A stretch of 64,000 bases of DNA, taken from assembly GCA_902517615.1 (NCBI GenBank), contig CABYCY010000001.1, forward strand, positions 1 through 64,000. Direction: 5' to 3'. Below the pieces are notes generated by a model. It made no database searches. It was not told where the DNA came from and was given only the letters and a program-made list of their open reading frames with translations. The position numbers and the translations under genes are program-made. This DNA is from an uncultured Pelagibacteraceae bacterium. GTDB lineage: Bacteria; Pseudomonadota; Alphaproteobacteria; Pelagibacterales; Pelagibacteraceae. This document shows positions 1-64,000 of this stretch, piece after piece (position 1 is the first letter of the stretch; each line of letters opens with the position of its first letter).

Positions 1-588
1 TCTATAATCCTCTTCTATATTCAGTTTTTCTTGATAACATTTCTTCTTCATTACTTTTATAAATGGCAAAAACTGATCTCTTTGTAAGCCATCTTTATAA
101 AGATCATTTATCTTTATATTTGAAGAAAATATAACCTTTATATTTTGATCAAAAATTTTTTTAAAAAGATTTCCCAGGATCATAGCGTCAACAATATTAG
201 TAACTTGAAATTCATCAAAATAAATTAATTGATATTTTTTTTTTAATTTCTGAACAAATTGATTAATAACATTTTCTTTTTTATTTTCTTTATTTTGGAA
301 AACGAAATCATGAAAACTAATCATAAATTCATTAAAATGTAATCTTTGCTTAGTATTATCAAAATTATCAAAGAAAAAATTTAAAATCATAGTTTTACCT
401 ACCCCCACCTCACCTTGTAAATAAAATCCAGGTTTAGCATCCTTTTTAGAAAAAATTTTTTTCAATAAAGATTTGTTAAAATTTGTGCTGTAAAAAATAT
501 TCAATTTTTTAATTAAATTTATCTGGTTAGGATTTATCTCAAGATTATTTTTTTTACAGTAATTTCTAAAGGTGTTGATTAAATTCAT
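1..588 (-). CDS. zapE: ZapE/AFG1-family ATPase, C-terminus cut by window edge
   Basis: P-loop ATPase of the AFG1/ZapE family, which in E. coli acts at the division ring under stress and in mitochondria helps degrade membrane proteins. I translated 196 residues from the ATG at 588; the frame stays open to base 1, so the C-terminal part lies outside the window. Visible motifs are Walker A GEVGVGKT (residues 59-66), Walker B with the family signature FDEFQVTNIVDAMIL (about 124-138), SSN (sensor region) and the GLQRDQFLPFI block. The start codon overlaps the stop of the upstream cupin-like gene in an ATGA, so it is translated as the last visible gene of the minus-strand operon. Confidence 0.9.
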   Translation of the reverse strand, partial: MNLINTFRNYCKKNNLEINPNQINLIKKLNIFYSTNFNKSLLKKIFSKKDAKPGFYLQGEVGVGKTMILNFFFDNFDNTKQRLHFNEFMISFHDFVFQNKENKKENVINQFVQKLKKKYQLIYFDEFQVTNIVDAMILGNLFKKIFDQNIKVIFSSNIKINDLYKDGLQRDQFLPFIKVMKKKCYQEKLNIEEDYR

Positions 589-1013
589 TTTTTTGTTTTA
601 AAATCTATACCATACTCTGACCTTGGACCTTTTCGTAAGCCAAAAGGACCAGAAATAAACAAAGTTAAAGGTTTGGTTCCTGGTTTTAGATCTATGCGGT
701 GTAGGTTATTTGCGGATCTAAAACCAATATAACCTGGTGATCTCCAAAACTTTCCTGATTTTAAAGTTTCCCAGTAACCACCTCTTAAAATAATAGTGAT
801 ATACGGAAATGTATGATTATGCACACCATCACCATGGTCATCAGCTAACATTTCATGAATTAAAATGTTAAATGGAAACCATCTTGGACGATGTCTCATC
901 AAAATATAGTACCTATTCAACCACGGTTTAGCATCATAGAACTTGGGGTGAGATGGACCTCTATCTAATACTACTTTTTTTCTTCCGATCTTTTCTAAAA
1001 ATTTTAAGATCAT
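585..1013 (-). CDS. small cupin-like hypothetical protein
   Basis: 142-residue protein of unknown function. The central part, with HxxH-like HNHTFPYITIILRGGYWE followed by RSPGYIGFRSANNLHRI, has the rhythm of a single cupin barrel: a His-rich first motif, a glycine-rich turn and a second His near the end. No signal peptide or membrane segment is seen. It lies 2 bases after the bamB-like gene and overlaps zapE by 4 bases, so it is co-expressed with both. A cupin fold is my inference; ligand and reaction are unknown. Confidence 0.75.
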   Translation of the reverse strand: MILKFLEKIGRKKVVLDRGPSHPKFYDAKPWLNRYYILMRHRPRWFPFNILIHEMLADDHGDGVHNHTFPYITIILRGGYWETLKSGKFWRSPGYIGFRSANNLHRIDLKPGTKPLTLFISGPFGLRKGPRSEYGIDFKTKK

Positions 1014-1015
1014 AT

Positions 1016-2314
1016 TTAGTCATACTTTACGATCGAACCATTTCTTACTACAAATAAATTGTTATTAAATATAAATGGTTCAGAAACCAAATCACTAGAT
1101 ACTTTTTCTACTTTTAGTATGTTTCCAAGATCAAGTCCCACAATAATCATTTTACCGTCTGAATTTGTTAAATATAAATTTTTCTTACCAATCGCAAATC
1201 CAATTGGATTAATATATTTTCTTTTTTTATTTTTATAATTAATAAAAAGATCATTTACTCTTATTATATTACCTTCCTTTTTATCAACTACATATAAATA
1301 ACCCTCATTAGAAATAGTAAAAATTAAGTTTCCAATTATTATAGGTGTAATATTAGAATTAATTTTGTTAATCCAATTAATTGTACCAGTTTTTACATCA
1401 ATTGAATAAAACTCATTTTTATTATTTGATAAAAATAGAGAATCACCGTCAGATACAAGTTTAGAAACTTTGAAATTATAAGTCTCATTGATAATGTTGC
1501 TGCTTTGAGTTGGTAATTGCCAAGTTATTAAACCAGTTTTTACATCTACAGCAGTAATATCTCCTATAGAATTTGTAAAAACAATATTTTCATTTTCAAG
1601 TATTAAAGAATATTTGCTATTGGGAATTGTAAATGAGTCTTCTGTTTGCAAATTCCAGCATTCAGAACCATCTGAAATTTTATAACATCTAAGTATATTT
1701 TTATAATCAACTACAAATATTTTATTTTTATATTTTTTAATATCTGAATTAAATGAATATGTGTTATTTTTTATCCAATTTAGTTCTCCTGAGCTAAGAT
1801 TTACAGAATAATATTTTGCTATACTGTCTGTTACTAAAAGCCTTTGACTATCTAACAGAAAGTTTAATTTGGGATTTAATTTTCTTTCTGCTTTTGTATA
1901 ATGATTTTTTTTCCATAAAATTTTGTTATTATTGTTATATCTAATAATTGAACCTTTTTTATCAAAAAATATTATTCCATCTTCTAAGAAAACTGGTTTG
2001 AAATTTAATTGATTTATTTCATCTAGTTTTGAGAATTTAAAGTTTGTAATTTTATTTAACTCACCATTATAATTTTGAGGACCCAAATTATTCTGATTAT
2101 CAAATATTTTATTATTAGATTTAATATTTGATAAATCTAATTTTAAATTTTTGTTTAATTCTGAAATTACATTCTTTTCTTCTGCAAAAACTTTTTTAAT
2201 ATTTTTATCTGTTCCAAGATTATTTTCGTTACTCTTCCAAATTCTGGAGTTTTCATTAAAAGAACAGTTATTTAAGAAAACTAATGCAATTAAAATAATA
2301 ATTAATTTATTCAC
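1016..2314 (-). CDS. bamB: BamB-like outer-membrane lipoprotein (PQQ-type beta-propeller)
   Basis: 432 residues. It begins with a lipoprotein signal ending in the lipobox LNNC (Cys17), so it should be acylated and held in the envelope. The rest is a series of beta-propeller blades with repeated patterns of the form 'I.AVDVKTGLITWQLP', 'YSIDVKTGTINWINK' and 'LYVVDKKEGNIIRV', typical of PQQ-like repeats. In the BamB family this protein scaffolds the Bam complex that inserts outer-membrane beta-barrels. It overlaps the upstream TPR gene by 8 bases; this TPR-bamB order is common in proteobacteria, though the usual der (engA) neighbour is replaced here by cupin-like and zapE genes. Confidence 0.8.
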   Translation of the reverse strand: MNKLIIILIALVFLNNCSFNENSRIWKSNENNLGTDKNIKKVFAEEKNVISELNKNLKLDLSNIKSNNKIFDNQNNLGPQNYNGELNKITNFKFSKLDEINQLNFKPVFLEDGIIFFDKKGSIIRYNNNNKILWKKNHYTKAERKLNPKLNFLLDSQRLLVTDSIAKYYSVNLSSGELNWIKNNTYSFNSDIKKYKNKIFVVDYKNILRCYKISDGSECWNLQTEDSFTIPNSKYSLILENENIVFTNSIGDITAVDVKTGLITWQLPTQSSNIINETYNFKVSKLVSDGDSLFLSNNKNEFYSIDVKTGTINWINKINSNITPIIIGNLIFTISNEGYLYVVDKKEGNIIRVNDLFINYKNKKRKYINPIGFAIGKKNLYLTNSDGKMIIVGLDLGNILKVEKVSSDLVSEPFIFNNNLFVVRNGSIVKYD

Positions 2315-2951
2315 TCAGGTCTCTATTCAATCTTTTCTCTGCTTGTAGCCTTATATCTATGTTTGCATTTTCTAAAGTTACTATTTGATTGAAAAACTCT
2401 TTAGCTTTTTGTTTTTGATTTTTTGAATAAAAATATTCTGCCATTAAATATAAAGCATGAGATTTCCAAACACTTTTTGAATTAATTAATGGATTTAATA
2501 TATTTAAAAGTTCACTTTCTTGAACACTATCCGAATTATATAAAGCCTTTTTATAAACTACTAAATTTTTAATTTCATTATCTAAAGCAGTTTTTTCAAT
2601 TAAAATATTAAATAAAGAATTAATTGTTTCTTTTTCTGTAACAAGATTATTATCAATAATAAAATAAAGTGATAATGGTGAATAAGTAGGATCCTTCTTA
2701 TTAACAATTTCCATTAAACTGTTTGCTGTTTTGTCTTTTACACTTTCTGAATGCTCTAAAGTTATTGAGTTAAAAGCTTCTGAAATTTCTTTTTTTTTAT
2801 TTATTTTATACTTGTCAAAACTATAAACACTAATTACGACAATAACTAAAATTACTACGACAGAAATTAATTTATTCTTATTATTTATGAAAAAATTCTT
2901 AATTTTTTCGTTTCTGGTATTGGCATTTATAATTGATAAATCTTCGTCCAT
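2307..2951 (-). CDS. TPR-like single-pass membrane protein (YfgM-like)
   Basis: 214 residues with a charged cytoplasmic N-terminus, one membrane segment (about residues 28-45, valine/isoleucine rich) and a helical periplasmic region with TPR-like pairs, for example ALYLMAEYFYSKNQKQKAKEFFNQI near the C-terminus. This architecture and the position directly before the bamB-like gene match the YfgM/tetratricopeptide family, which in E. coli associates with the SecYEG translocon and periplasmic chaperones. The gene starts 2 bases after acnA and overlaps the bamB-like gene by 8 bases. The fold is supported by sequence pattern; the role is by family and context. Confidence 0.75.
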   Translation of the reverse strand: MDEDLSIINANTRNEKIKNFFINNKNKLISVVVILVIVVISVYSFDKYKINKKKEISEAFNSITLEHSESVKDKTANSLMEIVNKKDPTYSPLSLYFIIDNNLVTEKETINSLFNILIEKTALDNEIKNLVVYKKALYNSDSVQESELLNILNPLINSKSVWKSHALYLMAEYFYSKNQKQKAKEFFNQIVTLENANIDIRLQAEKRLNRDLSE

Positions 2952-2953
2952 AA

Positions 2954-5623
2954 CTAAATCATATTTCTTAATACGTACTGCAGAATACCTCCATTTTTAT
3001 AATATTCTAATTCATTATTAGTATCAATTCTGCACAATGTTTTAACTCTTTTTATATCTCCAGATGCATATTTTATTTCTAAGATGACTTCATCGGATGG
3101 ATTTATGCCTTTTTCTATATCAATTACACTTATTAGCTCAGAACCAATTAAATTTAAATTTTTCCTGTTTGTTTCATTTATAAACTGCAAGGGTAAGATG
3201 CCCATACCAATTAAATTTGATCTATGAATCCTTTCAAAACTTTCAGCAATAACTGATTTAACTCCTAATAATTTGGTTCCCTTTGCTGCCCAATCTCTAG
3301 AGGAACCAGTCCCATATTCTTTACCACCTATAACAACTAAGTCTGTACCTCTTTTTTTATACTCAACAACAGCATCATAAACTGGAAGAATTTTTTCTTC
3401 AGGATATAATTTTGTAAATCCACCTTCTGTTCCTGGCGCCATTTCGTTTCTAATTCTAATATTTGCAAAAGTTCCTCTCATCATAACTTCATGATTTCCT
3501 CTTCTTGAACCATATGAATTATAGTCTTTAGGTAAGATTTGATTTTCCATAAAATATTCACCTGTTGGACTATCTTTTTGTATACTTCCAGCTGGCGATA
3601 TATGATCGGTTGTAACCATGTCTCCCAAAATTAATAATGGTCTTGCATCTTTAATTTCTTTAAACCCCTCAGGTTCATCAGATAATGAGTCGAAGAAAGG
3701 AGGTTTTTTTACGTAAGTTGATCCCTCATCCCAATTATAAATACTACTTTTTTCAGTTTTAATTTTCTGCCATTGACTAGGGCCTTCTGAAACATTTGAG
3801 TATCTTTGAATAAACATTTCTGCATTAAGAGATTTTTTTAAAGTTTCTTCAATTTCTTTATTTGATGGCCAAATATCTTTTAAAAATATGTCATTACCAT
3901 TTTTGTCTTTTCCTAATGCATCTTTATAAAGATCAAATTCCATATGTCCTGCAATAGCATAAGCAACAACTAGTGGTGGTGAAGCAAGATAGTTTCCTTT
4001 TATATGAGGGGAGATTCTTCCTTCAAAATTTCTATTACCTGATAACACTGAAACAGCATAAATATTTTCTTTTTGTATAGCTTCAACAATATTTTCTGGT
4101 AATGGACCAGAATTTCCTATGCATGTTGTGCAACCATAACCTACTAAGTTAAAACCCAGTTTATCTAAATAAACATTTAATCCAGCTTTTTCTAAATAAT
4201 CTGTGACGACTTGAGATCCTGGTGCCAATGAAGTTTTTACCCAAGGTTTAACCTGTAGCCCAATGTCAACAGCTTTTTTTGCCAATAATCCTGCTCCAAT
4301 TAAAACATTTGGGTTTGAAGTATTTGTACATGAAGTTATTGCTGCAATTAATATAGACCCATCATTTATTCCATAATCAGTATTAGACACTTTTGAAAAT
4401 GATTTTTCTTTTTTTTCAGTTGATTCCTTTAATACTTTTTTAAATAAACTTGGAGCTTCAGTTAAAAGAACTTTATCTTGTGGTCTCTTAGGACCTGAAA
4501 TAGTAGGTACTACAGTAGCCATATCTAAAGAAACAATATCCGTAAATTGTATATCATGACTTGCCCACAAACCCTGCTCCTTGGCATACTTTTCCACAAT
4601 ATCTACTGTATGCTGGTCTCTTCCAGAAAATCTCAAATATTTTAATGTCTCATCATCTATAGGAAAAAAACCACAAGTAGCACCATATTCAGGTGCCATA
4701 TTTGCAATTGTAGCTCTATCTGCAAGAGTTAAATTTTTTAAACCTTCACCATAAAACTCGACAAATTTGCCAACAACACCTTTATCTCTTAACATTTTAA
4801 CTACCGTTAAAACTAAGTCTGTTGCAGTAGTTCCTTCAGGCATTTTATTTTTCATTTCAAACCCAATAACCTCAGGTATTAACATTGATATTGGCTGACC
4901 TAACATACCTGCCTCAGCCTCAATTCCACCAACACCCCAGCCTAAAACCGACAAACCATTAACCATTGTTGTATGACTATCTGTTCCAACCAAAGTATCT
5001 GGGAAAAGATATTTATCTCCTTTAAATTCTTCTGACCAAACAACTTTTGATAAATATTCTAAATTAACTTGATGACAAATTCCTGTTCCTGGTGGAACTA
5101 TTCTAAAATTATTAAATGCCTGTTGCCCCCATTTTAAAAAAGAATATCTTTCTCCATTTCTTTCAAATTCTATATCAACATTTTTTTCAAAAGAATCTGC
5201 TTTAGCAGACTGATCTACCTGTACCGAGTGATCAATTACAAGATCTACGGCAGATAAAGGATTTATAGTATTTGGATCTTTATTTTTGTCTTTTACAGCT
5301 TCACGCATTGCTGCTAAGTCAGCTACAGCAGGAATACCTGTATAATCTTGTAGTAGAACTCTTGCTGGACGATAAGCAATTTCAGTTTTAGATTTTTTTG
5401 TTTTAAGCCAATTCTTAATAGCTTCTATTTGTGATTTAGTAACACTCAAGTCATCTTCGTATCTTAATAAATTTTCTAGCAAAACTTTAAGGGATTTAGG
5501 AAGTTTGCTTATACCCTCTAATCCATTTTTTTCTGCTTCAGGTAAAGAATAATATTTAAAATCTTTACTATCTATTGAAATTTTTTTAAGTGAGTTGTAA
5601 GAATTTTTATTACCTGGTTTCAT
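2954..5623 (-). CDS. acnA: aconitate hydratase A
   Basis: TCA-cycle enzyme interconverting citrate and isocitrate with a [4Fe-4S] cluster. At 889 residues it has the usual length of the AcnA/IRP1 type. Cluster cysteines are seen in ITSCTNTSNP and GYGCTTCIGNSGP, and the swivel-domain motifs GSRRGNHEVMMRG and GGKEYGTGSSRDWAAKG are intact. N-terminal signature DYTGIPAVADLAAMR and DSHTTMVNGL are also present. It sits 1 base from the LysE-like gene and 2 bases from the TPR gene, so a central metabolic gene is embedded in an operon with envelope genes. Confidence 0.97.
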   Translation of the reverse strand: MKPGNKNSYNSLKKISIDSKDFKYYSLPEAEKNGLEGISKLPKSLKVLLENLLRYEDDLSVTKSQIEAIKNWLKTKKSKTEIAYRPARVLLQDYTGIPAVADLAAMREAVKDKNKDPNTINPLSAVDLVIDHSVQVDQSAKADSFEKNVDIEFERNGERYSFLKWGQQAFNNFRIVPPGTGICHQVNLEYLSKVVWSEEFKGDKYLFPDTLVGTDSHTTMVNGLSVLGWGVGGIEAEAGMLGQPISMLIPEVIGFEMKNKMPEGTTATDLVLTVVKMLRDKGVVGKFVEFYGEGLKNLTLADRATIANMAPEYGATCGFFPIDDETLKYLRFSGRDQHTVDIVEKYAKEQGLWASHDIQFTDIVSLDMATVVPTISGPKRPQDKVLLTEAPSLFKKVLKESTEKKEKSFSKVSNTDYGINDGSILIAAITSCTNTSNPNVLIGAGLLAKKAVDIGLQVKPWVKTSLAPGSQVVTDYLEKAGLNVYLDKLGFNLVGYGCTTCIGNSGPLPENIVEAIQKENIYAVSVLSGNRNFEGRISPHIKGNYLASPPLVVAYAIAGHMEFDLYKDALGKDKNGNDIFLKDIWPSNKEIEETLKKSLNAEMFIQRYSNVSEGPSQWQKIKTEKSSIYNWDEGSTYVKKPPFFDSLSDEPEGFKEIKDARPLLILGDMVTTDHISPAGSIQKDSPTGEYFMENQILPKDYNSYGSRRGNHEVMMRGTFANIRIRNEMAPGTEGGFTKLYPEEKILPVYDAVVEYKKRGTDLVVIGGKEYGTGSSRDWAAKGTKLLGVKSVIAESFERIHRSNLIGMGILPLQFINETNRKNLNLIGSELISVIDIEKGINPSDEVILEIKYASGDIKRVKTLCRIDTNNELEYYKNGGILQYVLRNMI

Positions 5624-5624
5624 G

Positions 5625-6218
5625 TTATAAATAAAAAGTTATTATGCTTAATAAAAGAAGCAGTGACATAACATAATTAAAATAATTAATAAATTTCTGA
5701 TTTGTCGCAAATTTCCTAAAGAATTTACCTAAAAATGTCCATAATGTAATACTAGTTACCGAAACTAACAGGGCTAATATAACAATTTGAGTCGTATAGC
5801 TTACAAAATTTTCTCCTACTTTAATGTATGTTGATACAATTATAATTGATGCAATTACAGCTTTTGGATTTAAAAATTGAAAAACAAATGTCTCTATAAA
5901 TTTTACTGGATTTTTATTTTTATTTTCTTGGTTTTGAGAACTAGAGAAGGAAATTTTATATGCTAAGTAAATTAAAAATAATGTTCCAAGATACTTTAAT
6001 ATTTCTTGAATTAATGGGTAAAGTTTAAAAACATTTATTAAACCTAAAGCTACACATAATAATAAAAATGGGAAACCTAAAGTAACTCCAATTATATGTG
6101 GAAGGGTTTTTATAATACCAAAATTAAATCCAGAATAAAATGCTACAAAATTATTTGGCCCTGGAGAATAAGCGGCTACAATTCCAAATAATATTATAGA
6201 TAGAATTTCTGGATGCAT
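5625..6218 (-). CDS. LysE/RhtB-family amino-acid exporter
   Basis: 197-residue hydrophobic protein with about six membrane segments and the family's N-terminal motif YSPGPNN (residues 17-23). LysE/RhtB proteins export amino acids such as lysine, homoserine, threonine or leucine across the inner membrane; the substrate cannot be told from sequence. It is tightly spaced between the csaA-like gene (2 bases) and acnA (1 base). Confidence 0.88.
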   Translation of the reverse strand: MHPEILSIILFGIVAAYSPGPNNFVAFYSGFNFGIIKTLPHIIGVTLGFPFLLLCVALGLINVFKLYPLIQEILKYLGTLFLIYLAYKISFSSSQNQENKNKNPVKFIETFVFQFLNPKAVIASIIIVSTYIKVGENFVSYTTQIVILALLVSVTSITLWTFLGKFFRKFATNQKFINYFNYVMSLLLLLSIITFYL

Positions 6219-6220
6219 TT

Positions 6221-6562
6221 TTATGCTATAGGCAAACCATTCTCAGATTTTTGAGATGGATGAACCAAAATTACTTTACCTTGCTTGTCTATTGAGCCAA
6301 GAATAAGTGCTTGAGAAACTACGCCAGCTATATTTTTTTCTGGAAAATTACAAACACCTATTACTTGTTTTCCTTTAAGATTTTCCTCATTATAATAATG
6401 AGTAATTTGGGCAGAAGATTGCTTAATTCCAATTTCTTTTCCAAAATCTACCTCAACAACTAAAGAAGGTTTTCTAGCTTTCTCATTTTTTTTTACTGAA
6501 ATAACTGTTCCGACTCTAATATCAACTTTATCAAATATATCATACGTAATTTGTTCTTTCAT
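6221..6562 (-). CDS. csaA: CsaA-like tRNA-binding-domain protein
   Basis: 113-residue single-domain protein of the EMAPII/Trbp111 OB-fold family. VDIRVGTVISVKKNEKARKP at the N-terminus and KGKQVIGVCNFPEKNIAGVVSQALILG are the two hallmark blocks of CsaA, a stand-alone tRNA-binding-like protein proposed to be an export chaperone. It is the first gene of the minus-strand operon reaching to zapE. Only 18 bases separate its start from the divergent argE-like gene, so promoters must overlap the coding starts or each other. Confidence 0.88.
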   Translation of the reverse strand: MKEQITYDIFDKVDIRVGTVISVKKNEKARKPSLVVEVDFGKEIGIKQSSAQITHYYNEENLKGKQVIGVCNFPEKNIAGVVSQALILGSIDKQGKVILVHPSQKSENGLPIA

Positions 6563-6580
6563 ATATTTAATATATAATAG

Positions 6581-7780
6581 ATGAAAAATATGAGTACAGA
6601 AAATAATTCAGATCTTTTATTTAATAATTCTGTTAAAATTTTAACAGACTTAATTAGTTTTAAAACCATATCTGGAGAGGATAATACCGCTTTAATTGAT
6701 TACTGTGATGATATCTTAAAAAAATTAGGTGCTACTTCTTTTAGAACTTATGATGACGAAAAAAAAAGAGTAAATCTATTCGCAACTCTTAAAGCTAAAA
6801 ATTCAAATAATAAAAAACCAATAATTTTATCAGGTCATACTGATGTTGTTCCAGTTTCAAAAGGTTGGAGCTCAGACCCTTTTACTGCAACAATTAGAGA
6901 GGATAAATTATATGGAAGAGGTTCATGCGATATGAAGGGTTTTATTGCATGTGCTTTGGCATATGCTCCTATTTTTTCAAAATCTAATTTAGATCGAGAT
7001 ATTCATTTTTCATTTACATTTGATGAAGAAACAGCATGTATAGGAGCCCCTATATTAATTGAAGAGTTAAAAAGAAGAAATATCAAAGATGGTATTTGTA
7101 TTGTTGGCGAACCTACCAACATGAAGATTATTGATGCACACAAAGGATGTTATGAATACACAACACATTTTAGAGGTCTAGCAGGACATAGTTCAGCGCC
7201 TCACAAAGGTGTAAGCGCTGTTGAGTATGCATCAAAATATGTAAATAAATTAATTGAATTAAGAGAAAAACTTAAAGAGAGAGAACCAAAAGATTCTATT
7301 TTTGATCCACCTCATTCTACGCTATCAATTGGTGGAGTATTTGGCGGCATAGCCCACAATGTGATAGCAGACAAATGTCATGTAAATTGGGAAACAAGAC
7401 CTGTTGTAAAAGAAGATGGTGTATTTTTAAATCAGGAAATAGATAAATATGCAAATGAAGTTTTGCTTCCAGATATGAAAAAAGTATTTCCAAATGCTTC
7501 AATTGAAAAAAATATTATAGGTGAAATAATTGGATTTGATAGAGAGAACAAATCAGATGCATGTGAATTAATTTCAAGCTTAACAGGAGACAATTCAAGA
7601 CAGGTTGTTTCCTTTGGAACAGAAGCAGGTTTATTTCAAGAAATAGGTATTAGCACAGTTGTGTGTGGTCCTGGTTCAATTGAACAAGCTCATAAAATTG
7701 ATGAATATATAGTATTAGATGAATTAAAAAAATGCTTAAAACTTCTTGGGGGTATTAAAGAAAAATCTGCTTTAAATTAA
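6581..7780 (+). CDS. argE: acetylornithine deacetylase-like M20 peptidase
   Basis: 399-residue zinc amidohydrolase of the M20 family. Metal-binding and catalytic motifs are visible: SGHTDVVPV, GRGSCDMKG, FDEETACIGA and GEPTNM, with a dimerisation-domain GLAGHSSAP block. Closest by pattern is ArgE, which removes acetate from N-acetylornithine in arginine synthesis; related members hydrolyse other N-acyl amino acids. Two in-frame starts exist, 6581 and 6590; a TATAAT at 6573-6578 would place the transcript start near the second, so 6590 may be the true start. It converges with the aldehyde dehydrogenase gene, overlapping by 4 bases. Confidence 0.88.
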   Translation: MKNMSTENNSDLLFNNSVKILTDLISFKTISGEDNTALIDYCDDILKKLGATSFRTYDDEKKRVNLFATLKAKNSNNKKPIILSGHTDVVPVSKGWSSDPFTATIREDKLYGRGSCDMKGFIACALAYAPIFSKSNLDRDIHFSFTFDEETACIGAPILIEELKRRNIKDGICIVGEPTNMKIIDAHKGCYEYTTHFRGLAGHSSAPHKGVSAVEYASKYVNKLIELREKLKEREPKDSIFDPPHSTLSIGGVFGGIAHNVIADKCHVNWETRPVVKEDGVFLNQEIDKYANEVLLPDMKKVFPNASIEKNIIGEIIGFDRENKSDACELISSLTGDNSRQVVSFGTEAGLFQEIGISTVVCGPGSIEQAHKIDEYIVLDELKKCLKLLGGIKEKSALN

Positions 7781-9210
7781 CTCCAACCACCTACTGCTTT
7801 TACTTCCAAAAATTCTTCAAGACCATGTTCACCTGCTTCACGTCCTATTCCTGAATGTTTAAAACCACCAAATGGTGCATCAACGGCAATGCCCGCTCCA
7901 TTTACATCAACCATTCCAGATCTTAATTTTCTTGCAACTCTTTGTACCTTTTCAGAATCTTGGGTTTGAATATAATTTGTTAACCCATAAGCAGTATCAT
8001 TAGCAATTTTTATTGCATCTTCCTCTGTTTTAAACGGGATAACAGATAAAACAGGTCCAAAAATTTCTGTCCTTGCAACTTCCATATTATTATTAACATC
8101 TGCAAATACTGTCGGTTTAACAAAGTAACCTTTGTCTAGCCCATCTGGTTTTCCAATTCCTCCAGCAACTAATTTTGCACCCTCATCAATACCTTTTTGT
8201 ATTAAAGTTTGTATTTTATTATATTGAGTCTCTGAAATAACTGGGCCGATATGTTCCCCTTCTTTTTTAGGGTCGCCAACTTCAAAGCTTTCAGTATATT
8301 TTTTTAATCTCTCAATAGCTTCATTATACATTGATTGTTCTACTAACATTCTAGTTGGAGCGTTACAGGATTGACCTGAATTTCTAAAACATCTCAAAGC
8401 ACCTCTTTCAATTGCTTCTGGATCAGCATCTTTAAAAATTATATTCGCTCCTTTACCACCTAATTCTAGACTTACTCTTTTAAAATCTTTAGCGGCATTT
8501 TGCGAAATTAAAGCTCCAGCTCTTGTTGACCCTGTAAAAGAAATCATATTAATATCTGGATGACTTGTTAGAGCATCTCCTGTTGTTGCTCCATCACCAT
8601 TAACTAAATTAAATACTCCTTTTGGAAATTTTACTTCATCAATAATTTCAGCAAGTATCATTGAAGATAACGGTGCTAACTCTGATGGTTTTAAAACCAT
8701 CGTACACCCTGATGCAATTGCGGGCATTACTTTTAAACAAACTTGATTCATTGGCCAATTCCATGGTGTAATTAATGCACAAACACCTTTTGGCTCATAA
8801 ATTAGTCTTTGGTTAGGAGCGTGTTCACCTAGTGGTTTTTCAAATTCAAAATTTTTTAAATATCTTATAAAAGATTTAATATGGCTTGCCCCAGTACCTG
8901 CCTGTAATTTTGATGCAAAATCTTTAGGAGCACCCATTTCAAGAGTTATTGCTTCTGCAATATCTACCCATCTTTTCTTATAATTTTCGTATAATTTTTC
9001 TAATAATCCAATTCTCTCTTCTTTAGATGAGAAAGCCCAAGACTCATAAGCGTCTTTAGCTGCATTAACAGCCATATCAACATCTGTTTTGTTTCCTAAG
9101 GTTATTACTGCACAATTTTCCTCAGTAGCAGGGTCAATTATTTTAATTTCTTCAGAGCTATTTGGTTTAATCCAGGCTCCATTAATATAAAAATTTTTTT
9201 TATCTAACAT
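7777..9210 (-). CDS. NAD(P)-dependent aldehyde dehydrogenase (copy 1)
   Basis: 477 residues, full-length aldehyde dehydrogenase superfamily member oxidising an aldehyde to the acid. Conserved blocks include ITPWNWPMNQ, FTGSTRAG, the general base Glu in LELGGKG, the nucleophile Cys in NSGQSCNAP and EIFGPVLSV. The neighbouring upstream gene (20 bases away, same strand) encodes an agmatinase-family ureohydrolase, which suggests oxidation of an aminoaldehyde or guanidinoaldehyde; this is inference from context. A close paralog lies at 39918-41351. Confidence 0.93.
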   Translation of the reverse strand: MLDKKNFYINGAWIKPNSSEEIKIIDPATEENCAVITLGNKTDVDMAVNAAKDAYESWAFSSKEERIGLLEKLYENYKKRWVDIAEAITLEMGAPKDFASKLQAGTGASHIKSFIRYLKNFEFEKPLGEHAPNQRLIYEPKGVCALITPWNWPMNQVCLKVMPAIASGCTMVLKPSELAPLSSMILAEIIDEVKFPKGVFNLVNGDGATTGDALTSHPDINMISFTGSTRAGALISQNAAKDFKRVSLELGGKGANIIFKDADPEAIERGALRCFRNSGQSCNAPTRMLVEQSMYNEAIERLKKYTESFEVGDPKKEGEHIGPVISETQYNKIQTLIQKGIDEGAKLVAGGIGKPDGLDKGYFVKPTVFADVNNNMEVARTEIFGPVLSVIPFKTEEDAIKIANDTAYGLTNYIQTQDSEKVQRVARKLRSGMVDVNGAGIAVDAPFGGFKHSGIGREAGEHGLEEFLEVKAVGGWS

Positions 9211-9230
9211 TTCTTATAACTATCCTTTCT

Positions 9231-10190
9231 TTATGATTTTGCAAATAAATTTGTAAGCTCGTAAACAATTGTTGCTGCAGCTAATGAAGTTACTTCTGCA
9301 TGATCGTAAGCTGGTGAAACTTCAACTACATCAGCTGATACTAAATTTAATCCAGACAAACCTCGTAAAACATTTACCATTTCTCTGGTGCTCATACCTG
9401 CTATTTCTGGTGTTCCTGTACCTGGAGCAAAGGCTGGATCTAATACATCAATGTCTATGGATAAGTAAAGAGGATTGTCTCCTACTCTCTTTCTAATTCT
9501 TTCAGCAATCTTGTCTGTTCCTTCAGTTTGAAATTCATCACAATGAATTATTTTAAATCCAAAACTTTCATCATTTTTAATGTCATCTCTGCTGTAAAGT
9601 GGGCCCCTGATACCAACATGCATTGATGCATCATCTAAAAATAAACCTTCCTCTCTAGCTCTTCTAAATGGAGTTCCATGTGTATAAGGTGCTCCAAAAT
9701 AAGTATCCCAAGTATCTAAATGAGCATCAAAATGAACTAAAGATACAGGGCCTTTATTTTTTTTATTAATTGCTCTTAACAAAGGGACTGCAATAGTATG
9801 ATCTCCTCCTAAACTTATAATTCCTCCAACTTTATTTAATAAATCTGTTGCACCAACTTCTATCTGTTTAATTGCTTCATCAATACTAAATGGATTACAT
9901 GCAATATCCCCAGCATCTGCTACTTGTTGAATTTTAAAAGGCTCAACATCATAATTAGGATGATAATTAGTCCTCAAGTGTCTTGAGGCTTGTCGAATAC
10001 TTTGTGGTCCAAATCGTGCTCCTGGTCTATAACTTGTACCTGCATCAAAGGGAATCCCTACAATTGCAACATCACAATTATCTACATCTCTTAGTTCAGG
10101 AAGTCTTGCAAAAGTACTTGGGCCAGCAAATCTTGGAACTTTAGTTCCACTAACTGGTTGAATTGGATTTTTGTTTCTTTCTTTTTTCAT
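9231..10190 (-). CDS. speB: agmatinase-family ureohydrolase
   Basis: 319 residues. Binuclear manganese ligands of the arginase/agmatinase fold are present in GGDHT, FDAHLDTWD and SIDIDVLDPAFAPGTGTPE. Members split urea from guanidino compounds such as agmatine, guanidinobutyrate or guanidinopropionate. The sequence pattern GTSYRPGARFGPQSIRQASR is typical of the agmatinase subgroup but does not settle the substrate. The adjacent aldehyde dehydrogenase would fit a guanidinobutyraldehyde/guanidinobutyrate route as well as putrescine formation. It is divergent from the HExxH protein gene. Confidence 0.9.
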   Translation of the reverse strand: MKKERNKNPIQPVSGTKVPRFAGPSTFARLPELRDVDNCDVAIVGIPFDAGTSYRPGARFGPQSIRQASRHLRTNYHPNYDVEPFKIQQVADAGDIACNPFSIDEAIKQIEVGATDLLNKVGGIISLGGDHTIAVPLLRAINKKNKGPVSLVHFDAHLDTWDTYFGAPYTHGTPFRRAREEGLFLDDASMHVGIRGPLYSRDDIKNDESFGFKIIHCDEFQTEGTDKIAERIRKRVGDNPLYLSIDIDVLDPAFAPGTGTPEIAGMSTREMVNVLRGLSGLNLVSADVVEVSPAYDHAEVTSLAAATIVYELTNLFAKS

Positions 10191-10243
10191 TTTTTAATAA
10201 TCTAAGATAATATTATCTCATCTAATTCGTCTATAATAATCTA

Positions 10244-10972
10244 ATGAAAATTTTATTTTTATTTATTCTTATATTTCATATTTCGCAGGTAAATGCTGAT
10301 GAAATTTATAATCTGATAAAAATTCCAAATTTAGAAATTTATAAATTAAAAAACGATAATAATATTCGTTATTTAAGTGCTAAAGGTAATTTTAAAATTG
10401 GTGTAAATAAAAACATTGCTTGTGACAAGGTTAATATAAATAATTTAGATACAAAATTTCCTTTAATTGAAAAAAATCTTAATCAATATAATTCTAATTT
10501 TCTTAATATAATAAAATTAAAATATATTGTGTTTTGTGAAAATTTATTCATTTCTGAAATTAATACTGGGGGAATACCTGATAATAAAAATAGAACCTTA
10601 ATTTTAGATATTAATTTTAGTCAAAAGTACTTTGAAAGGATGATACATCATGAAATTTTTCATATGATTCAAAATACTCACATTGAGTATTTTGATGAAG
10701 ATAAATTTTCTTCTTTTAATCAAACATCATTTAGTTACGCTGAATGTTCAACTTGTTCTGATAGATTAAATTTAGATCTATATGAAAAAACTGATGGTTT
10801 TTTGACAGAATATTCTAAATCGATCCCATCTGAAGATATGGCAGAAATTTTTTCATTTTTGATGACTGATAAAGAAACAATTAAAGAAAAAATAAAAAAT
10901 GACAAAATTTTAACTAACAAAATAAATTTTATAAAATTTAGTTTAGCTAAAATAGATAAAAATATTTTATGA
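10244..10972 (+). CDS. secreted HExxH putative metallopeptidase
   Basis: 242 residues of unrecognised family. An N-terminal signal peptide (about residues 1-18, ending near VNADE) is followed by a globular domain with the zinc motif HEIFH at residues 136-140. A later acidic helix, DMAEIFSFLMTD, could supply the third ligand as in gluzincins. A CSTCSD pair of cysteines lies between them. A peptidase role is inferred from the HExxH and the helix alone. A TATAAT at 10232-10237 sits 6 bases before the ATG and no Shine-Dalgarno is seen, suggesting a leaderless mRNA. The stop overlaps the cyclophilin start in ATGA. Confidence 0.7.
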   Translation: MKILFLFILIFHISQVNADEIYNLIKIPNLEIYKLKNDNNIRYLSAKGNFKIGVNKNIACDKVNINNLDTKFPLIEKNLNQYNSNFLNIIKLKYIVFCENLFISEINTGGIPDNKNRTLILDINFSQKYFERMIHHEIFHMIQNTHIEYFDEDKFSSFNQTSFSYAECSTCSDRLNLDLYEKTDGFLTEYSKSIPSEDMAEIFSFLMTDKETIKEKIKNDKILTNKINFIKFSLAKIDKNIL

Positions 10973-11619
10973 TTAAATCAATAAAGGCTTCAAAATCAGA
11001 AAAAATATTGTTTATATTTTTAATAAGTCTTGCAATTTTTGTATTTGCATCTTTTTTTTTACTAAAAAACAAATGTCTATTTGTCGAAAAAAATAATTTA
11101 AGTAAACTTAAATTTAAAGAACCAAATAATATTGCTGTAATGAATGTTGAATGCGGTAATGTAATTATTGAACTTTATCCAGATATTTCTCCCAAATCAG
11201 TTGAAAGATTCAAAATTTTAATTAAACAAAAAATGTATGATGGTTCTGCTTTTTATAAAGTTTCAGAAAATACTTTTATACAAGTTGGAGATATTGAGTA
11301 TGGGAATATAAATAATTTAGATTATTCTAAAATTGGTAGTGGTGAATCGGGATTAGGGTTATTAAAATCTGAACTAAACCATGATTTTATATTTACTGAG
11401 GGAAGTGTAGGATTTGCAAGAACAACAGAATTTGATACTGAAGATAGTGAATTTTTTATTACTCTTAAAGAAATTCCAATATACCAAGGCGAATACACAC
11501 CCATTGGAAAAGTTATCTATGGAATCGATATACTTAAAACAATTAAAAAGGGTAATAAGGCAATTTATGTTTTAAGACCCGACTATATTAATACTTTTAG
11601 AATGTTTAAATTTAATTAA
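10969..11619 (+). CDS. membrane-anchored cyclophilin-type peptidyl-prolyl isomerase
   Basis: 216 residues. An N-terminal membrane segment (about residues 14-36) anchors a cyclophilin domain facing the periplasm. Family blocks seen are IELYPDISPKSVERFK, MYDGSAFYKV, the SVGFAR block (family G-x-AR), and DSEFFITL, which corresponds to the substrate-binding SQFFI region, then the IGKVIYGIDIL end. It overlaps the upstream HExxH protein gene by 4 bases, suggesting that the two act together on exported proteins. Its end overlaps the convergent FadB-like gene by 8 bases. Confidence 0.88.
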   Translation: MIKSIKASKSEKILFIFLISLAIFVFASFFLLKNKCLFVEKNNLSKLKFKEPNNIAVMNVECGNVIIELYPDISPKSVERFKILIKQKMYDGSAFYKVSENTFIQVGDIEYGNINNLDYSKIGSGESGLGLLKSELNHDFIFTEGSVGFARTTEFDTEDSEFFITLKEIPIYQGEYTPIGKVIYGIDILKTIKKGNKAIYVLRPDYINTFRMFKFN

Positions 11620-13834
11620 CTAAAGGTTTTCCTGTAGATAAAGTGTGCTTAATTCTATCCTGAGTTTCCTTTGTTTCTATTAATCTCATGAAAGAATCTA
11701 GCTCAAGTTTATAAAGATTATCTTCTGATAAAACTTTATCAATTGAAGTATCTCCACCACTTAATACATTAGCTAACTCAGTCCCTACTACCATGCCATG
11801 ATCTAAAATTACCCTGTTATTATATAGTTTTTCTAAAAGCTTAATCATTTTTTCTTTTAGTGGTTTTCCTGGTAAATTAAATGAAACTTCAGCTGGAGGT
11901 TTAAAATCTCTATTTTCATCTATTATAGACCTAGAGACATTCAGTAAACTATTTCTGCTCATAATTTTCTTATTTTCAGGCAGCAAATATTTGAGTGGCT
12001 CTGCTTCAACTGGTGATGTTGCAGTCTTACCATATCCAATAATATCAAAAACTTTTAGAGGAGCGTAATCCGGGTCATTTTTTGCCTCATCAGTTTGAGA
12101 CCATCTCCATAACATTTCTTTACATCCACCTCCAGCAGGCACGAGACCAACCATTGTCTCAACTAAACCAACCACAATGTTAGTATGTGAAGCAACAAAA
12201 TTACTTTGAACAAGAACTTCGAAACCCCCTCCTAAAGTTAGTCCAGAGGGAGCTGATATAACTGGATATTTTGAGTATTTAAGTTCTTTACAAGTATCTT
12301 GGAAATATTTAACAAATTTTTCAATAGACTTATAATCAGCTTTATCAGCAAAATTCATTGTATAAGTTAAATTTACACCAGCTGAAAATTGCATACTTTC
12401 ATTGATAATTATCAAAGGTTTGTCTGTAGCTTTTTTTAAAGCATCCATTGAGTCATAATCTAATGCATTTGCTTTAGTAGTGAACTCAACTATATTAAAG
12501 TTGTTAAATCTATAAATCGATGCCGAGCTATTTCCATCAATGCTTGTTGCGGTTTTCTTAACTTTTCCCAAAGTTTCAATGTCTGTATATTTTTGTCTTA
12601 CACCGTGAAACTTTTCATCTTTTGTTTTAGATAAATTTTCTAAAAATTTATTACCTTCATAATTTGTGAATTTATCAAAAAAATTAGCAACACCAATTTC
12701 CTCCAACATTTCAAATGGTCCTTTACTCCAATTAAATCCAAGTCTCATTGCTTCATCAATATCATTAAATTCATCAGTAATACCTGGAACTAAAGACGAT
12801 GCATAATTAATAATTTTAGAGATAACAGACCAAGCGTATTCACCATATCTATCATCTCTATTGATTAAAGCTTTGAGGTCAACTTTTTCAGACTTAATAT
12901 TTATTTTTTGTGTAGGATGATACTCTCCTGTTTCTAAATTTATTGCTTCAAGAATTTTTTTATTATCAACTTTATTCATTCTATAGAAACCACCCTTACC
13001 TTTACGTCCTGTATAACCAGTCTCTATTAATTTTTTTACCAAAGGTATTTCTTTAGCAACTTCTTGGAATTCATCTGACTCAGGTAATTCTTTGATAAAA
13101 CTTTTTAAAACATCTGCCATTAAATCTATTCCAATTAAATCATATAAGCCAAATACTCCCGTTTTAGGTATTCCCATTGGTCTTCCAAAAATAGCATCGG
13201 CTTCCTCTATAGATAATTTCATTTTAAAAGCTTCAGTCATTGCTACTTGCATAGCATAAACGCCAATTCTGTTACCTAAAAAGCCAGGTGTGTCATTGCA
13301 AATAATTGCACCTTTTCCTAAATCTACTTCACAAAAATTTTTTAAATGTTTTATTTTTTCTAAATCACTTTTTTCATTTTTAACTATTTCAAGTAAATCC
13401 ATATATCTAACTGGATTAAAAAAATGAGTTATACAAAAATCTTTTTTATCTTCTTCAGATAATTTTTCCGATAAAATGCTTATTGGAATAGATGAAGTGT
13501 TTGAGGATACTATTGAGTCTTTTTTTCTTTTTTTAAATATTTTTTCATATATATCGTGTTTAATATCAATTCTTTCAACAACTGCTTCTACTATCCAATC
13601 TGCTTCAGCTACAAGATTAAAATTATCTGTTATATTTCCAACATTAATTCCATCAATTTTTGATTTGTCAATTAAAAGTGGAGGTCTTGATTTTTCAATT
13701 CTTTCTTTAGCTTTTTGGCTTATCTCAGTCTTTAAATCTAAAAGAGTTACTGGAATATTTGCGTTACAGAGTTGAGCAGCTATTCCACTACCCATTGTGC
13801 CAGATCCAATTACAACAACATTATTAATTTTCAT
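11612..13834 (-). CDS. 3-hydroxyacyl-CoA dehydrogenase / enoyl-CoA hydratase fusion, dehydrogenase first
   Basis: 740-residue bifunctional beta-oxidation enzyme. Unlike E. coli FadB, the NAD-binding 3-hydroxyacyl-CoA dehydrogenase part is N-terminal (VVIGSGTMGSGIAAQ at about residues 6-20, then ITHFFNPVRYM and NDTPGFLGNRIG), a second dehydrogenase C-domain follows, and the crotonase domain is C-terminal (SAPSGLTLGGGFE and VGLVPAGGG). This inverted order is known among alphaproteobacterial enzymes. It would convert enoyl-CoA via L-3-hydroxyacyl-CoA to 3-ketoacyl-CoA; a thiolase candidate is at 26612. It stands alone between the cyclophilin and the peptide ABC operon. Confidence 0.9.
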   Translation of the reverse strand: MKINNVVVIGSGTMGSGIAAQLCNANIPVTLLDLKTEISQKAKERIEKSRPPLLIDKSKIDGINVGNITDNFNLVAEADWIVEAVVERIDIKHDIYEKIFKKRKKDSIVSSNTSSIPISILSEKLSEEDKKDFCITHFFNPVRYMDLLEIVKNEKSDLEKIKHLKNFCEVDLGKGAIICNDTPGFLGNRIGVYAMQVAMTEAFKMKLSIEEADAIFGRPMGIPKTGVFGLYDLIGIDLMADVLKSFIKELPESDEFQEVAKEIPLVKKLIETGYTGRKGKGGFYRMNKVDNKKILEAINLETGEYHPTQKINIKSEKVDLKALINRDDRYGEYAWSVISKIINYASSLVPGITDEFNDIDEAMRLGFNWSKGPFEMLEEIGVANFFDKFTNYEGNKFLENLSKTKDEKFHGVRQKYTDIETLGKVKKTATSIDGNSSASIYRFNNFNIVEFTTKANALDYDSMDALKKATDKPLIIINESMQFSAGVNLTYTMNFADKADYKSIEKFVKYFQDTCKELKYSKYPVISAPSGLTLGGGFEVLVQSNFVASHTNIVVGLVETMVGLVPAGGGCKEMLWRWSQTDEAKNDPDYAPLKVFDIIGYGKTATSPVEAEPLKYLLPENKKIMSRNSLLNVSRSIIDENRDFKPPAEVSFNLPGKPLKEKMIKLLEKLYNNRVILDHGMVVGTELANVLSGGDTSIDKVLSEDNLYKLELDSFMRLIETKETQDRIKHTLSTGKPLVN

Positions 13835-13884
13835 AAAAAAACTTTTATATTAGATTTAATTTCGTGTGTAACAAAAAAATTGTC

Positions 13885-15918
13885 CTAATTGATAGTTTGT
13901 TGTTTTTTTAAATCATCTACTTTTATATGACAACGTATAGAGTTTCCATTTTCACCCATTTGCCAAGGAGGAACCTCTTTTTTACAAATATCTCCTAAAA
14001 TTCTAGGACATCTGCCTTGAAAAGAGCAACCTTGTTCAGGTGGTTTTTCCTCTACTATATCTTCAGCTACCAACTTAGGTTTAATATCGGGATCAGGTTC
14101 TAAAACTGCACCTAGTAGAACTTCTGTGTATGGATGTGATGGTAGTTCGTACACATGTTTAGAAGGACCTATTTCACATAGTCTTCCTTGATATAAAACT
14201 GCAACTCTGTCACTAATGGCTCTTACTACTGCTAAGTCATGAGATACAAATATATAAGTTGTACCAAAGTCTTCTTTCAATTCCTGTAGCAAGTTTAATA
14301 CGGCTGCTTGAACAGAAACATCAAGTGCTGAGGTTACTTCATCACAAAGAATAATATCTGGTTTTGCTGCAAATGCTCTTGCAACTGCTACTCTTTGTTT
14401 TTCACCCCCAGATAATTGTCTTGGATATCTTGTTAAGTAAAATTCTCCTAATCTAACTTTATCTAAAACCTCAATTATTTTTTGTTTTAACTCTGATCCG
14501 CTTAATCCGAAATATAATTTAAGTGGCTGAGATACAATTTCTTCGACTGTATGATTTGGATTTAATGACTCGTCAGGGTTTTGAAATATTAATTGTATTG
14601 CTCTTAAATTCGCTGGATCTCTCTTTTTTAAATCATTTGATAAAACTATATCTTTATCAAATTTTATAATTCCATCTTTTGTTTTTAATAATCCAGCAAT
14701 AGACTTTAATATTGTAGATTTTCCACTTCCAGACTCACCAACAAGTGCAAGAGTTTCTCCTTTATTGATATTAATATTAATATCTTTAACGGTTGGATTG
14801 CTATCCTCAGTTTTATTTAATAGCTGTTCAAGAAACTTTTGTTTTGCATATGTAATAGAAACTTCAGAAATATTTAAAATTTCATTTTCTAATATATTAT
14901 TATTTAAAGACCTTATTTTATCATTTTTCGTTTCTTTCATGTTTATTAAGTCTCTATACTTGAAGCATCTAACGCTTGTTTTTATGTCACTTAAATACTC
15001 TAAATCAGGTGTATTACTTTTACATTGATCTTCTGCAAAGTTACATCTATCAAAAAAACTACATCCTGATTTAATTATTCCAGGTTGGGGCTGACTACCA
15101 GACATGGAGTTTGGTAAACCTGGAGAAGTTAATTTTGGTATAGATTTAAGCAATCCAAATGTATACGGATGTATTGGATTTTTCAGAATACCTCTTACTG
15201 GACCATCTAAAACAATTTCTCCAGAATACATCACAATAACTCTATCGCTCACTCGCGCAATTGCTCCAAGGTCGTGACTAACATAAACCATTGAGGTGCC
15301 TGTATCTTTTGCAATTACGTTTAGCAATTCCAATACATGAGCTTGGGTTGTAACATCAAGGCCCGTTGTAGGTTCATCTAGCAAAAGTATTTCTGGGTTA
15401 CCTGCAAGAGCCATGGCTACTGCTACTCTTTGTTGTTGTCCTCCTGAAAGTTCATGAGGATATCTTTGTGCCATTATTTCTGGGGATGGTAATCTTACCT
15501 TGTTTAATAATTCTGAAATTTTTTTATCTCTATCCTCTTTTTTAAAGTCTGTGTGCAATTTTAATGCTTCATCAATTTGATACCCTATTTTTAGGTTTGG
15601 AGTTAAAGCTTGGCCTGCGTTTTGTGGGATCATTGCAATTTTTCTACCTCTTATATTCTCGAGATCTCTGTTGTTCATATCCAGAAGGTTGTTTGAGTGA
15701 TATAAACATTCTCCAGAAATAGTATATAGACCATGTTTTACATAACCCATCATCGCTAGCGCAAGAGTACTTTTTCCAGACCCAGATTCTCCAACAATAC
15801 CTACAGTTTCTCCTTTGTTGATACTTGTAGATATATTTTTAAGTATTGAAATTTGTTCCCCCTTTTGGCTTGTAAAACCAATAGTTAGGTTATTTATTTT
15901 TTGAACAATATTTTCCAT
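13885..15918 (-). CDS. peptide-type ABC transporter, double ATPase (DppD-DppF fusion)
   Basis: 677 residues carrying two complete ABC domains in one chain. Each has a Walker A GESGSGKST (about residues 43-51 and about 400), a signature (LSGGQQQRVAVA and LSGGEKQRVAVA) and Walker B (ILLLDEPTTGLD and IILCDEVTSALD). Each half ends in the Cys-containing oligopeptide-ABC tail (CSFFDRCNFAEDQC and CSFQGRCPRILGDIC). It energises the importer formed with the two downstream-numbered permeases and the family 5 binding protein; the gene begins 1 base after the DppC-like stop. Confidence 0.95.
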   Translation of the reverse strand: MENIVQKINNLTIGFTSQKGEQISILKNISTSINKGETVGIVGESGSGKSTLALAMMGYVKHGLYTISGECLYHSNNLLDMNNRDLENIRGRKIAMIPQNAGQALTPNLKIGYQIDEALKLHTDFKKEDRDKKISELLNKVRLPSPEIMAQRYPHELSGGQQQRVAVAMALAGNPEILLLDEPTTGLDVTTQAHVLELLNVIAKDTGTSMVYVSHDLGAIARVSDRVIVMYSGEIVLDGPVRGILKNPIHPYTFGLLKSIPKLTSPGLPNSMSGSQPQPGIIKSGCSFFDRCNFAEDQCKSNTPDLEYLSDIKTSVRCFKYRDLINMKETKNDKIRSLNNNILENEILNISEVSITYAKQKFLEQLLNKTEDSNPTVKDINININKGETLALVGESGSGKSTILKSIAGLLKTKDGIIKFDKDIVLSNDLKKRDPANLRAIQLIFQNPDESLNPNHTVEEIVSQPLKLYFGLSGSELKQKIIEVLDKVRLGEFYLTRYPRQLSGGEKQRVAVARAFAAKPDIILCDEVTSALDVSVQAAVLNLLQELKEDFGTTYIFVSHDLAVVRAISDRVAVLYQGRLCEIGPSKHVYELPSHPYTEVLLGAVLEPDPDIKPKLVAEDIVEEKPPEQGCSFQGRCPRILGDICKKEVPPWQMGENGNSIRCHIKVDDLKKQQTIN

Positions 15919-15919
15919 T

Positions 15920-16804
15920 TTAAACTGGCGCCTTTGTTGACCTGTCTATTCCTAAAGCTTTAGCAAAAGCATCTGCAGTTAAATTAATTCCTATAATCAA
16001 AGAACTTAAACCAAAAATAGGTGCTAAAACTGCCCAGTATGCAAATGACATAAGACCTCTCGCGTTTGAAATCATTAAACCCCAATCAGGTGTTGGCGGA
16101 CTTACCCCAAAACCTAAAAATGATAATGAACTAAAGCCAAGCAACATCCATGACCATCTCATTGCTCCCTCTACCATAATTGCATCTCTTACATTTGGTA
16201 ATATTTCATTCCAAATAATAGACAAATTGCTATGTCCTCTTGCTCTAGCTGAAACAATGAAATCTTTGGCAATTACATCGTGTGTAGCTGCTCTAGCAAC
16301 TCTAACTATTCCTTTTCCATAAAAAAATCCAAGAGCTGGTATTAAAACAATAGTTGTTGTGCCTAATAAAGAAACAATTAAAAGCATTGCCAATATCCAG
16401 GGTATTGACAAAAAAGCATCAATAATTCGCATCACCACATCATCAATTTTACCACCAACAAGACCACAAAATATTCCTAATGATCCGCCCCATATTAATG
16501 CAATTAAAGATCCAAAAAATGTAACTGTTAAAGCTGTTCTGCCTCCTAAGATTGTTCTAGTGAATACATCTCTCCCTAAACTATCTGTGCCAAACCAATA
16601 TTCTGATGAAGGTGCTTGAAGCATCAAAGATGGGTCAATAGCTTTATAATCATAAGGTACATAGAATGGACTAGTTAATGCAAGCAGAACATGAAAGGAT
16701 AAAATAATTAGTCCTATTAATCCAGATGGTTTTGATGCCATTGTTTTTATTATTTCAAAAACTTTTTGAAATATAGATTTTTGTTTTTGTTCTACATTTT
16801 CCAT
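15920..16804 (-). CDS. peptide-type ABC transporter permease (DppC-like)
   Basis: 294 residues, about six membrane segments after a cytoplasmic N-terminus. The permease coupling loop is seen around RAATHDVIAKDFIVSARARG, and the N-terminal YWFGTDSLGRDVFTR block is characteristic of DppC/OppC subunits. It pairs with the DppB-like subunit, 1 base upstream, to form the channel of a family 5 importer for di- or oligopeptides, opines or related compounds. Confidence 0.94.
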   Translation of the reverse strand: MENVEQKQKSIFQKVFEIIKTMASKPSGLIGLIILSFHVLLALTSPFYVPYDYKAIDPSLMLQAPSSEYWFGTDSLGRDVFTRTILGGRTALTVTFFGSLIALIWGGSLGIFCGLVGGKIDDVVMRIIDAFLSIPWILAMLLIVSLLGTTTIVLIPALGFFYGKGIVRVARAATHDVIAKDFIVSARARGHSNLSIIWNEILPNVRDAIMVEGAMRWSWMLLGFSSLSFLGFGVSPPTPDWGLMISNARGLMSFAYWAVLAPIFGLSSLIIGINLTADAFAKALGIDRSTKAPV

Positions 16805-16805
16805 T

Positions 16806-17762
16806 TTATTTTTTAATTTGAAGTGATTTAAGTCTTGGATTGAGTATTAAAGTCATAAGATCTGCAATTAAATTTATAGTTACATATATAGAGGCAAGTA
16901 TAATTGCTAGTGCTTGAACTACAGGTAAATCTCTATTTGAAATTGATTCAATAACTAATCTACCTAATCCAGGATAATTAAACACTACTTCTGTTACCAC
17001 TACTCCACCTAATAACCATGCGATTGTTAACGCCACTACATTTATTGCAGGTAGTAATGCATTGGGTAGAACATGTTTAAAAACCATTTTCCAATATGGT
17101 ACTCCTTTTAAAATAGCCATTTGTACATAATCACTTGCCATAACTTGAATAACACTTGATCTGACCATTCTAGCCATGTGGGCAGTCATTATCATTGAAA
17201 TTGCTATTACAGGCAAAATAATGTTGGGTAACAATTCTGAAATACTTGCACCTGTTGGTACAATTACTATACCTGGCAACCACTCCAGCCATATTGCAAC
17301 TATTAAAATTAATAAGGTCGCGCTAATAAATTCAGGAATTGTCATTGAAAAGATTGTAATTGTTGAAATTATAATATCAGGAAGTTTATCTCTCCACAAA
17401 GCTGTTATAATTCCAAGTAATAAAGCAATTGGTATACCAATAAATATAGATGCAGAGGCTAATACCATAGAATTTTTTACTCTAGGGCCCAAAACATCAT
17501 TTATTTTCATCTCACCACTTAGAGAATATCCAAAATCACCTTGGAAAACTCCAAGGGCCCAAGATATATATCTTTCATAGGAAGGAATATTTAAACCAAG
17601 TCTTTCATAGCAAGCTTCTAATGCAGCTCCATACGCTTCTCTTTCAAGATATGTGGTGCAAGCATCTCCAGGTAAAATCTCAACACCTACAAAAGTAATT
17701 AAAGATACAATGAATAGAGTTATCAAACCTAAAAAAATTCTTTTAATTACTAATAAAAACAT
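16806..17762 (-). CDS. peptide-type ABC transporter permease (DppB-like)
   Basis: 318 residues with the DppB/OppB hallmark N-terminus (a first membrane helix followed by GDACTTYLEREAYG and YERLGLN...YISW) and the coupling region MARMVRSSVIQVMASDYVQ. It is the first membrane gene after the binding-protein gene; a strong hairpin lies in the 87-base gap between them. It forms the transmembrane channel with the DppC-like subunit. Confidence 0.94.
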   Translation of the reverse strand: MFLLVIKRIFLGLITLFIVSLITFVGVEILPGDACTTYLEREAYGAALEACYERLGLNIPSYERYISWALGVFQGDFGYSLSGEMKINDVLGPRVKNSMVLASASIFIGIPIALLLGIITALWRDKLPDIIISTITIFSMTIPEFISATLLILIVAIWLEWLPGIVIVPTGASISELLPNIILPVIAISMIMTAHMARMVRSSVIQVMASDYVQMAILKGVPYWKMVFKHVLPNALLPAINVVALTIAWLLGGVVVTEVVFNYPGLGRLVIESISNRDLPVVQALAIILASIYVTINLIADLMTLILNPRLKSLQIKK

Positions 17763-17807
17763 ATCTAGATTATTTACCGAATTTAAAAATTTTTTAAAAG
17801 ATGAAAA

Positions 17808-17839
17808 ATTTTACAGGCCTTAAAAAAGGCCTGTAAAAT
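17808..17839 (-). terminator. hairpin between binding-protein and permease genes
   Basis: Perfect 13-base inverted repeat, ATTTTACAGGCCT at 17808-17820 and its complement at 17827-17839, loop of six bases. On the minus strand the right arm is followed by a short T run. It lies 11 bases after the binding-protein stop and 46 bases before the DppB-like start, so it should act as a partial terminator or an RNA 3'-end stabiliser that lifts binding-protein output above permease output. Confidence 0.8.
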
Positions 17840-17849
17840 AATATTTTTA

Positions 17850-19334
17850 TTAGTCTATGCTAACTTTATGCCAACGTACTGAGAAAACCTCAACTTCGTC
17901 TAAATTTTTAACCTTAGATGAAGTTACTACTAACTTAGATACATGGTAAGGAATCATAGTTCCTGACTCTTCCCATAAAGTTTTCTGTGCATTTTGATAG
18001 GCTGCTTTTCTTTTTGCAAAGTCTAATTGACCTCTCGCATCAGCCAAATTTTTATCAAAACTTGCGTTTTTGAAGTAAGACTCATTCCATTTTGCTCCAC
18101 TATGATAAATTTCATGTAAAGCACTATCTGCTGGTCTTTCATTCCAACGCGTCATGGCAACAGCTTTTTTCATCCAAGTTTCTTTCCAATAACTCTTTGA
18201 AGGAGTCATTTTTACTTCAGCTTTGATGTTTGCTTTTGCAAATTGTTGTTGAAGAACTTCCCCAATAGTTGGCCATGTAGGCTCTTTAGTTGAAACGTGT
18301 ATAACCATCTCAATTCCATTAGGATAGCCAGCTTCTCTTAACAGATTTTTAGCTTTACTAATGTTTTGAGGACAATCCATATTAAGTCTATATTGATCTG
18401 ATGGTGCTACAGGAGTATCACAAGCTACAGTAGCTGCTCCACCCATAACTAAATCAACTAGCTCTTGTCTATCAACTGCCAATCTTACAGCTTTTCTTAC
18501 TTTAGGGTTGTCAAATGGTGCTGTATCAGTTCTCATTACCATTCCTCTCCAGTTACCTGTTGGAACAACTGAAACATCAAATTTTGAGTTACCGTCAAAA
18601 ATTTTCTTTTGAGCAAATGGAACATATCTATTCATATGAATTTGACCTGTTAAAAGTGCCTGCACTCTTGCTTCACCATCAGGAATTGCAATAACGTGTA
18701 CTTCTGATAAACCTGGAGCACCTTCCCAATAATTAGCATTTGCTTTAAGAACAGTGGTTCCTTCTGGATCAAACGACTCAACTATAAACGGGCCAGTTCC
18801 AACTCCTGTTTGACCAATCGTATCTCCTGAACCCGAAGGTATCATTCTTAACCTATAATCAGTTAATAATAGTGGAAAGTCTGCAAAAGAAGTATTTAAT
18901 TTCATTTTTACAGTGTGTGAGTCTACTACCTCAATATCTGTAACTGAGCTCATGCTTTTTTTTGCAGGGGATCCAATGTCTGGATCTTTAACCCTCATTA
19001 AAGAATATTTTACATCTTCAGCATCAAATTCTGATCCATCATGAAACTTTACACCCTTTCTAAGGTTAAAAGTCCACTCTGTTGCATCTGAATTAGCAGA
19101 CCAATCAGTTGCCAATTCTGATGATGTAACTCCTTTTAAATCTTTTCTTACCAAACGGTTTTGTGTCATTATAACAACTTGAAACAATCTACCTTTGGTT
19201 ATTGCGTCTAAGTTTGTGTCTTTTCCAAATCCAAGATCATGCGAAATTTTAAATACCCCGCCTGCGTTTGCAAATGAAAATGATAGCAATATAGATAACA
19301 GCGAGACTGATATCGTTTTAAAAATGTTTTTCAT
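17850..19334 (-). CDS. ABC transporter substrate-binding protein, family 5
   Basis: 494 residues with a Sec signal peptide (about 1-24, ending SFANA) followed by a family 5 (DppA/OppA) fold. The first-domain motif WTFNLRKGVKFHDGSEFDAEDV is typical, as is YWEGAPGLSEVHVIAIPDGEARVQALLTG. This periplasmic protein delivers peptides or similar compounds to the permeases at 15920-17762. An RBS (GAGGAAG) precedes the ATG. First gene of the operon, divergent from the GcvT-family gene across a 156-base spacer. Confidence 0.95.
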   Translation of the reverse strand: MKNIFKTISVSLLSILLSFSFANAGGVFKISHDLGFGKDTNLDAITKGRLFQVVIMTQNRLVRKDLKGVTSSELATDWSANSDATEWTFNLRKGVKFHDGSEFDAEDVKYSLMRVKDPDIGSPAKKSMSSVTDIEVVDSHTVKMKLNTSFADFPLLLTDYRLRMIPSGSGDTIGQTGVGTGPFIVESFDPEGTTVLKANANYWEGAPGLSEVHVIAIPDGEARVQALLTGQIHMNRYVPFAQKKIFDGNSKFDVSVVPTGNWRGMVMRTDTAPFDNPKVRKAVRLAVDRQELVDLVMGGAATVACDTPVAPSDQYRLNMDCPQNISKAKNLLREAGYPNGIEMVIHVSTKEPTWPTIGEVLQQQFAKANIKAEVKMTPSKSYWKETWMKKAVAMTRWNERPADSALHEIYHSGAKWNESYFKNASFDKNLADARGQLDFAKRKAAYQNAQKTLWEESGTMIPYHVSKLVVTSSKVKNLDEVEVFSVRWHKVSID

Positions 19335-19490
19335 TATTAACTTCCTCTGTTTGTTTTTTTAAAAGGCTAACATCTTACAAAATTTAGAACAATACTAATG
19401 TGCGATACAATTTCAGATTGAAAATGATTATTAATTTATTAAATATGATATTACTAGATTAATAGTCTTATTTAATTTATTAAAAAATTT
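19335..19490. promoter_or_regulatory. divergent intergenic spacer
   Basis: 156-base AT-rich spacer between two divergent genes, the largest in the window. It must hold the promoter of the peptide ABC operon on the minus strand and of the GcvT-family gene on the plus strand. I see the Shine-Dalgarno of the binding-protein gene near 19342-19348 but no convincing promoter pair, tRNA or riboswitch structure. The GcvT-family gene has no visible Shine-Dalgarno. Confidence 0.4.
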
Positions 19491-20714
19491 ATGCATAAAT
19501 CTTTAAGAAACATAAGGTTTTCAATAAAGCCTCAAAAGGCAGAGGGCGACAGACCTGTTGAATTAGCTCGAACATTGGGCATTCATCCATTAACCTATCA
19601 GGAGCTACCTTATGACCCAGAATATTCACAATATGCTGGTCGTCTAACAACTGAAAAATTATCAAACGCTTCACCAGACGAACAATATTGGAAAACAAAA
19701 CAAGAAATAATTCTTCGACATACTGGAGAACATCCTTATGAAATTTCAGGTCCAGATGCACTTAAGTTGTTACAAAAAATATTTCCACGAGATATTTCAA
19801 AAGTTAAAAAAGGAAGATGTTCGTATCAGTTTGCTTGTTATCATGATGGTGGAATAATTACAGATGGTTTGCTACTAAGAATTGAAGAAAATCGATATTG
19901 GTTTGCTCAGGCAGATGGAGATATGTTTTCCTGGTACAAAGCTAATTCAGAAGAATTGAATGTAGAAATTAATGAACCAAATGTATTTGTTAGTCAAATT
20001 CAAGGACCAAAGTCCATGGAACTTCTTGATCACTTGATAGATGAGCCAATAGCAAATACGTGGAATTATTTTGATTGGTTTGAAGTTACAATGTCAGGTG
20101 AAAAAGTTATAATTAGTCGAACTGGTTTTACAAATGAACTTGGATGGGAAATTTATTTTCGTCCTGAAAATAATACTGAAAAATTAGGGGATTTAATTCT
20201 TAGTGAAGGAACAAAAATGGGAATGATCCTAACGGCAACACCATCATTCAGAGCAAGAAGAATAGAAGCTGGACTTTTATCTGCTGGACAAGATTTCACA
20301 AATAATACTAATCCCTTTACTGTTGGTCTCGGACGTTTTGTTGATTTAGAAAAAAGTAATTTCATTGGTAAAAAAACTTTATTAAATGTAGATAAAAAAT
20401 GTCGAAGTTGGGGGATAAGAGTTGTTGATGGTATTGCAAAAAAAGGAAGGTCTATAAAATTAAATAATCAAACTATTGGAAAAATAACTTCAAGCACATG
20501 GTCTCCTTACCAAGTTTGCGGTGTTGGTATAGTGTTATTGGATAAAGCAGATATAGGACCCGGTTCTGTTGTTGAAGTTGAGTGCACTGATGAAAAAATT
20601 CATAAAGCTGAACTTTGTGAACTACCTATGTACGATCCAAAAGGTGAAATAGTAAGAGGTATAAATAAAAATATACCTACTAAGGCTGAACCATGGGCTG
20701 GAATAAAAAGTTAA
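19491..20714 (+). CDS. GcvT-family tetrahydrofolate-dependent aminomethyltransferase/demethylase
   Basis: 407 residues. The GcvT fold is seen from about residue 75 (HPYEISGPDALKLLQK), through FVSQIQGPKSMELLDHL, the folate-site segment ISRTGFTNELGWEIYF, to RRIEAGLLSAGQDF and the C-terminal barrel (GKITSSTWSPYQVCGVGIVLL). GcvT relatives move one-carbon groups from methylated amines, sulfonium compounds or methoxy groups to tetrahydrofolate. The extended N-terminus (about 70 residues) differs from GcvT and from DmdA. It is not the glycine-cleavage T protein by context, since no GcvH or GcvP is near. Its substrate is unknown. Confidence 0.85.
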   Translation: MHKSLRNIRFSIKPQKAEGDRPVELARTLGIHPLTYQELPYDPEYSQYAGRLTTEKLSNASPDEQYWKTKQEIILRHTGEHPYEISGPDALKLLQKIFPRDISKVKKGRCSYQFACYHDGGIITDGLLLRIEENRYWFAQADGDMFSWYKANSEELNVEINEPNVFVSQIQGPKSMELLDHLIDEPIANTWNYFDWFEVTMSGEKVIISRTGFTNELGWEIYFRPENNTEKLGDLILSEGTKMGMILTATPSFRARRIEAGLLSAGQDFTNNTNPFTVGLGRFVDLEKSNFIGKKTLLNVDKKCRSWGIRVVDGIAKKGRSIKLNNQTIGKITSSTWSPYQVCGVGIVLLDKADIGPGSVVEVECTDEKIHKAELCELPMYDPKGEIVRGINKNIPTKAEPWAGIKS

Positions 20715-21439
20715 TAAATTTTTGGGATACTCAATTTATTTTGAACTTTATGTTTTTTTAACAAACTTTCAATAAAACCCTCTTTAACAAGTTTTGATAT
20801 AAAATCATTTAAAAAAACTAAAATTTCAGGATTACCTTTTTTAATACCTATTGATTGTTTTATAAAAGTAAATGGATTGGAAATAATTTTAAAATCTTCA
20901 CTTGTTTGAAGCTCTTCCATAAGCTTAGGCTTTAAACCAGCAAGAACATCTACTCTACCTTCTCTAAACAATTTATGAGAATCATCTATTGTTTTAACTT
21001 TTATTAATTCAGCATTTTTAAAATTATCTGTTAACCATAAATCATAAGCACTTTTTTCAACAACTGCTATCTTGGTTCCTGGTGAATTAATATCATCGTT
21101 ACTATAAAAATTATCTTTACTTCTAAAAATAAAATTAGCATCAATATTTACATACGGATCACTAAAATCTATAGTTTTACCTCTCTCCTTTTCATAAGCT
21201 ATATTTCCTATATCCCATTGATTATCATTTACAGCATCAGCTAATAAACCTGGTCTTTCAAATTGAACTAATTTGCAATTTAAGTTGAGCTCCTTAGCAA
21301 GTTTTTTTCCAATATCTGGAGATACTCCATCTGGCAAACCATTTTGGTCTTTTGAATTAACAAGCAAAAAATTACTCATATTTAAACCAACACGTAATAC
21401 TCCACTGGGTGCTAATTTTTCAGATATAAGTTCAATCAT
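20711..21439 (-). CDS. family 3 solute-binding-like protein lacking a signal peptide
   Basis: 242 residues with the type II periplasmic binding fold: VLRVGLNMSNFLLVN, GVSPDIGKKLAKELN, IGNIAYEKERGKTIDFSDPY, and a second-lobe GTKIAVVEKSAYDLWL. These proteins normally bind amino acids outside the membrane, but here the sequence begins directly at the fold with no hydrophobic leader, and no upstream in-frame leader is visible. It may be a cytoplasmic sensor or enzyme-like derivative. It converges with the GcvT-family gene (4-base overlap) and has no permease or ATPase neighbour. Confidence 0.8.
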   Translation of the reverse strand: MIELISEKLAPSGVLRVGLNMSNFLLVNSKDQNGLPDGVSPDIGKKLAKELNLNCKLVQFERPGLLADAVNDNQWDIGNIAYEKERGKTIDFSDPYVNIDANFIFRSKDNFYSNDDINSPGTKIAVVEKSAYDLWLTDNFKNAELIKVKTIDDSHKLFREGRVDVLAGLKPKLMEELQTSEDFKIISNPFTFIKQSIGIKKGNPEILVFLNDFISKLVKEGFIESLLKKHKVQNKLSIPKIY

Positions 21440-21495
21440 TAAAAACTTTTGGTAGGTAGTATTATATATTATTTTAAATTTTTAAATTTAATTAA

Positions 21496-22185
21496 ATGAA
21501 TAGTATTGAAAAAAAAATAATTGCAATAGGTGGTGGTGGTTTTACACATCAATTAGATGAAAGTTTGGATCAATTCGTAATAGATCAATTAAAAAAAACA
21601 AATATTAAAATAGGTTTTTTAGCAACTGCTAGTAAAGATGATGAAAAAAAAATAAGCTTATTTTATAAAAGATTTGAAAATAATGAATTTGAGTTATCAC
21701 ATTTCAATCTAACATCTAACATTAATGGATTTTCTAAATGGTTATTAAGCAAAGATATAGTTTACATCGGGGGTGGAAACACTGTCTTTATGTTAGAGAT
21801 TTGGAAAAAAAATAAATTAGAAAATGTTTTTAAAGATGCTTATGAAAAAGGTATTATATTATCAGGCATAAGTGCTGGGGCAGTTTGTTGGTTTGATTGG
21901 ATACTATCAGACTCTGTTGGCCCTGGTTTAAATCCACTAAGAGGCATTAATCTAATCTCAGGTAGCTGTACTCCCCATTCATCTAATATTGAGAGAATGA
22001 AACAGTTTGAGTCAGATATTAAAAATAACAAATTACCTAATGGTATTGCAATAGATGATGGTGTGGCAGTACTTTTTATTGACGGGAAACCAACTGAAGT
22101 TTATTCTTCAAGAAAAAATCATACAGCTTATTTTTTAGATAAAGATAAAAAAATTAATCTGAAAGAATATATAAAAAATATATGA
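21496..22185 (+). CDS. peptidase E-like protein (family S51)
   Basis: 229 residues. The S51 nucleophile elbow GISAGAVCWF and the YIGGGNT motif are intact, with IAIGGGGF at the N-terminus. Family members include dipeptidase E (cleaving Asp-X) and cyanophycinase. It is the first gene of a seven-gene plus-strand operon and its stop overlaps the next gene's start by 4 bases, so in this setting it may release an amino acid or amide-bound substrate for the following enzymes; this role is inference. Confidence 0.85.
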   Translation: MNSIEKKIIAIGGGGFTHQLDESLDQFVIDQLKKTNIKIGFLATASKDDEKKISLFYKRFENNEFELSHFNLTSNINGFSKWLLSKDIVYIGGGNTVFMLEIWKKNKLENVFKDAYEKGIILSGISAGAVCWFDWILSDSVGPGLNPLRGINLISGSCTPHSSNIERMKQFESDIKNNKLPNGIAIDDGVAVLFIDGKPTEVYSSRKNHTAYFLDKDKKINLKEYIKNI

Positions 22186-23336
22186 ACAACATTTTTGCAA
22201 GCAAAAAGATTCACAGTTTAAATGATGCTAGAAATTTAGCAAAAAAAAGAATGCCAAAATTAATGTTTGATTTTGTTGATGGTGCTTCAGGAGATGAAAA
22301 GCTTTGTGAAATTAATAGTACTGCCTTAGATCAAATCAGACTTGAACCAAAAGTTTTAAGAAATGTTGAAAATAGAAAATTAAAAAAAAAATTTTTAGAT
22401 ATTGAATTTAATCAACCATTTGGTTTTTCACCTATGGGTATGTGTAATTTAACATGGACTGGTGCTGATAAAATGTTGGCTAAAGAAAGTGTTCTAAATA
22501 ATGTGCCTGCTTGTGTATCAATGGCCTCATCAACATCACTTGAAAAGATGTACGAATTGTCTGAAGGTCGATCTTGGATACAATTATATAATTTCAATGA
22601 AGATTTTGTAATGGAACTTTTACAAAGAGCAGAACAAACAGGTTATAAAGTGGCAATACTTACTGTAGATGTGCCAATTCAATTTAGAAGAGCTAAAGAT
22701 AATAAAAATGGTTTCACAGTACCTTTTAAGATTGGTCCTAAACAAATGTTTGATTTTGCAACGCATCCTATTTGGTCTTTAACAACTTTATTGGGTGGTA
22801 TTCCAAAACCAATGAATTACGAAACATCAAAGAGTGGTAATAAATTTATTAGAAGTGAAAGCAGAGGAGCTACAGACTGGGAAACTCTAAAAAGAGTACG
22901 AGATGCCTGGAAGGGAAAATTAATAATTAAAGGGGTAATGTCACCAGAAGATGCTTTAAAAATTAAAGCTGAAGGTGTTGATGGTATTCAAGTTTCTAAC
23001 CATGGTGGAAGACAATTAGATAGCGCCACTGCAGCAATCGAAGCATTACCATTGATAAGAAATGTATTAGGTGAAGAGTTTCCTTTATTGTTTGATAGTG
23101 GAGTTAGAGGTGGAAGTGATATTATAAGAGCTTTGGCATTAGGTGCTGATTTTGTAATGTTGGGAAGACCTTTAATGTATGGTATTGGAGCAGATGGTGA
23201 AAAAGGTTTGAGGAGAATTTTAGATATAATAAAAGACGAGTTAAGTACTGCATTAGGTTTGGTTGGTTTAACTGATATAAATGATGTGACCTCAGAAATT
23301 ATTGCTAAAAAATTTATTAAAAATATGAAATACTAA
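22182..23336 (+). CDS. FMN-dependent alpha-hydroxyacid dehydrogenase/oxidase
   Basis: 384 residues, full-length member of the lactate/glycolate/mandelate dehydrogenase family, oxidising an L-2-hydroxyacid to a 2-ketoacid. Motifs: LTVDVPIQFRRAKD, GVDGIQVSNHGGRQLD containing the catalytic His and Arg, and DSGVRGGSDIIRALALGADFVMLGRP for FMN phosphate binding. It is translationally coupled to the peptidase gene and followed after 4 bases by a ThDP enzyme, an arrangement like the mandelate dehydrogenase/benzoylformate decarboxylase pair. The actual substrate is unknown. Confidence 0.92.
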   Translation: MNNIFASKKIHSLNDARNLAKKRMPKLMFDFVDGASGDEKLCEINSTALDQIRLEPKVLRNVENRKLKKKFLDIEFNQPFGFSPMGMCNLTWTGADKMLAKESVLNNVPACVSMASSTSLEKMYELSEGRSWIQLYNFNEDFVMELLQRAEQTGYKVAILTVDVPIQFRRAKDNKNGFTVPFKIGPKQMFDFATHPIWSLTTLLGGIPKPMNYETSKSGNKFIRSESRGATDWETLKRVRDAWKGKLIIKGVMSPEDALKIKAEGVDGIQVSNHGGRQLDSATAAIEALPLIRNVLGEEFPLLFDSGVRGGSDIIRALALGADFVMLGRPLMYGIGADGEKGLRRILDIIKDELSTALGLVGLTDINDVTSEIIAKKFIKNMKY

Positions 23337-23340
23337 AACC

Positions 23341-25083
23341 ATGTCAGAAAAAAAAATTAGAGGTGGATCACTTATTGCAAGAGCTTTAAAAGATAAAGGT
23401 ATTGAGCATGTTTTCACCTTATCTGGAGGGTTTTGTAATCCTGCATTAGAGGGATTTATGGAATGCCAAATGGAAGTAATCAACTGTCCTCATGAACAAA
23501 TAGCAGGTCATATAGCTGATGGACATACTAGAATTACGAGAAAACCAGCAGTTTGTATTGTTGGTCCTGAGGGATTTGCAAATGCTGTGCCATCAATGAT
23601 GGAAGCTTGGGGTGAAAGATCACCAGTAATATTCATAACTGGATCAAGTAGTTTAAAAAGACAAGGATCTGGAGGATTTAAAGAAATTGATGATGTTGCT
23701 ATTGCAGCTCCATTAACAAAGTATAGCGCTAGTATAACAGATGGTACAAGAATTAGGGAATTTGTAGACAAAGCATATAAAATTGCAACAAACGGATATC
23801 CAGGAGCAGTACACTTAAGTATGCCTGTAGATATTATGTTTTCATCTTTCCCTGAAGATTCAGGACTTGAAGAAAGACCATTCTCTCATCAAACAAATCA
23901 AATTGCAAAAGCATGGCCTGATCCAGCTCATTTGGCAGAAGTGTTAGATTTGGCATGTAAATCAAAAAAACCTGTTTTAATTGGTGGACATGGAGTTTGG
24001 TGGTCTGGTTCAGAAAAAAAATTAGAGGAGGCAGGTAGTAATTTAAATATTCCAATATTTAACATTCCCTACCATCAAAAATTACTTGGTGAAGAAGCTA
24101 ATGCTTATATGGGTTTAGCTGATATTCACCAATATCCTCCCTCTAAATTTGCATTACACGATTCAGATTTAGTTCTTATGGTTGGAGCTAGATTGGATAA
24201 TCAAATGAATTTTGGTAACCCTCCTCTTTTTCCTAAATCCACCAAACTTGTATGTATTAACGGATCTCATGAAGAAATTGAACTTAATAGAGCTGCAGAT
24301 ATAAATTTATTATGTGACCCAGGGGTTTTTTTAGACACATTAAATAAACTTAAAACAAGCAACAAATGGAATTTAAGTAAAGAATGGTTTGATTTTAATA
24401 AAACAAAAAAACAAGAATGGGTTAATAAAACTTTAGAAGACTTAAGTAAAGATACAAAAGAAGCTGAAGCCAATGGAGGTAAAATGCATCCTCTGCAATT
24501 AGCTTTAGATGTTCAAGATGCTATAGGTGAAAAAGATTGGTTGGTTATTGATGGAGGTAACACTCATTTCTGGTCTGAAATTGCAATTAATATTGCTGGA
24601 TCAAAAGGAAAAAAAATAGGTGGAATACTCCATCCTGGTACATTTAGTATGCTAGGTGTTGGTGTACCATTTGCAATTTCTGCAAAAAACATTCACCCTA
24701 AATCAAATGTTGTTTTAATAAGTGGTGATGGGGCTTTTTTATCTGGTGGATTATCTATAGAGGCTGCTTTTCAAGAAAATAAACCTATCGTGGTAGTAAT
24801 TGATAATAATGGCGGTTTAGATTGTATATCTCAACAACAAGAAAGATTATTTGAGAGTGGAAAACATTTTGCAACCGATTTTAGAGATATACCTTTTCAT
24901 AAAATTTTTGAAGGTTTTGGTGGTCATGGAGAGCTTGTTACAAAAAGAGAGCAGTTAGCCCCGGCTTTAAAAAGAGCAATAGATAGTGGAAAAACTGCAT
25001 GCATCAATGTAAAAGCAAAAGGTGTTATCAGCCCGATAGTTGCTGCTGTTAGTGACAAAAGAGACAAAGCCTCAATAGAATAA
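23341..25083 (+). CDS. thiamine-diphosphate-dependent enzyme (acetolactate synthase/2-hydroxyacyl-CoA lyase-like)
   Basis: 580 residues with three domains: Pyr domain carrying the catalytic glutamate in NCPHEQIAGHIADG, a central domain, and the PP domain with the ThDP motif SGDGAFLSGG...DNNGG (about residues 464-494). Such enzymes decarboxylate 2-ketoacids or join/cleave C-C bonds next to a carbonyl. Following an alpha-hydroxyacid dehydrogenase, a ketoacid decarboxylase or ligase role is likely. It is not a standard IlvB by context, as no small subunit or ilvC is present. The transthyretin-like gene follows after 4 bases. Confidence 0.9.
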   Translation: MSEKKIRGGSLIARALKDKGIEHVFTLSGGFCNPALEGFMECQMEVINCPHEQIAGHIADGHTRITRKPAVCIVGPEGFANAVPSMMEAWGERSPVIFITGSSSLKRQGSGGFKEIDDVAIAAPLTKYSASITDGTRIREFVDKAYKIATNGYPGAVHLSMPVDIMFSSFPEDSGLEERPFSHQTNQIAKAWPDPAHLAEVLDLACKSKKPVLIGGHGVWWSGSEKKLEEAGSNLNIPIFNIPYHQKLLGEEANAYMGLADIHQYPPSKFALHDSDLVLMVGARLDNQMNFGNPPLFPKSTKLVCINGSHEEIELNRAADINLLCDPGVFLDTLNKLKTSNKWNLSKEWFDFNKTKKQEWVNKTLEDLSKDTKEAEANGGKMHPLQLALDVQDAIGEKDWLVIDGGNTHFWSEIAINIAGSKGKKIGGILHPGTFSMLGVGVPFAISAKNIHPKSNVVLISGDGAFLSGGLSIEAAFQENKPIVVVIDNNGGLDCISQQQERLFESGKHFATDFRDIPFHKIFEGFGGHGELVTKREQLAPALKRAIDSGKTACINVKAKGVISPIVAAVSDKRDKASIE

Positions 25084-25087
25084 AAAT

Positions 25088-25423
25088 ATGGCAACTTTAT
25101 CATCACACTTACTTAACTCAGTAGATGGAACTCATGCTAGTGGGGTCAAAGTAATAATTAATCAAATTAATTCCTCAGGAGTTAAAAAGATTTTTTTTGA
25201 AACTGAAACAGATGAAGGTGGAAGAATTTTAAAAGATTTTGAGCTTTCAAATGATGATTGTGGATGTGATTATGAAATGATCTGTAAAACTTCAGATTAT
25301 TTTTCTAAAAAAAAAATCGTTTCTGAAATAATAATAAAATTTAGAATGGAAGATCCTAAAAAAAAATACCACCTACCCATCATTATATCACCAAACGGTT
25401 ATTCAATTTGGTGGTCTCAATAA
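25088..25423 (+). CDS. transthyretin/5-hydroxyisourate hydrolase-like protein with altered C-terminus
   Basis: 111 residues matching the HIU hydrolase fold end to end: N-terminal LSSHLLN with His7, TDEGGRIL with Arg46, and KYHLPIIISPNGYS with His95. These correspond to the three catalytic residues of HIU hydrolases. The C-terminal YRGS tetrapeptide that marks true HIU hydrolases is replaced by WWSQ, and no uricase or OHCU decarboxylase is in the window. It therefore looks like a hydrolase or lyase of this fold recruited to the surrounding operon. Family assignment is my reading of the motifs. Confidence 0.75.
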   Translation: MATLSSHLLNSVDGTHASGVKVIINQINSSGVKKIFFETETDEGGRILKDFELSNDDCGCDYEMICKTSDYFSKKKIVSEIIIKFRMEDPKKKYHLPIIISPNGYSIWWSQ

Positions 25424-25446
25424 TTATTAAATAATTAATTTTTTTT

Positions 25447-26592
25447 ATGACTAAAAATATAAAATTAAATATGTCTAGAAGAATAAGAAGAACTCCTTAC
25501 ACAAATAGAGTGGAGGAACATGGTGTATCAGATTTTACTGTAGTAAATCATATGCTTTTACCAAAAGGTTTTAAAAATTCTGTTGAAGAAGATTACTGGC
25601 ATTTGAGTAAAAATGTTCAGGTTTGGGATGTTTCTTGTCAAAGACAAGTTCAAATAAGTGGTCCTGATGCTGCTACACTGATTCAAAAATTAACACCACG
25701 TTCAATAAAAAATATGGAAACAGGAAAATGCTTTTACATACCAATGCTAAATGAAAATGCCGGAATGATAAATGATCCTGTCTTGCTTAAATTAGATGAT
25801 GATCTGTTTTGGATCTCAATAGCAGATTCTGATATTTTATTGTGGGCAAAAGGATTTGCTTTAGGTTTAAATTTAAATGTAAATATCGAGGAACCAGATG
25901 TGTATCCTTTGGCAGTTCAAGGACCAAAATCAGAAGAACTGATGGTCTCAATATTTGGTGAAGAAATAAAAAAAATCAAGTTTTTTAATTTTAGAGTGCT
26001 TGATTTCGAGGGTACAAAGCAAATTATCGCAAGATCAGGATACAGCAAACAAGATGGTTTTGAAATTTACCTTAAAATATATGAAAAATATTTTGATAAA
26101 GTTGAAATGGGTGAAAAGCTTTGGGATACGATTTGGAAAGCTGGTAAAAAATTTAATATTTCACCAGGTTGTCCTAACTTAATTGATAGAATTGAAGGTG
26201 GACTTATGTCTTATGGTAATGATTTCACAGGCGAGAATAATCCCTTTGAGTGCAATTTAGAAAAATATTGTAAAGAAGATGCTTCGCATGATTTTATTGG
26301 AAAACAAGCTTTAACAAAAATTAAAAATGAAGGCATAAAACAAAAAATGATGGGAATTATTTTTGACGGTGATCCTTGCCCACCTACCGGGCAACCCTTA
26401 AAAGTAATCTCAAAAGATAATAAAAAAATTGGACAGATAACATCAGGAATTTTCTCTCCTAGAATAAAAAAAAATATTGGTTTATCTATGATTTTGAAAG
26501 AATACTGGGAAGTTGGAGATAGTGTATTTGTTGAAACTCTTGATGGGGAAAAAAGAATGGGGACGATAACATCTTTGCCATTTCCAGATTAA
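25447..26592 (+). CDS. dmdA: DmdA-like dimethylsulfoniopropionate demethylase family protein
   Basis: 381 residues of the GcvT family with DmdA-type blocks: SRRIRRTPYTNRVEEHGV, VVNHMLLP, VQVWDVSCQRQVQISGPDA, GMINDPVLLKL, LAVQGPKSEELM, ARSGYSKQDGFEIY and SPGCPNLIDRIEGGLMSYGND. DmdA transfers a methyl from DMSP to tetrahydrofolate giving methylmercaptopropionate. The start may be the Met at 25471 (MSRRIRR) since family members begin there. None of dmdB, dmdC or dmdD is adjacent, so either DMSP or another methylated onium compound made or used by the operon may be the substrate. Symbol given for the family. Confidence 0.75.
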   Translation: MTKNIKLNMSRRIRRTPYTNRVEEHGVSDFTVVNHMLLPKGFKNSVEEDYWHLSKNVQVWDVSCQRQVQISGPDAATLIQKLTPRSIKNMETGKCFYIPMLNENAGMINDPVLLKLDDDLFWISIADSDILLWAKGFALGLNLNVNIEEPDVYPLAVQGPKSEELMVSIFGEEIKKIKFFNFRVLDFEGTKQIIARSGYSKQDGFEIYLKIYEKYFDKVEMGEKLWDTIWKAGKKFNISPGCPNLIDRIEGGLMSYGNDFTGENNPFECNLEKYCKEDASHDFIGKQALTKIKNEGIKQKMMGIIFDGDPCPPTGQPLKVISKDNKKIGQITSGIFSPRIKKNIGLSMILKEYWEVGDSVFVETLDGEKRMGTITSLPFPD

Positions 26593-26611
26593 ATGATTAT
26601 ATATATTTCTT

Positions 26612-27736
26612 ATGTTTAAAGCAGTTATAGCAGGTTATTCAAGATCACCTTTTACAATGGCAAAAAAGGGGGAATTAATTGAAGTAAAACCAGTTAATTT
26701 ACTTGCTGAAGTTATTAACAATCTTGTTTTAAAAACTAAAATTAATAAAAAAGATATTGAAGACATTGTAATAGGGTGTGCATTTCAAACTGGAGAACAG
26801 TGTTTTAATATTGGTAAATTAGTAACCTTCTTAACTAACATGGATATCAAAACCTCAGGTATGACAGTAGATAGATGGTGCGGATCATCTATGGAAGGTA
26901 TTCATATTGCGGCAGGAAAAATAGCAATGGGATCAGGAAAAGTTTTTATTTGTGGAGGTGTTGAAAGCATGACTAGAGTTACTACAGGTTTTGATCCATT
27001 ACCATATCCATATACTGAAACAGAAAACCCAAATGTTTATTTTACAATGGGTACTACTGCTGAAAATGTTGCTAAACAATATTCTATTTCAAGAACAGAA
27101 CAGCAGGAGTTTGCAATATCAAGTCATAAAAAAGCATATGATGCCCAGTCAAAAGGTAATTTTAATAATGAAATTGTGTCAATAGGAAATTGTTCCCAAG
27201 ATAGCAATATAAGACCTAATAGCAATCAAGAAAAATTAGATAGTTTAAAATTAGCGTTTGATCCAAATGGAACTGTAACAGCTGCTACATCGTCTCCATT
27301 GACGGATGGTGCTGCCGCTACTTTAATTTGTGAAGAACAATATGCTAAAAATAATAATTTAGAAATTTTAGCAAGAATTGTTTCTACTGCAGTTCAAGGA
27401 TGCAAACCTGACACAATGGGATTGGGACCAATCGGAGCTTCCCAAAAAGCTTTAGAGAGAGCTAAACTAACAATTAAAGATATTGATATAATAGAACTGA
27501 ATGAAGCATTTGCATCTCAATCGTTAGCTTGCATAAAAGATTTACAAATTGACCAAATCAAAGTTAATATTGATGGCGGTGCATTAGCGCTGGGTCATCC
27601 TTTAGGGGCAACAGGAGCAAGAATTACAGGGAAAGCTGCTCAATTATTAAGAAGAGAAAATAAAAAATACGCCTTAGCTACTCAATGTATTGGGCTTGGA
27701 ATGGGTATAGCAACGATTATCGAAACTGTAGAATAA
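26612..27736 (+). CDS. thiolase (acetyl-CoA acyltransferase)
   Basis: 374 residues, complete thiolase: nucleophile Cys in VDRWCGSSMEG (about residue 90), NEAFASQSLA, GGALALGHPLGATGARI with the catalytic His, and the second Cys in CIGLGMG. It cleaves 3-ketoacyl-CoA with CoA or condenses acyl-CoAs. It lies 19 bases after the DmdA-like gene and 9 before the aminotransferase gene, in the unassigned seven-gene operon. Slightly shorter than FadA-type enzymes (about 390). Confidence 0.92.
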   Translation: MFKAVIAGYSRSPFTMAKKGELIEVKPVNLLAEVINNLVLKTKINKKDIEDIVIGCAFQTGEQCFNIGKLVTFLTNMDIKTSGMTVDRWCGSSMEGIHIAAGKIAMGSGKVFICGGVESMTRVTTGFDPLPYPYTETENPNVYFTMGTTAENVAKQYSISRTEQQEFAISSHKKAYDAQSKGNFNNEIVSIGNCSQDSNIRPNSNQEKLDSLKLAFDPNGTVTAATSSPLTDGAAATLICEEQYAKNNNLEILARIVSTAVQGCKPDTMGLGPIGASQKALERAKLTIKDIDIIELNEAFASQSLACIKDLQIDQIKVNIDGGALALGHPLGATGARITGKAAQLLRRENKKYALATQCIGLGMGIATIIETVE

Positions 27737-27745
27737 AATTTCAGT

Positions 27746-28627
27746 ATGCAACAGTTACCTTTTGATAAAAGATCCGGAAAAATTTGGTTTAATAATGAAT
27801 TATGTGAATGGCAAGATGCTAGGGTCCACATCATTAGTCATGGAATGCATTATGCTAGTTTAGTCTTTGAGGGATTAAGAGTTTATAATACAAAAATTTT
27901 CAAACTAGAAGAACACACTGATAGATTATTTAAATCTGCAAAAATCTTGGATATGAAAATTCCTTATTCATATAATGAGATTATTGAGGCTACAAAAAAA
28001 CTAGTATCTGATCAAAATATTAAAAATGGATACATAAGACCTTTTGTTTGGAGAGGTAGTGAGATGATGGGGGTTTCTGCGCAAAAAACTAAAATTAATG
28101 TTGCTATTGCTATATGGGATTGGCCTACATACTTTGATCCAAATTTAAAATTAAAAGGCATAAAACTAAATATATCTAGGTGGCAAAGACCACCTCAAAA
28201 TTCATCCCCTTGGGAAAGTAAAGCAGCAGGTTTATACATGATTTGCACTCTTTCTAAACACCAAGCAGAAAAAGAAGGTTATACAGATTCTCTTATGTTG
28301 GATCATGAAGGTAATATTGCCGAAGCAACAAGTGCTAATATTTTTTTTAAAGATAAAAATAATGAATTGCATACTCCGATTCCAGACTCTTTCTTAGATG
28401 GCATAACAAGAAAAACAGTAATAGATCTTGCAAAGTCAAAAAATATCAAAATATATGAAAGAAAAATATCTCCTGATGAGTTGCCTAATTTCAAAGGTTG
28501 TTTTATCACTGGTACAGCTGCAGAAATAACTCCTGTAGGAAATATTTTAGATAATAGTTTTGAAGTCTGTGATTTAATCAAAGATTTATCTTCTAGTTAT
28601 GAAAAACTTGTTGGTAAAAATAATTAA
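27746..28627 (+). CDS. ilvE: class IV (branched-chain-type) aminotransferase
   Basis: 293 residues of the fold-type IV PLP family. IISHGMHYASLVFEGLRVY is the family N-terminal block, the PLP lysine is in WESKAAGLY, and NIAEATSANIFF plus ITGTAAEITPV close the cofactor site. IlvE interconverts branched-chain amino and keto acids; relatives act on D-amino acids or 4-amino-4-deoxychorismate. As the last gene of the operon it may transaminate the operon's own ketoacid rather than serve general branched-chain synthesis. Ends 6 bases from the convergent TRAP gene. Confidence 0.87.
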   Translation: MQQLPFDKRSGKIWFNNELCEWQDARVHIISHGMHYASLVFEGLRVYNTKIFKLEEHTDRLFKSAKILDMKIPYSYNEIIEATKKLVSDQNIKNGYIRPFVWRGSEMMGVSAQKTKINVAIAIWDWPTYFDPNLKLKGIKLNISRWQRPPQNSSPWESKAAGLYMICTLSKHQAEKEGYTDSLMLDHEGNIAEATSANIFFKDKNNELHTPIPDSFLDGITRKTVIDLAKSKNIKIYERKISPDELPNFKGCFITGTAAEITPVGNILDNSFEVCDLIKDLSSSYEKLVGKNN

Positions 28628-28633
28628 ACTAAA

Positions 28634-29899
28634 CTAGAGCAGACTTGGAAGCCAAGTTGAAAATACAGGGAATAAAATCATTAAAATTCCATATATAATT
28701 CCAACTATAGTAAACAAAGGGACTTCTTTAAAAGCTTTGGCTGGGTTTTCCTTTATAACTCCAGCTGCAGTATAAATTCCAACACAAACAGGTGGCGTAA
28801 TCATTCCAATTCCTGCAAAAGCAACGAAAACCACATAGAGATGTAATAAACTTTGATTGAAAGAAAGTGTTATTGCAGCAAATATAGGAACAGTTAAATA
28901 AAATACAGGAACTATTTCTATAAAAGTACCAAGTATTAAACAAATTATACCTAACATAACCCAAAATAAATTTACACTGACGCCCATTTCAGTGAAATAT
29001 GTAATTATTTTTTGTGGAGCTTGAGTATATGTAAGAACGACACTTAAGAAAGTTGCTGTAGCAATAATAGAAAATATTACAGCTGTAATAATTGCAGTTT
29101 CTTTAAGGCAACTTAATAAAGATAAGATAGTTAATTCTTTATAAATTAAAAAACCAATAGCAACCGCATAAACACCAGCAACTGCAGCTGACTCAGATGG
29201 TGTTAAAAAACCAGCATATATTCCTCCTAAAATTATTACAGGAGTTATTAGAGCTGGAAGAGCTGAAACAAAGGAACTTATTCTTTCCTTGAGTGACGCT
29301 TTGCTATCAGTTTTAATATGTCTACATTTAAAAAGAACCAACAAAATCATTAAAACTAGAAGTATCACTCCAGGTATCACCCCTGCTGCAAAAGTTTTAG
29401 AAACAGGAACATATGTGAGAGCGCTAAACAAAATAGCTGCATTTGAAGGAGGAATTAAAGCCTCAAGTAACGCTGCAGAAGCAGCAAGAACTACAACAAA
29501 CGGAGTTGGATAACCTTGCTCAACCATTTTAGGCATCATGATTGTGCCTATTGCGGTAATTGCCGCAAGAATTGATCCACAAAAAGCAGCAAAGAAACCC
29601 ATTGCAAGAACCATTGCCACCCCTAAACCACCAGGCCAGTGTCCTACTAATGTTGTTGCAAATTTTACTAATCTTAATGCTGCCCCTCCTTTTAACATAG
29701 CCATTCCACTAAATATAAATAATGGAACGGCTATAAGAACATGTTTTGTTAAAGCTCCAAAAGACACTTGAATTAAAACTGACCAGGGTAGGTTAAGTCC
29801 ACCAATTGCAGCTATAGAACTTCCTAAGCCAAACACTAAAAAAATTGGAACAGAAATAACCAGTGTTACTAAGGATAAAATAAAGGCTAAAGAAAACAT
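28634..29899 (-). CDS. dctM: TRAP transporter large permease (DctM-like)
   Basis: 421 residues, about 12 membrane helices, the large subunit of a TRAP carrier driven by a sodium or proton gradient. Family blocks include LGSSIAAIGGLNLPWSV, GFFAAFCGSILAAITAIGTIMMP and FAGIGMITPPVCVGIYTAAG. It follows the small subunit gene after 11 bases. The substrate cannot be read from this subunit; see the binding protein. Confidence 0.93.
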   Translation of the reverse strand: MFSLAFILSLVTLVISVPIFLVFGLGSSIAAIGGLNLPWSVLIQVSFGALTKHVLIAVPLFIFSGMAMLKGGAALRLVKFATTLVGHWPGGLGVAMVLAMGFFAAFCGSILAAITAIGTIMMPKMVEQGYPTPFVVVLAASAALLEALIPPSNAAILFSALTYVPVSKTFAAGVIPGVILLVLMILLVLFKCRHIKTDSKASLKERISSFVSALPALITPVIILGGIYAGFLTPSESAAVAGVYAVAIGFLIYKELTILSLLSCLKETAIITAVIFSIIATATFLSVVLTYTQAPQKIITYFTEMGVSVNLFWVMLGIICLILGTFIEIVPVFYLTVPIFAAITLSFNQSLLHLYVVFVAFAGIGMITPPVCVGIYTAAGVIKENPAKAFKEVPLFTIVGIIYGILMILFPVFSTWLPSLL

Positions 29900-29910
29900 T
29901 TATTTATAAT

Positions 29911-30402
29911 TTATCTGCTTGTTAAAATTAAAATATTATCAAATAAAAGTTCTAAAGATGAAAGAGCCAACATTAAAAAACCTACAGGAAAAGCTAAAAA
30001 CATCCACCAAATAGGAATACTAATTTCTATTTCCATTACTTGTCCCAAATTATAATACATAATAGTTGCATCTAAGCCCGCTTTAAAAAAAACACACGCT
30101 GAAATAAAAGCAACGAAATTTACTATTATAAGTAAAATATTTTTAGATTTATTAGGTAAAATAGGAGTTAAAAAATCTACTTTGATGTGTTGACCCATTT
30201 TTAATAGAGGTCCAAGTAATGGAAAAACTAACCAACTGACTAAAACAGGTGGCAGCTCTACAAACCAAGCAAACCCTGTACCTGTTATAAATCTTGTGCT
30301 TGCGCTTAAAAATAAAGCAGCAACCATTATAAAAATTATTAACATTGCGAGCGTCATAGATACTGAAGCAAGTAAATTATTAACTGCTCGCAATGTTTTC
30401 AT
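29911..30402 (-). CDS. dctQ: TRAP transporter small permease (DctQ-like)
   Basis: 163 residues, four predicted membrane helices with the DctQ-type signature region LLGPLLKMGQHIKVDFLT in the middle. It forms the QM membrane pair with the product of the gene 11 bases downstream and is encoded 25 bases after the binding protein. Only a short AT-only inverted repeat lies in that gap. Confidence 0.9.
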   Translation of the reverse strand: MKTLRAVNNLLASVSMTLAMLIIFIMVAALFLSASTRFITGTGFAWFVELPPVLVSWLVFPLLGPLLKMGQHIKVDFLTPILPNKSKNILLIIVNFVAFISACVFFKAGLDATIMYYNLGQVMEIEISIPIWWMFLAFPVGFLMLALSSLELLFDNILILTSR

Positions 30403-30427
30403 TTTTTAGACTAAGTTAAAACTTATT

Positions 30428-31447
30428 CTAATTATTTTTTGCGTACTCTTGTGCTGCCTGTAAAGCATCCGAGTCAATCATTTTAGCCATAGCAGGCATA
30501 ACTTTTTCCTTCATAAGCTTGTCAAATTTTGCTTTTTCAGCTCCTGAAAGTGTAGTTACTACGCCTCCTCTATCTTGAAATTCTTTAAGAACAGTTTCAC
30601 CATGATCCATAATTCTATCAGTTGAAAGAGTTCCTATTTCCTTACCAACGTCCATAATTATTTTTTGTAAATCCGCTGGTAAACCATTAAACCAATTAGA
30701 GTTTGCCATAATATAAGCATCAGCATAATATTGATATGGCTTTTGAGCATATTTTAAAAATTCCCACCAGCTATAAGCTTTTATACTTCCTGGAGGACTA
30801 TTAATTGTATCAATCATTCCTGACTGTAATGCGTTATATACTTCTCCTGTTTTTAAAGAAACACGGTTAGCTCCAAGAGCGTCCCACATTGGCTCTTCAC
30901 TTTTTAGTAATCTTCGAGCTTTTAAACCTTTCATGGCATCAATTCCTGTTAATTCACGAGCGCTGGAAATTGACATTACTGGTCCAACAGGATTATACAT
31001 AATTAAAGTTGAGTTAGTTTTTTTAGTTAGTTCACCCCAGATTTCTTTTCCTTTTGGTGAATTTTGAAAAAAACCTCTTTGCTGTTCCCAAGAATTAAAT
31101 AATCCTGGAAATGAAGCTACATTAAAATTTTTGTTTATTGGTGGAAAACTAACTACACCGACTATTCCTCCAAGTTCAACAGCTCCTGAAGTTACAGCAC
31201 CCATAACTTCTCTAATTCCAAATAGTTGTTTAGAAGGATAAACTTCAATTTTTAATTTACCTTTTGCTCTTTTATTAACTTCATCCGCAAAGATTTGTGC
31301 GTGTTTTGCGCTATGATGTTTAGGACTCCAGTGAACTGAGAGACGACCTACTATTTCTGCAGCTAAAACTGAAGTTGATGAAACCACAAGAGATAAAAGA
31401 ACAAAAAAACTTATAAAAGTTTTTGATAATTTTTTAGTATTACTCAT
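30428..31447 (-). CDS. dctP: TRAP transporter solute-binding protein (DctP-like)
   Basis: 339 residues with a signal peptide (about 1-29, ending VLAAE) and the DctP fold: KHAQIFADEVNKRAKGKLKI, VTSGAVELGG, and the ligand-arginine region LKARRLLKSEE followed by GEVYNALQSGMIDTINSPP. TRAP proteins bind carboxylates and zwitterions such as ectoine; neighbouring EutA/DoeA-like genes raise the ectoine idea, but the sequence does not resemble what I recall of TeaA/UehA. RBS GGGAG precedes the start. An AT-rich 106-base gap separates it from the potC-like gene. Confidence 0.9.
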   Translation of the reverse strand: MSNTKKLSKTFISFFVLLSLVVSSTSVLAAEIVGRLSVHWSPKHHSAKHAQIFADEVNKRAKGKLKIEVYPSKQLFGIREVMGAVTSGAVELGGIVGVVSFPPINKNFNVASFPGLFNSWEQQRGFFQNSPKGKEIWGELTKKTNSTLIMYNPVGPVMSISSARELTGIDAMKGLKARRLLKSEEPMWDALGANRVSLKTGEVYNALQSGMIDTINSPPGSIKAYSWWEFLKYAQKPYQYYADAYIMANSNWFNGLPADLQKIIMDVGKEIGTLSTDRIMDHGETVLKEFQDRGGVVTTLSGAEKAKFDKLMKEKVMPAMAKMIDSDALQAAQEYAKNN

Positions 31448-31553
31448 TATTTTTCTCCCTAATGTTATTTTATATAACGATCTTAATAAGTAATTAGAGA
31501 TAGGTCTATATTATTAAAAAAATAATAATCAATTTTAAATTGAATTTTATAAT

Positions 31554-32408
31554 TTATCGATTAATTCCTCTTAATCTCTCTGATCTTCTTCTAAGAAGCT
31601 CTGCACTTAATAAAATCAGTGTAGATAATATAATAAGACATGTAGCTACAGCAAGAATTGTAGGACTTAGTTGCTCCCTTAAACCTGTCCACATTTGAAC
31701 TGGAATTGTTGTATTTTCTAATCCTGCGAGAAATAAAACAACAACCACTTCGTCAAATGAAGTTACAAAAGCAAATAGTCCTCCAGAAATTACTCCTGGT
31801 AAAATTAAAGGAAGAGTAATTTTCATAAAAGTATTTACTGGATTGCTTCCAAGGCTAGCGGCAGCTCTTGTCACACTATGATCGAAGCCTGATAGTGTGG
31901 CTGTAACTGTTATAACTACAAAAGGTGTTCCTAGTATTATATGGGCTAATACTATTCCTGTATGAGTTGCTGCTAGACCAGCTTTTGCCATAAAAAAGAA
32001 AATAGCAACACCAGAAATAATTAATGGAACAATCATCGGTGATATTAAAGTTGCCATGATAATACCCTTATATGGCATATGCCTACTACTTAAACCTAAC
32101 GCCGCCAAAGTTCCTAAAATAATTGATCCAATGGTTGCAAATATTGCAATAATAAAACTATTTTTTGCAGCCAATCCCCAGGGATTTTTTGTTCCATAAA
32201 CCATATCCTTATACCATCTTAAAGAAAATGCATCAGGGTCAAGATTTTTCATACCTTCAGAAAAAACTAAAAATTCTTCAGCGTTAAATGACAATGGAAA
32301 AATTACAAACAGAGGTGCTATTAAAAAGAAAAAAACAAAAGTACAAATGGCAATATAAATGTAGTGCCAAATTCTATATCTAGTCTCTGTATAACTTGGT
32401 AATGCCAT
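31554..32408 (-). CDS. potC: PotC-like ABC permease
   Basis: 284 residues, six membrane helices, with the coupling motif RAAASLGSNPVNTFMKITLPLILPGV typical of spermidine/putrescine-type permeases. It forms a heterodimer with the PotB-like subunit, 1 base upstream, in an importer of polyamine, opine or compatible-solute type. Last gene of the ABC unit before the TRAP genes. Confidence 0.9.
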   Translation of the reverse strand: MALPSYTETRYRIWHYIYIAICTFVFFFLIAPLFVIFPLSFNAEEFLVFSEGMKNLDPDAFSLRWYKDMVYGTKNPWGLAAKNSFIIAIFATIGSIILGTLAALGLSSRHMPYKGIIMATLISPMIVPLIISGVAIFFFMAKAGLAATHTGIVLAHIILGTPFVVITVTATLSGFDHSVTRAAASLGSNPVNTFMKITLPLILPGVISGGLFAFVTSFDEVVVVLFLAGLENTTIPVQMWTGLREQLSPTILAVATCLIILSTLILLSAELLRRRSERLRGINR

Positions 32409-32409
32409 A

Positions 32410-33675
32410 TTATCCTAATTTAATATTATCAACTCCAACTAATTTATTATAAATCCAATAGATAACTAAAACTCCTGACAACAGCATTAATCCCATTGCT
32501 GAAGCAAAACTCCAATCAAGAGTTGTCTTCATATGAAATGCGATCTGATTACTTATTAATGTTCCTGAAGCGCCCCCAACTAAAGCTGGTGTTATGTAGT
32601 ATCCTATTGCTAAGATAAAGCATAAAAGACATCCTGCACCAATACCAGGTATTGTCAGAGGAAAATAAACTTTCATAAATGCAACAAAAGGTGTTCCTCC
32701 TAAAGACTTTCCTGCTCTCATTAAGCTTGGTGATATTGTCTTCATCACACTGTATAAAGGGAGAACCATAAATGGTAGCAATATTTGAGTCATTGCCACA
32801 TAAGTTCCAACTTTATTATACATCATTTCAGGCCTATTATTGTCAGCAACTAGTCCTATCATCACAAAAAAATCGTTAACCAATCCTTGCTGTTGTAACA
32901 AGATCATCCAACTGGCCGTCCTAACAAGTAAAGATGTCCAAAACGGAAGCAGCACACAAATCATTAAAAGATTACTATATTTCATTGGCAATGTTGCTAA
33001 TAAGTGAGCAATTGGATATCCCATCACAAAGCAGAAAAGTGTAACAAAAAAGGCAATTTCAAGAGTTCTGAGCCATAAAATTCTATGAATTCTTCTATCC
33101 TCTTTTACTTGAGCAATACTTCCATCAACATCAAAATACATATCCATACCTTTTAGATATTTTGCCATTGTATAAGGAGGAGCAGTTCTTTTAATTGCCT
33201 GCCAGTACTCTACGTTTCTCCATCTTTTATGAAGTTTATTGATTTGTTCTTTTAAACTAGCGCTTTCGTCAATTTTTTTTCTTTTTATTTGTCTAAAAAG
33301 TTTTTTAGTAATCGTATTAAAACCATTTTTTTCTTTATTTAATCTTTGTCCCAATTTTCCATGCTGTTGATTTTCAGCAAGTAGCTTGTAATCTTCGTAA
33401 AATCCTCGATATACTTCCTCTGGGGGTAATTCATCTAAATTTTCCCATTTTTCCATTGCCTTAAAAGTTTTAGGTAGCATGTTGGTGACCATTCTGTCAT
33501 CGACACTTCTCATAAACATATCACCTATTGGAAAAATATAAGTAATTATAAGAAATAATAGTAATGGAGCTACAAGAAGAAATGCCTTTATCTTATTCTT
33601 CTTTTCTGCTTTTTTTAAACTAACCTCTAAAGGTATTCCGTCAGTTGTTAAAATTTTTTTGGTTTCAGAGCTCAT
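32410..33675 (-). CDS. potB: PotB-like ABC permease with long insertion
   Basis: 421 residues, much longer than the usual PotB (about 280-300). The N-terminal first helix (about residues 28-48) is followed by about 130 charged, mostly helical residues (about 50-180) before the next membrane segment at about residue 190, suggesting a periplasmic domain. The coupling motif RAGKSLGGTPFVAFMKVYFP is intact. A terminator-like hairpin with a T7 run ends directly before its ATG, so translation starts almost at the hairpin. The extra domain may help dock the binding protein; this is inference. Confidence 0.9.
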   Translation of the reverse strand: MSSETKKILTTDGIPLEVSLKKAEKKNKIKAFLLVAPLLLFLIITYIFPIGDMFMRSVDDRMVTNMLPKTFKAMEKWENLDELPPEEVYRGFYEDYKLLAENQQHGKLGQRLNKEKNGFNTITKKLFRQIKRKKIDESASLKEQINKLHKRWRNVEYWQAIKRTAPPYTMAKYLKGMDMYFDVDGSIAQVKEDRRIHRILWLRTLEIAFFVTLFCFVMGYPIAHLLATLPMKYSNLLMICVLLPFWTSLLVRTASWMILLQQQGLVNDFFVMIGLVADNNRPEMMYNKVGTYVAMTQILLPFMVLPLYSVMKTISPSLMRAGKSLGGTPFVAFMKVYFPLTIPGIGAGCLLCFILAIGYYITPALVGGASGTLISNQIAFHMKTTLDWSFASAMGLMLLSGVLVIYWIYNKLVGVDNIKLG

Positions 33676-33682
33676 AAAAAAA

Positions 33683-33708
33683 TAGGGCGGTTATAAATAA
33701 CCGCCCTA
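33683..33708 (-). terminator. hairpin between PotD-like and PotB-like genes
   Basis: Perfect inverted repeat, TAGGGCGGTTAT at 33683-33694 and its complement at 33697-33708. On the minus strand the stem is followed by seven Ts and then the ATG of the PotB-like gene (ATG at 33675-33673). It has the form of an intrinsic terminator placed inside the operon after the binding-protein gene, and would let only part of transcripts reach the permeases. Confidence 0.85.
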
Positions 33709-33743
33709 AATATATTATATAAATTCAGTGTTTAAAACTGAAA

Positions 33744-34862
33744 TTATAGACCTGCTTTCATTGCTTCCCACATCTCACTGATTTCAGTATTGTTATCAGC
33801 CCAGAAGAAAGGGTCTACTAAGAAATAGTTCTTAGTGTTTGCAGGAGCAGTTGGCATTTGTGGCATCATGTTAGTTTTACCATCTTTATACCAAGGCTCA
33901 CCAGCAGTAATTATATCAAGTGATGATTTTCTCCATGGAGCATATGCGATGTACTTCGCGCTACCAGCTAACATTTCTGTGTTAGTCATCATAGCTAGAG
34001 CTTTTTTAGCATTTGCTTCATCTGGTCCACCTTTAACAAGTGCAAAATATTCATAGTCAAGTCCTTGACCATCCCATACTTGTTTAATTGGAGCATTTTC
34101 TCCAACTTCAGCGTTAAAGAATCTTCCGTTCCAACCAGTTGCCATTACAACTTCACCAGCAACTAGTAATTCAGGCGGTTGAGCACCTGCAGACCAGAAT
34201 ACACATCCACCATTTGGATCTGTACATAAAGCTTTGATTTTATTCATCGCTCTTTCGATTCCACCATCTGCTAAAAGTTTTCTATAAACTCTTGTTCCGC
34301 CATCACCTAACTTAACTCCGTCAGCTGCTAAAGCGATTTCAAGATTAGTTAAAGCACTCTTATAAATTGCTCTTTTTCCTGGGAATTTTTTAGTGTTAAA
34401 GAAATCTTTAATTGTTGTTGGCTCTTTACCACCGAATGCTCTTGTATCAAAAGCATAGTTCCAAGAATATAAAATGTTACCTACAGCACATTCGCTTGGC
34501 ATTCCTGTGAAGAAATCTTCACTCGCAGGAGTTCCATCTGGCGCTGCTGGGAAATCTTTGTCAAAATCAAATTTAACAAACAAACCTTCGTCACATCCAT
34601 TAATAGTATCGAATGCAAATACGTCTATAATATCCCAAGTTATAGCACCTGCTTCTTTTTGTGCTTTTATCTCTGATAAACCACCAGAATAGTCAACCCA
34701 GTTGATTTCTACTCCTAGTGCTTTAGCAGTTGGATCACCGTACCCTAACTTTTGTGACTCTGTATAAGCTCCACCCCAAGATGCAACAGTAACTGCAAAT
34801 GCTGATGAAGTTATAGATAGAGCAAAAGAAAGAGTTAGTAATAATTTACTTATTTTCTTCAT
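33744..34862 (-). CDS. potD: PotD-like ABC substrate-binding protein
   Basis: 372 residues with signal peptide (about 1-23, cut after SSAFA) followed by the PotD-type start VTVASWGGAYTESQKLGYG. Other family features are YSWNYAFDTRAFGGKEPTTIKDFF and WSAGAQPPELLVAGEVVMATGWNGRF. Members bind polyamines, gamma-aminobutyrate, opines or betaines in the periplasm; the ligand is unresolved. Strong Shine-Dalgarno (GGAGGA) upstream. It lies after the ATPase gene with a 119-base spacer that carries a repeated 10-mer. Confidence 0.92.
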   Translation of the reverse strand: MKKISKLLLTLSFALSITSSAFAVTVASWGGAYTESQKLGYGDPTAKALGVEINWVDYSGGLSEIKAQKEAGAITWDIIDVFAFDTINGCDEGLFVKFDFDKDFPAAPDGTPASEDFFTGMPSECAVGNILYSWNYAFDTRAFGGKEPTTIKDFFNTKKFPGKRAIYKSALTNLEIALAADGVKLGDGGTRVYRKLLADGGIERAMNKIKALCTDPNGGCVFWSAGAQPPELLVAGEVVMATGWNGRFFNAEVGENAPIKQVWDGQGLDYEYFALVKGGPDEANAKKALAMMTNTEMLAGSAKYIAYAPWRKSSLDIITAGEPWYKDGKTNMMPQMPTAPANTKNYFLVDPFFWADNNTEISEMWEAMKAGL

Positions 34863-34878
34863 TATTCCTCCGTTTAAA

Positions 34879-34960
34879 CGTTGATATAAATTAATTTATA
34901 TAAACAAAAGTACAACAAATAGACCAACTTAAGTCAACAGCTCATTTTATCGTTGATATA
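34879..34960. promoter_or_regulatory. 10-bp direct repeat upstream of the PotD-like gene
   Basis: CGTTGATATA occurs at 34879-34888 and again at 34951-34960, 72 bases apart, within the 119-base spacer between the ATPase and binding-protein genes. Such a pair may be an operator for a separate promoter of the binding-protein gene. I see no further copy nearby, and in AT-rich DNA a chance origin remains possible. Confidence 0.3.
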
Positions 34961-34981
34961 TTTAATATTTTGATAAGAATA

Positions 34982-36067
34982 TTACTTGGGATCTAAAGCC
35001 CTAGCATCTACGCTGTTCCATCCAATTTTAATATCTTGACTAACTTTAAGCTCTAGATTGGATGTGCTATTTGGAACTTTTAAAATAAATTCTGAACTTC
35101 CTAAAAGATTTAATCTCACTCTTGTATGGTCACCATGATAAATTACTTCTTCTATCTTTCCAGTAAACATATTATCCATTTTATCTGTTGGATTTATTAG
35201 TGCTCTCTCAGGTCTTAATGATACTGTTGTTTTTTCTCCTTTAGATTTAACTGAAATAGGATTGGCTAATATTTCTGAATTCGCTAGTTTAATTTTACAT
35301 TTGTTATTATCTATATCTATAACTTCTCCATTAAAAGTATTATTCTCACCAATAAACTCAGCAACAAAGGAATTTACAGGTTTTTCATATAATTCAGCTG
35401 GGTCTGATAATTGTTGAACTTTTCCATCATTGAAAACTGCAATTCTATTGGACATCGTCAAAGCTTCACTTTGATCATGAGTTACATAAACAACTGTAAC
35501 ACCAATACTTTCATGAATATGTTTAATTTCGTATTGCATGCTTTCTCTTAAATTTTTATCTAAAGCACCTAAGGGCTCATCCATTAATACAACTGATGGA
35601 TCAAACACTAAAGCTCTAGCTACTGCTACTCTTTGTTGTTGTCCCCCTGAAAGCTGCGCAGGCATTCTAGATTCGAATCCATTTAGAGATACCATTGATA
35701 AAGCTTTATCAACTTTTTTATCAATTTCATCTTTTTCAATTTTTCTAACTCTCAAAGGAAAGGCTAAATTTTCATATACCGTCATATGAGGAAACAATGC
35801 ATAATTTTGAAAAACCATTCCAATCCCTCTTTTATGTGGAGGAATGTTTGAAATTATATTTCCATCTAATAAAATTTCTCCATTAGTTGGTGTTTCAAAT
35901 CCTGCCAACATCATTAAGCAAGTAGTTTTACCTGATCCTGATGGACCAAGCATCGTTATGAACTCACCTTCTGCGATATCTAACTGTAAATCTTTTACAA
36001 CAAGAATTTTTCCGTCATAACTTTTATCGACTTTATCGAACTTTACAAATTCTGGATTTTTACCCAT
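34982..36067 (-). CDS. potA: PotA-like ABC transporter ATPase
   Basis: 361 residues. Walker A GPSGSGKT at 41-48, signature LSGGQQQRVAVARAL, Walker B SVVLMDEPLGALD, and a C-terminal TOBE-like regulatory domain (SLRPERALI and IEEVIYHGDHTRVRLNL). It drives the PotBCD-type importer encoded next to it on the same strand and follows the ectoine-hydrolase-like gene after 45 bases. Confidence 0.93.
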   Translation of the reverse strand: MGKNPEFVKFDKVDKSYDGKILVVKDLQLDIAEGEFITMLGPSGSGKTTCLMMLAGFETPTNGEILLDGNIISNIPPHKRGIGMVFQNYALFPHMTVYENLAFPLRVRKIEKDEIDKKVDKALSMVSLNGFESRMPAQLSGGQQQRVAVARALVFDPSVVLMDEPLGALDKNLRESMQYEIKHIHESIGVTVVYVTHDQSEALTMSNRIAVFNDGKVQQLSDPAELYEKPVNSFVAEFIGENNTFNGEVIDIDNNKCKIKLANSEILANPISVKSKGEKTTVSLRPERALINPTDKMDNMFTGKIEEVIYHGDHTRVRLNLLGSSEFILKVPNSTSNLELKVSQDIKIGWNSVDARALDPK

Positions 36068-36112
36068 AAGGCTGAATATAAAACATTTGTGTGAATATAA
36101 TTCAATAGCTAA

Positions 36113-37282
36113 TTAACTCTTTATATGAAGCTCTTTTGGAAAATTACAGAATAATTCAGATCCTTTATTAGTTACCCTTATGGCCTCTGAAGCCTCTACA
36201 CCCCAATCTCCAAACTGCATAACAGCTATCATATGAAAACAAACATTTGGTTCTAGTACTGTCATATCTCCTTTATAAATGTTAAGAGTATGCTCACCCC
36301 AATCAGGTGGATAACCAATTCCAATGGAGTAGCCAGTTCTAGATTTCTTTTCTATTCCATATTTATCTAATATTTTCCAAAAAGCTTGAGCAACATCATC
36401 AGCTGTATTTCCTGGTTTAATTTGACTAATGCCCGCATTTAAAGCCTCTATCGTTTTGTTCATTGTATCGATTTTTAATTGATTTGGCTTTCCTAATAGA
36501 ACAGTTCTTGCCATTGGAGCATGGTATCTTTTATAAACACCTGATAATTCTATAATTGTGGCCTCTCCCTCAACAAATTGATCTTGAGATGCTGTTAAAT
36601 GTGACGCTGATGTTCCTTTTCCTGTTGGCAGCAAAGTTGCAATACTAGAGTATTCACCTCCAAATTCTTCTGTTCCATAAAATAAAGTTTTTTGAATTTC
36701 ACCGACCGCATCACACTGTCTCACACCTGGGTTGATAACATCCATTGCGGTTTTCATTCCTTTCTCAGATATTTTTGCTGCTGATTTCATAAATCCTATT
36801 TCAGCATCAGATTTAACTAATCTTGCCCAATTTACTAAACGATCACTATCTTTGATTTTAGCGTTAGGAAGTCCCTGTTTTATTTTTTCATAGCAAAAAG
36901 CAGTGAAATAATGTGCATCCATTTCTAAACCAATACTTAGTTTGTCCCATTTTTTTTCTTTTATAATTTCTACTAAGTTATCGTAAGGATGTTTGGGCCA
37001 AGTATGAATATAATTTTCATCATAAACTAAAATATTTTCATTTTTCAAATAAGTTTTTATATAAGCTCCACCTGCGTCTTGAGCTCTGACAAAACATAAA
37101 GGCTCATCTGCATTTACATGAACAATAGCACACTGAGCATAATAAAATGACCAAGCATCATAACCTGTCAAATAATTCATATTGTTTGTATCGTGAGAAA
37201 TTAAAAGTTCGATGCCTTTTTCTTGCATCATTTTTTGGACTTTTTTTAATCTTTGTTTGTACTCTTCTTTTGTGAATAACAT
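36113..37282 (-). CDS. doeA: M24 (creatinase-fold) hydrolase, ectoine hydrolase-like
   Basis: 389 residues of the pita-bread M24 family. The N-terminal NMNYLTGYDAWSFYYAQC and C-terminal YPPDWGEHTLNIYKGD, CFHMIAVMQFGDWGVEASE blocks agree with what I recall of DoeA/EutD, which opens the ectoine ring. The aspartates that bind metal in aminopeptidases are missing (ELSGVYKRYHAPMARTV in their place), so it is a creatinase-type, metal-independent member. Its start overlaps the EutA-like stop by one base. Alternative: another cyclic amidine or guanidino hydrolase. Confidence 0.75.
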   Translation of the reverse strand: MLFTKEEYKQRLKKVQKMMQEKGIELLISHDTNNMNYLTGYDAWSFYYAQCAIVHVNADEPLCFVRAQDAGGAYIKTYLKNENILVYDENYIHTWPKHPYDNLVEIIKEKKWDKLSIGLEMDAHYFTAFCYEKIKQGLPNAKIKDSDRLVNWARLVKSDAEIGFMKSAAKISEKGMKTAMDVINPGVRQCDAVGEIQKTLFYGTEEFGGEYSSIATLLPTGKGTSASHLTASQDQFVEGEATIIELSGVYKRYHAPMARTVLLGKPNQLKIDTMNKTIEALNAGISQIKPGNTADDVAQAFWKILDKYGIEKKSRTGYSIGIGYPPDWGEHTLNIYKGDMTVLEPNVCFHMIAVMQFGDWGVEASEAIRVTNKGSELFCNFPKELHIKS

Positions 37283-38028
37283 TAGTTTACTTGGAATAAT
37301 TTTCCAAATCCCTCTACTGAATTATTTTTTTTTATTTTTACAAGCGTATCCCAAATTAATGCTTGGTTACTGGATAAAACAATCGTATTTAATTTTTTTT
37401 CTAATTTATCAATAATTTCTAATACTGGTAAAGCAGTGCATGATACGAATAAAGCTTCAGCACCATTTAAATCTATTTTTGACAAAACTTCAAATAAATA
37501 ATTTTGGTCAACTTTACCAATGTCATAATCATCTTGAATATCAAAATATAAATTTGATGTAACTTCAAAACCCTCGCTTTTAAAATAATCAAGTACGTCA
37601 TCATTTAATTTTTTACTGTATGGAGTAAATATTGAAACTTTTTTTATATTCATTTTTTTCAAAGCTTTTATTGCTGCTGTGCTTGGGGTCGAAACATCTG
37701 CCATAGGTTTTGCGTCTTTAACTCTTTGTTCAATAGATGCGTGACCAGCTGCGATTGTTCCTGAGGTACATCCATAAACAACACAATCCAATTCCTGATC
37801 GGGTAAAATATCTTTTGTAACTGCTGTCACTTTATTAGACATTTTAATAAGATTCTCTTTCGTCAGAGGATTATAGCACTCTATTCTATTAACAAAAAAA
37901 TCTATTTTTTTATCTTTAATCACATTAATAAAATCTTTCTCAATCGTGAAGTCGCTTGCAAGAGCAATTAAACCTACTCTAGGGTTAGATTTTCTAATAA
38001 ATTTAGGATCTATTTTAGTTGAATTCAT
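37282..38028 (-). CDS. eutA: EutA-like Asp/Glu-racemase/maleate-isomerase family protein
   Basis: 248 residues. Two cysteines in the expected positions, VVYGCTSGT (Cys87) and FVSCTALPV (Cys197), mark the maleate isomerase/arylmalonate decarboxylase/EutA group that works through a Cys pair on small carboxylates. EutA proteins accompany ectoine hydrolase in ectoine-use operons, and here it precedes a DoeA-like gene with a one-base overlap. It is the first gene of the minus-strand run toward the Pot and TRAP transporters. Confidence 0.75.
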   Translation of the reverse strand: MNSTKIDPKFIRKSNPRVGLIALASDFTIEKDFINVIKDKKIDFFVNRIECYNPLTKENLIKMSNKVTAVTKDILPDQELDCVVYGCTSGTIAAGHASIEQRVKDAKPMADVSTPSTAAIKALKKMNIKKVSIFTPYSKKLNDDVLDYFKSEGFEVTSNLYFDIQDDYDIGKVDQNYLFEVLSKIDLNGAEALFVSCTALPVLEIIDKLEKKLNTIVLSSNQALIWDTLVKIKKNNSVEGFGKLFQVN

Positions 38029-38085
38029 ATTTTAAAAAGTGAATATATCACAAGTTCTTTAATAATCATTAATATTAAAAAAAGC

Positions 38086-38958
38086 ATGAATTTAAAAGAT
38101 ACCTTTATAGCATCTCTTGTGCCTATATTTTTGGGTTTTGGTTTTGTGATTGCTAAACCAGCTTTTGAGTCTTTTCCTCCAATTCTTTTAATGGGTATAA
38201 GATTTATGTTTGCTGCTTCCATTTTAATTTGGTGGTTTCCAATACCAAAAGGATACTTAAAAAGAATATTTATAGCATCTTTCATAGCTAATACTTTGCA
38301 ATACAGTATTACTTATTCAGGATTAGATTTAATCGATGCATCTGCGGCTGTTTTGTTGGTTCAAACAGAAGTTCCTTTTGGAGTTATTTTTGCTTACTTC
38401 ATGCTTAAAGAAAAACCTACTATACGTGCCTTAATAGGAATAACTATTGCATTTGTTGGTGTTTATATTTTAACTGGATCACCTAACTTAGATGGAAAAT
38501 TTATTGGAATTGGTCTCACAATATTAGGTTCTGCAGTATGGGCTCTTGGGCAAGTTATTGTTAAACCTCTAAGCAAGGAAATAAATCCTTTGGCTTTAGT
38601 TGCATGGTTAGCATTATTCTCTGGGCCAATTTTAGTAATGCTCTCTGCAATAATTGACGGAAATACTATTAATCATTTAACAAATGCTAAATTCGATCAT
38701 TGGATAATTGCAATCTATATTGGTTTTATCATGCAGCCAATTACTTATGGTTGTTTCTATTATGTTTTAAAAAACAATCCACTTTATAAGGTTCTTCCCA
38801 TTGTAACGATGGGTATACCTCCAACTGGTTTATTAGCTGCTATTTTTCTTTTAGGTGAAAAACCAACTCAAGAACTATTTATAGGCGGTACAATAATAAT
38901 AGTTGGTGTGATTTTAATTGTATTTACAAAAAACAAAAAAGATGAGGTAAAAAAATGA
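38086..38958 (+). CDS. DMT-family (EamA) permease
   Basis: 290 residues, ten predicted membrane helices in two EamA repeats (GFGFVIAKPAFESFPPILLMGIRF in the first, GSAVWALGQVIVKPLS in the second). EamA proteins move amino acids or other metabolites; direction is unknown. It overlaps the next gene by 4 bases (ATGA) and diverges from the EutA-like gene over a 57-base spacer. Confidence 0.88.
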   Translation: MNLKDTFIASLVPIFLGFGFVIAKPAFESFPPILLMGIRFMFAASILIWWFPIPKGYLKRIFIASFIANTLQYSITYSGLDLIDASAAVLLVQTEVPFGVIFAYFMLKEKPTIRALIGITIAFVGVYILTGSPNLDGKFIGIGLTILGSAVWALGQVIVKPLSKEINPLALVAWLALFSGPILVMLSAIIDGNTINHLTNAKFDHWIIAIYIGFIMQPITYGCFYYVLKNNPLYKVLPIVTMGIPPTGLLAAIFLLGEKPTQELFIGGTIIIVGVILIVFTKNKKDEVKK

Positions 38959-39896
38959 AAATAGGTTTTATTGGATTAGGGAATGTTGGAAGTAAACTTG
39001 CTGGTAGCTTAATTAGAAATAAATTTGATCTTACAGTAAGAGATTTAGATGAAAATTTAACACATCCTTTAAAAAACTTAGGGGCTAAAGTCGCAAAAAC
39101 ACCAAAAGAACTAGCTGAACAAGTTGATTTAATAATTACGTCACTTCCCTCTCCAGAGATATCAGCAGAAGTAATGGAAGATGATAATGGAATTATTAAT
39201 GGACTATCAGAAAATAAAATTTGGCTAGAAATGAGTACGACAGATGAAAATGAAGTTAAAAGACTTGGAGAAAAAGTAATAGCAAAAAAAGCTATACCAA
39301 TGGATGGGCCTGTCAGTGGAGGGTGTCATCGAGCAGCAACAGGAAATATTGCAATATTTGTTGGTGGAGAAAGGAAGGCATTTGAGAAAATTTTACCAGC
39401 TTTAACAGTAATGGGTAAAAAAGTATTGCACACAGGGGGATTAGGAACAGCTAGTGTACTTAAAGTAATTACAAATTATTTAGCTTCTGTTCATTTAGTT
39501 GCTTTAGGTGAGGCTTGGACAGTTGCAAAAAAATCTAACTTAGACTTAGTAAAAGCCTATAAAGGAATTGCTATTTCCTCAGGTAATTCTTTTGTACATG
39601 AAACAGAAAGTCAGGTGATTTTGAATGGATCCTATAATATAAATTTTACGATGGATTTAGTTTTAAAAGATACAGGTTTATTTGATAATCTTGCAAAAAA
39701 ATTAAATGCTCCTTTAGAAATTTCTCCACAAATAGTTCAAATTTTTAAAGATGGAGAAAAAAAATATGGCTCTAGAGCATGGTCTTCAATGATTGTAAAA
39801 AGAATGGAGGATTTAAATAAAATTGATTTTAGAGCTGAAGGTTTTCCAGATGAACTCATAGATAATGAGCCTGAAGAAAAAGGCTATGAAATTTAA
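38955..39896 (+). CDS. beta-hydroxyacid dehydrogenase (3-hydroxyisobutyrate dehydrogenase-like)
   Basis: 313 residues. NAD(P)-binding GFIGLGNVGSKLAGSL at the start, substrate-binding DGPVSGG, the catalytic lysine in KVITNYLASVHLVALGEAW, and a C-terminal helical domain with FTMDLVLKDTGL. Family members reversibly oxidise 3-hydroxyisobutyrate, tartronate semialdehyde or related beta-hydroxyacids. Followed after 21 bases by an aldehyde dehydrogenase, so the pair could convert a hydroxyacid via a semialdehyde to an acid. Confidence 0.9.
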   Translation: MKIGFIGLGNVGSKLAGSLIRNKFDLTVRDLDENLTHPLKNLGAKVAKTPKELAEQVDLIITSLPSPEISAEVMEDDNGIINGLSENKIWLEMSTTDENEVKRLGEKVIAKKAIPMDGPVSGGCHRAATGNIAIFVGGERKAFEKILPALTVMGKKVLHTGGLGTASVLKVITNYLASVHLVALGEAWTVAKKSNLDLVKAYKGIAISSGNSFVHETESQVILNGSYNINFTMDLVLKDTGLFDNLAKKLNAPLEISPQIVQIFKDGEKKYGSRAWSSMIVKRMEDLNKIDFRAEGFPDELIDNEPEEKGYEI

Positions 39897-39917
39897 TTAA
39901 TATGCTAAAAATATAAA

Positions 39918-41351
39918 ATGCTAGATAAAAGAAAATTTTACATAAACGGTAAATGGGTTGAGCCTGCAGAAAAAAATGACTTTGAAGTAATCAATCCATC
40001 TAATGAAGATCCTTTTGCAATTATTTCATTAGGTTCAAAGAAAGATACTGATAATGCAGTTAAAAGTGCAAAAAAGGCCTTTGAAACTTGGAAAGAAACT
40101 AGCAAAGAAGAAAGATTGGAATTGCTAGAAAAATTGTTAGCAGTTTATAAAAAAAGATTTGGTGAAATGACAGAGGCTATATCTTTAGAAATGGGTGCAC
40201 CAATGGATTGGTCCTCGAATGTTCAAACTGCATCAGGACAAGCACATTTGGAAGATTTTATTTTAAGACTGAAAGATTTTAAATTTGATGAACATTTTGA
40301 CCAAAAGTCTAATAACCATATTTATTATGAACCAATCGGAGTTTGTGGTTTAATTACTCCTTGGAATTGGCCAATCAACCAAATAGCTCTTAAGGTTATT
40401 CCTGCATTTGCAACTGGATGTACAATGATACTAAAACCATCAGAGATAGCTCCTATTTCTGGAATGTTGTTTGCAGAAATGATTGATGAAGTTGGATTTC
40501 CAAAGGGAGTGTTTAACTTAGTTAATGGAGATGGTGAGGGAGTTGGAACTCAAATATCTAGTCATCCAGATATTGATATGGTTTCGTTTACAGGATCAAC
40601 ACGTGCTGGGAGACTAATTTCAAAAAATGCAGCTGAAACAATAAAAAGAGTTTGTTTAGAACTTGGTGGAAAAGGAGGTAATATAGTTTTTGCTGACAGC
40701 TATAAAGATGCAGTTCGAGATGGCATAAGAAATGTAATGAGTAATTCAGGCCAATCATGTGATGCACCAACAAGAATGTTAGTTGAAAAATCTATTTATG
40801 AGAGAGCAGTAGATGAAGCGGTTGATGAAGCAAACAAAATAAAAGTAGATCAAGCATCAAAAAAAGGGGATCATATAGGTCCTGTAATTTCAAAAACACA
40901 ATATGATAAAATTATAAATCTAATTGAAAGTGGAATATCTGAGGGAGCAACATTAGCTGCAGGAGGGCCTGAGTTGCCTAATGGATTAAATAAAGGTTAT
41001 TTTATTAAACCAACTATTTTCACAAACGTTACAAATGAAATGAGAATTGCAAAAGAAGAAATTTTTGGTCCAGTGCTTTCAATTATACCTTTTGAAAATG
41101 AAGATGAAGCAGTAAACATTGTAAATGACACATCATATGGCTTGGGAAATTATTTACAAACTGAGGATAAAGAAAAAGCTCATAGAGTTGCAAAGAAACT
41201 AAGGTCGGGATGTGTTTATATTAATGGAAACGCAGCAGATGCTGGCACACCATTTGGAGGATATCGACAATCAGGAAACGGAAGAGAAGGTGGAGTTTGG
41301 GGGCTTGAAGAATATCTAGAGGTAAAAACTGTTACTGGTTGGAAAGATTAA
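39918..41351 (+). CDS. NAD(P)-dependent aldehyde dehydrogenase (copy 2)
   Basis: 477 residues with the same length and nearly the same start (MLDKRKFYINGKWVEP) as the copy at 7777-9210. ITPWNWPINQ, FTGSTRAG, LELGGKGG and nucleophile NSGQSCDAP are intact. In context it would oxidise the semialdehyde made by the upstream beta-hydroxyacid dehydrogenase. Its last 20 bases overlap the convergent 2H-phosphoesterase-like gene. Confidence 0.93.
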   Translation: MLDKRKFYINGKWVEPAEKNDFEVINPSNEDPFAIISLGSKKDTDNAVKSAKKAFETWKETSKEERLELLEKLLAVYKKRFGEMTEAISLEMGAPMDWSSNVQTASGQAHLEDFILRLKDFKFDEHFDQKSNNHIYYEPIGVCGLITPWNWPINQIALKVIPAFATGCTMILKPSEIAPISGMLFAEMIDEVGFPKGVFNLVNGDGEGVGTQISSHPDIDMVSFTGSTRAGRLISKNAAETIKRVCLELGGKGGNIVFADSYKDAVRDGIRNVMSNSGQSCDAPTRMLVEKSIYERAVDEAVDEANKIKVDQASKKGDHIGPVISKTQYDKIINLIESGISEGATLAAGGPELPNGLNKGYFIKPTIFTNVTNEMRIAKEEIFGPVLSIIPFENEDEAVNIVNDTSYGLGNYLQTEDKEKAHRVAKKLRSGCVYINGNAADAGTPFGGYRQSGNGREGGVWGLEEYLEVKTVTGWKD

Positions 41352-42051
41352 TACTTTTAAATTCTAGCATATCTTCAAAAGTGCACATTTCAGGTTTTGT
41401 AAGAGTAATTTTTGGAATTTTTTTACTAAATTCAGAAGCTAATTTCTTATTAAATTCAATTAAATTTTTTATTTCAATCTGATTAAGTTCTCTCAAGATA
41501 TATCCCAAAGTAATATGAAAAGTATATCTTTGATGGTTTTCAAATTTAATTTTTAATAGGCTGCTTAGTTCATCTCTACAATTTCTTAAAATTTTTTCAT
41601 CTTTCTCAGAAAAAGGTTCTAAAATAATACTGTAACCACCAAAAAACATTTTTAGTTTAAAATTAAATTCTTCTGGAAATATATAATTCTGAATTCTTTT
41701 ATTTAATTCAATAGCTATATCTTTATAATCCATTTCAGGGCCTATATCTGATGGCCAATAATTGCTGTTTTTTGTATTAAAATTGCAACAATCAAATAAT
41801 GTCATATGAAAACTGGATGGAGGTAAATAGAAATAAGTTTTTTTAGGATTAAAATTTTCTATTTTTTTTTGAAAACTAATTATCTCATCTGATAAATAAG
41901 TTTTTAAAGGAATATTGCAAATTATTGTACATCCTGGAAATGGTAAAGGATTTCCTTTGTCATCAAATTTATTTTCTGCACCTTTTAAAGTATGCCCTTC
42001 AAGTTTACCTGCTAAAAAATTTTCCTCATTAGTAATTATGTTTAAATCCAT
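41332..42051 (-). CDS. 2H phosphoesterase-like protein (DUF1868 type)
   Basis: 239 residues with two HxT motifs, SSFHMTLFD and YTFHITLGY, about 100 residues apart, the signature of the 2H phosphoesterase superfamily (LigT-like fold). These act on cyclic phosphates or RNA ends. The gene is last in the minus-strand series with glycerophosphodiesterase and the Ugp transporter, so a small phosphodiester substrate in phosphorus scavenging is plausible. Starts 9 bases after ugpQ-like gene ends. Confidence 0.75.
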   Translation of the reverse strand: MDLNIITNEENFLAGKLEGHTLKGAENKFDDKGNPLPFPGCTIICNIPLKTYLSDEIISFQKKIENFNPKKTYFYLPPSSFHMTLFDCCNFNTKNSNYWPSDIGPEMDYKDIAIELNKRIQNYIFPEEFNFKLKMFFGGYSIILEPFSEKDEKILRNCRDELSSLLKIKFENHQRYTFHITLGYILRELNQIEIKNLIEFNKKLASEFSKKIPKITLTKPEMCTFEDMLEFKSINLSNQ

Positions 42052-42060
42052 TAAAATAAA

Positions 42061-42984
42061 CTAGAACCATTTTATATTTTCTTTTTCACAAAGTTCCTTC
42101 AACCTTAGTGGATAATCTGTCATAATACCATCTACACCGTACTCAATCATTTTTAACATGTCGTACTCTTTATTTACTGTCCATACATTTACTGGCAAAT
42201 CTTCTTGATGAGAAATGTCGACTAGTTTTTTTGTAATGTCTTTTCGGTATGGATGCCAAGCTTTTCCACCTTCTGACTTTATAATTTTTGGTAATTCATA
42301 ATCTTCATAGAAAGGCAAAAAACTCATCCATGGAGATCTATTGTATATAGTTTTTTTAATTTTCATTCCCTTCACCTGTTGATAAGTTAAATATGCTCTT
42401 GATATTTCATGATATTGGTTTTTAATTTCCGTCAGGGTTCTCCAATCAAATGAAGAAACAATTATTTTATCTTTTAAATTTGATTTGTTTATCTCATTGA
42501 CAACTAATTTTACAGTATCTTCTGGAGAAGGTGTCAAATTTTCTTCATCTGGTGTAGATTTAATTTCTAAATTTATTAATAAATTTTCAGATTTATTTTT
42601 TTTAGACATTTCTAATAATTCAGAAAGTTTTGGTATTCTTTGATTTTCTAAATTTTTTTGGTTAATAAATCGTCTTCCATATCTAGACAATTTATTTATT
42701 GAACCTACATCAAACTTTAAAAGTTCTTCATAAGTTAAATCAAATATTTTTATATTTTCATCCTCTATCCAATTTCCTTCATTATCTTTTGTAAAACTTG
42801 GATCCAATCTAAAATCATGAGTAATAACTGGTTTAAGATCCTTAGAAATTAATATATCTGTTTCGTATGCATTAATATTATTTTTAAATAAATATTTGAA
42901 ACTTTCTAGAGTGTTTTCAGGAAGATCTCCTCTAGCTCCTCGGTGTCCGTAAATTTTTATATGATTTGGTTTACTTAAAATCAA
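42061..42984 (-). CDS. ugpQ: glycerophosphodiester phosphodiesterase
   Basis: 307 residues of the GDPD family: YGHRGARGDLPENTLESF with the catalytic His-Arg and Glu, ETDILISKDLKPVITHD with metal-binding residues, and INLEIKS. It lacks a signal peptide, so it works in the cytoplasm and cleaves imported glycerophosphodiesters to glycerol-3-phosphate and an alcohol such as choline or ethanolamine. It directly follows ugpC (2 bases). Confidence 0.92.
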   Translation of the reverse strand: MILSKPNHIKIYGHRGARGDLPENTLESFKYLFKNNINAYETDILISKDLKPVITHDFRLDPSFTKDNEGNWIEDENIKIFDLTYEELLKFDVGSINKLSRYGRRFINQKNLENQRIPKLSELLEMSKKNKSENLLINLEIKSTPDEENLTPSPEDTVKLVVNEINKSNLKDKIIVSSFDWRTLTEIKNQYHEISRAYLTYQQVKGMKIKKTIYNRSPWMSFLPFYEDYELPKIIKSEGGKAWHPYRKDITKKLVDISHQEDLPVNVWTVNKEYDMLKMIEYGVDGIMTDYPLRLKELCEKENIKWF

Positions 42985-42986
42985 AT

Positions 42987-44039
42987 TTAATTAACTCTTT
43001 TGCCGGTACTTTTATCAAAAATATAATATTTATTGTTCTCAATATTTAGACTTAGATTGGTACCTTTTTCAATAGTTTGATTTCCTGGACACCTGTAACA
43101 AAAGTCTTTTTTATCTTTCAATTGACCATAAACAAGATTATCCGAACCAAGTTGTTCCACTAAGTCTACTTTTAAATTAATTAAACCATTTTCAGTTTGA
43201 CTCAAATGCTCAGGTCTTATTCCTAATGTAACTTCTCCCTCAAAGTCACTATTAATATCTTTAATTTCAAAACCTTCTGCAGATAATGTTTTATTTTTTA
43301 AATTACCATCTAAAAAATTCATTTGTGGCGAACCAATAAAACCAGCAACAAATAAAGATTTTGGATTATCATATATCTCTATAGGGGTTCCTAACTGTTC
43401 AATAATTCCGTTGTTAATAACTGCTAATCTATCAGCAAGAGTCATGGCCTCAACTTGGTCATGTGTAACAAATATACTTGTTACTCCTACTTTCTGCTGA
43501 AGTTTTTTAATTTCAAGTCTCATCTGAATTCTTAATTTTGCATCTAGGTTTGAAAGTGGCTCATCAAATAAAAATATTTTGGGATTTCTTACAATTGCTC
43601 TGCCCATTGCAACTCTTTGTCTTTGACCTCCAGATAACATTGAAGGTTTTCTCTGTAGATAATCTGAAATTTGTAACAGCTTAGCTGCATCATTTACTTT
43701 TTTCTCGATTGTTTGTTTATCAATTCCTCTGTTCTTTAAACCATATGCTAAATTATTATAAACATTCATGTGTGGGTATAATGCATAATTTTGAAATACC
43801 ATTGCTACATCTCTTTCAGATGGATCAACTTCGTTTATTAATTTTCCTTCAAGATTGATATCACCCTTTGTAATATCCTCTAAACCTGCAACCATTCTTA
43901 ATAAAGTTGATTTTCCACATCCACTGGGTCCTACAAAAACCATAAACTCTCCTTCATTAATACTCAATGAAGTTTCATGGACGGCTTTAGTTCCGTTAGG
44001 GTAAATTTTTGTTACATTTTTTAAATCTAGAAAACTCAT
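42987..44039 (-). CDS. ugpC: sn-glycerol-3-phosphate-type ABC transporter ATPase
   Basis: 350 residues. Walker A GPSGCGKST at 37-45, signature LSGGQRQRVAMGRAI, Walker B IFLFDEPLSNLDAKLR, and the C-terminal TOBE-type domain (GIRPEHL) of the UgpC/MalK group. Zero spacing to the ugpE-like gene upstream. Energises the UgpABE-type importer. Confidence 0.93.
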   Translation of the reverse strand: MSFLDLKNVTKIYPNGTKAVHETSLSINEGEFMVFVGPSGCGKSTLLRMVAGLEDITKGDINLEGKLINEVDPSERDVAMVFQNYALYPHMNVYNNLAYGLKNRGIDKQTIEKKVNDAAKLLQISDYLQRKPSMLSGGQRQRVAMGRAIVRNPKIFLFDEPLSNLDAKLRIQMRLEIKKLQQKVGVTSIFVTHDQVEAMTLADRLAVINNGIIEQLGTPIEIYDNPKSLFVAGFIGSPQMNFLDGNLKNKTLSAEGFEIKDINSDFEGEVTLGIRPEHLSQTENGLINLKVDLVEQLGSDNLVYGQLKDKKDFCYRCPGNQTIEKGTNLSLNIENNKYYIFDKSTGKRVN

Positions 44040-44891
44040 TTATTTCTCCGTTTGAATTAAACCTTTTATGAACCATTTTTGCAAAATTACTACCACTAAA
44101 ACCGGTGGTAACATTGACAAAATAATATACGCAAATCTCTCAGCTGTTCTTGGAAGAGCAACACCCTCATAACTCTCAGTAAATATAATTTTCATTCCCA
44201 TTACAACCGTCCAATATTTTTCACTTGTAGTCATGATTAGTGGCCATAAATATTGACTATATCCATAAACAAACATGAATATAAACATAGCTGCAATCAT
44301 AGTTTTGGACAATGGAACTAAGAAATCTATAAAAAATCTCCAACTGTTTGCACCATCTAGTTTGGCTGATTCAAGTAATTCATCTGGAATAGTCCTATAA
44401 AATTGTCTAAAGAAAAAGGTTGCAGTTGCAGATGCAACTAAAGGAAGAATTAGGCCTGTGTAAGAATTTGTTAAACCTAAATCTGATACAATTTTATAAG
44501 TAGGAAAAATTCTTACTTCCAAAGGTACTAGCAAAGTAATAAAAATTAACCAAAAAATAGGTATAGCTAATTTAAATCTATAATATACCAGGGCATACGC
44601 TGACATTGCAGAAATAGTTACCTTAAGGGTTGCTATTCCTAATGCCATTATAAAGCTATTAATAAACATCTTTGCTGCAGTAACTTCTTCTGACCAGCCA
44701 CCTTTTTCATTTAAAACTTCATTATAGTTTCTTGAAAAATATTCACCTATATTAAATTTCATACCTTCAGTTAATATAGACACTGAATCATGAGTGGAAC
44801 TAGCAAAAGATATCCAGATAGGTACAACCATTAACAACACACCTAATATAAGAATTATATGAGCTAATATCTGAAGTGGTTTAATTTTCAT
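44040..44891 (-). CDS. ugpE: UgpE-like ABC permease (copy 1)
   Basis: 283 residues, six membrane helices, with the EAA-type coupling loop PDELLESAKLDGANSWRFF. It is very similar to the gene immediately upstream (44888-45709), with which it overlaps by 4 bases; this copy carries about ten extra residues (MKIIFTESYEGVALPRTAERF) before the last helices. One of the two forms the channel with UgpA, or each defines a different channel. Confidence 0.92.
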   Translation of the reverse strand: MKIKPLQILAHIILILGVLLMVVPIWISFASSTHDSVSILTEGMKFNIGEYFSRNYNEVLNEKGGWSEEVTAAKMFINSFIMALGIATLKVTISAMSAYALVYYRFKLAIPIFWLIFITLLVPLEVRIFPTYKIVSDLGLTNSYTGLILPLVASATATFFFRQFYRTIPDELLESAKLDGANSWRFFIDFLVPLSKTMIAAMFIFMFVYGYSQYLWPLIMTTSEKYWTVVMGMKIIFTESYEGVALPRTAERFAYIILSMLPPVLVVVILQKWFIKGLIQTEK

Positions 44892-45709
44892 TTATCTTGA
44901 AAAACTCCTTTAATAAAATGTTTTTGTAAAATGATTATAATTAAAACTGGTGGAACCATTGACATCATGACAAAAGCAAAACGATGAACAATTGATCCTG
45001 ACATCATTTTTAACCCCATAACGACTGTCCAATATTGCTCAGAAGAAGTTACTAATAATGGCCATAAATACTGGTTGTAACCAAAGACAAACATAAATAT
45101 CAACATGGCAACAATCATTGTTTTTGATAGCGGTACTAAAAAATCAATAAAAAATCTCCAAGTGCTTGCGCCATCAAGTTTGGCTGATTCAAGTAATTCA
45201 TCTGGAATAGTTTTATAAAATTGCCTAAAAAATAAAGTTGCTATAGCTGAGGCAGAAATTGGAACTATTAATCCAAAATAAGAATTTACTAGATTAAGTT
45301 CAGCCATAACTGAGTAAGTAGGAAAAATTCTTAACTCTAAAGGCACTAATATAGTAATAAATATTATCCAAAATAATAATGTGGCGTATTTTATTCTATA
45401 ATAAACTAAAGCATACGCAGCCATCAGAGAAGTCGCAACTGATAACAATGCTACTCCTGTAGCCATAATAAAACTGTTAAGAAACATTTTTAAAGCAGTT
45501 ATCTCTTTAAAAAAACCTCCCTTATACAATAAAACCCTTAAGTAGTTTTCTTGAAAACTATCACCTAAAAAAAACTGAAGACCGTTCGTGTTAATAAATG
45601 AACTTGTATGAGTTGAGCTAGCAAAAATCATCCATACAGGAACAACCATAATAGATATTCCTATAAATAAAATTATATGTGAAAAACTTGATGTAAATAA
45701 TCTACTCAT
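44888..45709 (-). CDS. ugpE: UgpE-like ABC permease (copy 2)
   Basis: 273 residues, tandem paralog of the neighbouring copy. It has the same coupling loop (PDELLESAKLDGASTWRFF) and shares a 35-base identical DNA run with it (45177-45211 and 44359-44393). It overlaps UgpA by one base and the next copy by 4 bases, so both copies are translated as part of one operon. Confidence 0.92.
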   Translation of the reverse strand: MSRLFTSSFSHIILFIGISIMVVPVWMIFASSTHTSSFINTNGLQFFLGDSFQENYLRVLLYKGGFFKEITALKMFLNSFIMATGVALLSVATSLMAAYALVYYRIKYATLLFWIIFITILVPLELRIFPTYSVMAELNLVNSYFGLIVPISASAIATLFFRQFYKTIPDELLESAKLDGASTWRFFIDFLVPLSKTMIVAMLIFMFVFGYNQYLWPLLVTSSEQYWTVVMGLKMMSGSIVHRFAFVMMSMVPPVLIIIILQKHFIKGVFQDK

Positions 45710-46587
45710 TAATTATAATGTATTTTTCCTTCGATGTATCTAAATTGAAAAATAGTAATCACTAAAACAATTAACATCATCATGATTGATTGAGCTCCAG
45801 CGCTTCCTAAATCTAGTCCTCTAAATCCATCCATGTAAGCTTTATAAACAAGGGTTCTTGTTTCTCCAGATGGTGCACCAATTGTTGTTGTATCAATAAT
45901 TCCAAATGTATCAAAAAAAGCATAAGTAATATTAATTATAATTAAAAAAAATGTTGTAGGCATCAATAGTGGAAATGTAATTGTCCAGAATCTTCTAAAA
46001 CTACTTTTGCAATCAATCATAGATGCCTCTATTACAGATACTTGAATAGCCTGAAGTCCTGCTAAGAAAAAAATGAAGTTAGCACTAATTTGCTTCCAGG
46101 AACCAGCTATGATTACATAAATATATGCATCAAAAACACTCTCATACCAATTGAAGCCCCACATATCATTGAATAAATGATATAGAAGTCCAAATCTTTC
46201 ACTAAAAAAATAATTAGCCATAACACCCACAACAGCTGGTGCAATAGCATATGGCCAAATTAAAAGAGTTTTATATGCACTTTTGCCGTGCATAATATTG
46301 TTTGCCTGAACTGCAAGCAATAATCCTATAGCACCCGTTATTAACGTGATTACAAAACTATAAATAATAGTAAATTTAAAAGCTGTTTTATAAGCTGGGT
46401 CATCAAAAATAAAAAGAAAGTTATCAATTCCTGCAAATTGAACACTTATTCCAAATGCATCTTGCATTGTAAATGCATCTCTAAAAGTTTGTATTATTGG
46501 CCAATATAAAAAAATTAATAATATACCTAGCTGTGGGGCTAAGAATAAATATTGAGTATAATTAGATTTAAATTGAACCTTTTTCAT
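45709..46587 (-). CDS. ugpA: UgpA-like ABC permease
   Basis: 292 residues, six membrane helices, with the sugar-permease family pattern FLAPQLGILLIFLYWPIIQTF near the start and coupling loop EASMIDCKSSFRRFWTITFP. It partners UgpE. It starts 58 bases after the binding-protein gene, with a GC-rich hairpin between. Confidence 0.92.
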   Translation of the reverse strand: MKKVQFKSNYTQYLFLAPQLGILLIFLYWPIIQTFRDAFTMQDAFGISVQFAGIDNFLFIFDDPAYKTAFKFTIIYSFVITLITGAIGLLLAVQANNIMHGKSAYKTLLIWPYAIAPAVVGVMANYFFSERFGLLYHLFNDMWGFNWYESVFDAYIYVIIAGSWKQISANFIFFLAGLQAIQVSVIEASMIDCKSSFRRFWTITFPLLMPTTFFLIIINITYAFFDTFGIIDTTTIGAPSGETRTLVYKAYMDGFRGLDLGSAGAQSIMMMLIVLVITIFQFRYIEGKIHYN

Positions 46588-46603
46588 ATATATAAAAACA
46601 ATA

Positions 46604-46627
46604 AGGAGGGTGTTTTAATACCCTCCT
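46604..46627 (-). terminator. hairpin between UgpB-like and UgpA-like genes
   Basis: 8-base GC-rich stem, AGGAGGGT at 46604-46611 and its complement at 46620-46627, with an 8-base loop, in the gap after the binding-protein stop. On the minus strand it is followed by TTATTGTTTTT. It fits a partial terminator or 3' stabiliser, as in the other three ABC operons here. Confidence 0.75.
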
Positions 46628-46645
46628 CATCAATACTTTTTTTAT

Positions 46646-47953
46646 TTATAGAGTTTTAGCAAATTGTTTTAACAATTTAGCTGCACCCTTATCCATGTTC
46701 TTCAATCCTTTTTCGATTGATATTTTACCATTTAACATTGGCTCAACATTTTCATAAATTACTTCACGAATTTGTGGCCAGTTACCAGCTCTATATCCAC
46801 CTGGAATTGTCGAACCTTCCAAGCTTAGTTGTTCACCAACAGCTTTGTGATAAGGAGAAGTTCTATAAAAGTTAATAGTCTCAGCTAAAGCTATACCACC
46901 TTTAGTTACGGCAGAATATCCTGTCATGTTATGATAATACAAATCCATTTCAGGAGAACCCATAAATTCAATAAATTTAGCAAGTCCTTTATATTCTTCT
47001 TCCGTATGACCATTTAAGATCCAGTTAGCGGCACCACCAATAAATGTTGGATACTCTTTACCACCAGTTACAGAATCCCAATAAGGAATATGATTAACTG
47101 AAAAGTTAGGTACAACACCTTTCATTCCACCGAATGATGCTGCAGAACCAAACCAGAAAGCAGCTTCACCAGCTATAAAAGGAGCTTGATTGTCTCCCCA
47201 TGCTCTACCTTTGTAGCCATATAAACCACTGTCATACCATTCTTTAACTTTTTTCCAGTGCATTACGAATGCATCTGTTTCAGCAAATAAAGTTTTAGTT
47301 GGAACAGCATCGTAACCATTGTTTCCATCAGTCATTAACAAGTTATGTCTTGAAAAGAAATTTTCAGTCCAAATCCATGGAAAGTGACTTTGTACTAAAG
47401 GAATGTATCCAGCAGCTTTAATTTTTGGAGCCATAGCCTCAAACTCTTCATAAGTTTTTGGCACTGATTCAATTCCTACTTTTTTCAATATGTCCATGTT
47501 TGCATACATTAAACAAGTTGAACTATTGAAAGGCACACCAATCATTTTTCCATCAGAGTCAGCATAGAAATTTTTAATTCCAGGAATATAATTATCTGCA
47601 TCTACATTAATTCCATATTTCTCTGCCATTTCTTCGAAACCAATGACAACACCATTTTTAACTTGAGCCACCATTATTGCAGCACCAGCATCGTAAACCT
47701 GTGAATAGTGTGGTTGGTCTCCCGCTCTAAATGCAGCAATAGTTGCCGCCATGTTATCTTCATAACTTCCTTTACCTGTAGGAATGACCGTATATTGATC
47801 TTGTGAAGCATTAAATCTATTTGCAATTTCAATAATTACATCACCAAGAAAACCACTGTTTCCGTACCACCAATGAATTTCGGTCTTTGAGTAGCTGTGT
47901 GATGTAAAAGAGAATGTAAATAGAATTGTTAAAATACTAAGTATTTTTTTCAT
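46646..47953 (-). CDS. ugpB: UgpB-like ABC substrate-binding protein
   Basis: 435 residues with signal peptide (about 1-22) and the UgpB start TEIHWWYGNSGFLGDVIIEIANRFN. Further UgpB-type features are GKGSYEDNMAATIAAFRAGDQPH, VPFNSSTCLMYAN and the WPQIREVIYENVEPMLNGK end. Periplasmic binding of glycerol-3-phosphate or glycerophosphodiesters is expected from family and from the neighbouring glycerophosphodiesterase. Good RBS (AGAGGT) in front. Confidence 0.92.
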   Translation of the reverse strand: MKKILSILTILFTFSFTSHSYSKTEIHWWYGNSGFLGDVIIEIANRFNASQDQYTVIPTGKGSYEDNMAATIAAFRAGDQPHYSQVYDAGAAIMVAQVKNGVVIGFEEMAEKYGINVDADNYIPGIKNFYADSDGKMIGVPFNSSTCLMYANMDILKKVGIESVPKTYEEFEAMAPKIKAAGYIPLVQSHFPWIWTENFFSRHNLLMTDGNNGYDAVPTKTLFAETDAFVMHWKKVKEWYDSGLYGYKGRAWGDNQAPFIAGEAAFWFGSAASFGGMKGVVPNFSVNHIPYWDSVTGGKEYPTFIGGAANWILNGHTEEEYKGLAKFIEFMGSPEMDLYYHNMTGYSAVTKGGIALAETINFYRTSPYHKAVGEQLSLEGSTIPGGYRAGNWPQIREVIYENVEPMLNGKISIEKGLKNMDKGAAKLLKQFAKTL

Positions 47954-47983
47954 TTTTTTACCTCTTCTATTTGTTTTTTTATA

Positions 47984-48019
47984 ATAACGTAAATTATAAT
48001 TATTAAGATAACGTTAAAT
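47984..48019. promoter_or_regulatory. repeated ATAACGT motif upstream of ugpB
   Basis: ATAACGTAAAT (47984-47994) and ATAACGTTAAAT (48008-48019) lie 24 bases apart in the 119-base spacer before the ugpB-like gene. A transcription-factor site, perhaps for phosphate control, is possible; it does not look like the classical Pho box I know. Weak evidence. Confidence 0.25.
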
Positions 48020-48072
48020 TTAAGTTACTTAAATATTAAAATATATAAATTTTCTAAATCAGGTTGTATCTG

Positions 48073-49200
48073 TTAATAACTTTTAAGGTATTTTAATCTT
48101 CCTATTATTTCATCTCTATCCATGTAATAGCCTTGAAGATGTCTATGACCTGAATTGGGATCAAACTCAGTTCTTCCATGAAGTAATCTTCTGTTGTTAA
48201 ATGAAAAAATATCTCCTGGCTCTAATCTAAAATTAATTTGAAATTTAGCATCATGTAATAAATTTCCAAATCGATGATGAGCTTTATAAACTGAGTCCAT
48301 TATATCTGGATGGCAATCAAGAGCATCTAGTGTTGCAATACTATAACGAATATCATTGTAATCTCCGTCTTTAGTGAGTGATATTGCTGTGCCATAAAAA
48401 CTTCTTACTGCTTCTTGAGTATAGTCTTTATCTCTAAATTTAAGTGGAGTATTTACCAATATATCAAAAGTATCTTTTTCGTTGTTTTTTAAATAATCTG
48501 CTACAGCAAATGCATCTACAGCTGATGAGTCACCACCCTTCGCTGAATTTATTAAACAGTGTAAAAATTGGTAACCAGGTGGATTTTCAAACCAAGGTAA
48601 ATCCATATGATTTCTTAAAGCGTGCGCTGTATATGCAGAATTATTTGGTTTTGGAATATTAATTACTTCAAAAGGTGTTTTAAAAAAAGTTTCTCTAGTG
48701 TGACTTATGCGGTTTAAAACTTTTAATGCAGAATTTTTTTCTACTGGAGCATTTTTAACAATGGCTATTCCAGTATAATGTAAAAGCTCTAACCATTTAA
48801 TCAAACCATCATCAGAGTTTATAATTTCATCATGATTAATATGAATAGATTTTAAGTTATTTTCTAAAGAACTGTCCCAAAGTTTGTAAGGTGAAACATA
48901 CTGTTGTTTATTTTTTAATGTATAACAGTTCGCCCTTAACCATTTAGGGTCATAATGACTTGTATGATCTCCTTCACTCCATTCAATTTGTAATTTTCCA
49001 TCAGTGTTTATTGAATATTTTTTTGGATTAATATCTTGAGAAACATTTAAAATATTAAACATTCTATGTCTTGAGTCTTTATCGTGAGCGGTCGGACAGT
49101 TATCTCTTAGCCAAAGATAATTAAATTTACTCTCTTCACCATCATTCCATATAATTTTTAAATATGTTGAATTTTTCTCAAGTTTAGAAATTAAGCTCAC
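48073..49200 (-). CDS. gamma-butyrobetaine hydroxylase-like Fe(II)/2-oxoglutarate oxygenase
   Basis: 375 residues, two domains: an N-terminal DUF971-like part (WLRDNC at 30-35) and a TauD-type oxygenase domain with iron ligands His198-x-Asp200 (HMDLPWFENPPGYQF) and His341 (RRLLHGRTEF). Family members hydroxylate gamma-butyrobetaine to carnitine, trimethyllysine, or (TmpA) trimethylaminoethylphosphonate. Two of the zinc cysteines of human BBOX1 are absent (CPTAHD in place of CxCxxC), so the N-terminal zinc site is probably lost. Divergent from the ProX-like gene and near carnitine-breakdown genes, favouring a quaternary-amine substrate. Confidence 0.85.
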   Translation of the reverse strand: MSLISKLEKNSTYLKIIWNDGEESKFNYLWLRDNCPTAHDKDSRHRMFNILNVSQDINPKKYSINTDGKLQIEWSEGDHTSHYDPKWLRANCYTLKNKQQYVSPYKLWDSSLENNLKSIHINHDEIINSDDGLIKWLELLHYTGIAIVKNAPVEKNSALKVLNRISHTRETFFKTPFEVINIPKPNNSAYTAHALRNHMDLPWFENPPGYQFLHCLINSAKGGDSSAVDAFAVADYLKNNEKDTFDILVNTPLKFRDKDYTQEAVRSFYGTAISLTKDGDYNDIRYSIATLDALDCHPDIMDSVYKAHHRFGNLLHDAKFQINFRLEPGDIFSFNNRRLLHGRTEFDPNSGHRHLQGYYMDRDEIIGRLKYLKSY

Positions 49201-49332
49201 AGTTAATCTTTATATAAAAGAGTATTCAAATCAACTCAATTAATAGTTGTATTTATAAATTCAAAGCTTGTTTTTTATCTCCATTCATTATTAAATCTTG
49301 GAATTAAAACTTAACCTTAAGGAGATAATTTA
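49201..49332. promoter_or_regulatory. divergent spacer between BBOX-like and ProX-like genes
   Basis: 132-base AT-rich spacer that must carry promoters for both directions. A good Shine-Dalgarno, AAGGAG at 49319-49324, lies 8 bases before the ProX-like ATG. I see no convincing promoter hexamers and no known riboswitch. Confidence 0.4.
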
Positions 49333-50349
49333 ATGAAGTTTTTAAAGAGATTAACAATCTCAATTTTCCTTCTTTCATCTTTGATTGTAAGTAATGCAAA
49401 CGCTGGTGATTGTAAGGCGAGATTGGGAGATTTTGACTGGAGTAGTGCTAACATACATACAGCAATCACTACCTTTATCTTAGAAAAAGGATATGGTTGT
49501 GAAGTTTCTGTTATAAAAGGAAGTACTACACCTATAATGGCTGCTCACTATGATAAGCAGTTAGATGTAATAACTGAAGTTTGGTATGACAACATTATTG
49601 CTAATTACGAGCCACATGAAGCGGCTGGTACTATTATTAATATTGGAGTTAACACTCCCGATTCACAACAAGCTTTCTATGTAGATAAAACAACAGCTGA
49701 TAAATACAATTTAAAGTCTGTTGAAGATATGAAAGATCCAAAAATAGCTGCACTATTTAAAGATCCTGAAGATCCATCAAAAGGTAGAATGACTAGCTGT
49801 ATATCTGGTTGGACTTGTTATACTGTAAACTTGGTTAAACAAATAGAGTATGGTTTAGATAAATACTATACTAATTTTGATCCGGGCTCAGGTGGAGCAT
49901 TAGACGCTGCTATTGCAGGAGCTTTTGCTAAGAAAAAACCAATATTTACATACTACTGGGCACCAACTGGTTTAATGGGTAAAGTTGATCTTGTTAGACT
50001 TACAGAACCAAAATTTGATTCTGATTGTTGGAATTCTATGTCTGCAGTTGTTGAAGATATTAAGGCAAATGGACCAGATGCTTATAAGAAAAGCTGCGCA
50101 TGTGAATATAGAGATATGGCTTTGACAAAATCTGTTTTAACTGATTGGGCGAAAGCTAATCCTAAAGAAACTGATTTCTTAAAGAAATACACTATTCCAA
50201 CAGCTACAGTTAACAAAATGTTAGCATTTTATGAAGATGAGTCAGATGGTGATATGGAACTTACCGCGATGCACTTCTTAAAAAATGAAAGCATGTGGAA
50301 AGATTGGGTGCCAGCAGACGTTGCTAAAAAAGTTAGCGCCGCTCTATAA
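49333..50349 (+). CDS. proX: ProX/OpuAC-type quaternary-amine binding protein
   Basis: 338 residues with signal peptide (about 1-24, ending NANAG). The OpuAC fold is visible: LGDFDWSSANIHTAITTFIL, KGSTTPIMAAHYDKQLDVITEVW, FTYYWAPTGLMGK. Ligands of this family are glycine betaine, choline, carnitine or butyrobetaine, held by aromatic cages. The mature protein is rich in cysteine (eight, in GDCK, GYGC, SCISGWTC, DCWN, SCAC), suggesting disulfides. First gene of an importer operon beside carnitine genes, so carnitine or butyrobetaine is a reasonable ligand guess. Confidence 0.9.
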   Translation: MKFLKRLTISIFLLSSLIVSNANAGDCKARLGDFDWSSANIHTAITTFILEKGYGCEVSVIKGSTTPIMAAHYDKQLDVITEVWYDNIIANYEPHEAAGTIINIGVNTPDSQQAFYVDKTTADKYNLKSVEDMKDPKIAALFKDPEDPSKGRMTSCISGWTCYTVNLVKQIEYGLDKYYTNFDPGSGGALDAAIAGAFAKKKPIFTYYWAPTGLMGKVDLVRLTEPKFDSDCWNSMSAVVEDIKANGPDAYKKSCACEYRDMALTKSVLTDWAKANPKETDFLKKYTIPTATVNKMLAFYEDESDGDMELTAMHFLKNESMWKDWVPADVAKKVSAAL

Positions 50350-50371
50350 TCCAGTATTTTAAATAATTATT

Positions 50372-50393
50372 AAAGAGCCCTTCGGGGCTCTTT
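50372..50393 (+). terminator. UUCG-tetraloop hairpin after the ProX-like gene
   Basis: Perfect 9-base stem AAAGAGCCC (50372-50380), loop TTCG, right arm GGGCTCTTT (50385-50393). The UUCG tetraloop makes it very stable; only a short T run follows. It lies between the binding-protein stop and the permease start (50414), so it should reduce read-through or protect the upstream mRNA. Confidence 0.88.
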
Positions 50394-50413
50394 CTTTAAG
50401 TAAAAAATAAATT

Positions 50414-51445
50414 ATGGAAGCATTAAAGAAAAACAAAAAAATAATTTTTAATATTGGATTGTTAGTAGTTTTTGTTTGGCTATTAGTCACTAGCTATTCT
50501 CAATCAAAGAGAAAACCTGATAATATTGGAGAATTATTAAATGATTTTTCTTGGTTAGGGGGTAAATGGCCAAAGTGGCTAGATTTACCATTGATGAATT
50601 GGATCAATGTTGGTTTTAAAACACTTAACGAAAAATATGGATACATATTTGAAGCTATAAATAACGTTCTTCTGTATATGTTAATGCTTGTAAAAAACTT
50701 TTTAATTCAAGCTCCATGGCCATTAGTTATCCTTGGTGTAGTAGTTCTAGCTTATTTTGCAAGTGGTAGAAAAGTTGGAACAACAGTATTTGTAGGATTT
50801 TGCACTTTTTTTATAGGTTTTCTTCACCCAATATTTTGGCAAAAAGCAATTGAAACAACTGCAATAATGTTAATTGGAATATTTCTTTGTGTTGTTGCAG
50901 GCATTCCATTGGGAATAGCAATGGCAAGAAGTGCAAGAACAAGAAATATCATTTTGCCAGTTTTAGATTTAATGCAAACTATTCCGAGTTTCTGTTACTT
51001 AATTCCAGGTATTATGTTGTTTGGTTTGGGCGCAGTTCCAGCAATTATAGCCACTTTTATTTATGCAGTTCCTCCTTTAGTTAGACTTACAGATTTAGGA
51101 ATTAGATTGGTCGATACTGAGGTTATTGAAGCCGCAGATGCATTTGGCGCAAGTAAAAAACAAAAGCTATGGGGAGTACAAATGCCATTAGCTTTGCCAA
51201 ATATAATGCAGGGTATAAATCAGTGTACAATGATGGCATTAGCTATGGTTGTTATTGCATCAATGATAGGTACTAGAGGTTTAGGGGATGAAGTTTTACT
51301 TGGTCTCCAACAATTAAATGTGGGAAGAGCTGCTGAAGCAGGAATTGCAATTGTACTTTTAGCAATAGTTCTTGATAGGATAACTCAATCTTATGGAGAA
51401 ACACTACAAGAGAGAACAGCACCAAATACAAAGAAAGGTAAATAA
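50414..51445 (+). CDS. proW: ProW-like quaternary-amine ABC permease
   Basis: 343 residues. A soluble N-terminal part with one early membrane segment leads to the permease domain with PVLDLMQTIPSFCYLIPGIMLFG and the coupling loop EVIEAADAFGASKKQKLWGVQMPLALPNI, both typical of ProW. It ends one base into the ProV start. It forms the homodimeric channel for betaine-like solutes. Confidence 0.93.
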   Translation: MEALKKNKKIIFNIGLLVVFVWLLVTSYSQSKRKPDNIGELLNDFSWLGGKWPKWLDLPLMNWINVGFKTLNEKYGYIFEAINNVLLYMLMLVKNFLIQAPWPLVILGVVVLAYFASGRKVGTTVFVGFCTFFIGFLHPIFWQKAIETTAIMLIGIFLCVVAGIPLGIAMARSARTRNIILPVLDLMQTIPSFCYLIPGIMLFGLGAVPAIIATFIYAVPPLVRLTDLGIRLVDTEVIEAADAFGASKKQKLWGVQMPLALPNIMQGINQCTMMALAMVVIASMIGTRGLGDEVLLGLQQLNVGRAAEAGIAIVLLAIVLDRITQSYGETLQERTAPNTKKGK

Positions 51446-52470
51446 TGTCTAAAATTGAGATTAATAATGTTTATAAAATCTTTGGCAACAATCCTCTATC
51501 AGTAATGCCAATGGTAAAGAATGGTGCAAATAAAGAAGATGTATTAGAACAAACTGGTCATACTGTTGGACTTGATAATGTTTCATTAAAAATAGAAGAA
51601 GGTGAAACTTTTGTTTGTATGGGTTTATCTGGCTCAGGAAAATCAACTCTAATCAGGCATTTAAATAGATTAATCGATCCTACTGACGGTGAAATCATCG
51701 TAGAAGGAAATAATGTTATGTCTTTTGACAAAGAACAATTAATAGATTTTAGAAGACATAAAATGAGTATGGTATTTCAAAGATTTGGTTTATTTCCACA
51801 TAAAACAGTTATTCAAAATGTTGGGTATGGATTAGAAATGCAAGGAAAACCATTGGAAGAATTAAATAAGATTGCCATGGAAAAAATTGAAGCAGTTGGT
51901 TTAAATGGTTTTGAAAATCAATTTCCAAATCAATTATCAGGTGGTATGCAACAACGTGTTGGTCTTGCAAGAGCTTTGGCAACTGATAGTGATATAATGT
52001 TAATGGATGAGGCTTTCAGTGCTTTAGATCCATTAATAAGAAGTGATATGCAGAAACAATTGCTTGATCTTCAATCGGAATTAAAAAAAACAATCGTATT
52101 TATTACACATGACTTAGATGAATCTTTAAGACTTGGAGATCACATTGGTATATTAAATGCTGGAAAATTAGTTCAGGTTGGAACTCCTGTTGATATTATT
52201 ATGAACCCAGCAGATGATTATGTTAAAGCATTTGTTAAAGATGTTAATAGAGCAAAAGTAATTAAAGCTAAAATTATTATGAAGAATGTAAATGAAGCTA
52301 ATGATATTGACAAATCTAACCTAATAAAAGTTAATGAAGATCAATTTATAGAGGAATTTTTACCACAAATTGTATGCTCGAATTCTAATTGCGAAGTAGT
52401 TGACAAAAGTGGAAATGTTAAGGGTTATATATCTAATAAAGAATTACAGACATCCTTAACAAAATCATAA
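51445..52470 (+). CDS. proV: ProV-like quaternary-amine ABC ATPase
   Basis: 341 residues. Walker A GLSGSGKST at about 60-68, signature LSGGMQQRVGLARAL, Walker B DIMLMDEAFSALDP, and the ProV-type Q-loop region SMVFQRFGLFPHKTV. The C-terminal 70 residues form a short CBS-like region, shorter than in E. coli ProV (about 400). Followed after 3 bases by the short-chain dehydrogenase gene. Confidence 0.93.
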   Translation: MSKIEINNVYKIFGNNPLSVMPMVKNGANKEDVLEQTGHTVGLDNVSLKIEEGETFVCMGLSGSGKSTLIRHLNRLIDPTDGEIIVEGNNVMSFDKEQLIDFRRHKMSMVFQRFGLFPHKTVIQNVGYGLEMQGKPLEELNKIAMEKIEAVGLNGFENQFPNQLSGGMQQRVGLARALATDSDIMLMDEAFSALDPLIRSDMQKQLLDLQSELKKTIVFITHDLDESLRLGDHIGILNAGKLVQVGTPVDIIMNPADDYVKAFVKDVNRAKVIKAKIIMKNVNEANDIDKSNLIKVNEDQFIEEFLPQIVCSNSNCEVVDKSGNVKGYISNKELQTSLTKS

Positions 52471-52473
52471 TTA

Positions 52474-53262
52474 ATGGTTAATCAATCATTAAAGAATAGA
52501 AAAATAATAATTTCTGCAGGTGCATCTGGTATTGGTTTGGCAACTGCTAAGGTTTGCCTTTCACGTGGAGCATATGTGTTTCTTTGCGATATTGATAATA
52601 AATCCTTAAGTAAACTAAATAAACATCCTCTTAAAAATAAGAGACTATTTACATATAGTTGTGATGCATCAGATGAAAACCAGGTATCAGATTTATTTAA
52701 AAAAATAATTAAGAAAACAAAAAAAATTGATGCTTTAATAAATAATGTTGGAATTGCTGGACCAACTGGATCTCTAGAAAAATTAAAGTCTAAAGAATGG
52801 GAAAAAACTATTCAAGTTGATGTTAACAGTCATTTTTATTTTACTAAAAAAGCTATACCCTTAATTAAGAAATCTAAGAATGGATCCATTATAAATATTT
52901 CATCAACAGCTGGTATACTTGGTTTTCCATTAAGATCTCCTTATGCAGCAAGTAAATGGGCAATTATTGGAATTACCAAAACACTGGCAATGGAACTTGG
53001 AAAATTTAATATAAGAGTTAACGCGGTATGTCCTGGTTCAATTAAAGGTGAAAGAATGAAAAGAGTAATAAGAGATAAAGCAAAATTTACAAAGGTTTCT
53101 TCTAAAACAATTGAAAAAGATTTTATTTCAATGAGTTCAATGAAGAAATGGATTCTTGAAGAAGATATTGGAAAAATGTGTGCTTTTTTAATTTCAGATG
53201 ACTCAAGTAAAGTTTCTGGACAAGTAATTTCTGTAGACGGCAACACGGAAAGAAATGATTAA
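52474..53262 (+). CDS. short-chain dehydrogenase/reductase
   Basis: 262 residues of the classical SDR family: cofactor loop SAGASGIGLATA, NNVGIAGPTG, catalytic Ser in INISSTAG and YAASK. Substrate unknown. Co-transcribed with the ProXWV-like importer; it could oxidise a quaternary-amine alcohol (for example the other carnitine enantiomer) or handle the acetoacetate/3-hydroxybutyrate made in carnitine cleavage. Both ideas are inference. One base separates its stop from the convergent dehydrogenase fragment. Confidence 0.88.
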   Translation: MVNQSLKNRKIIISAGASGIGLATAKVCLSRGAYVFLCDIDNKSLSKLNKHPLKNKRLFTYSCDASDENQVSDLFKKIIKKTKKIDALINNVGIAGPTGSLEKLKSKEWEKTIQVDVNSHFYFTKKAIPLIKKSKNGSIINISSTAGILGFPLRSPYAASKWAIIGITKTLAMELGKFNIRVNAVCPGSIKGERMKRVIRDKAKFTKVSSKTIEKDFISMSSMKKWILEEDIGKMCAFLISDDSSKVSGQVISVDGNTERND

Positions 53263-53263
53263 T

Positions 53264-53662
53264 TTACCTAAGTTTTTTTTCATATTTCTTTCTTAGTCTT
53301 TGAAGATCCACTAGGTATTGATCTCTTATATTTGAAATTTTTATAATAGATTTTCCTTTTGCTTGTTTCTTTGTTCCTGAAATAAGTCGAGAAGATAGTT
53401 TTTTAGAAAGTTTTGGTGCTTTTAGTTTGGTCCAAGGTAATTTTAAAGCAGGACCAAATTGTTCAAGCATATGTTTCATACCTGTTTTTCCACCTGCAAG
53501 ATGAAAAGTTAAAAATGTTCCCATTAACGACCATCTTAGTCCTGGTCCATCTTCAATTGCTCTATCTAAATCCTCTGTGGTTGCATACCCTTCATTAATA
53601 ATATGTAATCCTTCTCTCCATAAAGCTTCCTGCAATCTATCAGACAAATATCCAGGTAATTC
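53264..53662 (-). CDS. L-carnitine dehydrogenase, C-terminal part (after frameshift)
   Basis: In-frame coding from the frameshift point reads ELPGYLSDRLQEALWREG and onward through GPGLRWSLMGTFLTFHLAGG and FGPALKLPWTKL, the substrate and dimer domain of carnitine dehydrogenases (3-hydroxyacyl-CoA dehydrogenase C-domain type). About 132 residues. It has no good start of its own (a TTG at 53647 with no Shine-Dalgarno), so it is best seen as the downstream half of the gene at 53661-54206. Removing one A from the A7 run at 53664-53670 joins both into about 313 residues, the family's usual length. Confidence 0.8.
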   Translation of the reverse strand, partial: ELPGYLSDRLQEALWREGLHIINEGYATTEDLDRAIEDGPGLRWSLMGTFLTFHLAGGKTGMKHMLEQFGPALKLPWTKLKAPKLSKKLSSRLISGTKKQAKGKSIIKISNIRDQYLVDLQRLRKKYEKKLR

Positions 53663-54206
53663 ATTTTTTTACCATTATTGGATTCATGGATATAGATTTG
53701 TAAAACTTTTTTGCTAAATTCAAATTTTTTGCCAATGTTTTTTTACCAGGTACTATTTCTACTGCAGGTAAAAGATAAGCAGGATTAAAGGGATGTCCAA
53801 TTATTCCTCTTTCTGGATTTTTGCATTTTGAATAAATTCTAGTTGGCAACAAACCAGAAGAACTTGAAGATATTATTGATTTTGGTTTTGAATATCTTCC
53901 TATAACGTTCATCAACTTTGTTTTTAAAGAATAGTTTTCTGAAGCACACTCTTGAATAAAATCAGCATCTTTTAAAGTTTCTTCTATTGATGTGAAAAAA
54001 TGAAAGTTATTTAAATTTAATTTTTTTTTATTAAATAGTTTTTTTACAAATGGCCAAGTTCTTTTAATTTCTAAAATTAAATTCTTTTTTAATTTAAAAT
54101 CCTTGTCAAATGCATAAACAATCTTATTGTGTGCTAAACAACGTATGATCCACCCTGCTCCAATCACCCCTGTTCCAATAACTGCAACTTTTTTAATTGA
54201 TGACAT
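53661..54206 (-). CDS. L-carnitine dehydrogenase, N-terminal part (before frameshift)
   Basis: 181 residues with the NAD-binding Rossmann domain VAVIGTGVIGAGWIIRCL and the active-site region SSSSSGLLPTRIY, IIGHPFNPAYLLPAVEIVPG, characteristic of carnitine dehydrogenases. It ends prematurely at a TGA right after GTA AAA AAA. The next frame continues the protein exactly where expected. The gene overlaps the BKACE stop by one base. The product, if whole, oxidises L-carnitine to 3-dehydrocarnitine with NAD. Confidence 0.82.
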   Translation of the reverse strand: MSSIKKVAVIGTGVIGAGWIIRCLAHNKIVYAFDKDFKLKKNLILEIKRTWPFVKKLFNKKKLNLNNFHFFTSIEETLKDADFIQECASENYSLKTKLMNVIGRYSKPKSIISSSSSGLLPTRIYSKCKNPERGIIGHPFNPAYLLPAVEIVPGKKTLAKNLNLAKKFYKSISMNPIMVKK

Positions 54207-55093
54207 TACTTGTGTTTAACAAGTTTTAATTTTTCTCTTGTTTCTACTGGCGTCATTGGTGAGTAACCAAGTTCATCTACAATTCTTACAGCTTTTTCAA
54301 CTAATTGAGCATTTGTGGCTAATTTACCTTTAGATAAATATAAATTATCTTCTAATCCAACTCTTGGATTTCCTCCCATCAAAACTGTTTGAGCAACGAA
54401 TGGCATTTCATTTTTAGAAATTGCAAAACCTGACCAAATACCTTCTTTTGGCATTATATCTTTCATAGCTTGCATAGCTAATGTTGTTGCAGGTGCGCCC
54501 CATGGTATCCCCAAACACATTTGAAACATTGGCGGATCACTTAATAACCCTTCTTTATACAATTGTGCGCCAAACCACATGTTTCCTAAATCAAAAGCTT
54601 CTATTTCTGGTTTAACTTTTATCTCTTTTAATTTTTTTGCAGCTTTTCTTAAATCATTTGGAGTATTAACTGTAATTACTGAGCTATCACCAAAATTTAG
54701 AGTCCCTGCATCCAGTGTACAAATTTCTGGAAGAAATTGTTCAGCATTTGCAATTCTTTCCATCACATTTGCCATATCTGTCATTGGACCGAATTCTAAA
54801 GGGTTTTTACCTTGTCCAATATCAAGATCTCCCCCCATACCTGTTGTTAAGTTTAAAATTACATCTGTATCACTTGATCTAATTCTATCAATTACCTCTT
54901 TATAAAGCTCCAATCTTCTACTTGGAGTTCCATCTTCTTCTCTTACATGAATATGAGCAATAGCAGCTCCAGCTTTTGCAGCTTCTATTGATGCTTTAGC
55001 AATTTGTTCTGGAGTTTTTGGTAAATCTGGATGTTTACTTGCTGTGTCTCCTGAACCAGTTACAGCACATGATATGAATACCTTGTTGTTCAT
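54206..55093 (-). CDS. BKACE-family enzyme, probable dehydrocarnitine cleavage enzyme
   Basis: 295 residues of the beta-keto acid cleavage enzyme (DUF849) family. The zinc-binding AHIHVREEDG motif and FISCAVTGSGDT, GMGGDL, PWGAP are present. In carnitine catabolism a BKACE member converts 3-dehydrocarnitine plus acetyl-CoA to betainyl-CoA and acetoacetate. The co-directional carnitine dehydrogenase (one-base overlap) and the divergent thioesterase make this the likely role. It is divergent from the thioesterase gene over a 47-base spacer. Confidence 0.88.
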   Translation of the reverse strand: MNNKVFISCAVTGSGDTASKHPDLPKTPEQIAKASIEAAKAGAAIAHIHVREEDGTPSRRLELYKEVIDRIRSSDTDVILNLTTGMGGDLDIGQGKNPLEFGPMTDMANVMERIANAEQFLPEICTLDAGTLNFGDSSVITVNTPNDLRKAAKKLKEIKVKPEIEAFDLGNMWFGAQLYKEGLLSDPPMFQMCLGIPWGAPATTLAMQAMKDIMPKEGIWSGFAISKNEMPFVAQTVLMGGNPRVGLEDNLYLSKGKLATNAQLVEKAVRIVDELGYSPMTPVETREKLKLVKHK

Positions 55094-55140
55094 TTAATAT
55101 TAAATTTATAATATAATAAAAAGAAAGTGGGAATAAAAAA
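55094..55140 (+). promoter_or_regulatory. divergent spacer with candidate -10 boxes
   Basis: TATAAT occurs twice, overlapping, at 55107-55112 and 55112-55117, about 24-34 bases before the thioesterase ATG, leaving a short leader with a weak GTGGG Shine-Dalgarno. A plausible promoter for the thioesterase-TauD-HD-GMC operon; no clear -35 is seen. The BKACE promoter must overlap it. Confidence 0.35.
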
Positions 55141-55608
55141 ATGTCAGTACATATAGCAAATCAAATTATCAAAAAAGAGTGGACAGATTACAACAATCAC
55201 ATGAACATGGCTTACTACGTTATGGTTTTTGATCAAATTTGGGAAAACATGCTTGAAAAATTTATGATGGGAGAAAATTCAGCTAAAACTAATAAACGAA
55301 GCACTATGGTTGTAGAAACTCACACAACATATAATAATGAGGTTAAACAAGGAGAAGAAGTGGAGATTAATGTTACTTTTTTTGATCATGATAAAAAAAG
55401 ATTACATTTTAAGCTAGAAATGATTGAAACAACTTCTAGAAAATTATCAGCAACATTAGAGTCCTTATCTCTATATATTGATTTAGAAAAAAGAAAAGTA
55501 ACAGAATTTGAAGATGATAAAATAAAACTAATGAATAATTTTATTCAAGAAAATAAATCAAATTTTAAAAACGACAATTTAGTAATAAATGGAAAATTAA
55601 AAAAATAA
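55141..55608 (+). CDS. hot-dog thioesterase, probable betainyl-CoA thioesterase
   Basis: 155 residues of the 4-hydroxybenzoyl-CoA thioesterase-like hot-dog fold, with WTDYNNHMNMAYYVMVFD at residues 15-32 holding the active-site Asp-Asn-His-Met cluster. In carnitine catabolism a thioesterase of this type releases glycine betaine from betainyl-CoA. It sits next to BKACE and carnitine dehydrogenase. Its stop overlaps the next start by one base, coupling it to the TauD-family gene. Confidence 0.85.
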   Translation: MSVHIANQIIKKEWTDYNNHMNMAYYVMVFDQIWENMLEKFMMGENSAKTNKRSTMVVETHTTYNNEVKQGEEVEINVTFFDHDKKRLHFKLEMIETTSRKLSATLESLSLYIDLEKRKVTEFEDDKIKLMNNFIQENKSNFKNDNLVINGKLKK

Positions 55609-56441
55609 TGGAAATTAAATTATTATCAGGAGCTTTAGGTGCGGAAATAAAAGGAATTGATTTAACAGATGTTTCTAATGAAAATTTTAAAAAAATTAAT
55701 AATTTATTACTAGAACATAAAGTAATTTTTTTTAGAAATCAGCCTATTACTAAAGAACAACAAATTGCACTTGCTGAAAAATTTGGTCCTCTGGAAACTC
55801 ATGCTTATGTGAAAGGTTTAGATAGTTATCCTGAAATAGTTAGAATTATAAAAGGTAAAGAGGAAAAAAACCAATGGGGAGAAAATTGGCATAGTGACGT
55901 AAGCTATAATGCAAAGCCAACCAAAGCTGTAATACTAAAATCATTAAAAATACCTCCAGTTGGCGGCGACACCTGTTTTTCTAATATGGAATTAGCTTGG
56001 GAAACTTTAGACCCTAAATTACAAAAAAAAGTAAAAGATAAAAAAGCAATTCATAGCTCTCTTGGGGCAGAATTTTTCATTGATAACTACAAATATATGG
56101 AAGGAAATAAGAAAAGAAATTACGACTCTTATTCTAACGAACATCCTATCGTTAGAACACATCCTGAAACAGGCAAGAAAATTTTATTTGTTAACTGGAC
56201 TTACACAAAACAGATTATTGGTATGAAGAAAGAAGAAAGTGATCAAATATTAAAAAATATATTTGAGCATCAAGCAAGATTAGATCTTACTTGTAGATTT
56301 AGATGGACTGAAAATACTGTTGCTATATGGGATAACCGAAGTGTTATTCATTATGCTATTGCCGATTTTTTTCCAGGACGAGGTTTGGGTTATGAAAGAG
56401 TAATGGATCGTATTGCAATTGAAGGTGACCACCCACAATAA
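55608..56441 (+). CDS. TauD/TfdA-family Fe(II)/2-oxoglutarate dioxygenase
   Basis: 277 residues, TauD fold. Iron ligands His95-x-Asp97 (WHSDVSY) and His248 (SVIHYA), with FRWTENTVAIWDNR and Arg-containing FFPGRG for 2-oxoglutarate binding. The N-terminus GALGAEIKGIDL is typical. TauD relatives hydroxylate sulfonates, phosphonates, sulfate esters or amines. It is directly followed, after 5 bases, by a PhnZ/TmpB-like HD oxygenase, so it may make the alpha-hydroxyphosphonate that the HD enzyme cleaves; this pairing with a TauD-type enzyme is inference. Confidence 0.9.
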   Translation: MEIKLLSGALGAEIKGIDLTDVSNENFKKINNLLLEHKVIFFRNQPITKEQQIALAEKFGPLETHAYVKGLDSYPEIVRIIKGKEEKNQWGENWHSDVSYNAKPTKAVILKSLKIPPVGGDTCFSNMELAWETLDPKLQKKVKDKKAIHSSLGAEFFIDNYKYMEGNKKRNYDSYSNEHPIVRTHPETGKKILFVNWTYTKQIIGMKKEESDQILKNIFEHQARLDLTCRFRWTENTVAIWDNRSVIHYAIADFFPGRGLGYERVMDRIAIEGDHPQ

Positions 56442-56446
56442 TTTAA

Positions 56447-56983
56447 ATGCAAATTATTGAAAAAATAATATCAAATTTCACAAATAATAAATCACTCTAT
56501 ATTGGTGAAAAAGTCACCATGTCGGAACATATGATACAGACCGCTATGCTTGCTGAAAAAGCTAAATGCAATGATGAGTTAGTTTGCTCTTGTCTTTTGC
56601 ATGATTATGGTCACTTCATTTTAGAAAAACCTGATGAACTTGTCGAGCTAAAGGTTGATGGAGAGCATGAAAATATAGCTTATGAATATTTAAAAAGTTT
56701 TTTTAAAAAGGAAATAGTAGAACCCATAAAATACCATGTAGTTGCAAAGCGTTATTTAGCAAGAGATAAAAAGTATTACAATCAACTTTCGGAAGCTTCA
56801 AAAATAAGCTTGAGTCTTCAAGGAGGAGTATTGAATGATGGTGAGAGTAATAAATTTGAGTCTCAAGAATATTTTAAAGCTTCAATTCTTTTAAGAAAAT
56901 TTGATGAAGCGGCAAAAAGAATAGATATTAAAATGAAATCTATTCATGACTACCAAAAATTGCTATCGTCAAAACTTATATGA
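56447..56983 (+). CDS. PhnZ/TmpB-like HD-domain mixed-valence diiron oxygenase
   Basis: 178 residues. It aligns in my memory with PhnZ along its whole length: YIGE (Tyr18, Glu21), then His28, the HD pair His52-Asp53 (LLHDYGH), His74 in DGEHE, His97 and Lys101 in YHVVAKRYL, QGGVLNDGE, and Asp153 in KFDEAAK. These match the six iron ligands plus the substrate lysine and lid residues of PhnZ. PhnZ and TmpB split alpha-hydroxyphosphonates oxidatively to phosphate plus an acid (glycine or glycine betaine). It overlaps the GMC gene by 4 bases. Not an HD phosphohydrolase by these residues. Confidence 0.82.
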   Translation: MQIIEKIISNFTNNKSLYIGEKVTMSEHMIQTAMLAEKAKCNDELVCSCLLHDYGHFILEKPDELVELKVDGEHENIAYEYLKSFFKKEIVEPIKYHVVAKRYLARDKKYYNQLSEASKISLSLQGGVLNDGESNKFESQEYFKASILLRKFDEAAKRIDIKMKSIHDYQKLLSSKLI

Positions 56984-58563
56984 AATTTGATTATATAATC
57001 ATTGGTGCAGGATCAGCTGGGTGTGTACTTGCAAATCGATTATCTGAAAATAGCCAAAATAGTGTTGCTGTTTTTGAGGCAGGAAAAGGAAGTGATATTT
57101 GGAAAGTTAACATGCCACTTGCAATTCTTTATACAATGCATGATCCAAACTATAACTACAAATATTATTCAGAACCGGAGCCACACCTAAATAATAGAAG
57201 ACTATTTTGTCCAAGAGGAAAAATGATAGGTGGATGTTCAGCTCATAATGGAATGGTTTTTGTTAGAGGAAATCCAAACGACTATCAAAGATGGGCATCT
57301 TTTGGATTAGAAGATTGGTCTTATGAAAAAGTTCTTCCTTATTTCAAAAAAATTGAAACATGGTCTGAAGGAGAAAATGATTATAGAGGAGGAAGCGGAA
57401 TACTTCCAGTAAATCAATCTAAAAATAAAAATCCTTTATTTAAAGCATTTGTCGACTCAGCTGGTGAGGCTGGTTACAAAATTAATGATGACATGAATGG
57501 TAAAGAACAAGAAGGCTTTGGAATGTATGACGTTACTATACATAAAGGTGAACGAGCTAGTGTTTCTAAATATTATTTAAATCCTGCAAAAAAAAGAAAA
57601 AATCTTAAAGTATTTACAGAAGCTTATGTTGAGAGAATTATTTTTGAGGGAATAAAAGCAATTGGGATTGAGGTTAAAATTAAAAATAAAGTTGAAAAAA
57701 TTTATGCAAATAAAGAGGTTATTTTAAGCGGTGGTGCAATTAATTCTCCCCAGCTACTTATGCTTTCAGGAATTGGTCCAAGCCAACACCTAAAAGATAA
57801 AGGAATTAATGTTGTTCACAACTTAGAAGGGGTGGGAAAAAATTTACAAGATCATTTAGAAACCTATGTACAACAGGAATGTAAAACGAAAGATACTTTG
57901 TATTCTTATGTGAATAAAATTAATATGATTAGAATAGGTATCCAATGGTTTCTTAATAGAAGTGGCCCTTGTTCTACTTCTTTCTTAGAGGCTGGAGGGT
58001 TTTGTAAATCTTCACCTGAACGAAAATATCCAAATATTCAATTTCATTTTTTTCCTGCTTTTGTGATTGATCATGGTTTAGTGGATCCGGATAGACATGG
58101 TTATCAATTGCATGCTAGTCCAAACCATCCAAAAAGTAGAGGTCTTATTACTTTAAATAGTTCAAATCCATATGATTATCCAAAAATTCAATTTAATTAT
58201 CTAGAACATGAAGATGATTTAAAGCAAACAATAGAATGTATTCATATAGCAAGAAAAATCTTGGGACAAAATTCTTTAAAACCATTTGCAGGTAAAGAAA
58301 TTGGACCAGGAGATCATGCTCAAACTAATGAGGTATTTGAGGAATATATTCGCTCAAAAGCTGAGACTGCTTATCACCCATCTTGTACATTAAAAATGGG
58401 AGTTGATAGCATGGCAGTAGTTGATCAAAAACTAAAAGTTAATGGTGTTGAAAATTTAAGAGTAGTTGACGCTTCTGTAATGCCTGAAATTACAAGTGGT
58501 AACTTGAATGCCCCAACTTTAATGATTGCTGAAAGAGCATCAGAATTTATTTTAAATTCTTAG
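56980..58563 (+). CDS. betA: GMC-family oxidoreductase, choline dehydrogenase-like
   Basis: 527 residues, full GMC family: FAD-binding DYIIIGAGSAGCVLANRLSE, GGCSAHNGMVFVRGNP (first GMC signature), SGGAINSPQLLMLSGIGP (second signature), and C-terminal active-site His in AYHPSCTLKMG with NAPTLMIAERASE. BetA oxidises choline to betaine aldehyde; other members use different alcohols, so the symbol is by family. Coupled to the HD gene by a 4-base overlap and fits a route feeding glycine betaine. No dedicated betaine aldehyde dehydrogenase adjoins it. Confidence 0.85.
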   Translation: MKFDYIIIGAGSAGCVLANRLSENSQNSVAVFEAGKGSDIWKVNMPLAILYTMHDPNYNYKYYSEPEPHLNNRRLFCPRGKMIGGCSAHNGMVFVRGNPNDYQRWASFGLEDWSYEKVLPYFKKIETWSEGENDYRGGSGILPVNQSKNKNPLFKAFVDSAGEAGYKINDDMNGKEQEGFGMYDVTIHKGERASVSKYYLNPAKKRKNLKVFTEAYVERIIFEGIKAIGIEVKIKNKVEKIYANKEVILSGGAINSPQLLMLSGIGPSQHLKDKGINVVHNLEGVGKNLQDHLETYVQQECKTKDTLYSYVNKINMIRIGIQWFLNRSGPCSTSFLEAGGFCKSSPERKYPNIQFHFFPAFVIDHGLVDPDRHGYQLHASPNHPKSRGLITLNSSNPYDYPKIQFNYLEHEDDLKQTIECIHIARKILGQNSLKPFAGKEIGPGDHAQTNEVFEEYIRSKAETAYHPSCTLKMGVDSMAVVDQKLKVNGVENLRVVDASVMPEITSGNLNAPTLMIAERASEFILNS

Positions 58564-58614
58564 TATTAAAATTTATTGAATTTAACTTCTATTTAAATTA
58601 ATCATTTATATAAT

Positions 58615-59724
58615 ATGAAAAAGACTATTGTTCAAAGTTGGAATGAATGGGATCCATTAAAACATATAATAGTTGGAAGGGCGGACAATTGCTGTATTCC
58701 TGCACCTGAACCAGCTGTTGATTGTAAAATTCCACCAGACTCTGTTATGAAAGGTAAGCATGGAAGACGAACACAAGATTCTATTGATAGAGCTAATGAA
58801 CTTTTAGATAAATTTGTTAAGACGCTTGAAGGAAGAGGTATAAGAGTTGATAGACCAACTCCACTGAAATTTGATGAAAAAATTGCTACCCCTGATTGGG
58901 AAGTAGAGCATATGTTTGGATGTATGCCTTCTAGAGATGTCATAATTACAGTCGGAAAAGAAATGCTCGAAGCCACAATGAGTTTTAGATGTAGATGGTT
59001 TGAGTATTTAGCCTATAGACCATTATTACAAAAATATTTTGATGAGGATCCAGGTATGAGGCACGAGACAGCACCTAAACCTAGATTAACTGATGCAGAT
59101 TATCACATGAATTATTTATCAGAAGATGTGAGTATCGAGCAAAGATTAAGTTGGGCAGAAAAAAAATATTTTGTCACAACTGAAGAGGAACCACTTTTTG
59201 ATGCTGCAGATATTTTAAGATTTGGAAAAGATTTAATTGTTCAACATGGATTTACAACTAATCTAAAAGGAATTGACTGGTTAAAAAGACATTTTCCTGA
59301 TCATAGAATCCATACTGTAAATTTTCCAGGAGATCCCTACCCGATTCATATAGATGCAACTTTTACACCTATAAAACCTGGGTTGATTTTAAATAATCCA
59401 GTTAGAAAACTTCCAAAAGAACAAAGAAAACTTTTTGAAGATAATGGTTGGGAAATTGTTTATGCAGCCCAACCAGCTCATAATTCACCTCCAGATCTGA
59501 GTTATTACTCTATATGGTTATCAATGAATGTTTTGGTACTAGACCCAAAAACAGTATGCGTAGAAAAGACAGAAGTTTATCAAGCTGAACAATTAGATAA
59601 ACTAGGAATGGAAGTAATTCCTATAGATTTTAGAGAAGTTTATGCTTTTGGTGGTAGTTTACATTGTAGCACAACAGATGTTTTCAGAGAAGGTGATCTT
59701 CAAAATTATTTTCCTAAACAATAA
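58615..59724 (+). CDS. glycine amidinotransferase-like enzyme
   Basis: 369 residues of the amidinotransferase family (AGAT type). DAADILRFGKDLIVQ (catalytic Asp region about 196-199), DPYPIHIDATF with His245, and GGSLHCSTTD with nucleophile Cys351 match arginine:glycine amidinotransferase, which makes guanidinoacetate and ornithine. Other acceptors than glycine are possible. Two DMT permeases follow 19 bases later, so its product may be exported or its substrate imported. Start ATG has a TATAAT directly against it, which I take as chance. Confidence 0.88.
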   Translation: MKKTIVQSWNEWDPLKHIIVGRADNCCIPAPEPAVDCKIPPDSVMKGKHGRRTQDSIDRANELLDKFVKTLEGRGIRVDRPTPLKFDEKIATPDWEVEHMFGCMPSRDVIITVGKEMLEATMSFRCRWFEYLAYRPLLQKYFDEDPGMRHETAPKPRLTDADYHMNYLSEDVSIEQRLSWAEKKYFVTTEEEPLFDAADILRFGKDLIVQHGFTTNLKGIDWLKRHFPDHRIHTVNFPGDPYPIHIDATFTPIKPGLILNNPVRKLPKEQRKLFEDNGWEIVYAAQPAHNSPPDLSYYSIWLSMNVLVLDPKTVCVEKTEVYQAEQLDKLGMEVIPIDFREVYAFGGSLHCSTTDVFREGDLQNYFPKQ

Positions 59725-59743
59725 ATTTGATGTAAACTAATTA

Positions 59744-60694
59744 ATGTCTACCCCAAATAATAATCCAAAAGGGATAGTCTTTATTTTAATTGCAATGATG
59801 GTTTTTTCCGTACAGGACGGAATTATGAAGCATATTTATAATTTTGTTTCACTATATGAAATTTACTTAATCAGAACAGTTGTAAGTTTTGTACTTATTT
59901 TAATGTTTTTAATAATTACGAAACAACCAATAGTATTTAAAAGTCAATATCCAGTTTTAACTTTTATCCGTGTAATACTTTTTTTCTTTGGATTTAGTTC
60001 TTTCTATATTTCTTTAACTGTATTGCCACTTGGTACTGCTACAGCTTTATTTTTTGTAACTCCATTTTTAATCACAATATTCGCTCATTTTTTTTTAAAA
60101 GAAGAAATAGGAGCAAGAAGATGGTCCGCAGTAGTTGTAGGATTTATTGGAGTTTATATAACATTAAATCCTGATTTTAGTAATTTTAACTATTTAAGTT
60201 TACTGCCTATTTTATGTGCATTTTGTTATTCATTATCAATGATTATAATAAAAAAAACTTCTGATAAGGATAGCGTTTATACCCAAACATTTACATTTTA
60301 TATTGGTGCAATAATTCTAAGTATAATTTTTTATTTTATTATTGGAGATGGTAAATACAACATTTCTGATCATCCAGCTTCTCAATTTATATTTAGGGAA
60401 TGGTTTGTTGATTTTAATTCTAATATTCTATTAATGTCCACAACTGGAGTTACGGCTACGATAGCTTTTCTTTTTTTATTTACAGCTTACAGCATAGCTT
60501 CTCCATCTGTGGTTTCGCCTTTTGAGTATTCAATATTATTTTGGTCACCGCTTGTTGGGTGGTTGTATTTTGATGAAATACCTTCCTTAAATACAGTAAT
60601 CGGAATTTTAATAATCGTATCAAGTGGAGTTTATATTTTTATTCGTGAAAAAGCACAAAATCAATCTATAGCTACAGAAAAACCTCTTAGATAA
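59744..60694 (+). CDS. DMT-family (EamA) permease, tandem copy 1
   Basis: 316 residues, ten predicted helices in two EamA repeats; blocks IRVILFFFGFSSFYISLTVLPLG and RRWSAVVVGFIGVYITLNPDFSNF. Substrate and direction unknown; S-adenosylmethionine, amino acid or guanidino compound export are among family roles. Its stop abuts the start of the second copy (zero spacing). Confidence 0.88.
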   Translation: MSTPNNNPKGIVFILIAMMVFSVQDGIMKHIYNFVSLYEIYLIRTVVSFVLILMFLIITKQPIVFKSQYPVLTFIRVILFFFGFSSFYISLTVLPLGTATALFFVTPFLITIFAHFFLKEEIGARRWSAVVVGFIGVYITLNPDFSNFNYLSLLPILCAFCYSLSMIIIKKTSDKDSVYTQTFTFYIGAIILSIIFYFIIGDGKYNISDHPASQFIFREWFVDFNSNILLMSTTGVTATIAFLFLFTAYSIASPSVVSPFEYSILFWSPLVGWLYFDEIPSLNTVIGILIIVSSGVYIFIREKAQNQSIATEKPLR

Positions 60695-61648
60695 ATGACA
60701 AAAGATAACAACTCTAAGGGTATAATTTTAATAATTATTGCAATGACTTTGTTTGCAATGCAAGACTCTTTGATTAAATATATTTTTGAAAAAGCGGCTC
60801 TTTATGAAATTTTTTTTGGAAGATACTTCGTTGCTGCAGTTTTACTTTTTTTTTATGTTAAATTCAAAAAGGAAAAAGTATCTTTAAAAACATATTATCC
60901 CTTTTGGACTTTATTTAGAGTTCTATTACATTTCTTAGCCTTTTCAGCATTCTTTATATCTTTAACCTACATGCCTTTAGCAACAGCTAATGCACTTTTT
61001 TTTTCATGCCCTTTTTTTGTTTCGATTTTTGCTAAATTATTTTTAAAAGAATTTATTGGAATAAGAAGATGGTCTGCGATCGTTTTTGGTTTCATTGGTG
61101 TTTTTATCGTATTAGACCCAAATTTTTCTAACTTTGAATACAGAAATTTATTACCAGTTTTTTGTGCATTCTGTTACGCCGCTTCAATGACAATCACAAA
61201 ATACACATCAGATAAAGATGGTGTATATACACAATTATTTTATTTCTATCTTATTGCAATCATACTTTGTGTTATAATTTTTATTTTTATGGGCAACGGT
61301 CAATTTAATAACTCAAGTTTTGATCCAACAACTCAATTTATATTTAGAGAGTGGTTTTCAAATATAGAATATACTTGGAAATTTATTTTATTTTTTGGTT
61401 TTGCTGCATCAATAGCATTTGTCTGCATTTTTTCTGCATATATAGTTGCTTCACCTTCTGTAGTTTCTTTATTTGAATATTCTCTAATTATTATGTCAAT
61501 GATACCAGGTTATTTTTTATTTAACGAAATACCTTCTGCTAGAACATTTTTCGGTGTTGCCTGTATAATGGCTGCTGGGATTTATATTTATTTAAGAGAA
61601 AAAGCTAGAGATCAATATATTGCAACAGAAACACCAATAAGAAGATGA
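60695..61648 (+). CDS. DMT-family (EamA) permease, tandem copy 2
   Basis: 317 residues and nearly colinear with copy 1: RVLLHFLAFSAFFISLTYMPLA, RRWSAIVFGFIGVFIVLDPNFSNFEY and an almost identical tail EKARDQYIATETPIRR (copy 1 EKAQNQSIATEKPLR). The two are a clear tandem duplication and may work as a pair. It overlaps the oxygenase gene by 4 bases. Confidence 0.88.
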   Translation: MTKDNNSKGIILIIIAMTLFAMQDSLIKYIFEKAALYEIFFGRYFVAAVLLFFYVKFKKEKVSLKTYYPFWTLFRVLLHFLAFSAFFISLTYMPLATANALFFSCPFFVSIFAKLFLKEFIGIRRWSAIVFGFIGVFIVLDPNFSNFEYRNLLPVFCAFCYAASMTITKYTSDKDGVYTQLFYFYLIAIILCVIIFIFMGNGQFNNSSFDPTTQFIFREWFSNIEYTWKFILFFGFAASIAFVCIFSAYIVASPSVVSLFEYSLIIMSMIPGYFLFNEIPSARTFFGVACIMAAGIYIYLREKARDQYIATETPIRR

Positions 61649-62613
61649 TCAAAAGATATATACCAACAATTAATATATCTTCACTAATCAAAAATAATTT
61701 TGAAACTCAAAGTGCATTTAAAACAATCAAGCAAATAGAAAAAGCTTGTATAGATGTTGGTTTTTTTCAGGTAACTGGACACGGAATTAATTTAAAAGAA
61801 ATTAAAAATATATGCGATGTTGGAAATAATTTTTTTAATTTACCAGATAGCAATAAAAGAGAATTGTCACCAAAAAAATGGAATATTAAAAGTAAAAATC
61901 TCTATAGAGGATACTTTCCCAATGATGTAAATGGTAAAGAAGGCTTGGATATTGGAGACTTAAAAGTAACAAAAAATTATTCTACTAAATTAAAAAATAA
62001 ATATATTGAATATATTAATCTTAATAAATGTTTTAACAAATATTCGATCAAAATTTTAAATATATACTTTGATAATATTTATAGTTTAAGTGAAACTTTA
62101 TTTAAAAGTATTATTAAACTAAATAATAAAAACCCCGAAATTTCTAATAAGGTTTTTTCGAGATTAAAAACTTTAAGTACTTTAAGATTTAACTATTATC
62201 CAAACCAAACAAAACCAGTTGAAATATCTAAACAAGACGGAGTTGCACTTGGATGTGAAACTCATGTTGATAGCGGTATATTTACAATTTTATATCAAGA
62301 TAAAAAAGGTGGTTTGCAAGTTCAAAATAGGAAAACAAAAAGATGGCATGATGTGCCGTTTAACAAAAAAGCTTTAATAGTAAATACTGGTAGAGCATTA
62401 GAATTTCTAAGCAAAGGTAAATTTAAAGCAACTAATCACAGAGTATTATGGAATAAAAGTAAGAGACTTTCTGTTCCTTTTTTCTTTGAACCCTCTTATG
62501 ATTTCAAAATGAGTCAATCCTTTTTAATGGAGCCTAAATTTAAAAATAATGGTCAAATTTACGAGAAATTTCTAAACAAATCATTGAAGAAATTTATTGA
62601 ATATCAGCGTTAG
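61645..62613 (+). CDS. isopenicillin-N-synthase-like Fe(II)/2-oxoglutarate oxygenase
   Basis: 322 residues. N-terminal DIOX_N-like region with VGFFQVTGHGI, and the oxygenase core with HVDSGIFTILYQD (His-x-Asp), distal His in ATNHRVLW and the RLSVPFFFEPSY block (Arg-x-Ser for 2-oxoglutarate). The family includes isopenicillin N synthase, gibberellin oxidases and ethylene-forming enzyme; the substrate is not known. Translationally coupled to the DMT pair and amidinotransferase, so a guanidino or amino-acid substrate is possible. Confidence 0.85.
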   Translation: MIKRYIPTINISSLIKNNFETQSAFKTIKQIEKACIDVGFFQVTGHGINLKEIKNICDVGNNFFNLPDSNKRELSPKKWNIKSKNLYRGYFPNDVNGKEGLDIGDLKVTKNYSTKLKNKYIEYINLNKCFNKYSIKILNIYFDNIYSLSETLFKSIIKLNNKNPEISNKVFSRLKTLSTLRFNYYPNQTKPVEISKQDGVALGCETHVDSGIFTILYQDKKGGLQVQNRKTKRWHDVPFNKKALIVNTGRALEFLSKGKFKATNHRVLWNKSKRLSVPFFFEPSYDFKMSQSFLMEPKFKNNGQIYEKFLNKSLKKFIEYQR

Positions 62614-62640
62614 TAATAATAAAGTTTAAATATAAAGCGA

Positions 62641-62718
62641 TACATAACTCGTCGTTAAAATCAAAGATTTACGAAAGTGGGATCGGTCGTCTTTAAATTA
62701 ACTTTTAAAGGAGGCTTT
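62641..62718 (+). promoter_or_regulatory. possibly structured leader of the luciferase-like gene
   Basis: The leader has a hairpin AAATC-AAA-GATTT (62658-62670) and an inverted repeat CTTTAAA (62691-62697) with TTTAAAG (62704-62710) that would pair part of the strong Shine-Dalgarno AAAGGAGG (62707-62714). This could mask the ribosome site. I do not recognise a known riboswitch class. Confidence 0.3.
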
Positions 62719-63888
62719 ATGAAATTTGGTTATTTTTGCAATACCACAAACTGGACACACAAACCATATTACGAACTACTAGACGAAACTAGAGAGATCA
62801 CAGAATATTGTGATCAAAATAAATGGAACTCTATTTGGTATACTGAACACCATTTTAACCATGAAGGAATGGAGTCATGTACAAACCCTTTAATGATGGG
62901 TACAGATGCAGCAGCAAGAACTAATCAAATTAGAATTGGTCAAGCTTGTAATGTAATTACTTTTCACAATCCAATACAAATGGCTGAGGATGTTGCTCTT
63001 TTGGATCAATTATCAAAAGGAAGAGTTGAAGTTGGTATTGGTAGAGGAATTTATGGAAGAGAAGCCGTTAACTTAAATATTGAAGCTGATATGAAAGACC
63101 AGGCTAAAAACTTTAGACTATTTGAAGAAACTTTAACTATTTTAAAAAAAGCATGGAAGGAAAAATTTTTTGACCATAAAGGTGAATTTTATACTTACCC
63201 TTCACCTGACTATGTATGGCAACATGATATGAGCAAACCAAGTGAAGAATTTATGGATATGAAAACTAATGTAATGAAAAAAATTAGTGTTTTGCCTCAG
63301 CCATATCAAAAACCCTATCCACCAATTCATCAAGTTGTAGACGGTATTCGATCTATCGAATGGGCTGCACAACAAGGTTTAAATATTATTATGTGGATAC
63401 CAACAGTTAAGGCACTAAAAATTAAATTTGAAGCTTTCAAAAATGCAAAGTCTGAAGCTGAAAAAAGAAACGTACCAATGGGTGAGGGAATTTCACTTGT
63501 GAGAGATATGTTTGTTGCTGACACTATGGAAGAGGCTAAAGAAAAAGCAGGTGAACATATGGTAAATTATATGAGATGGGTGTGCCATTGGCGAGGTTTA
63601 GGAAATCATATGGATCCAGGCGAAGAACTTCCTGAAACAAAAGGTAAATTAGATTTACTAAATTATGAATTTTTACATAAAAGAAATATGCTTTTTGGAA
63701 CTCCTGAATATGTAACTGATAAAATTCATGAATTGAAATCTGAACTTAACTTACAAAACTTGCAAGTTTGGTCAAACTTTCCTGGAGTAAAACATGAAGA
63801 CTGCATGAAAAGTATTAAACTTTTTACTGAAAAAGTTATGCCTCACTTCCAAGATGATATAGATACTGAAGTTAAAAAAGTTTCGTGA
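62719..63888 (+). CDS. luciferase-like flavin-dependent monooxygenase
   Basis: 389 residues of the LLM (bacterial luciferase-like) superfamily: SIWYTEHHFNHEG, VITFHNPIQMAEDVALLDQLSKGRVEVGIGRG, and IEWAAQQGLNIIMW in the barrel core. Such enzymes use reduced flavin and oxygen, or F420. I chose the ATG at 62719, after AAAGGAGG with 4 bases spacing, over an upstream GTG at 62677. Its stop overlaps the GTG start of the next gene (GTGA), suggesting coupling to the ThDP enzyme. Confidence 0.88.
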   Translation: MKFGYFCNTTNWTHKPYYELLDETREITEYCDQNKWNSIWYTEHHFNHEGMESCTNPLMMGTDAAARTNQIRIGQACNVITFHNPIQMAEDVALLDQLSKGRVEVGIGRGIYGREAVNLNIEADMKDQAKNFRLFEETLTILKKAWKEKFFDHKGEFYTYPSPDYVWQHDMSKPSEEFMDMKTNVMKKISVLPQPYQKPYPPIHQVVDGIRSIEWAAQQGLNIIMWIPTVKALKIKFEAFKNAKSEAEKRNVPMGEGISLVRDMFVADTMEEAKEKAGEHMVNYMRWVCHWRGLGNHMDPGEELPETKGKLDLLNYEFLHKRNMLFGTPEYVTDKIHELKSELNLQNLQVWSNFPGVKHEDCMKSIKLFTEKVMPHFQDDIDTEVKKVS

Positions 63889-64000
63889 TCAAATCACATA
63901 AAAAAATATCTGGTGGCCAGGCTGCCGTTCGATCTTTAAAAAAAGAAAAAGTGGAACATGTATTTGGTCTTATTGGTTCAGCTACAATGGAAATATTTGA
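63885..64000 (+). CDS. thiamine-diphosphate-dependent enzyme, N-terminus only
   Basis: Only 38 codons are visible before the window ends. From the GTG at 63885 the protein reads KISGGQAAVRSLKKEKVEHV then FGLIGSATMEIF, the usual start of the Pyr domain of acetolactate-synthase-like enzymes (compare GGSLIARALKDKGIEHVFTL in the gene at 23341). The GTG overlaps the stop of the luciferase-like gene by four bases. The rest of the gene is outside the window. Confidence 0.75.
   Translation, partial: MIKSHKKISGGQAAVRSLKKEKVEHVFGLIGSATMEIF

Follow-up and report, generated by a model that had tools for sequence, protein, structure and literature searches.

A PhnZ/TmpB-like HD oxygenase gene adjoining a TauD-type dioxygenase gene in a SAR11 quaternary-amine island

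In the 64,000-nucleotide stretch of DNA analysed here (the window), a gene for an HD-domain oxygenase of the PhnZ/TmpB family follows directly on a gene for a TauD-type dioxygenase. We tentatively propose that the HD protein is an accessory member of a quaternary-amine cassette of SAR11 bacteria, that it is probably fed by the TauD-type protein, and that it cleaves a quaternary-amine hydroxyphosphonate, although the chance that this proposal fails as a whole is considerable. The HD gene would be an accessory gene for a PhnZ/TmpB-type diiron oxygenase, inserted between the TauD and GMC genes of a thioesterase-TauD-GMC cassette. The hydroxyl group would most likely be added by the adjacent TauD-type dioxygenase, and the HD protein would most likely cut the C-P bond of the 1-hydroxyphosphonate, a substrate that probably carries a quaternary amine, giving phosphate and a betaine-type acid.

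The gene island and HD loci outside SAR11

The window lies on contig C1 of a 1.32 Mb genome that is 91% complete, and the closest loci with a taxon name, which share its gene order, belong to Pelagibacteraceae (SAR11). Both ORFs lie where the original prediction had placed them, with 5 bases between TauD and HD, and the HD gene overlaps the GMC gene by 4 bases. The genes of the island are listed below.

48073..49200, - strand: BBOX-type dioxygenase, gamma-butyrobetaine-like (375 aa; 317 bits with TIGR02409 versus 269 with the TmpA model)
49333..52470, + strand: glycine-betaine/proline-type ABC transporter (ProX, ProW, ProV), candidate uptake system (binding protein OpuAC E 7.1e-44; the other two genes named by eye)
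53264..54206, - strand: L-carnitine dehydrogenase in two ORFs (53661-54206 and 53264-53647), each half matching PRK07066
54206..55093, - strand: BKACE beta-keto acid cleavage enzyme (Pfam BKACE E 1e-91)
55141..55608, + strand: 4HBT_2 thioesterase, likely betainyl-CoA thioesterase (155 aa; Pfam 4HBT_2 E 1.7e-24)
55608..56441, + strand: TauD-type Fe(II)/2-oxoglutarate dioxygenase, candidate hydroxylase partner (277 aa; Pfam TauD E 9.5e-59)
56447..56983, + strand: HD-domain oxygenase, PhnZ/TmpB family (178 aa; TIGR03276 168 bits, TmpB model 150 bits)
56980..58563, + strand: GMC oxidoreductase, choline-dehydrogenase-like (527 aa; PRK02106 745 bits, cut-off 605)

The flanking genes also agree with the prediction. 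The upstream thioesterase aligned with positions 345-475, the C-terminal part of the carnitine 3-dehydrogenase PRK07531, a match that likely corresponds to a fused betainyl-CoA thioesterase, and the downstream GMC protein is choline-dehydrogenase-like by its PRK02106 score and reached 676 bits with the BetA model, under the cut-off of 732. The glycine-betaine-type ABC transporter and the BBOX-type hydroxylase, which lies about 7 kb from the HD gene and scored under the cut-offs of both TIGR02409 and TmpA, are additional to the genes named in the prediction, and an SDR gene is also located in the island upstream of the thioesterase-TauD-HD-GMC genes. The surroundings of TauD and HD are those of a quaternary-amine island (butyrobetaine, carnitine, glycine betaine and choline-like compounds). 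Judging from the gene families, a route from butyrobetaine through carnitine to glycine betaine would be encoded here, and from its context BKACE would act in dehydrocarnitine cleavage. In many relatives L-carnitine dehydrogenase is a single ORF of 313-314 aa, and its split in the window is either a recent break or an assembly error. Next to the island, at 41332-47953 on the - strand, a Ugp-type ABC transporter, a glycerophosphodiester-phosphodiesterase-like gene and a gene for a 2H-like protein (all named by eye) hint at the use of glycerophosphocholine.

Among 385 alphaproteobacterial genomes, a set that includes that of the window, 88 encode a TIGR03276-type HD protein. We took 98 alphaproteobacterial HD loci outside Pelagibacterales, leaving out the window itself and four partial matches, and 97 of them were clustered. 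A TmpA-type gene is directly upstream of HD in 26 of these loci, and 16 have the setting of a C-P lyase operon by label. By BLAST, an adjacent ORF matching the window or E. coli TauD was found in none of the 98 loci, read with flanks of at most 5 kb and less where a contig ended, and in none of the 28 places read out of 38 in a phylum sample, with flanks of about 1.5 kb and four places already among the 98, a test that would miss more divergent TauD relatives; three of the 98 have a TauD-family ORF 2 to 4.5 kb from HD. Since no adjacent TauD was seen in these 98 and 28 loci, the TauD-HD adjacency is a SAR11 feature in these samples. At two loci, L175 and L189, a TmpA gene whose product exceeds the cut-off of 400 (529 and 528 bits) stands ahead of HD, BBOX-like, BKACE and carnitine dehydrogenase genes as matched by BLAST, the BBOX-like protein of L175 scoring 329 bits with BBOX versus 298 with TmpA. 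These rows are in line with the predicted quaternary-amine setting and support the view that such HD enzymes serve quaternary-amine phosphonates beside a carnitine-to-betaine route. Distant HD genes were also present in 28 plasmid records, and two HD-like loci (L289 and L290) were found on viral contigs. L289 (2732-3370 of a 35 kb IMG/VR contig) has an ALDH-like, a TmpA-like and an HD gene one after another and no TauD match; either a phage carries a TmpAB-like module here or the label of the contig is wrong.

Family and active-site residues of the two proteins

In a PDB search the HD protein matched TmpB (6npa, E 3.6e-30) and PhnZ (4mlm, E 7.6e-27), and no other solved structure at E up to 1. 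The six iron ligands (His28, His52, Asp53, His74, His97 and Asp153), together with Tyr18, Glu21 and Lys101, align with both structures and are invariant in 88 of 88 SAR11 copies, a redundant set of loci with an HD of at least 165 aa (shorter or truncated ones dropped, some genomes fetched twice) that was aligned with 16 TmpB-core proteins and 87 others. Tyr18 and Glu21 form the YxxE lid, described in one study as a PhnZ/TmpB-type feature absent from inositol oxygenase (PMC8177086). No match to inositol oxygenase was obtained in Pfam, NCBIfam or PDB at the thresholds used, and an identity as inositol oxygenase or HD phosphohydrolase is without support among these matches. The predicted place of the protein in the PhnZ/TmpB family was thereby upheld.

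The curated models set limits to its name. The protein scored 167.8 bits with TIGR03276 (phosphonate degradation HD oxygenase, hypothetical equivalog; cut-off 214.6), 150.3 bits with the TmpB equivalog model NF049941 (cut-off 300) and 136.2 bits with the PhnZ1 hydroxymethylphosphonate dioxygenase model NF052439 (cut-off 300), and the latter two cut-offs rule out the names TmpB and PhnZ1. On present sequence evidence, the description "PhnZ/TmpB-like" holds, and neither PhnZ nor TmpB as a name does. The protein probably cleaves C-P bonds as an oxygenase like PhnZ and TmpB, within a subclade that has no name of its own, presumably by diiron chemistry and on a phosphonate substrate. Met29 and Phe57 resemble the TmpB core (Met in 16/16, Phe or Tyr in 16/16), and the C-P-lyase-associated HDs mostly have Ala (13/16) and Leu (15/16) at these positions. 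Tyr54 is present in 88/88 SAR11 HDs and was not seen in the other groups, in a comparison that did not include four rows labelled PhnX and one row of the C-P-lyase group. The median dN/dS of HD is 0.042 (highest 0.25; 942 pairs of redundant loci), indicating that the gene is under purifying selection and kept functional.

In a tree of 123 rows, the SAR11 HD clade stands alone (SH-aLRT 99); the alignment and tree by which the original prediction was to be checked gave a separate clade with all ligands kept. A grouping of this clade with the TmpB core was not rejected in a topology test that left out eight long or outlying rows (p-AU 0.48), and another tree run took a random part of the other rows. 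A grouping with L028 was not rejected either (p 0.68), and one with all TmpA-labelled rows was rejected (p 1.4e-4), the TmpA label itself not forming one clade. L028 is a distant Pelagibacterales HD adjoining a PhnX-like ORF (named by eye). It is one of several other Pelagibacterales HDs of about 40% identity, of which L028-L031 stand beside a PhnX-like ORF (by eye) and L277 is about 4 kb from a PhnD-type gene, and this is a more classical phosphonate setting within Pelagibacterales. Contig C2 of the window's genome encodes one more HD-like protein (L276 5974-6531; 185 aa, about 28-33% identity), a relative of which (L084) adjoins an ORF resembling glutamate-cysteine ligase by eye.

The neighbour of HD is TauD-type by its Pfam match, and neither PhyH nor BBOX/TmpA, as predicted. 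It is 34-44% identical to TauD-family proteins found outside Pelagibacterales, and by sequence it qualifies for the broad TauD/TfdA Fe(II)/2-oxoglutarate dioxygenase family (HxD...H triad, 2-oxoglutarate Arg). We compared 76 distinct orthologs, each 265 aa or longer, against E. coli TauD. The equivalents of the metal triad and 2-oxoglutarate Arg (His99, Asp101, His255 and Arg266) and of His70 and Arg270 were invariant in all 76, and every one of the 76 has Trp, Gly and Val in place of Asp94, Asn95 and Tyr73. According to a structural source, taurine is bound by His70 and Arg270 of TauD, and its amine is positioned by Asp94, Asn95 and Ser158 (PMC9304159). Because His70 and Arg270 are kept and Asp94, Asn95 and Tyr73 are replaced, the SAR11 TauD looks like an enzyme whose anionic end is kept and whose primary-amine end is changed, a pattern that would fit a substrate with an anionic head group and a non-taurine amine end. 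His70 by itself does not name the substrate, since three TauD homologs outside Pelagibacterales also have it. The name taurine dioxygenase is ruled out by these replacements and by the score with PRK09553 (228.7 bits, cut-off 313). The 59 TauD sequences with HD and the 17 without it are identical at all positions that bind the metal, 2-oxoglutarate or the anion; Trp248 is Leu in 2 of the 17 without HD.

Coupling of TauD and HD and the rival explanations

Within SAR11 the two genes are spaced tightly and more regularly than chance would give, with a gap of 0-5 bases in 78/78 loci that have them side by side, and the HD/GMC overlap is 4 bases in 86/86 loci measured. Among 121 genomes (G000-G120, same genus where listed, most of them incomplete), 19 have both genes, 4 HD only, 16 TauD only and 82 neither, HD being counted at 60% identity or more; HDs of about 40% identity in G054, G097 and G120 are uncounted, and two of these genomes are in the TauD-only 16. 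TauD thus occurs in 19/23 HD genomes versus 16/98 others (Fisher p 2.7e-9, a value that ignores ancestry and the sharing of one locus by both genes), and the co-occurrence by which the original prediction was to be checked is seen within the genus, though the adjacency is absent from the alphaproteobacterial and phylum samples outside SAR11.

Other observations speak against a strict pair. First, 16 of the 35 TauD-bearing genomes lack HD, and 4 of the 23 HD genomes lack TauD, two of these (G023 and G066) having HD at a contig end. Second, we read 20 of 60 full-length TauD ortholog places (at least 63% identity), selected mainly for the absence of HD. Twelve contain the complete thioesterase-TauD-GMC cassette and no HD, TauD has other surroundings in two (G017 and G119), and one (G022) contains HD; the remaining five form a second family without HD, thioesterase or GMC, in which the neighbouring ORF matches a DMT permease by BLAST in three. 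Third, TauD is gone from G010 and G089, where the gene order is thioesterase-HD-GMC, and in G071 TauD is interrupted and HD whole. Finally, HD presence changed at least 4 times among cassette-bearing rows of a 32-row TauD tree, and G020 has a cassette without HD and a separate HD, 60% identical to that of the window, at the start of another contig. Separately, 10 of the 12 cassettes without HD, and both of those without TauD, have an HpcH/CitE-type lyase gene immediately upstream of the thioesterase gene (L013 168-1028, L225-L243).

An obligate TauD-HD pair is ruled out, since each gene is found without the other. The coupling put forward in the original prediction retains the co-occurrence and tight gaps in its favour, but it does not stand as worded, because HD survives the loss or break of TauD and the active-site residues of TauD are the same with or without HD. 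TauD is likely the partner of HD, not an obligate one. It must have another role where HD is absent, as it is kept in many relatives without HD, and this use of its own would possibly be a sulfonate or another zwitterion.

The main rival is a TmpAB pathway in trans, in which TauD belongs to the cassette without taking part, and HD cooperates with a TmpA-like second BBOX protein whose gene lies elsewhere in the window's genome, on contig C13 (G000:C13:6726-7829). This protein scored 345 bits with TmpA versus 269 with BBOX but is under the TmpA cut-off of 400. TauD-less G010 and G089 both have the TmpA-like gene, and the grouping of HD with the TmpB core, as given above, was not rejected. In G020 a relative of it is near HD with one permease gene between, yet on the strand opposite HD. 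Its spread is also independent of HD (16/23 HD genomes versus 66/98 others, p 1.0), and it is missing, or in G071 broken, in 7 of the 23 HD genomes, though these are incomplete. As the sole HD partner it was rejected for this lack of co-occurrence; as a rival we keep it, and regard it as rather unlikely.

It is distinctly unlikely that the substrate of HD is a compound of the island other than a phosphonate, such as a hydroxylated compound made by the TauD or GMC enzyme, and that HD cleaves it in the way inositol oxygenase cleaves a C-C bond. The constant HD/GMC overlap, the unmet curated phosphonate-HD cut-offs and the rarity of a PhnD-type phosphonate-binding protein, encoded in just one of the 23 HD genomes, that of the window (contig C5), are in its favour; the invariant YxxE lid and Lys101, common to PhnZ and TmpB, and the lack of inositol oxygenase matches noted above are against it. 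It is very improbable that HD is an ordinary PhnZ whose pathway degrades 2-aminoethyl- or methylphosphonate with a PhyH-type protein from elsewhere in the genome as the hydroxylase: PhyH-family proteins are encoded in 21/23 HD genomes (five in the window's own), but none lies within 15 kb of HD by coordinates in the 23 genomes, G010 and G113 have none at all, and the match of HD to TmpB is better than that to either PhnZ or PhnZ1.

We return to the preferred reading of an accessory HD oxygenase fed by TauD, with a quaternary-amine phosphonate as the substrate suggested by neighbours and residues. It is supported by the complete ligands, lid and Lys, the TmpB-like Met29 and Phe57, the gaps of 0-5 bases and the dN/dS of 0.042, and opposed by the HD-less cassettes, HD without TauD, the unchanged TauD residues, the at least four HD changes, G020 and the rarity of PhnD. 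A bolder form, which we consider doubtful, is that SAR11 bacteria hydroxylate a quaternary-amine phosphonate with TauD, as a third hydroxylase family. On its own TauD would act on a sulfonate, the hydroxylated form of which decomposes spontaneously, and phosphorus would be obtained from the phosphonate analogue only with the accessory HD. In that case HD would be an exchangeable add-on through which a route for a sulfonate or osmolyte becomes a supply of phosphate.

Significance and comparison with known systems

In the parts of the literature searched (PMC8177086, PMC10574752, PMC9381506, PMC6581173, PMC12636525, PMC12478193, PMC9304159), a search outside which most subscription papers lie, no TauD-PhnZ/TmpB pair was found. 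According to a marine survey (PMC9381506), 45% of marine phnZ sequences belong to Pelagibacterales, and phnZ is taken there as a gene specific for 2-aminoethylphosphonate, which favours the ordinary-PhnZ explanation. Since the SAR11 HD clade is located in a quaternary-amine island, scores under all curated cut-offs and has a different neighbour enzyme, such phnZ counts may name the wrong substrate for it. If TauD feeds HD, it would be a third hydroxylase family that starts oxidative C-P cleavage, and the natural genomes with and without HD would allow a test of this step.

Compared with the TIGR03276 HDs of C-P lyase operons, the SAR11 HD belongs to the same broad family, but it is under the cut-off and differs at positions 29 and 57, and none of ten island proteins scanned with Pfam and NCBIfam is a C-P lyase protein. 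With the taurine dioxygenase TauD, the SAR11 TauD shares the facial triad, the 2-oxoglutarate Arg and the His70 and Arg270 equivalents, but differs in score (228.7 versus 313) and at Asp94, Asn95 and Tyr73, which are Trp, Gly and Val. With the PhnY/PhnZ system for 2-aminoethylphosphonate and PhnZ1 for methylphosphonate, the SAR11 HD has family, ligands and lid in common, whereas a PhyH-type partner, of the family to which PhnY belongs, is not near it and its PhnZ1 score is 136 bits versus 300. TmpA and TmpB convert 2-trimethylaminoethylphosphonate to glycine betaine and phosphate. The SAR11 system differs from them in that its hydroxylase is TauD-type rather than BBOX-type TmpA, with no TmpA next to the window HD, its HD scores 150 bits versus the TmpB cut-off of 300 and forms a separate clade, and the pair is not obligate. 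It resembles them in the family of its HD protein, which has the full set of ligands and the YxxE lid, in a 2-oxoglutarate hydroxylase next door, and in a quaternary-amine neighbourhood like that of L175 and L189.
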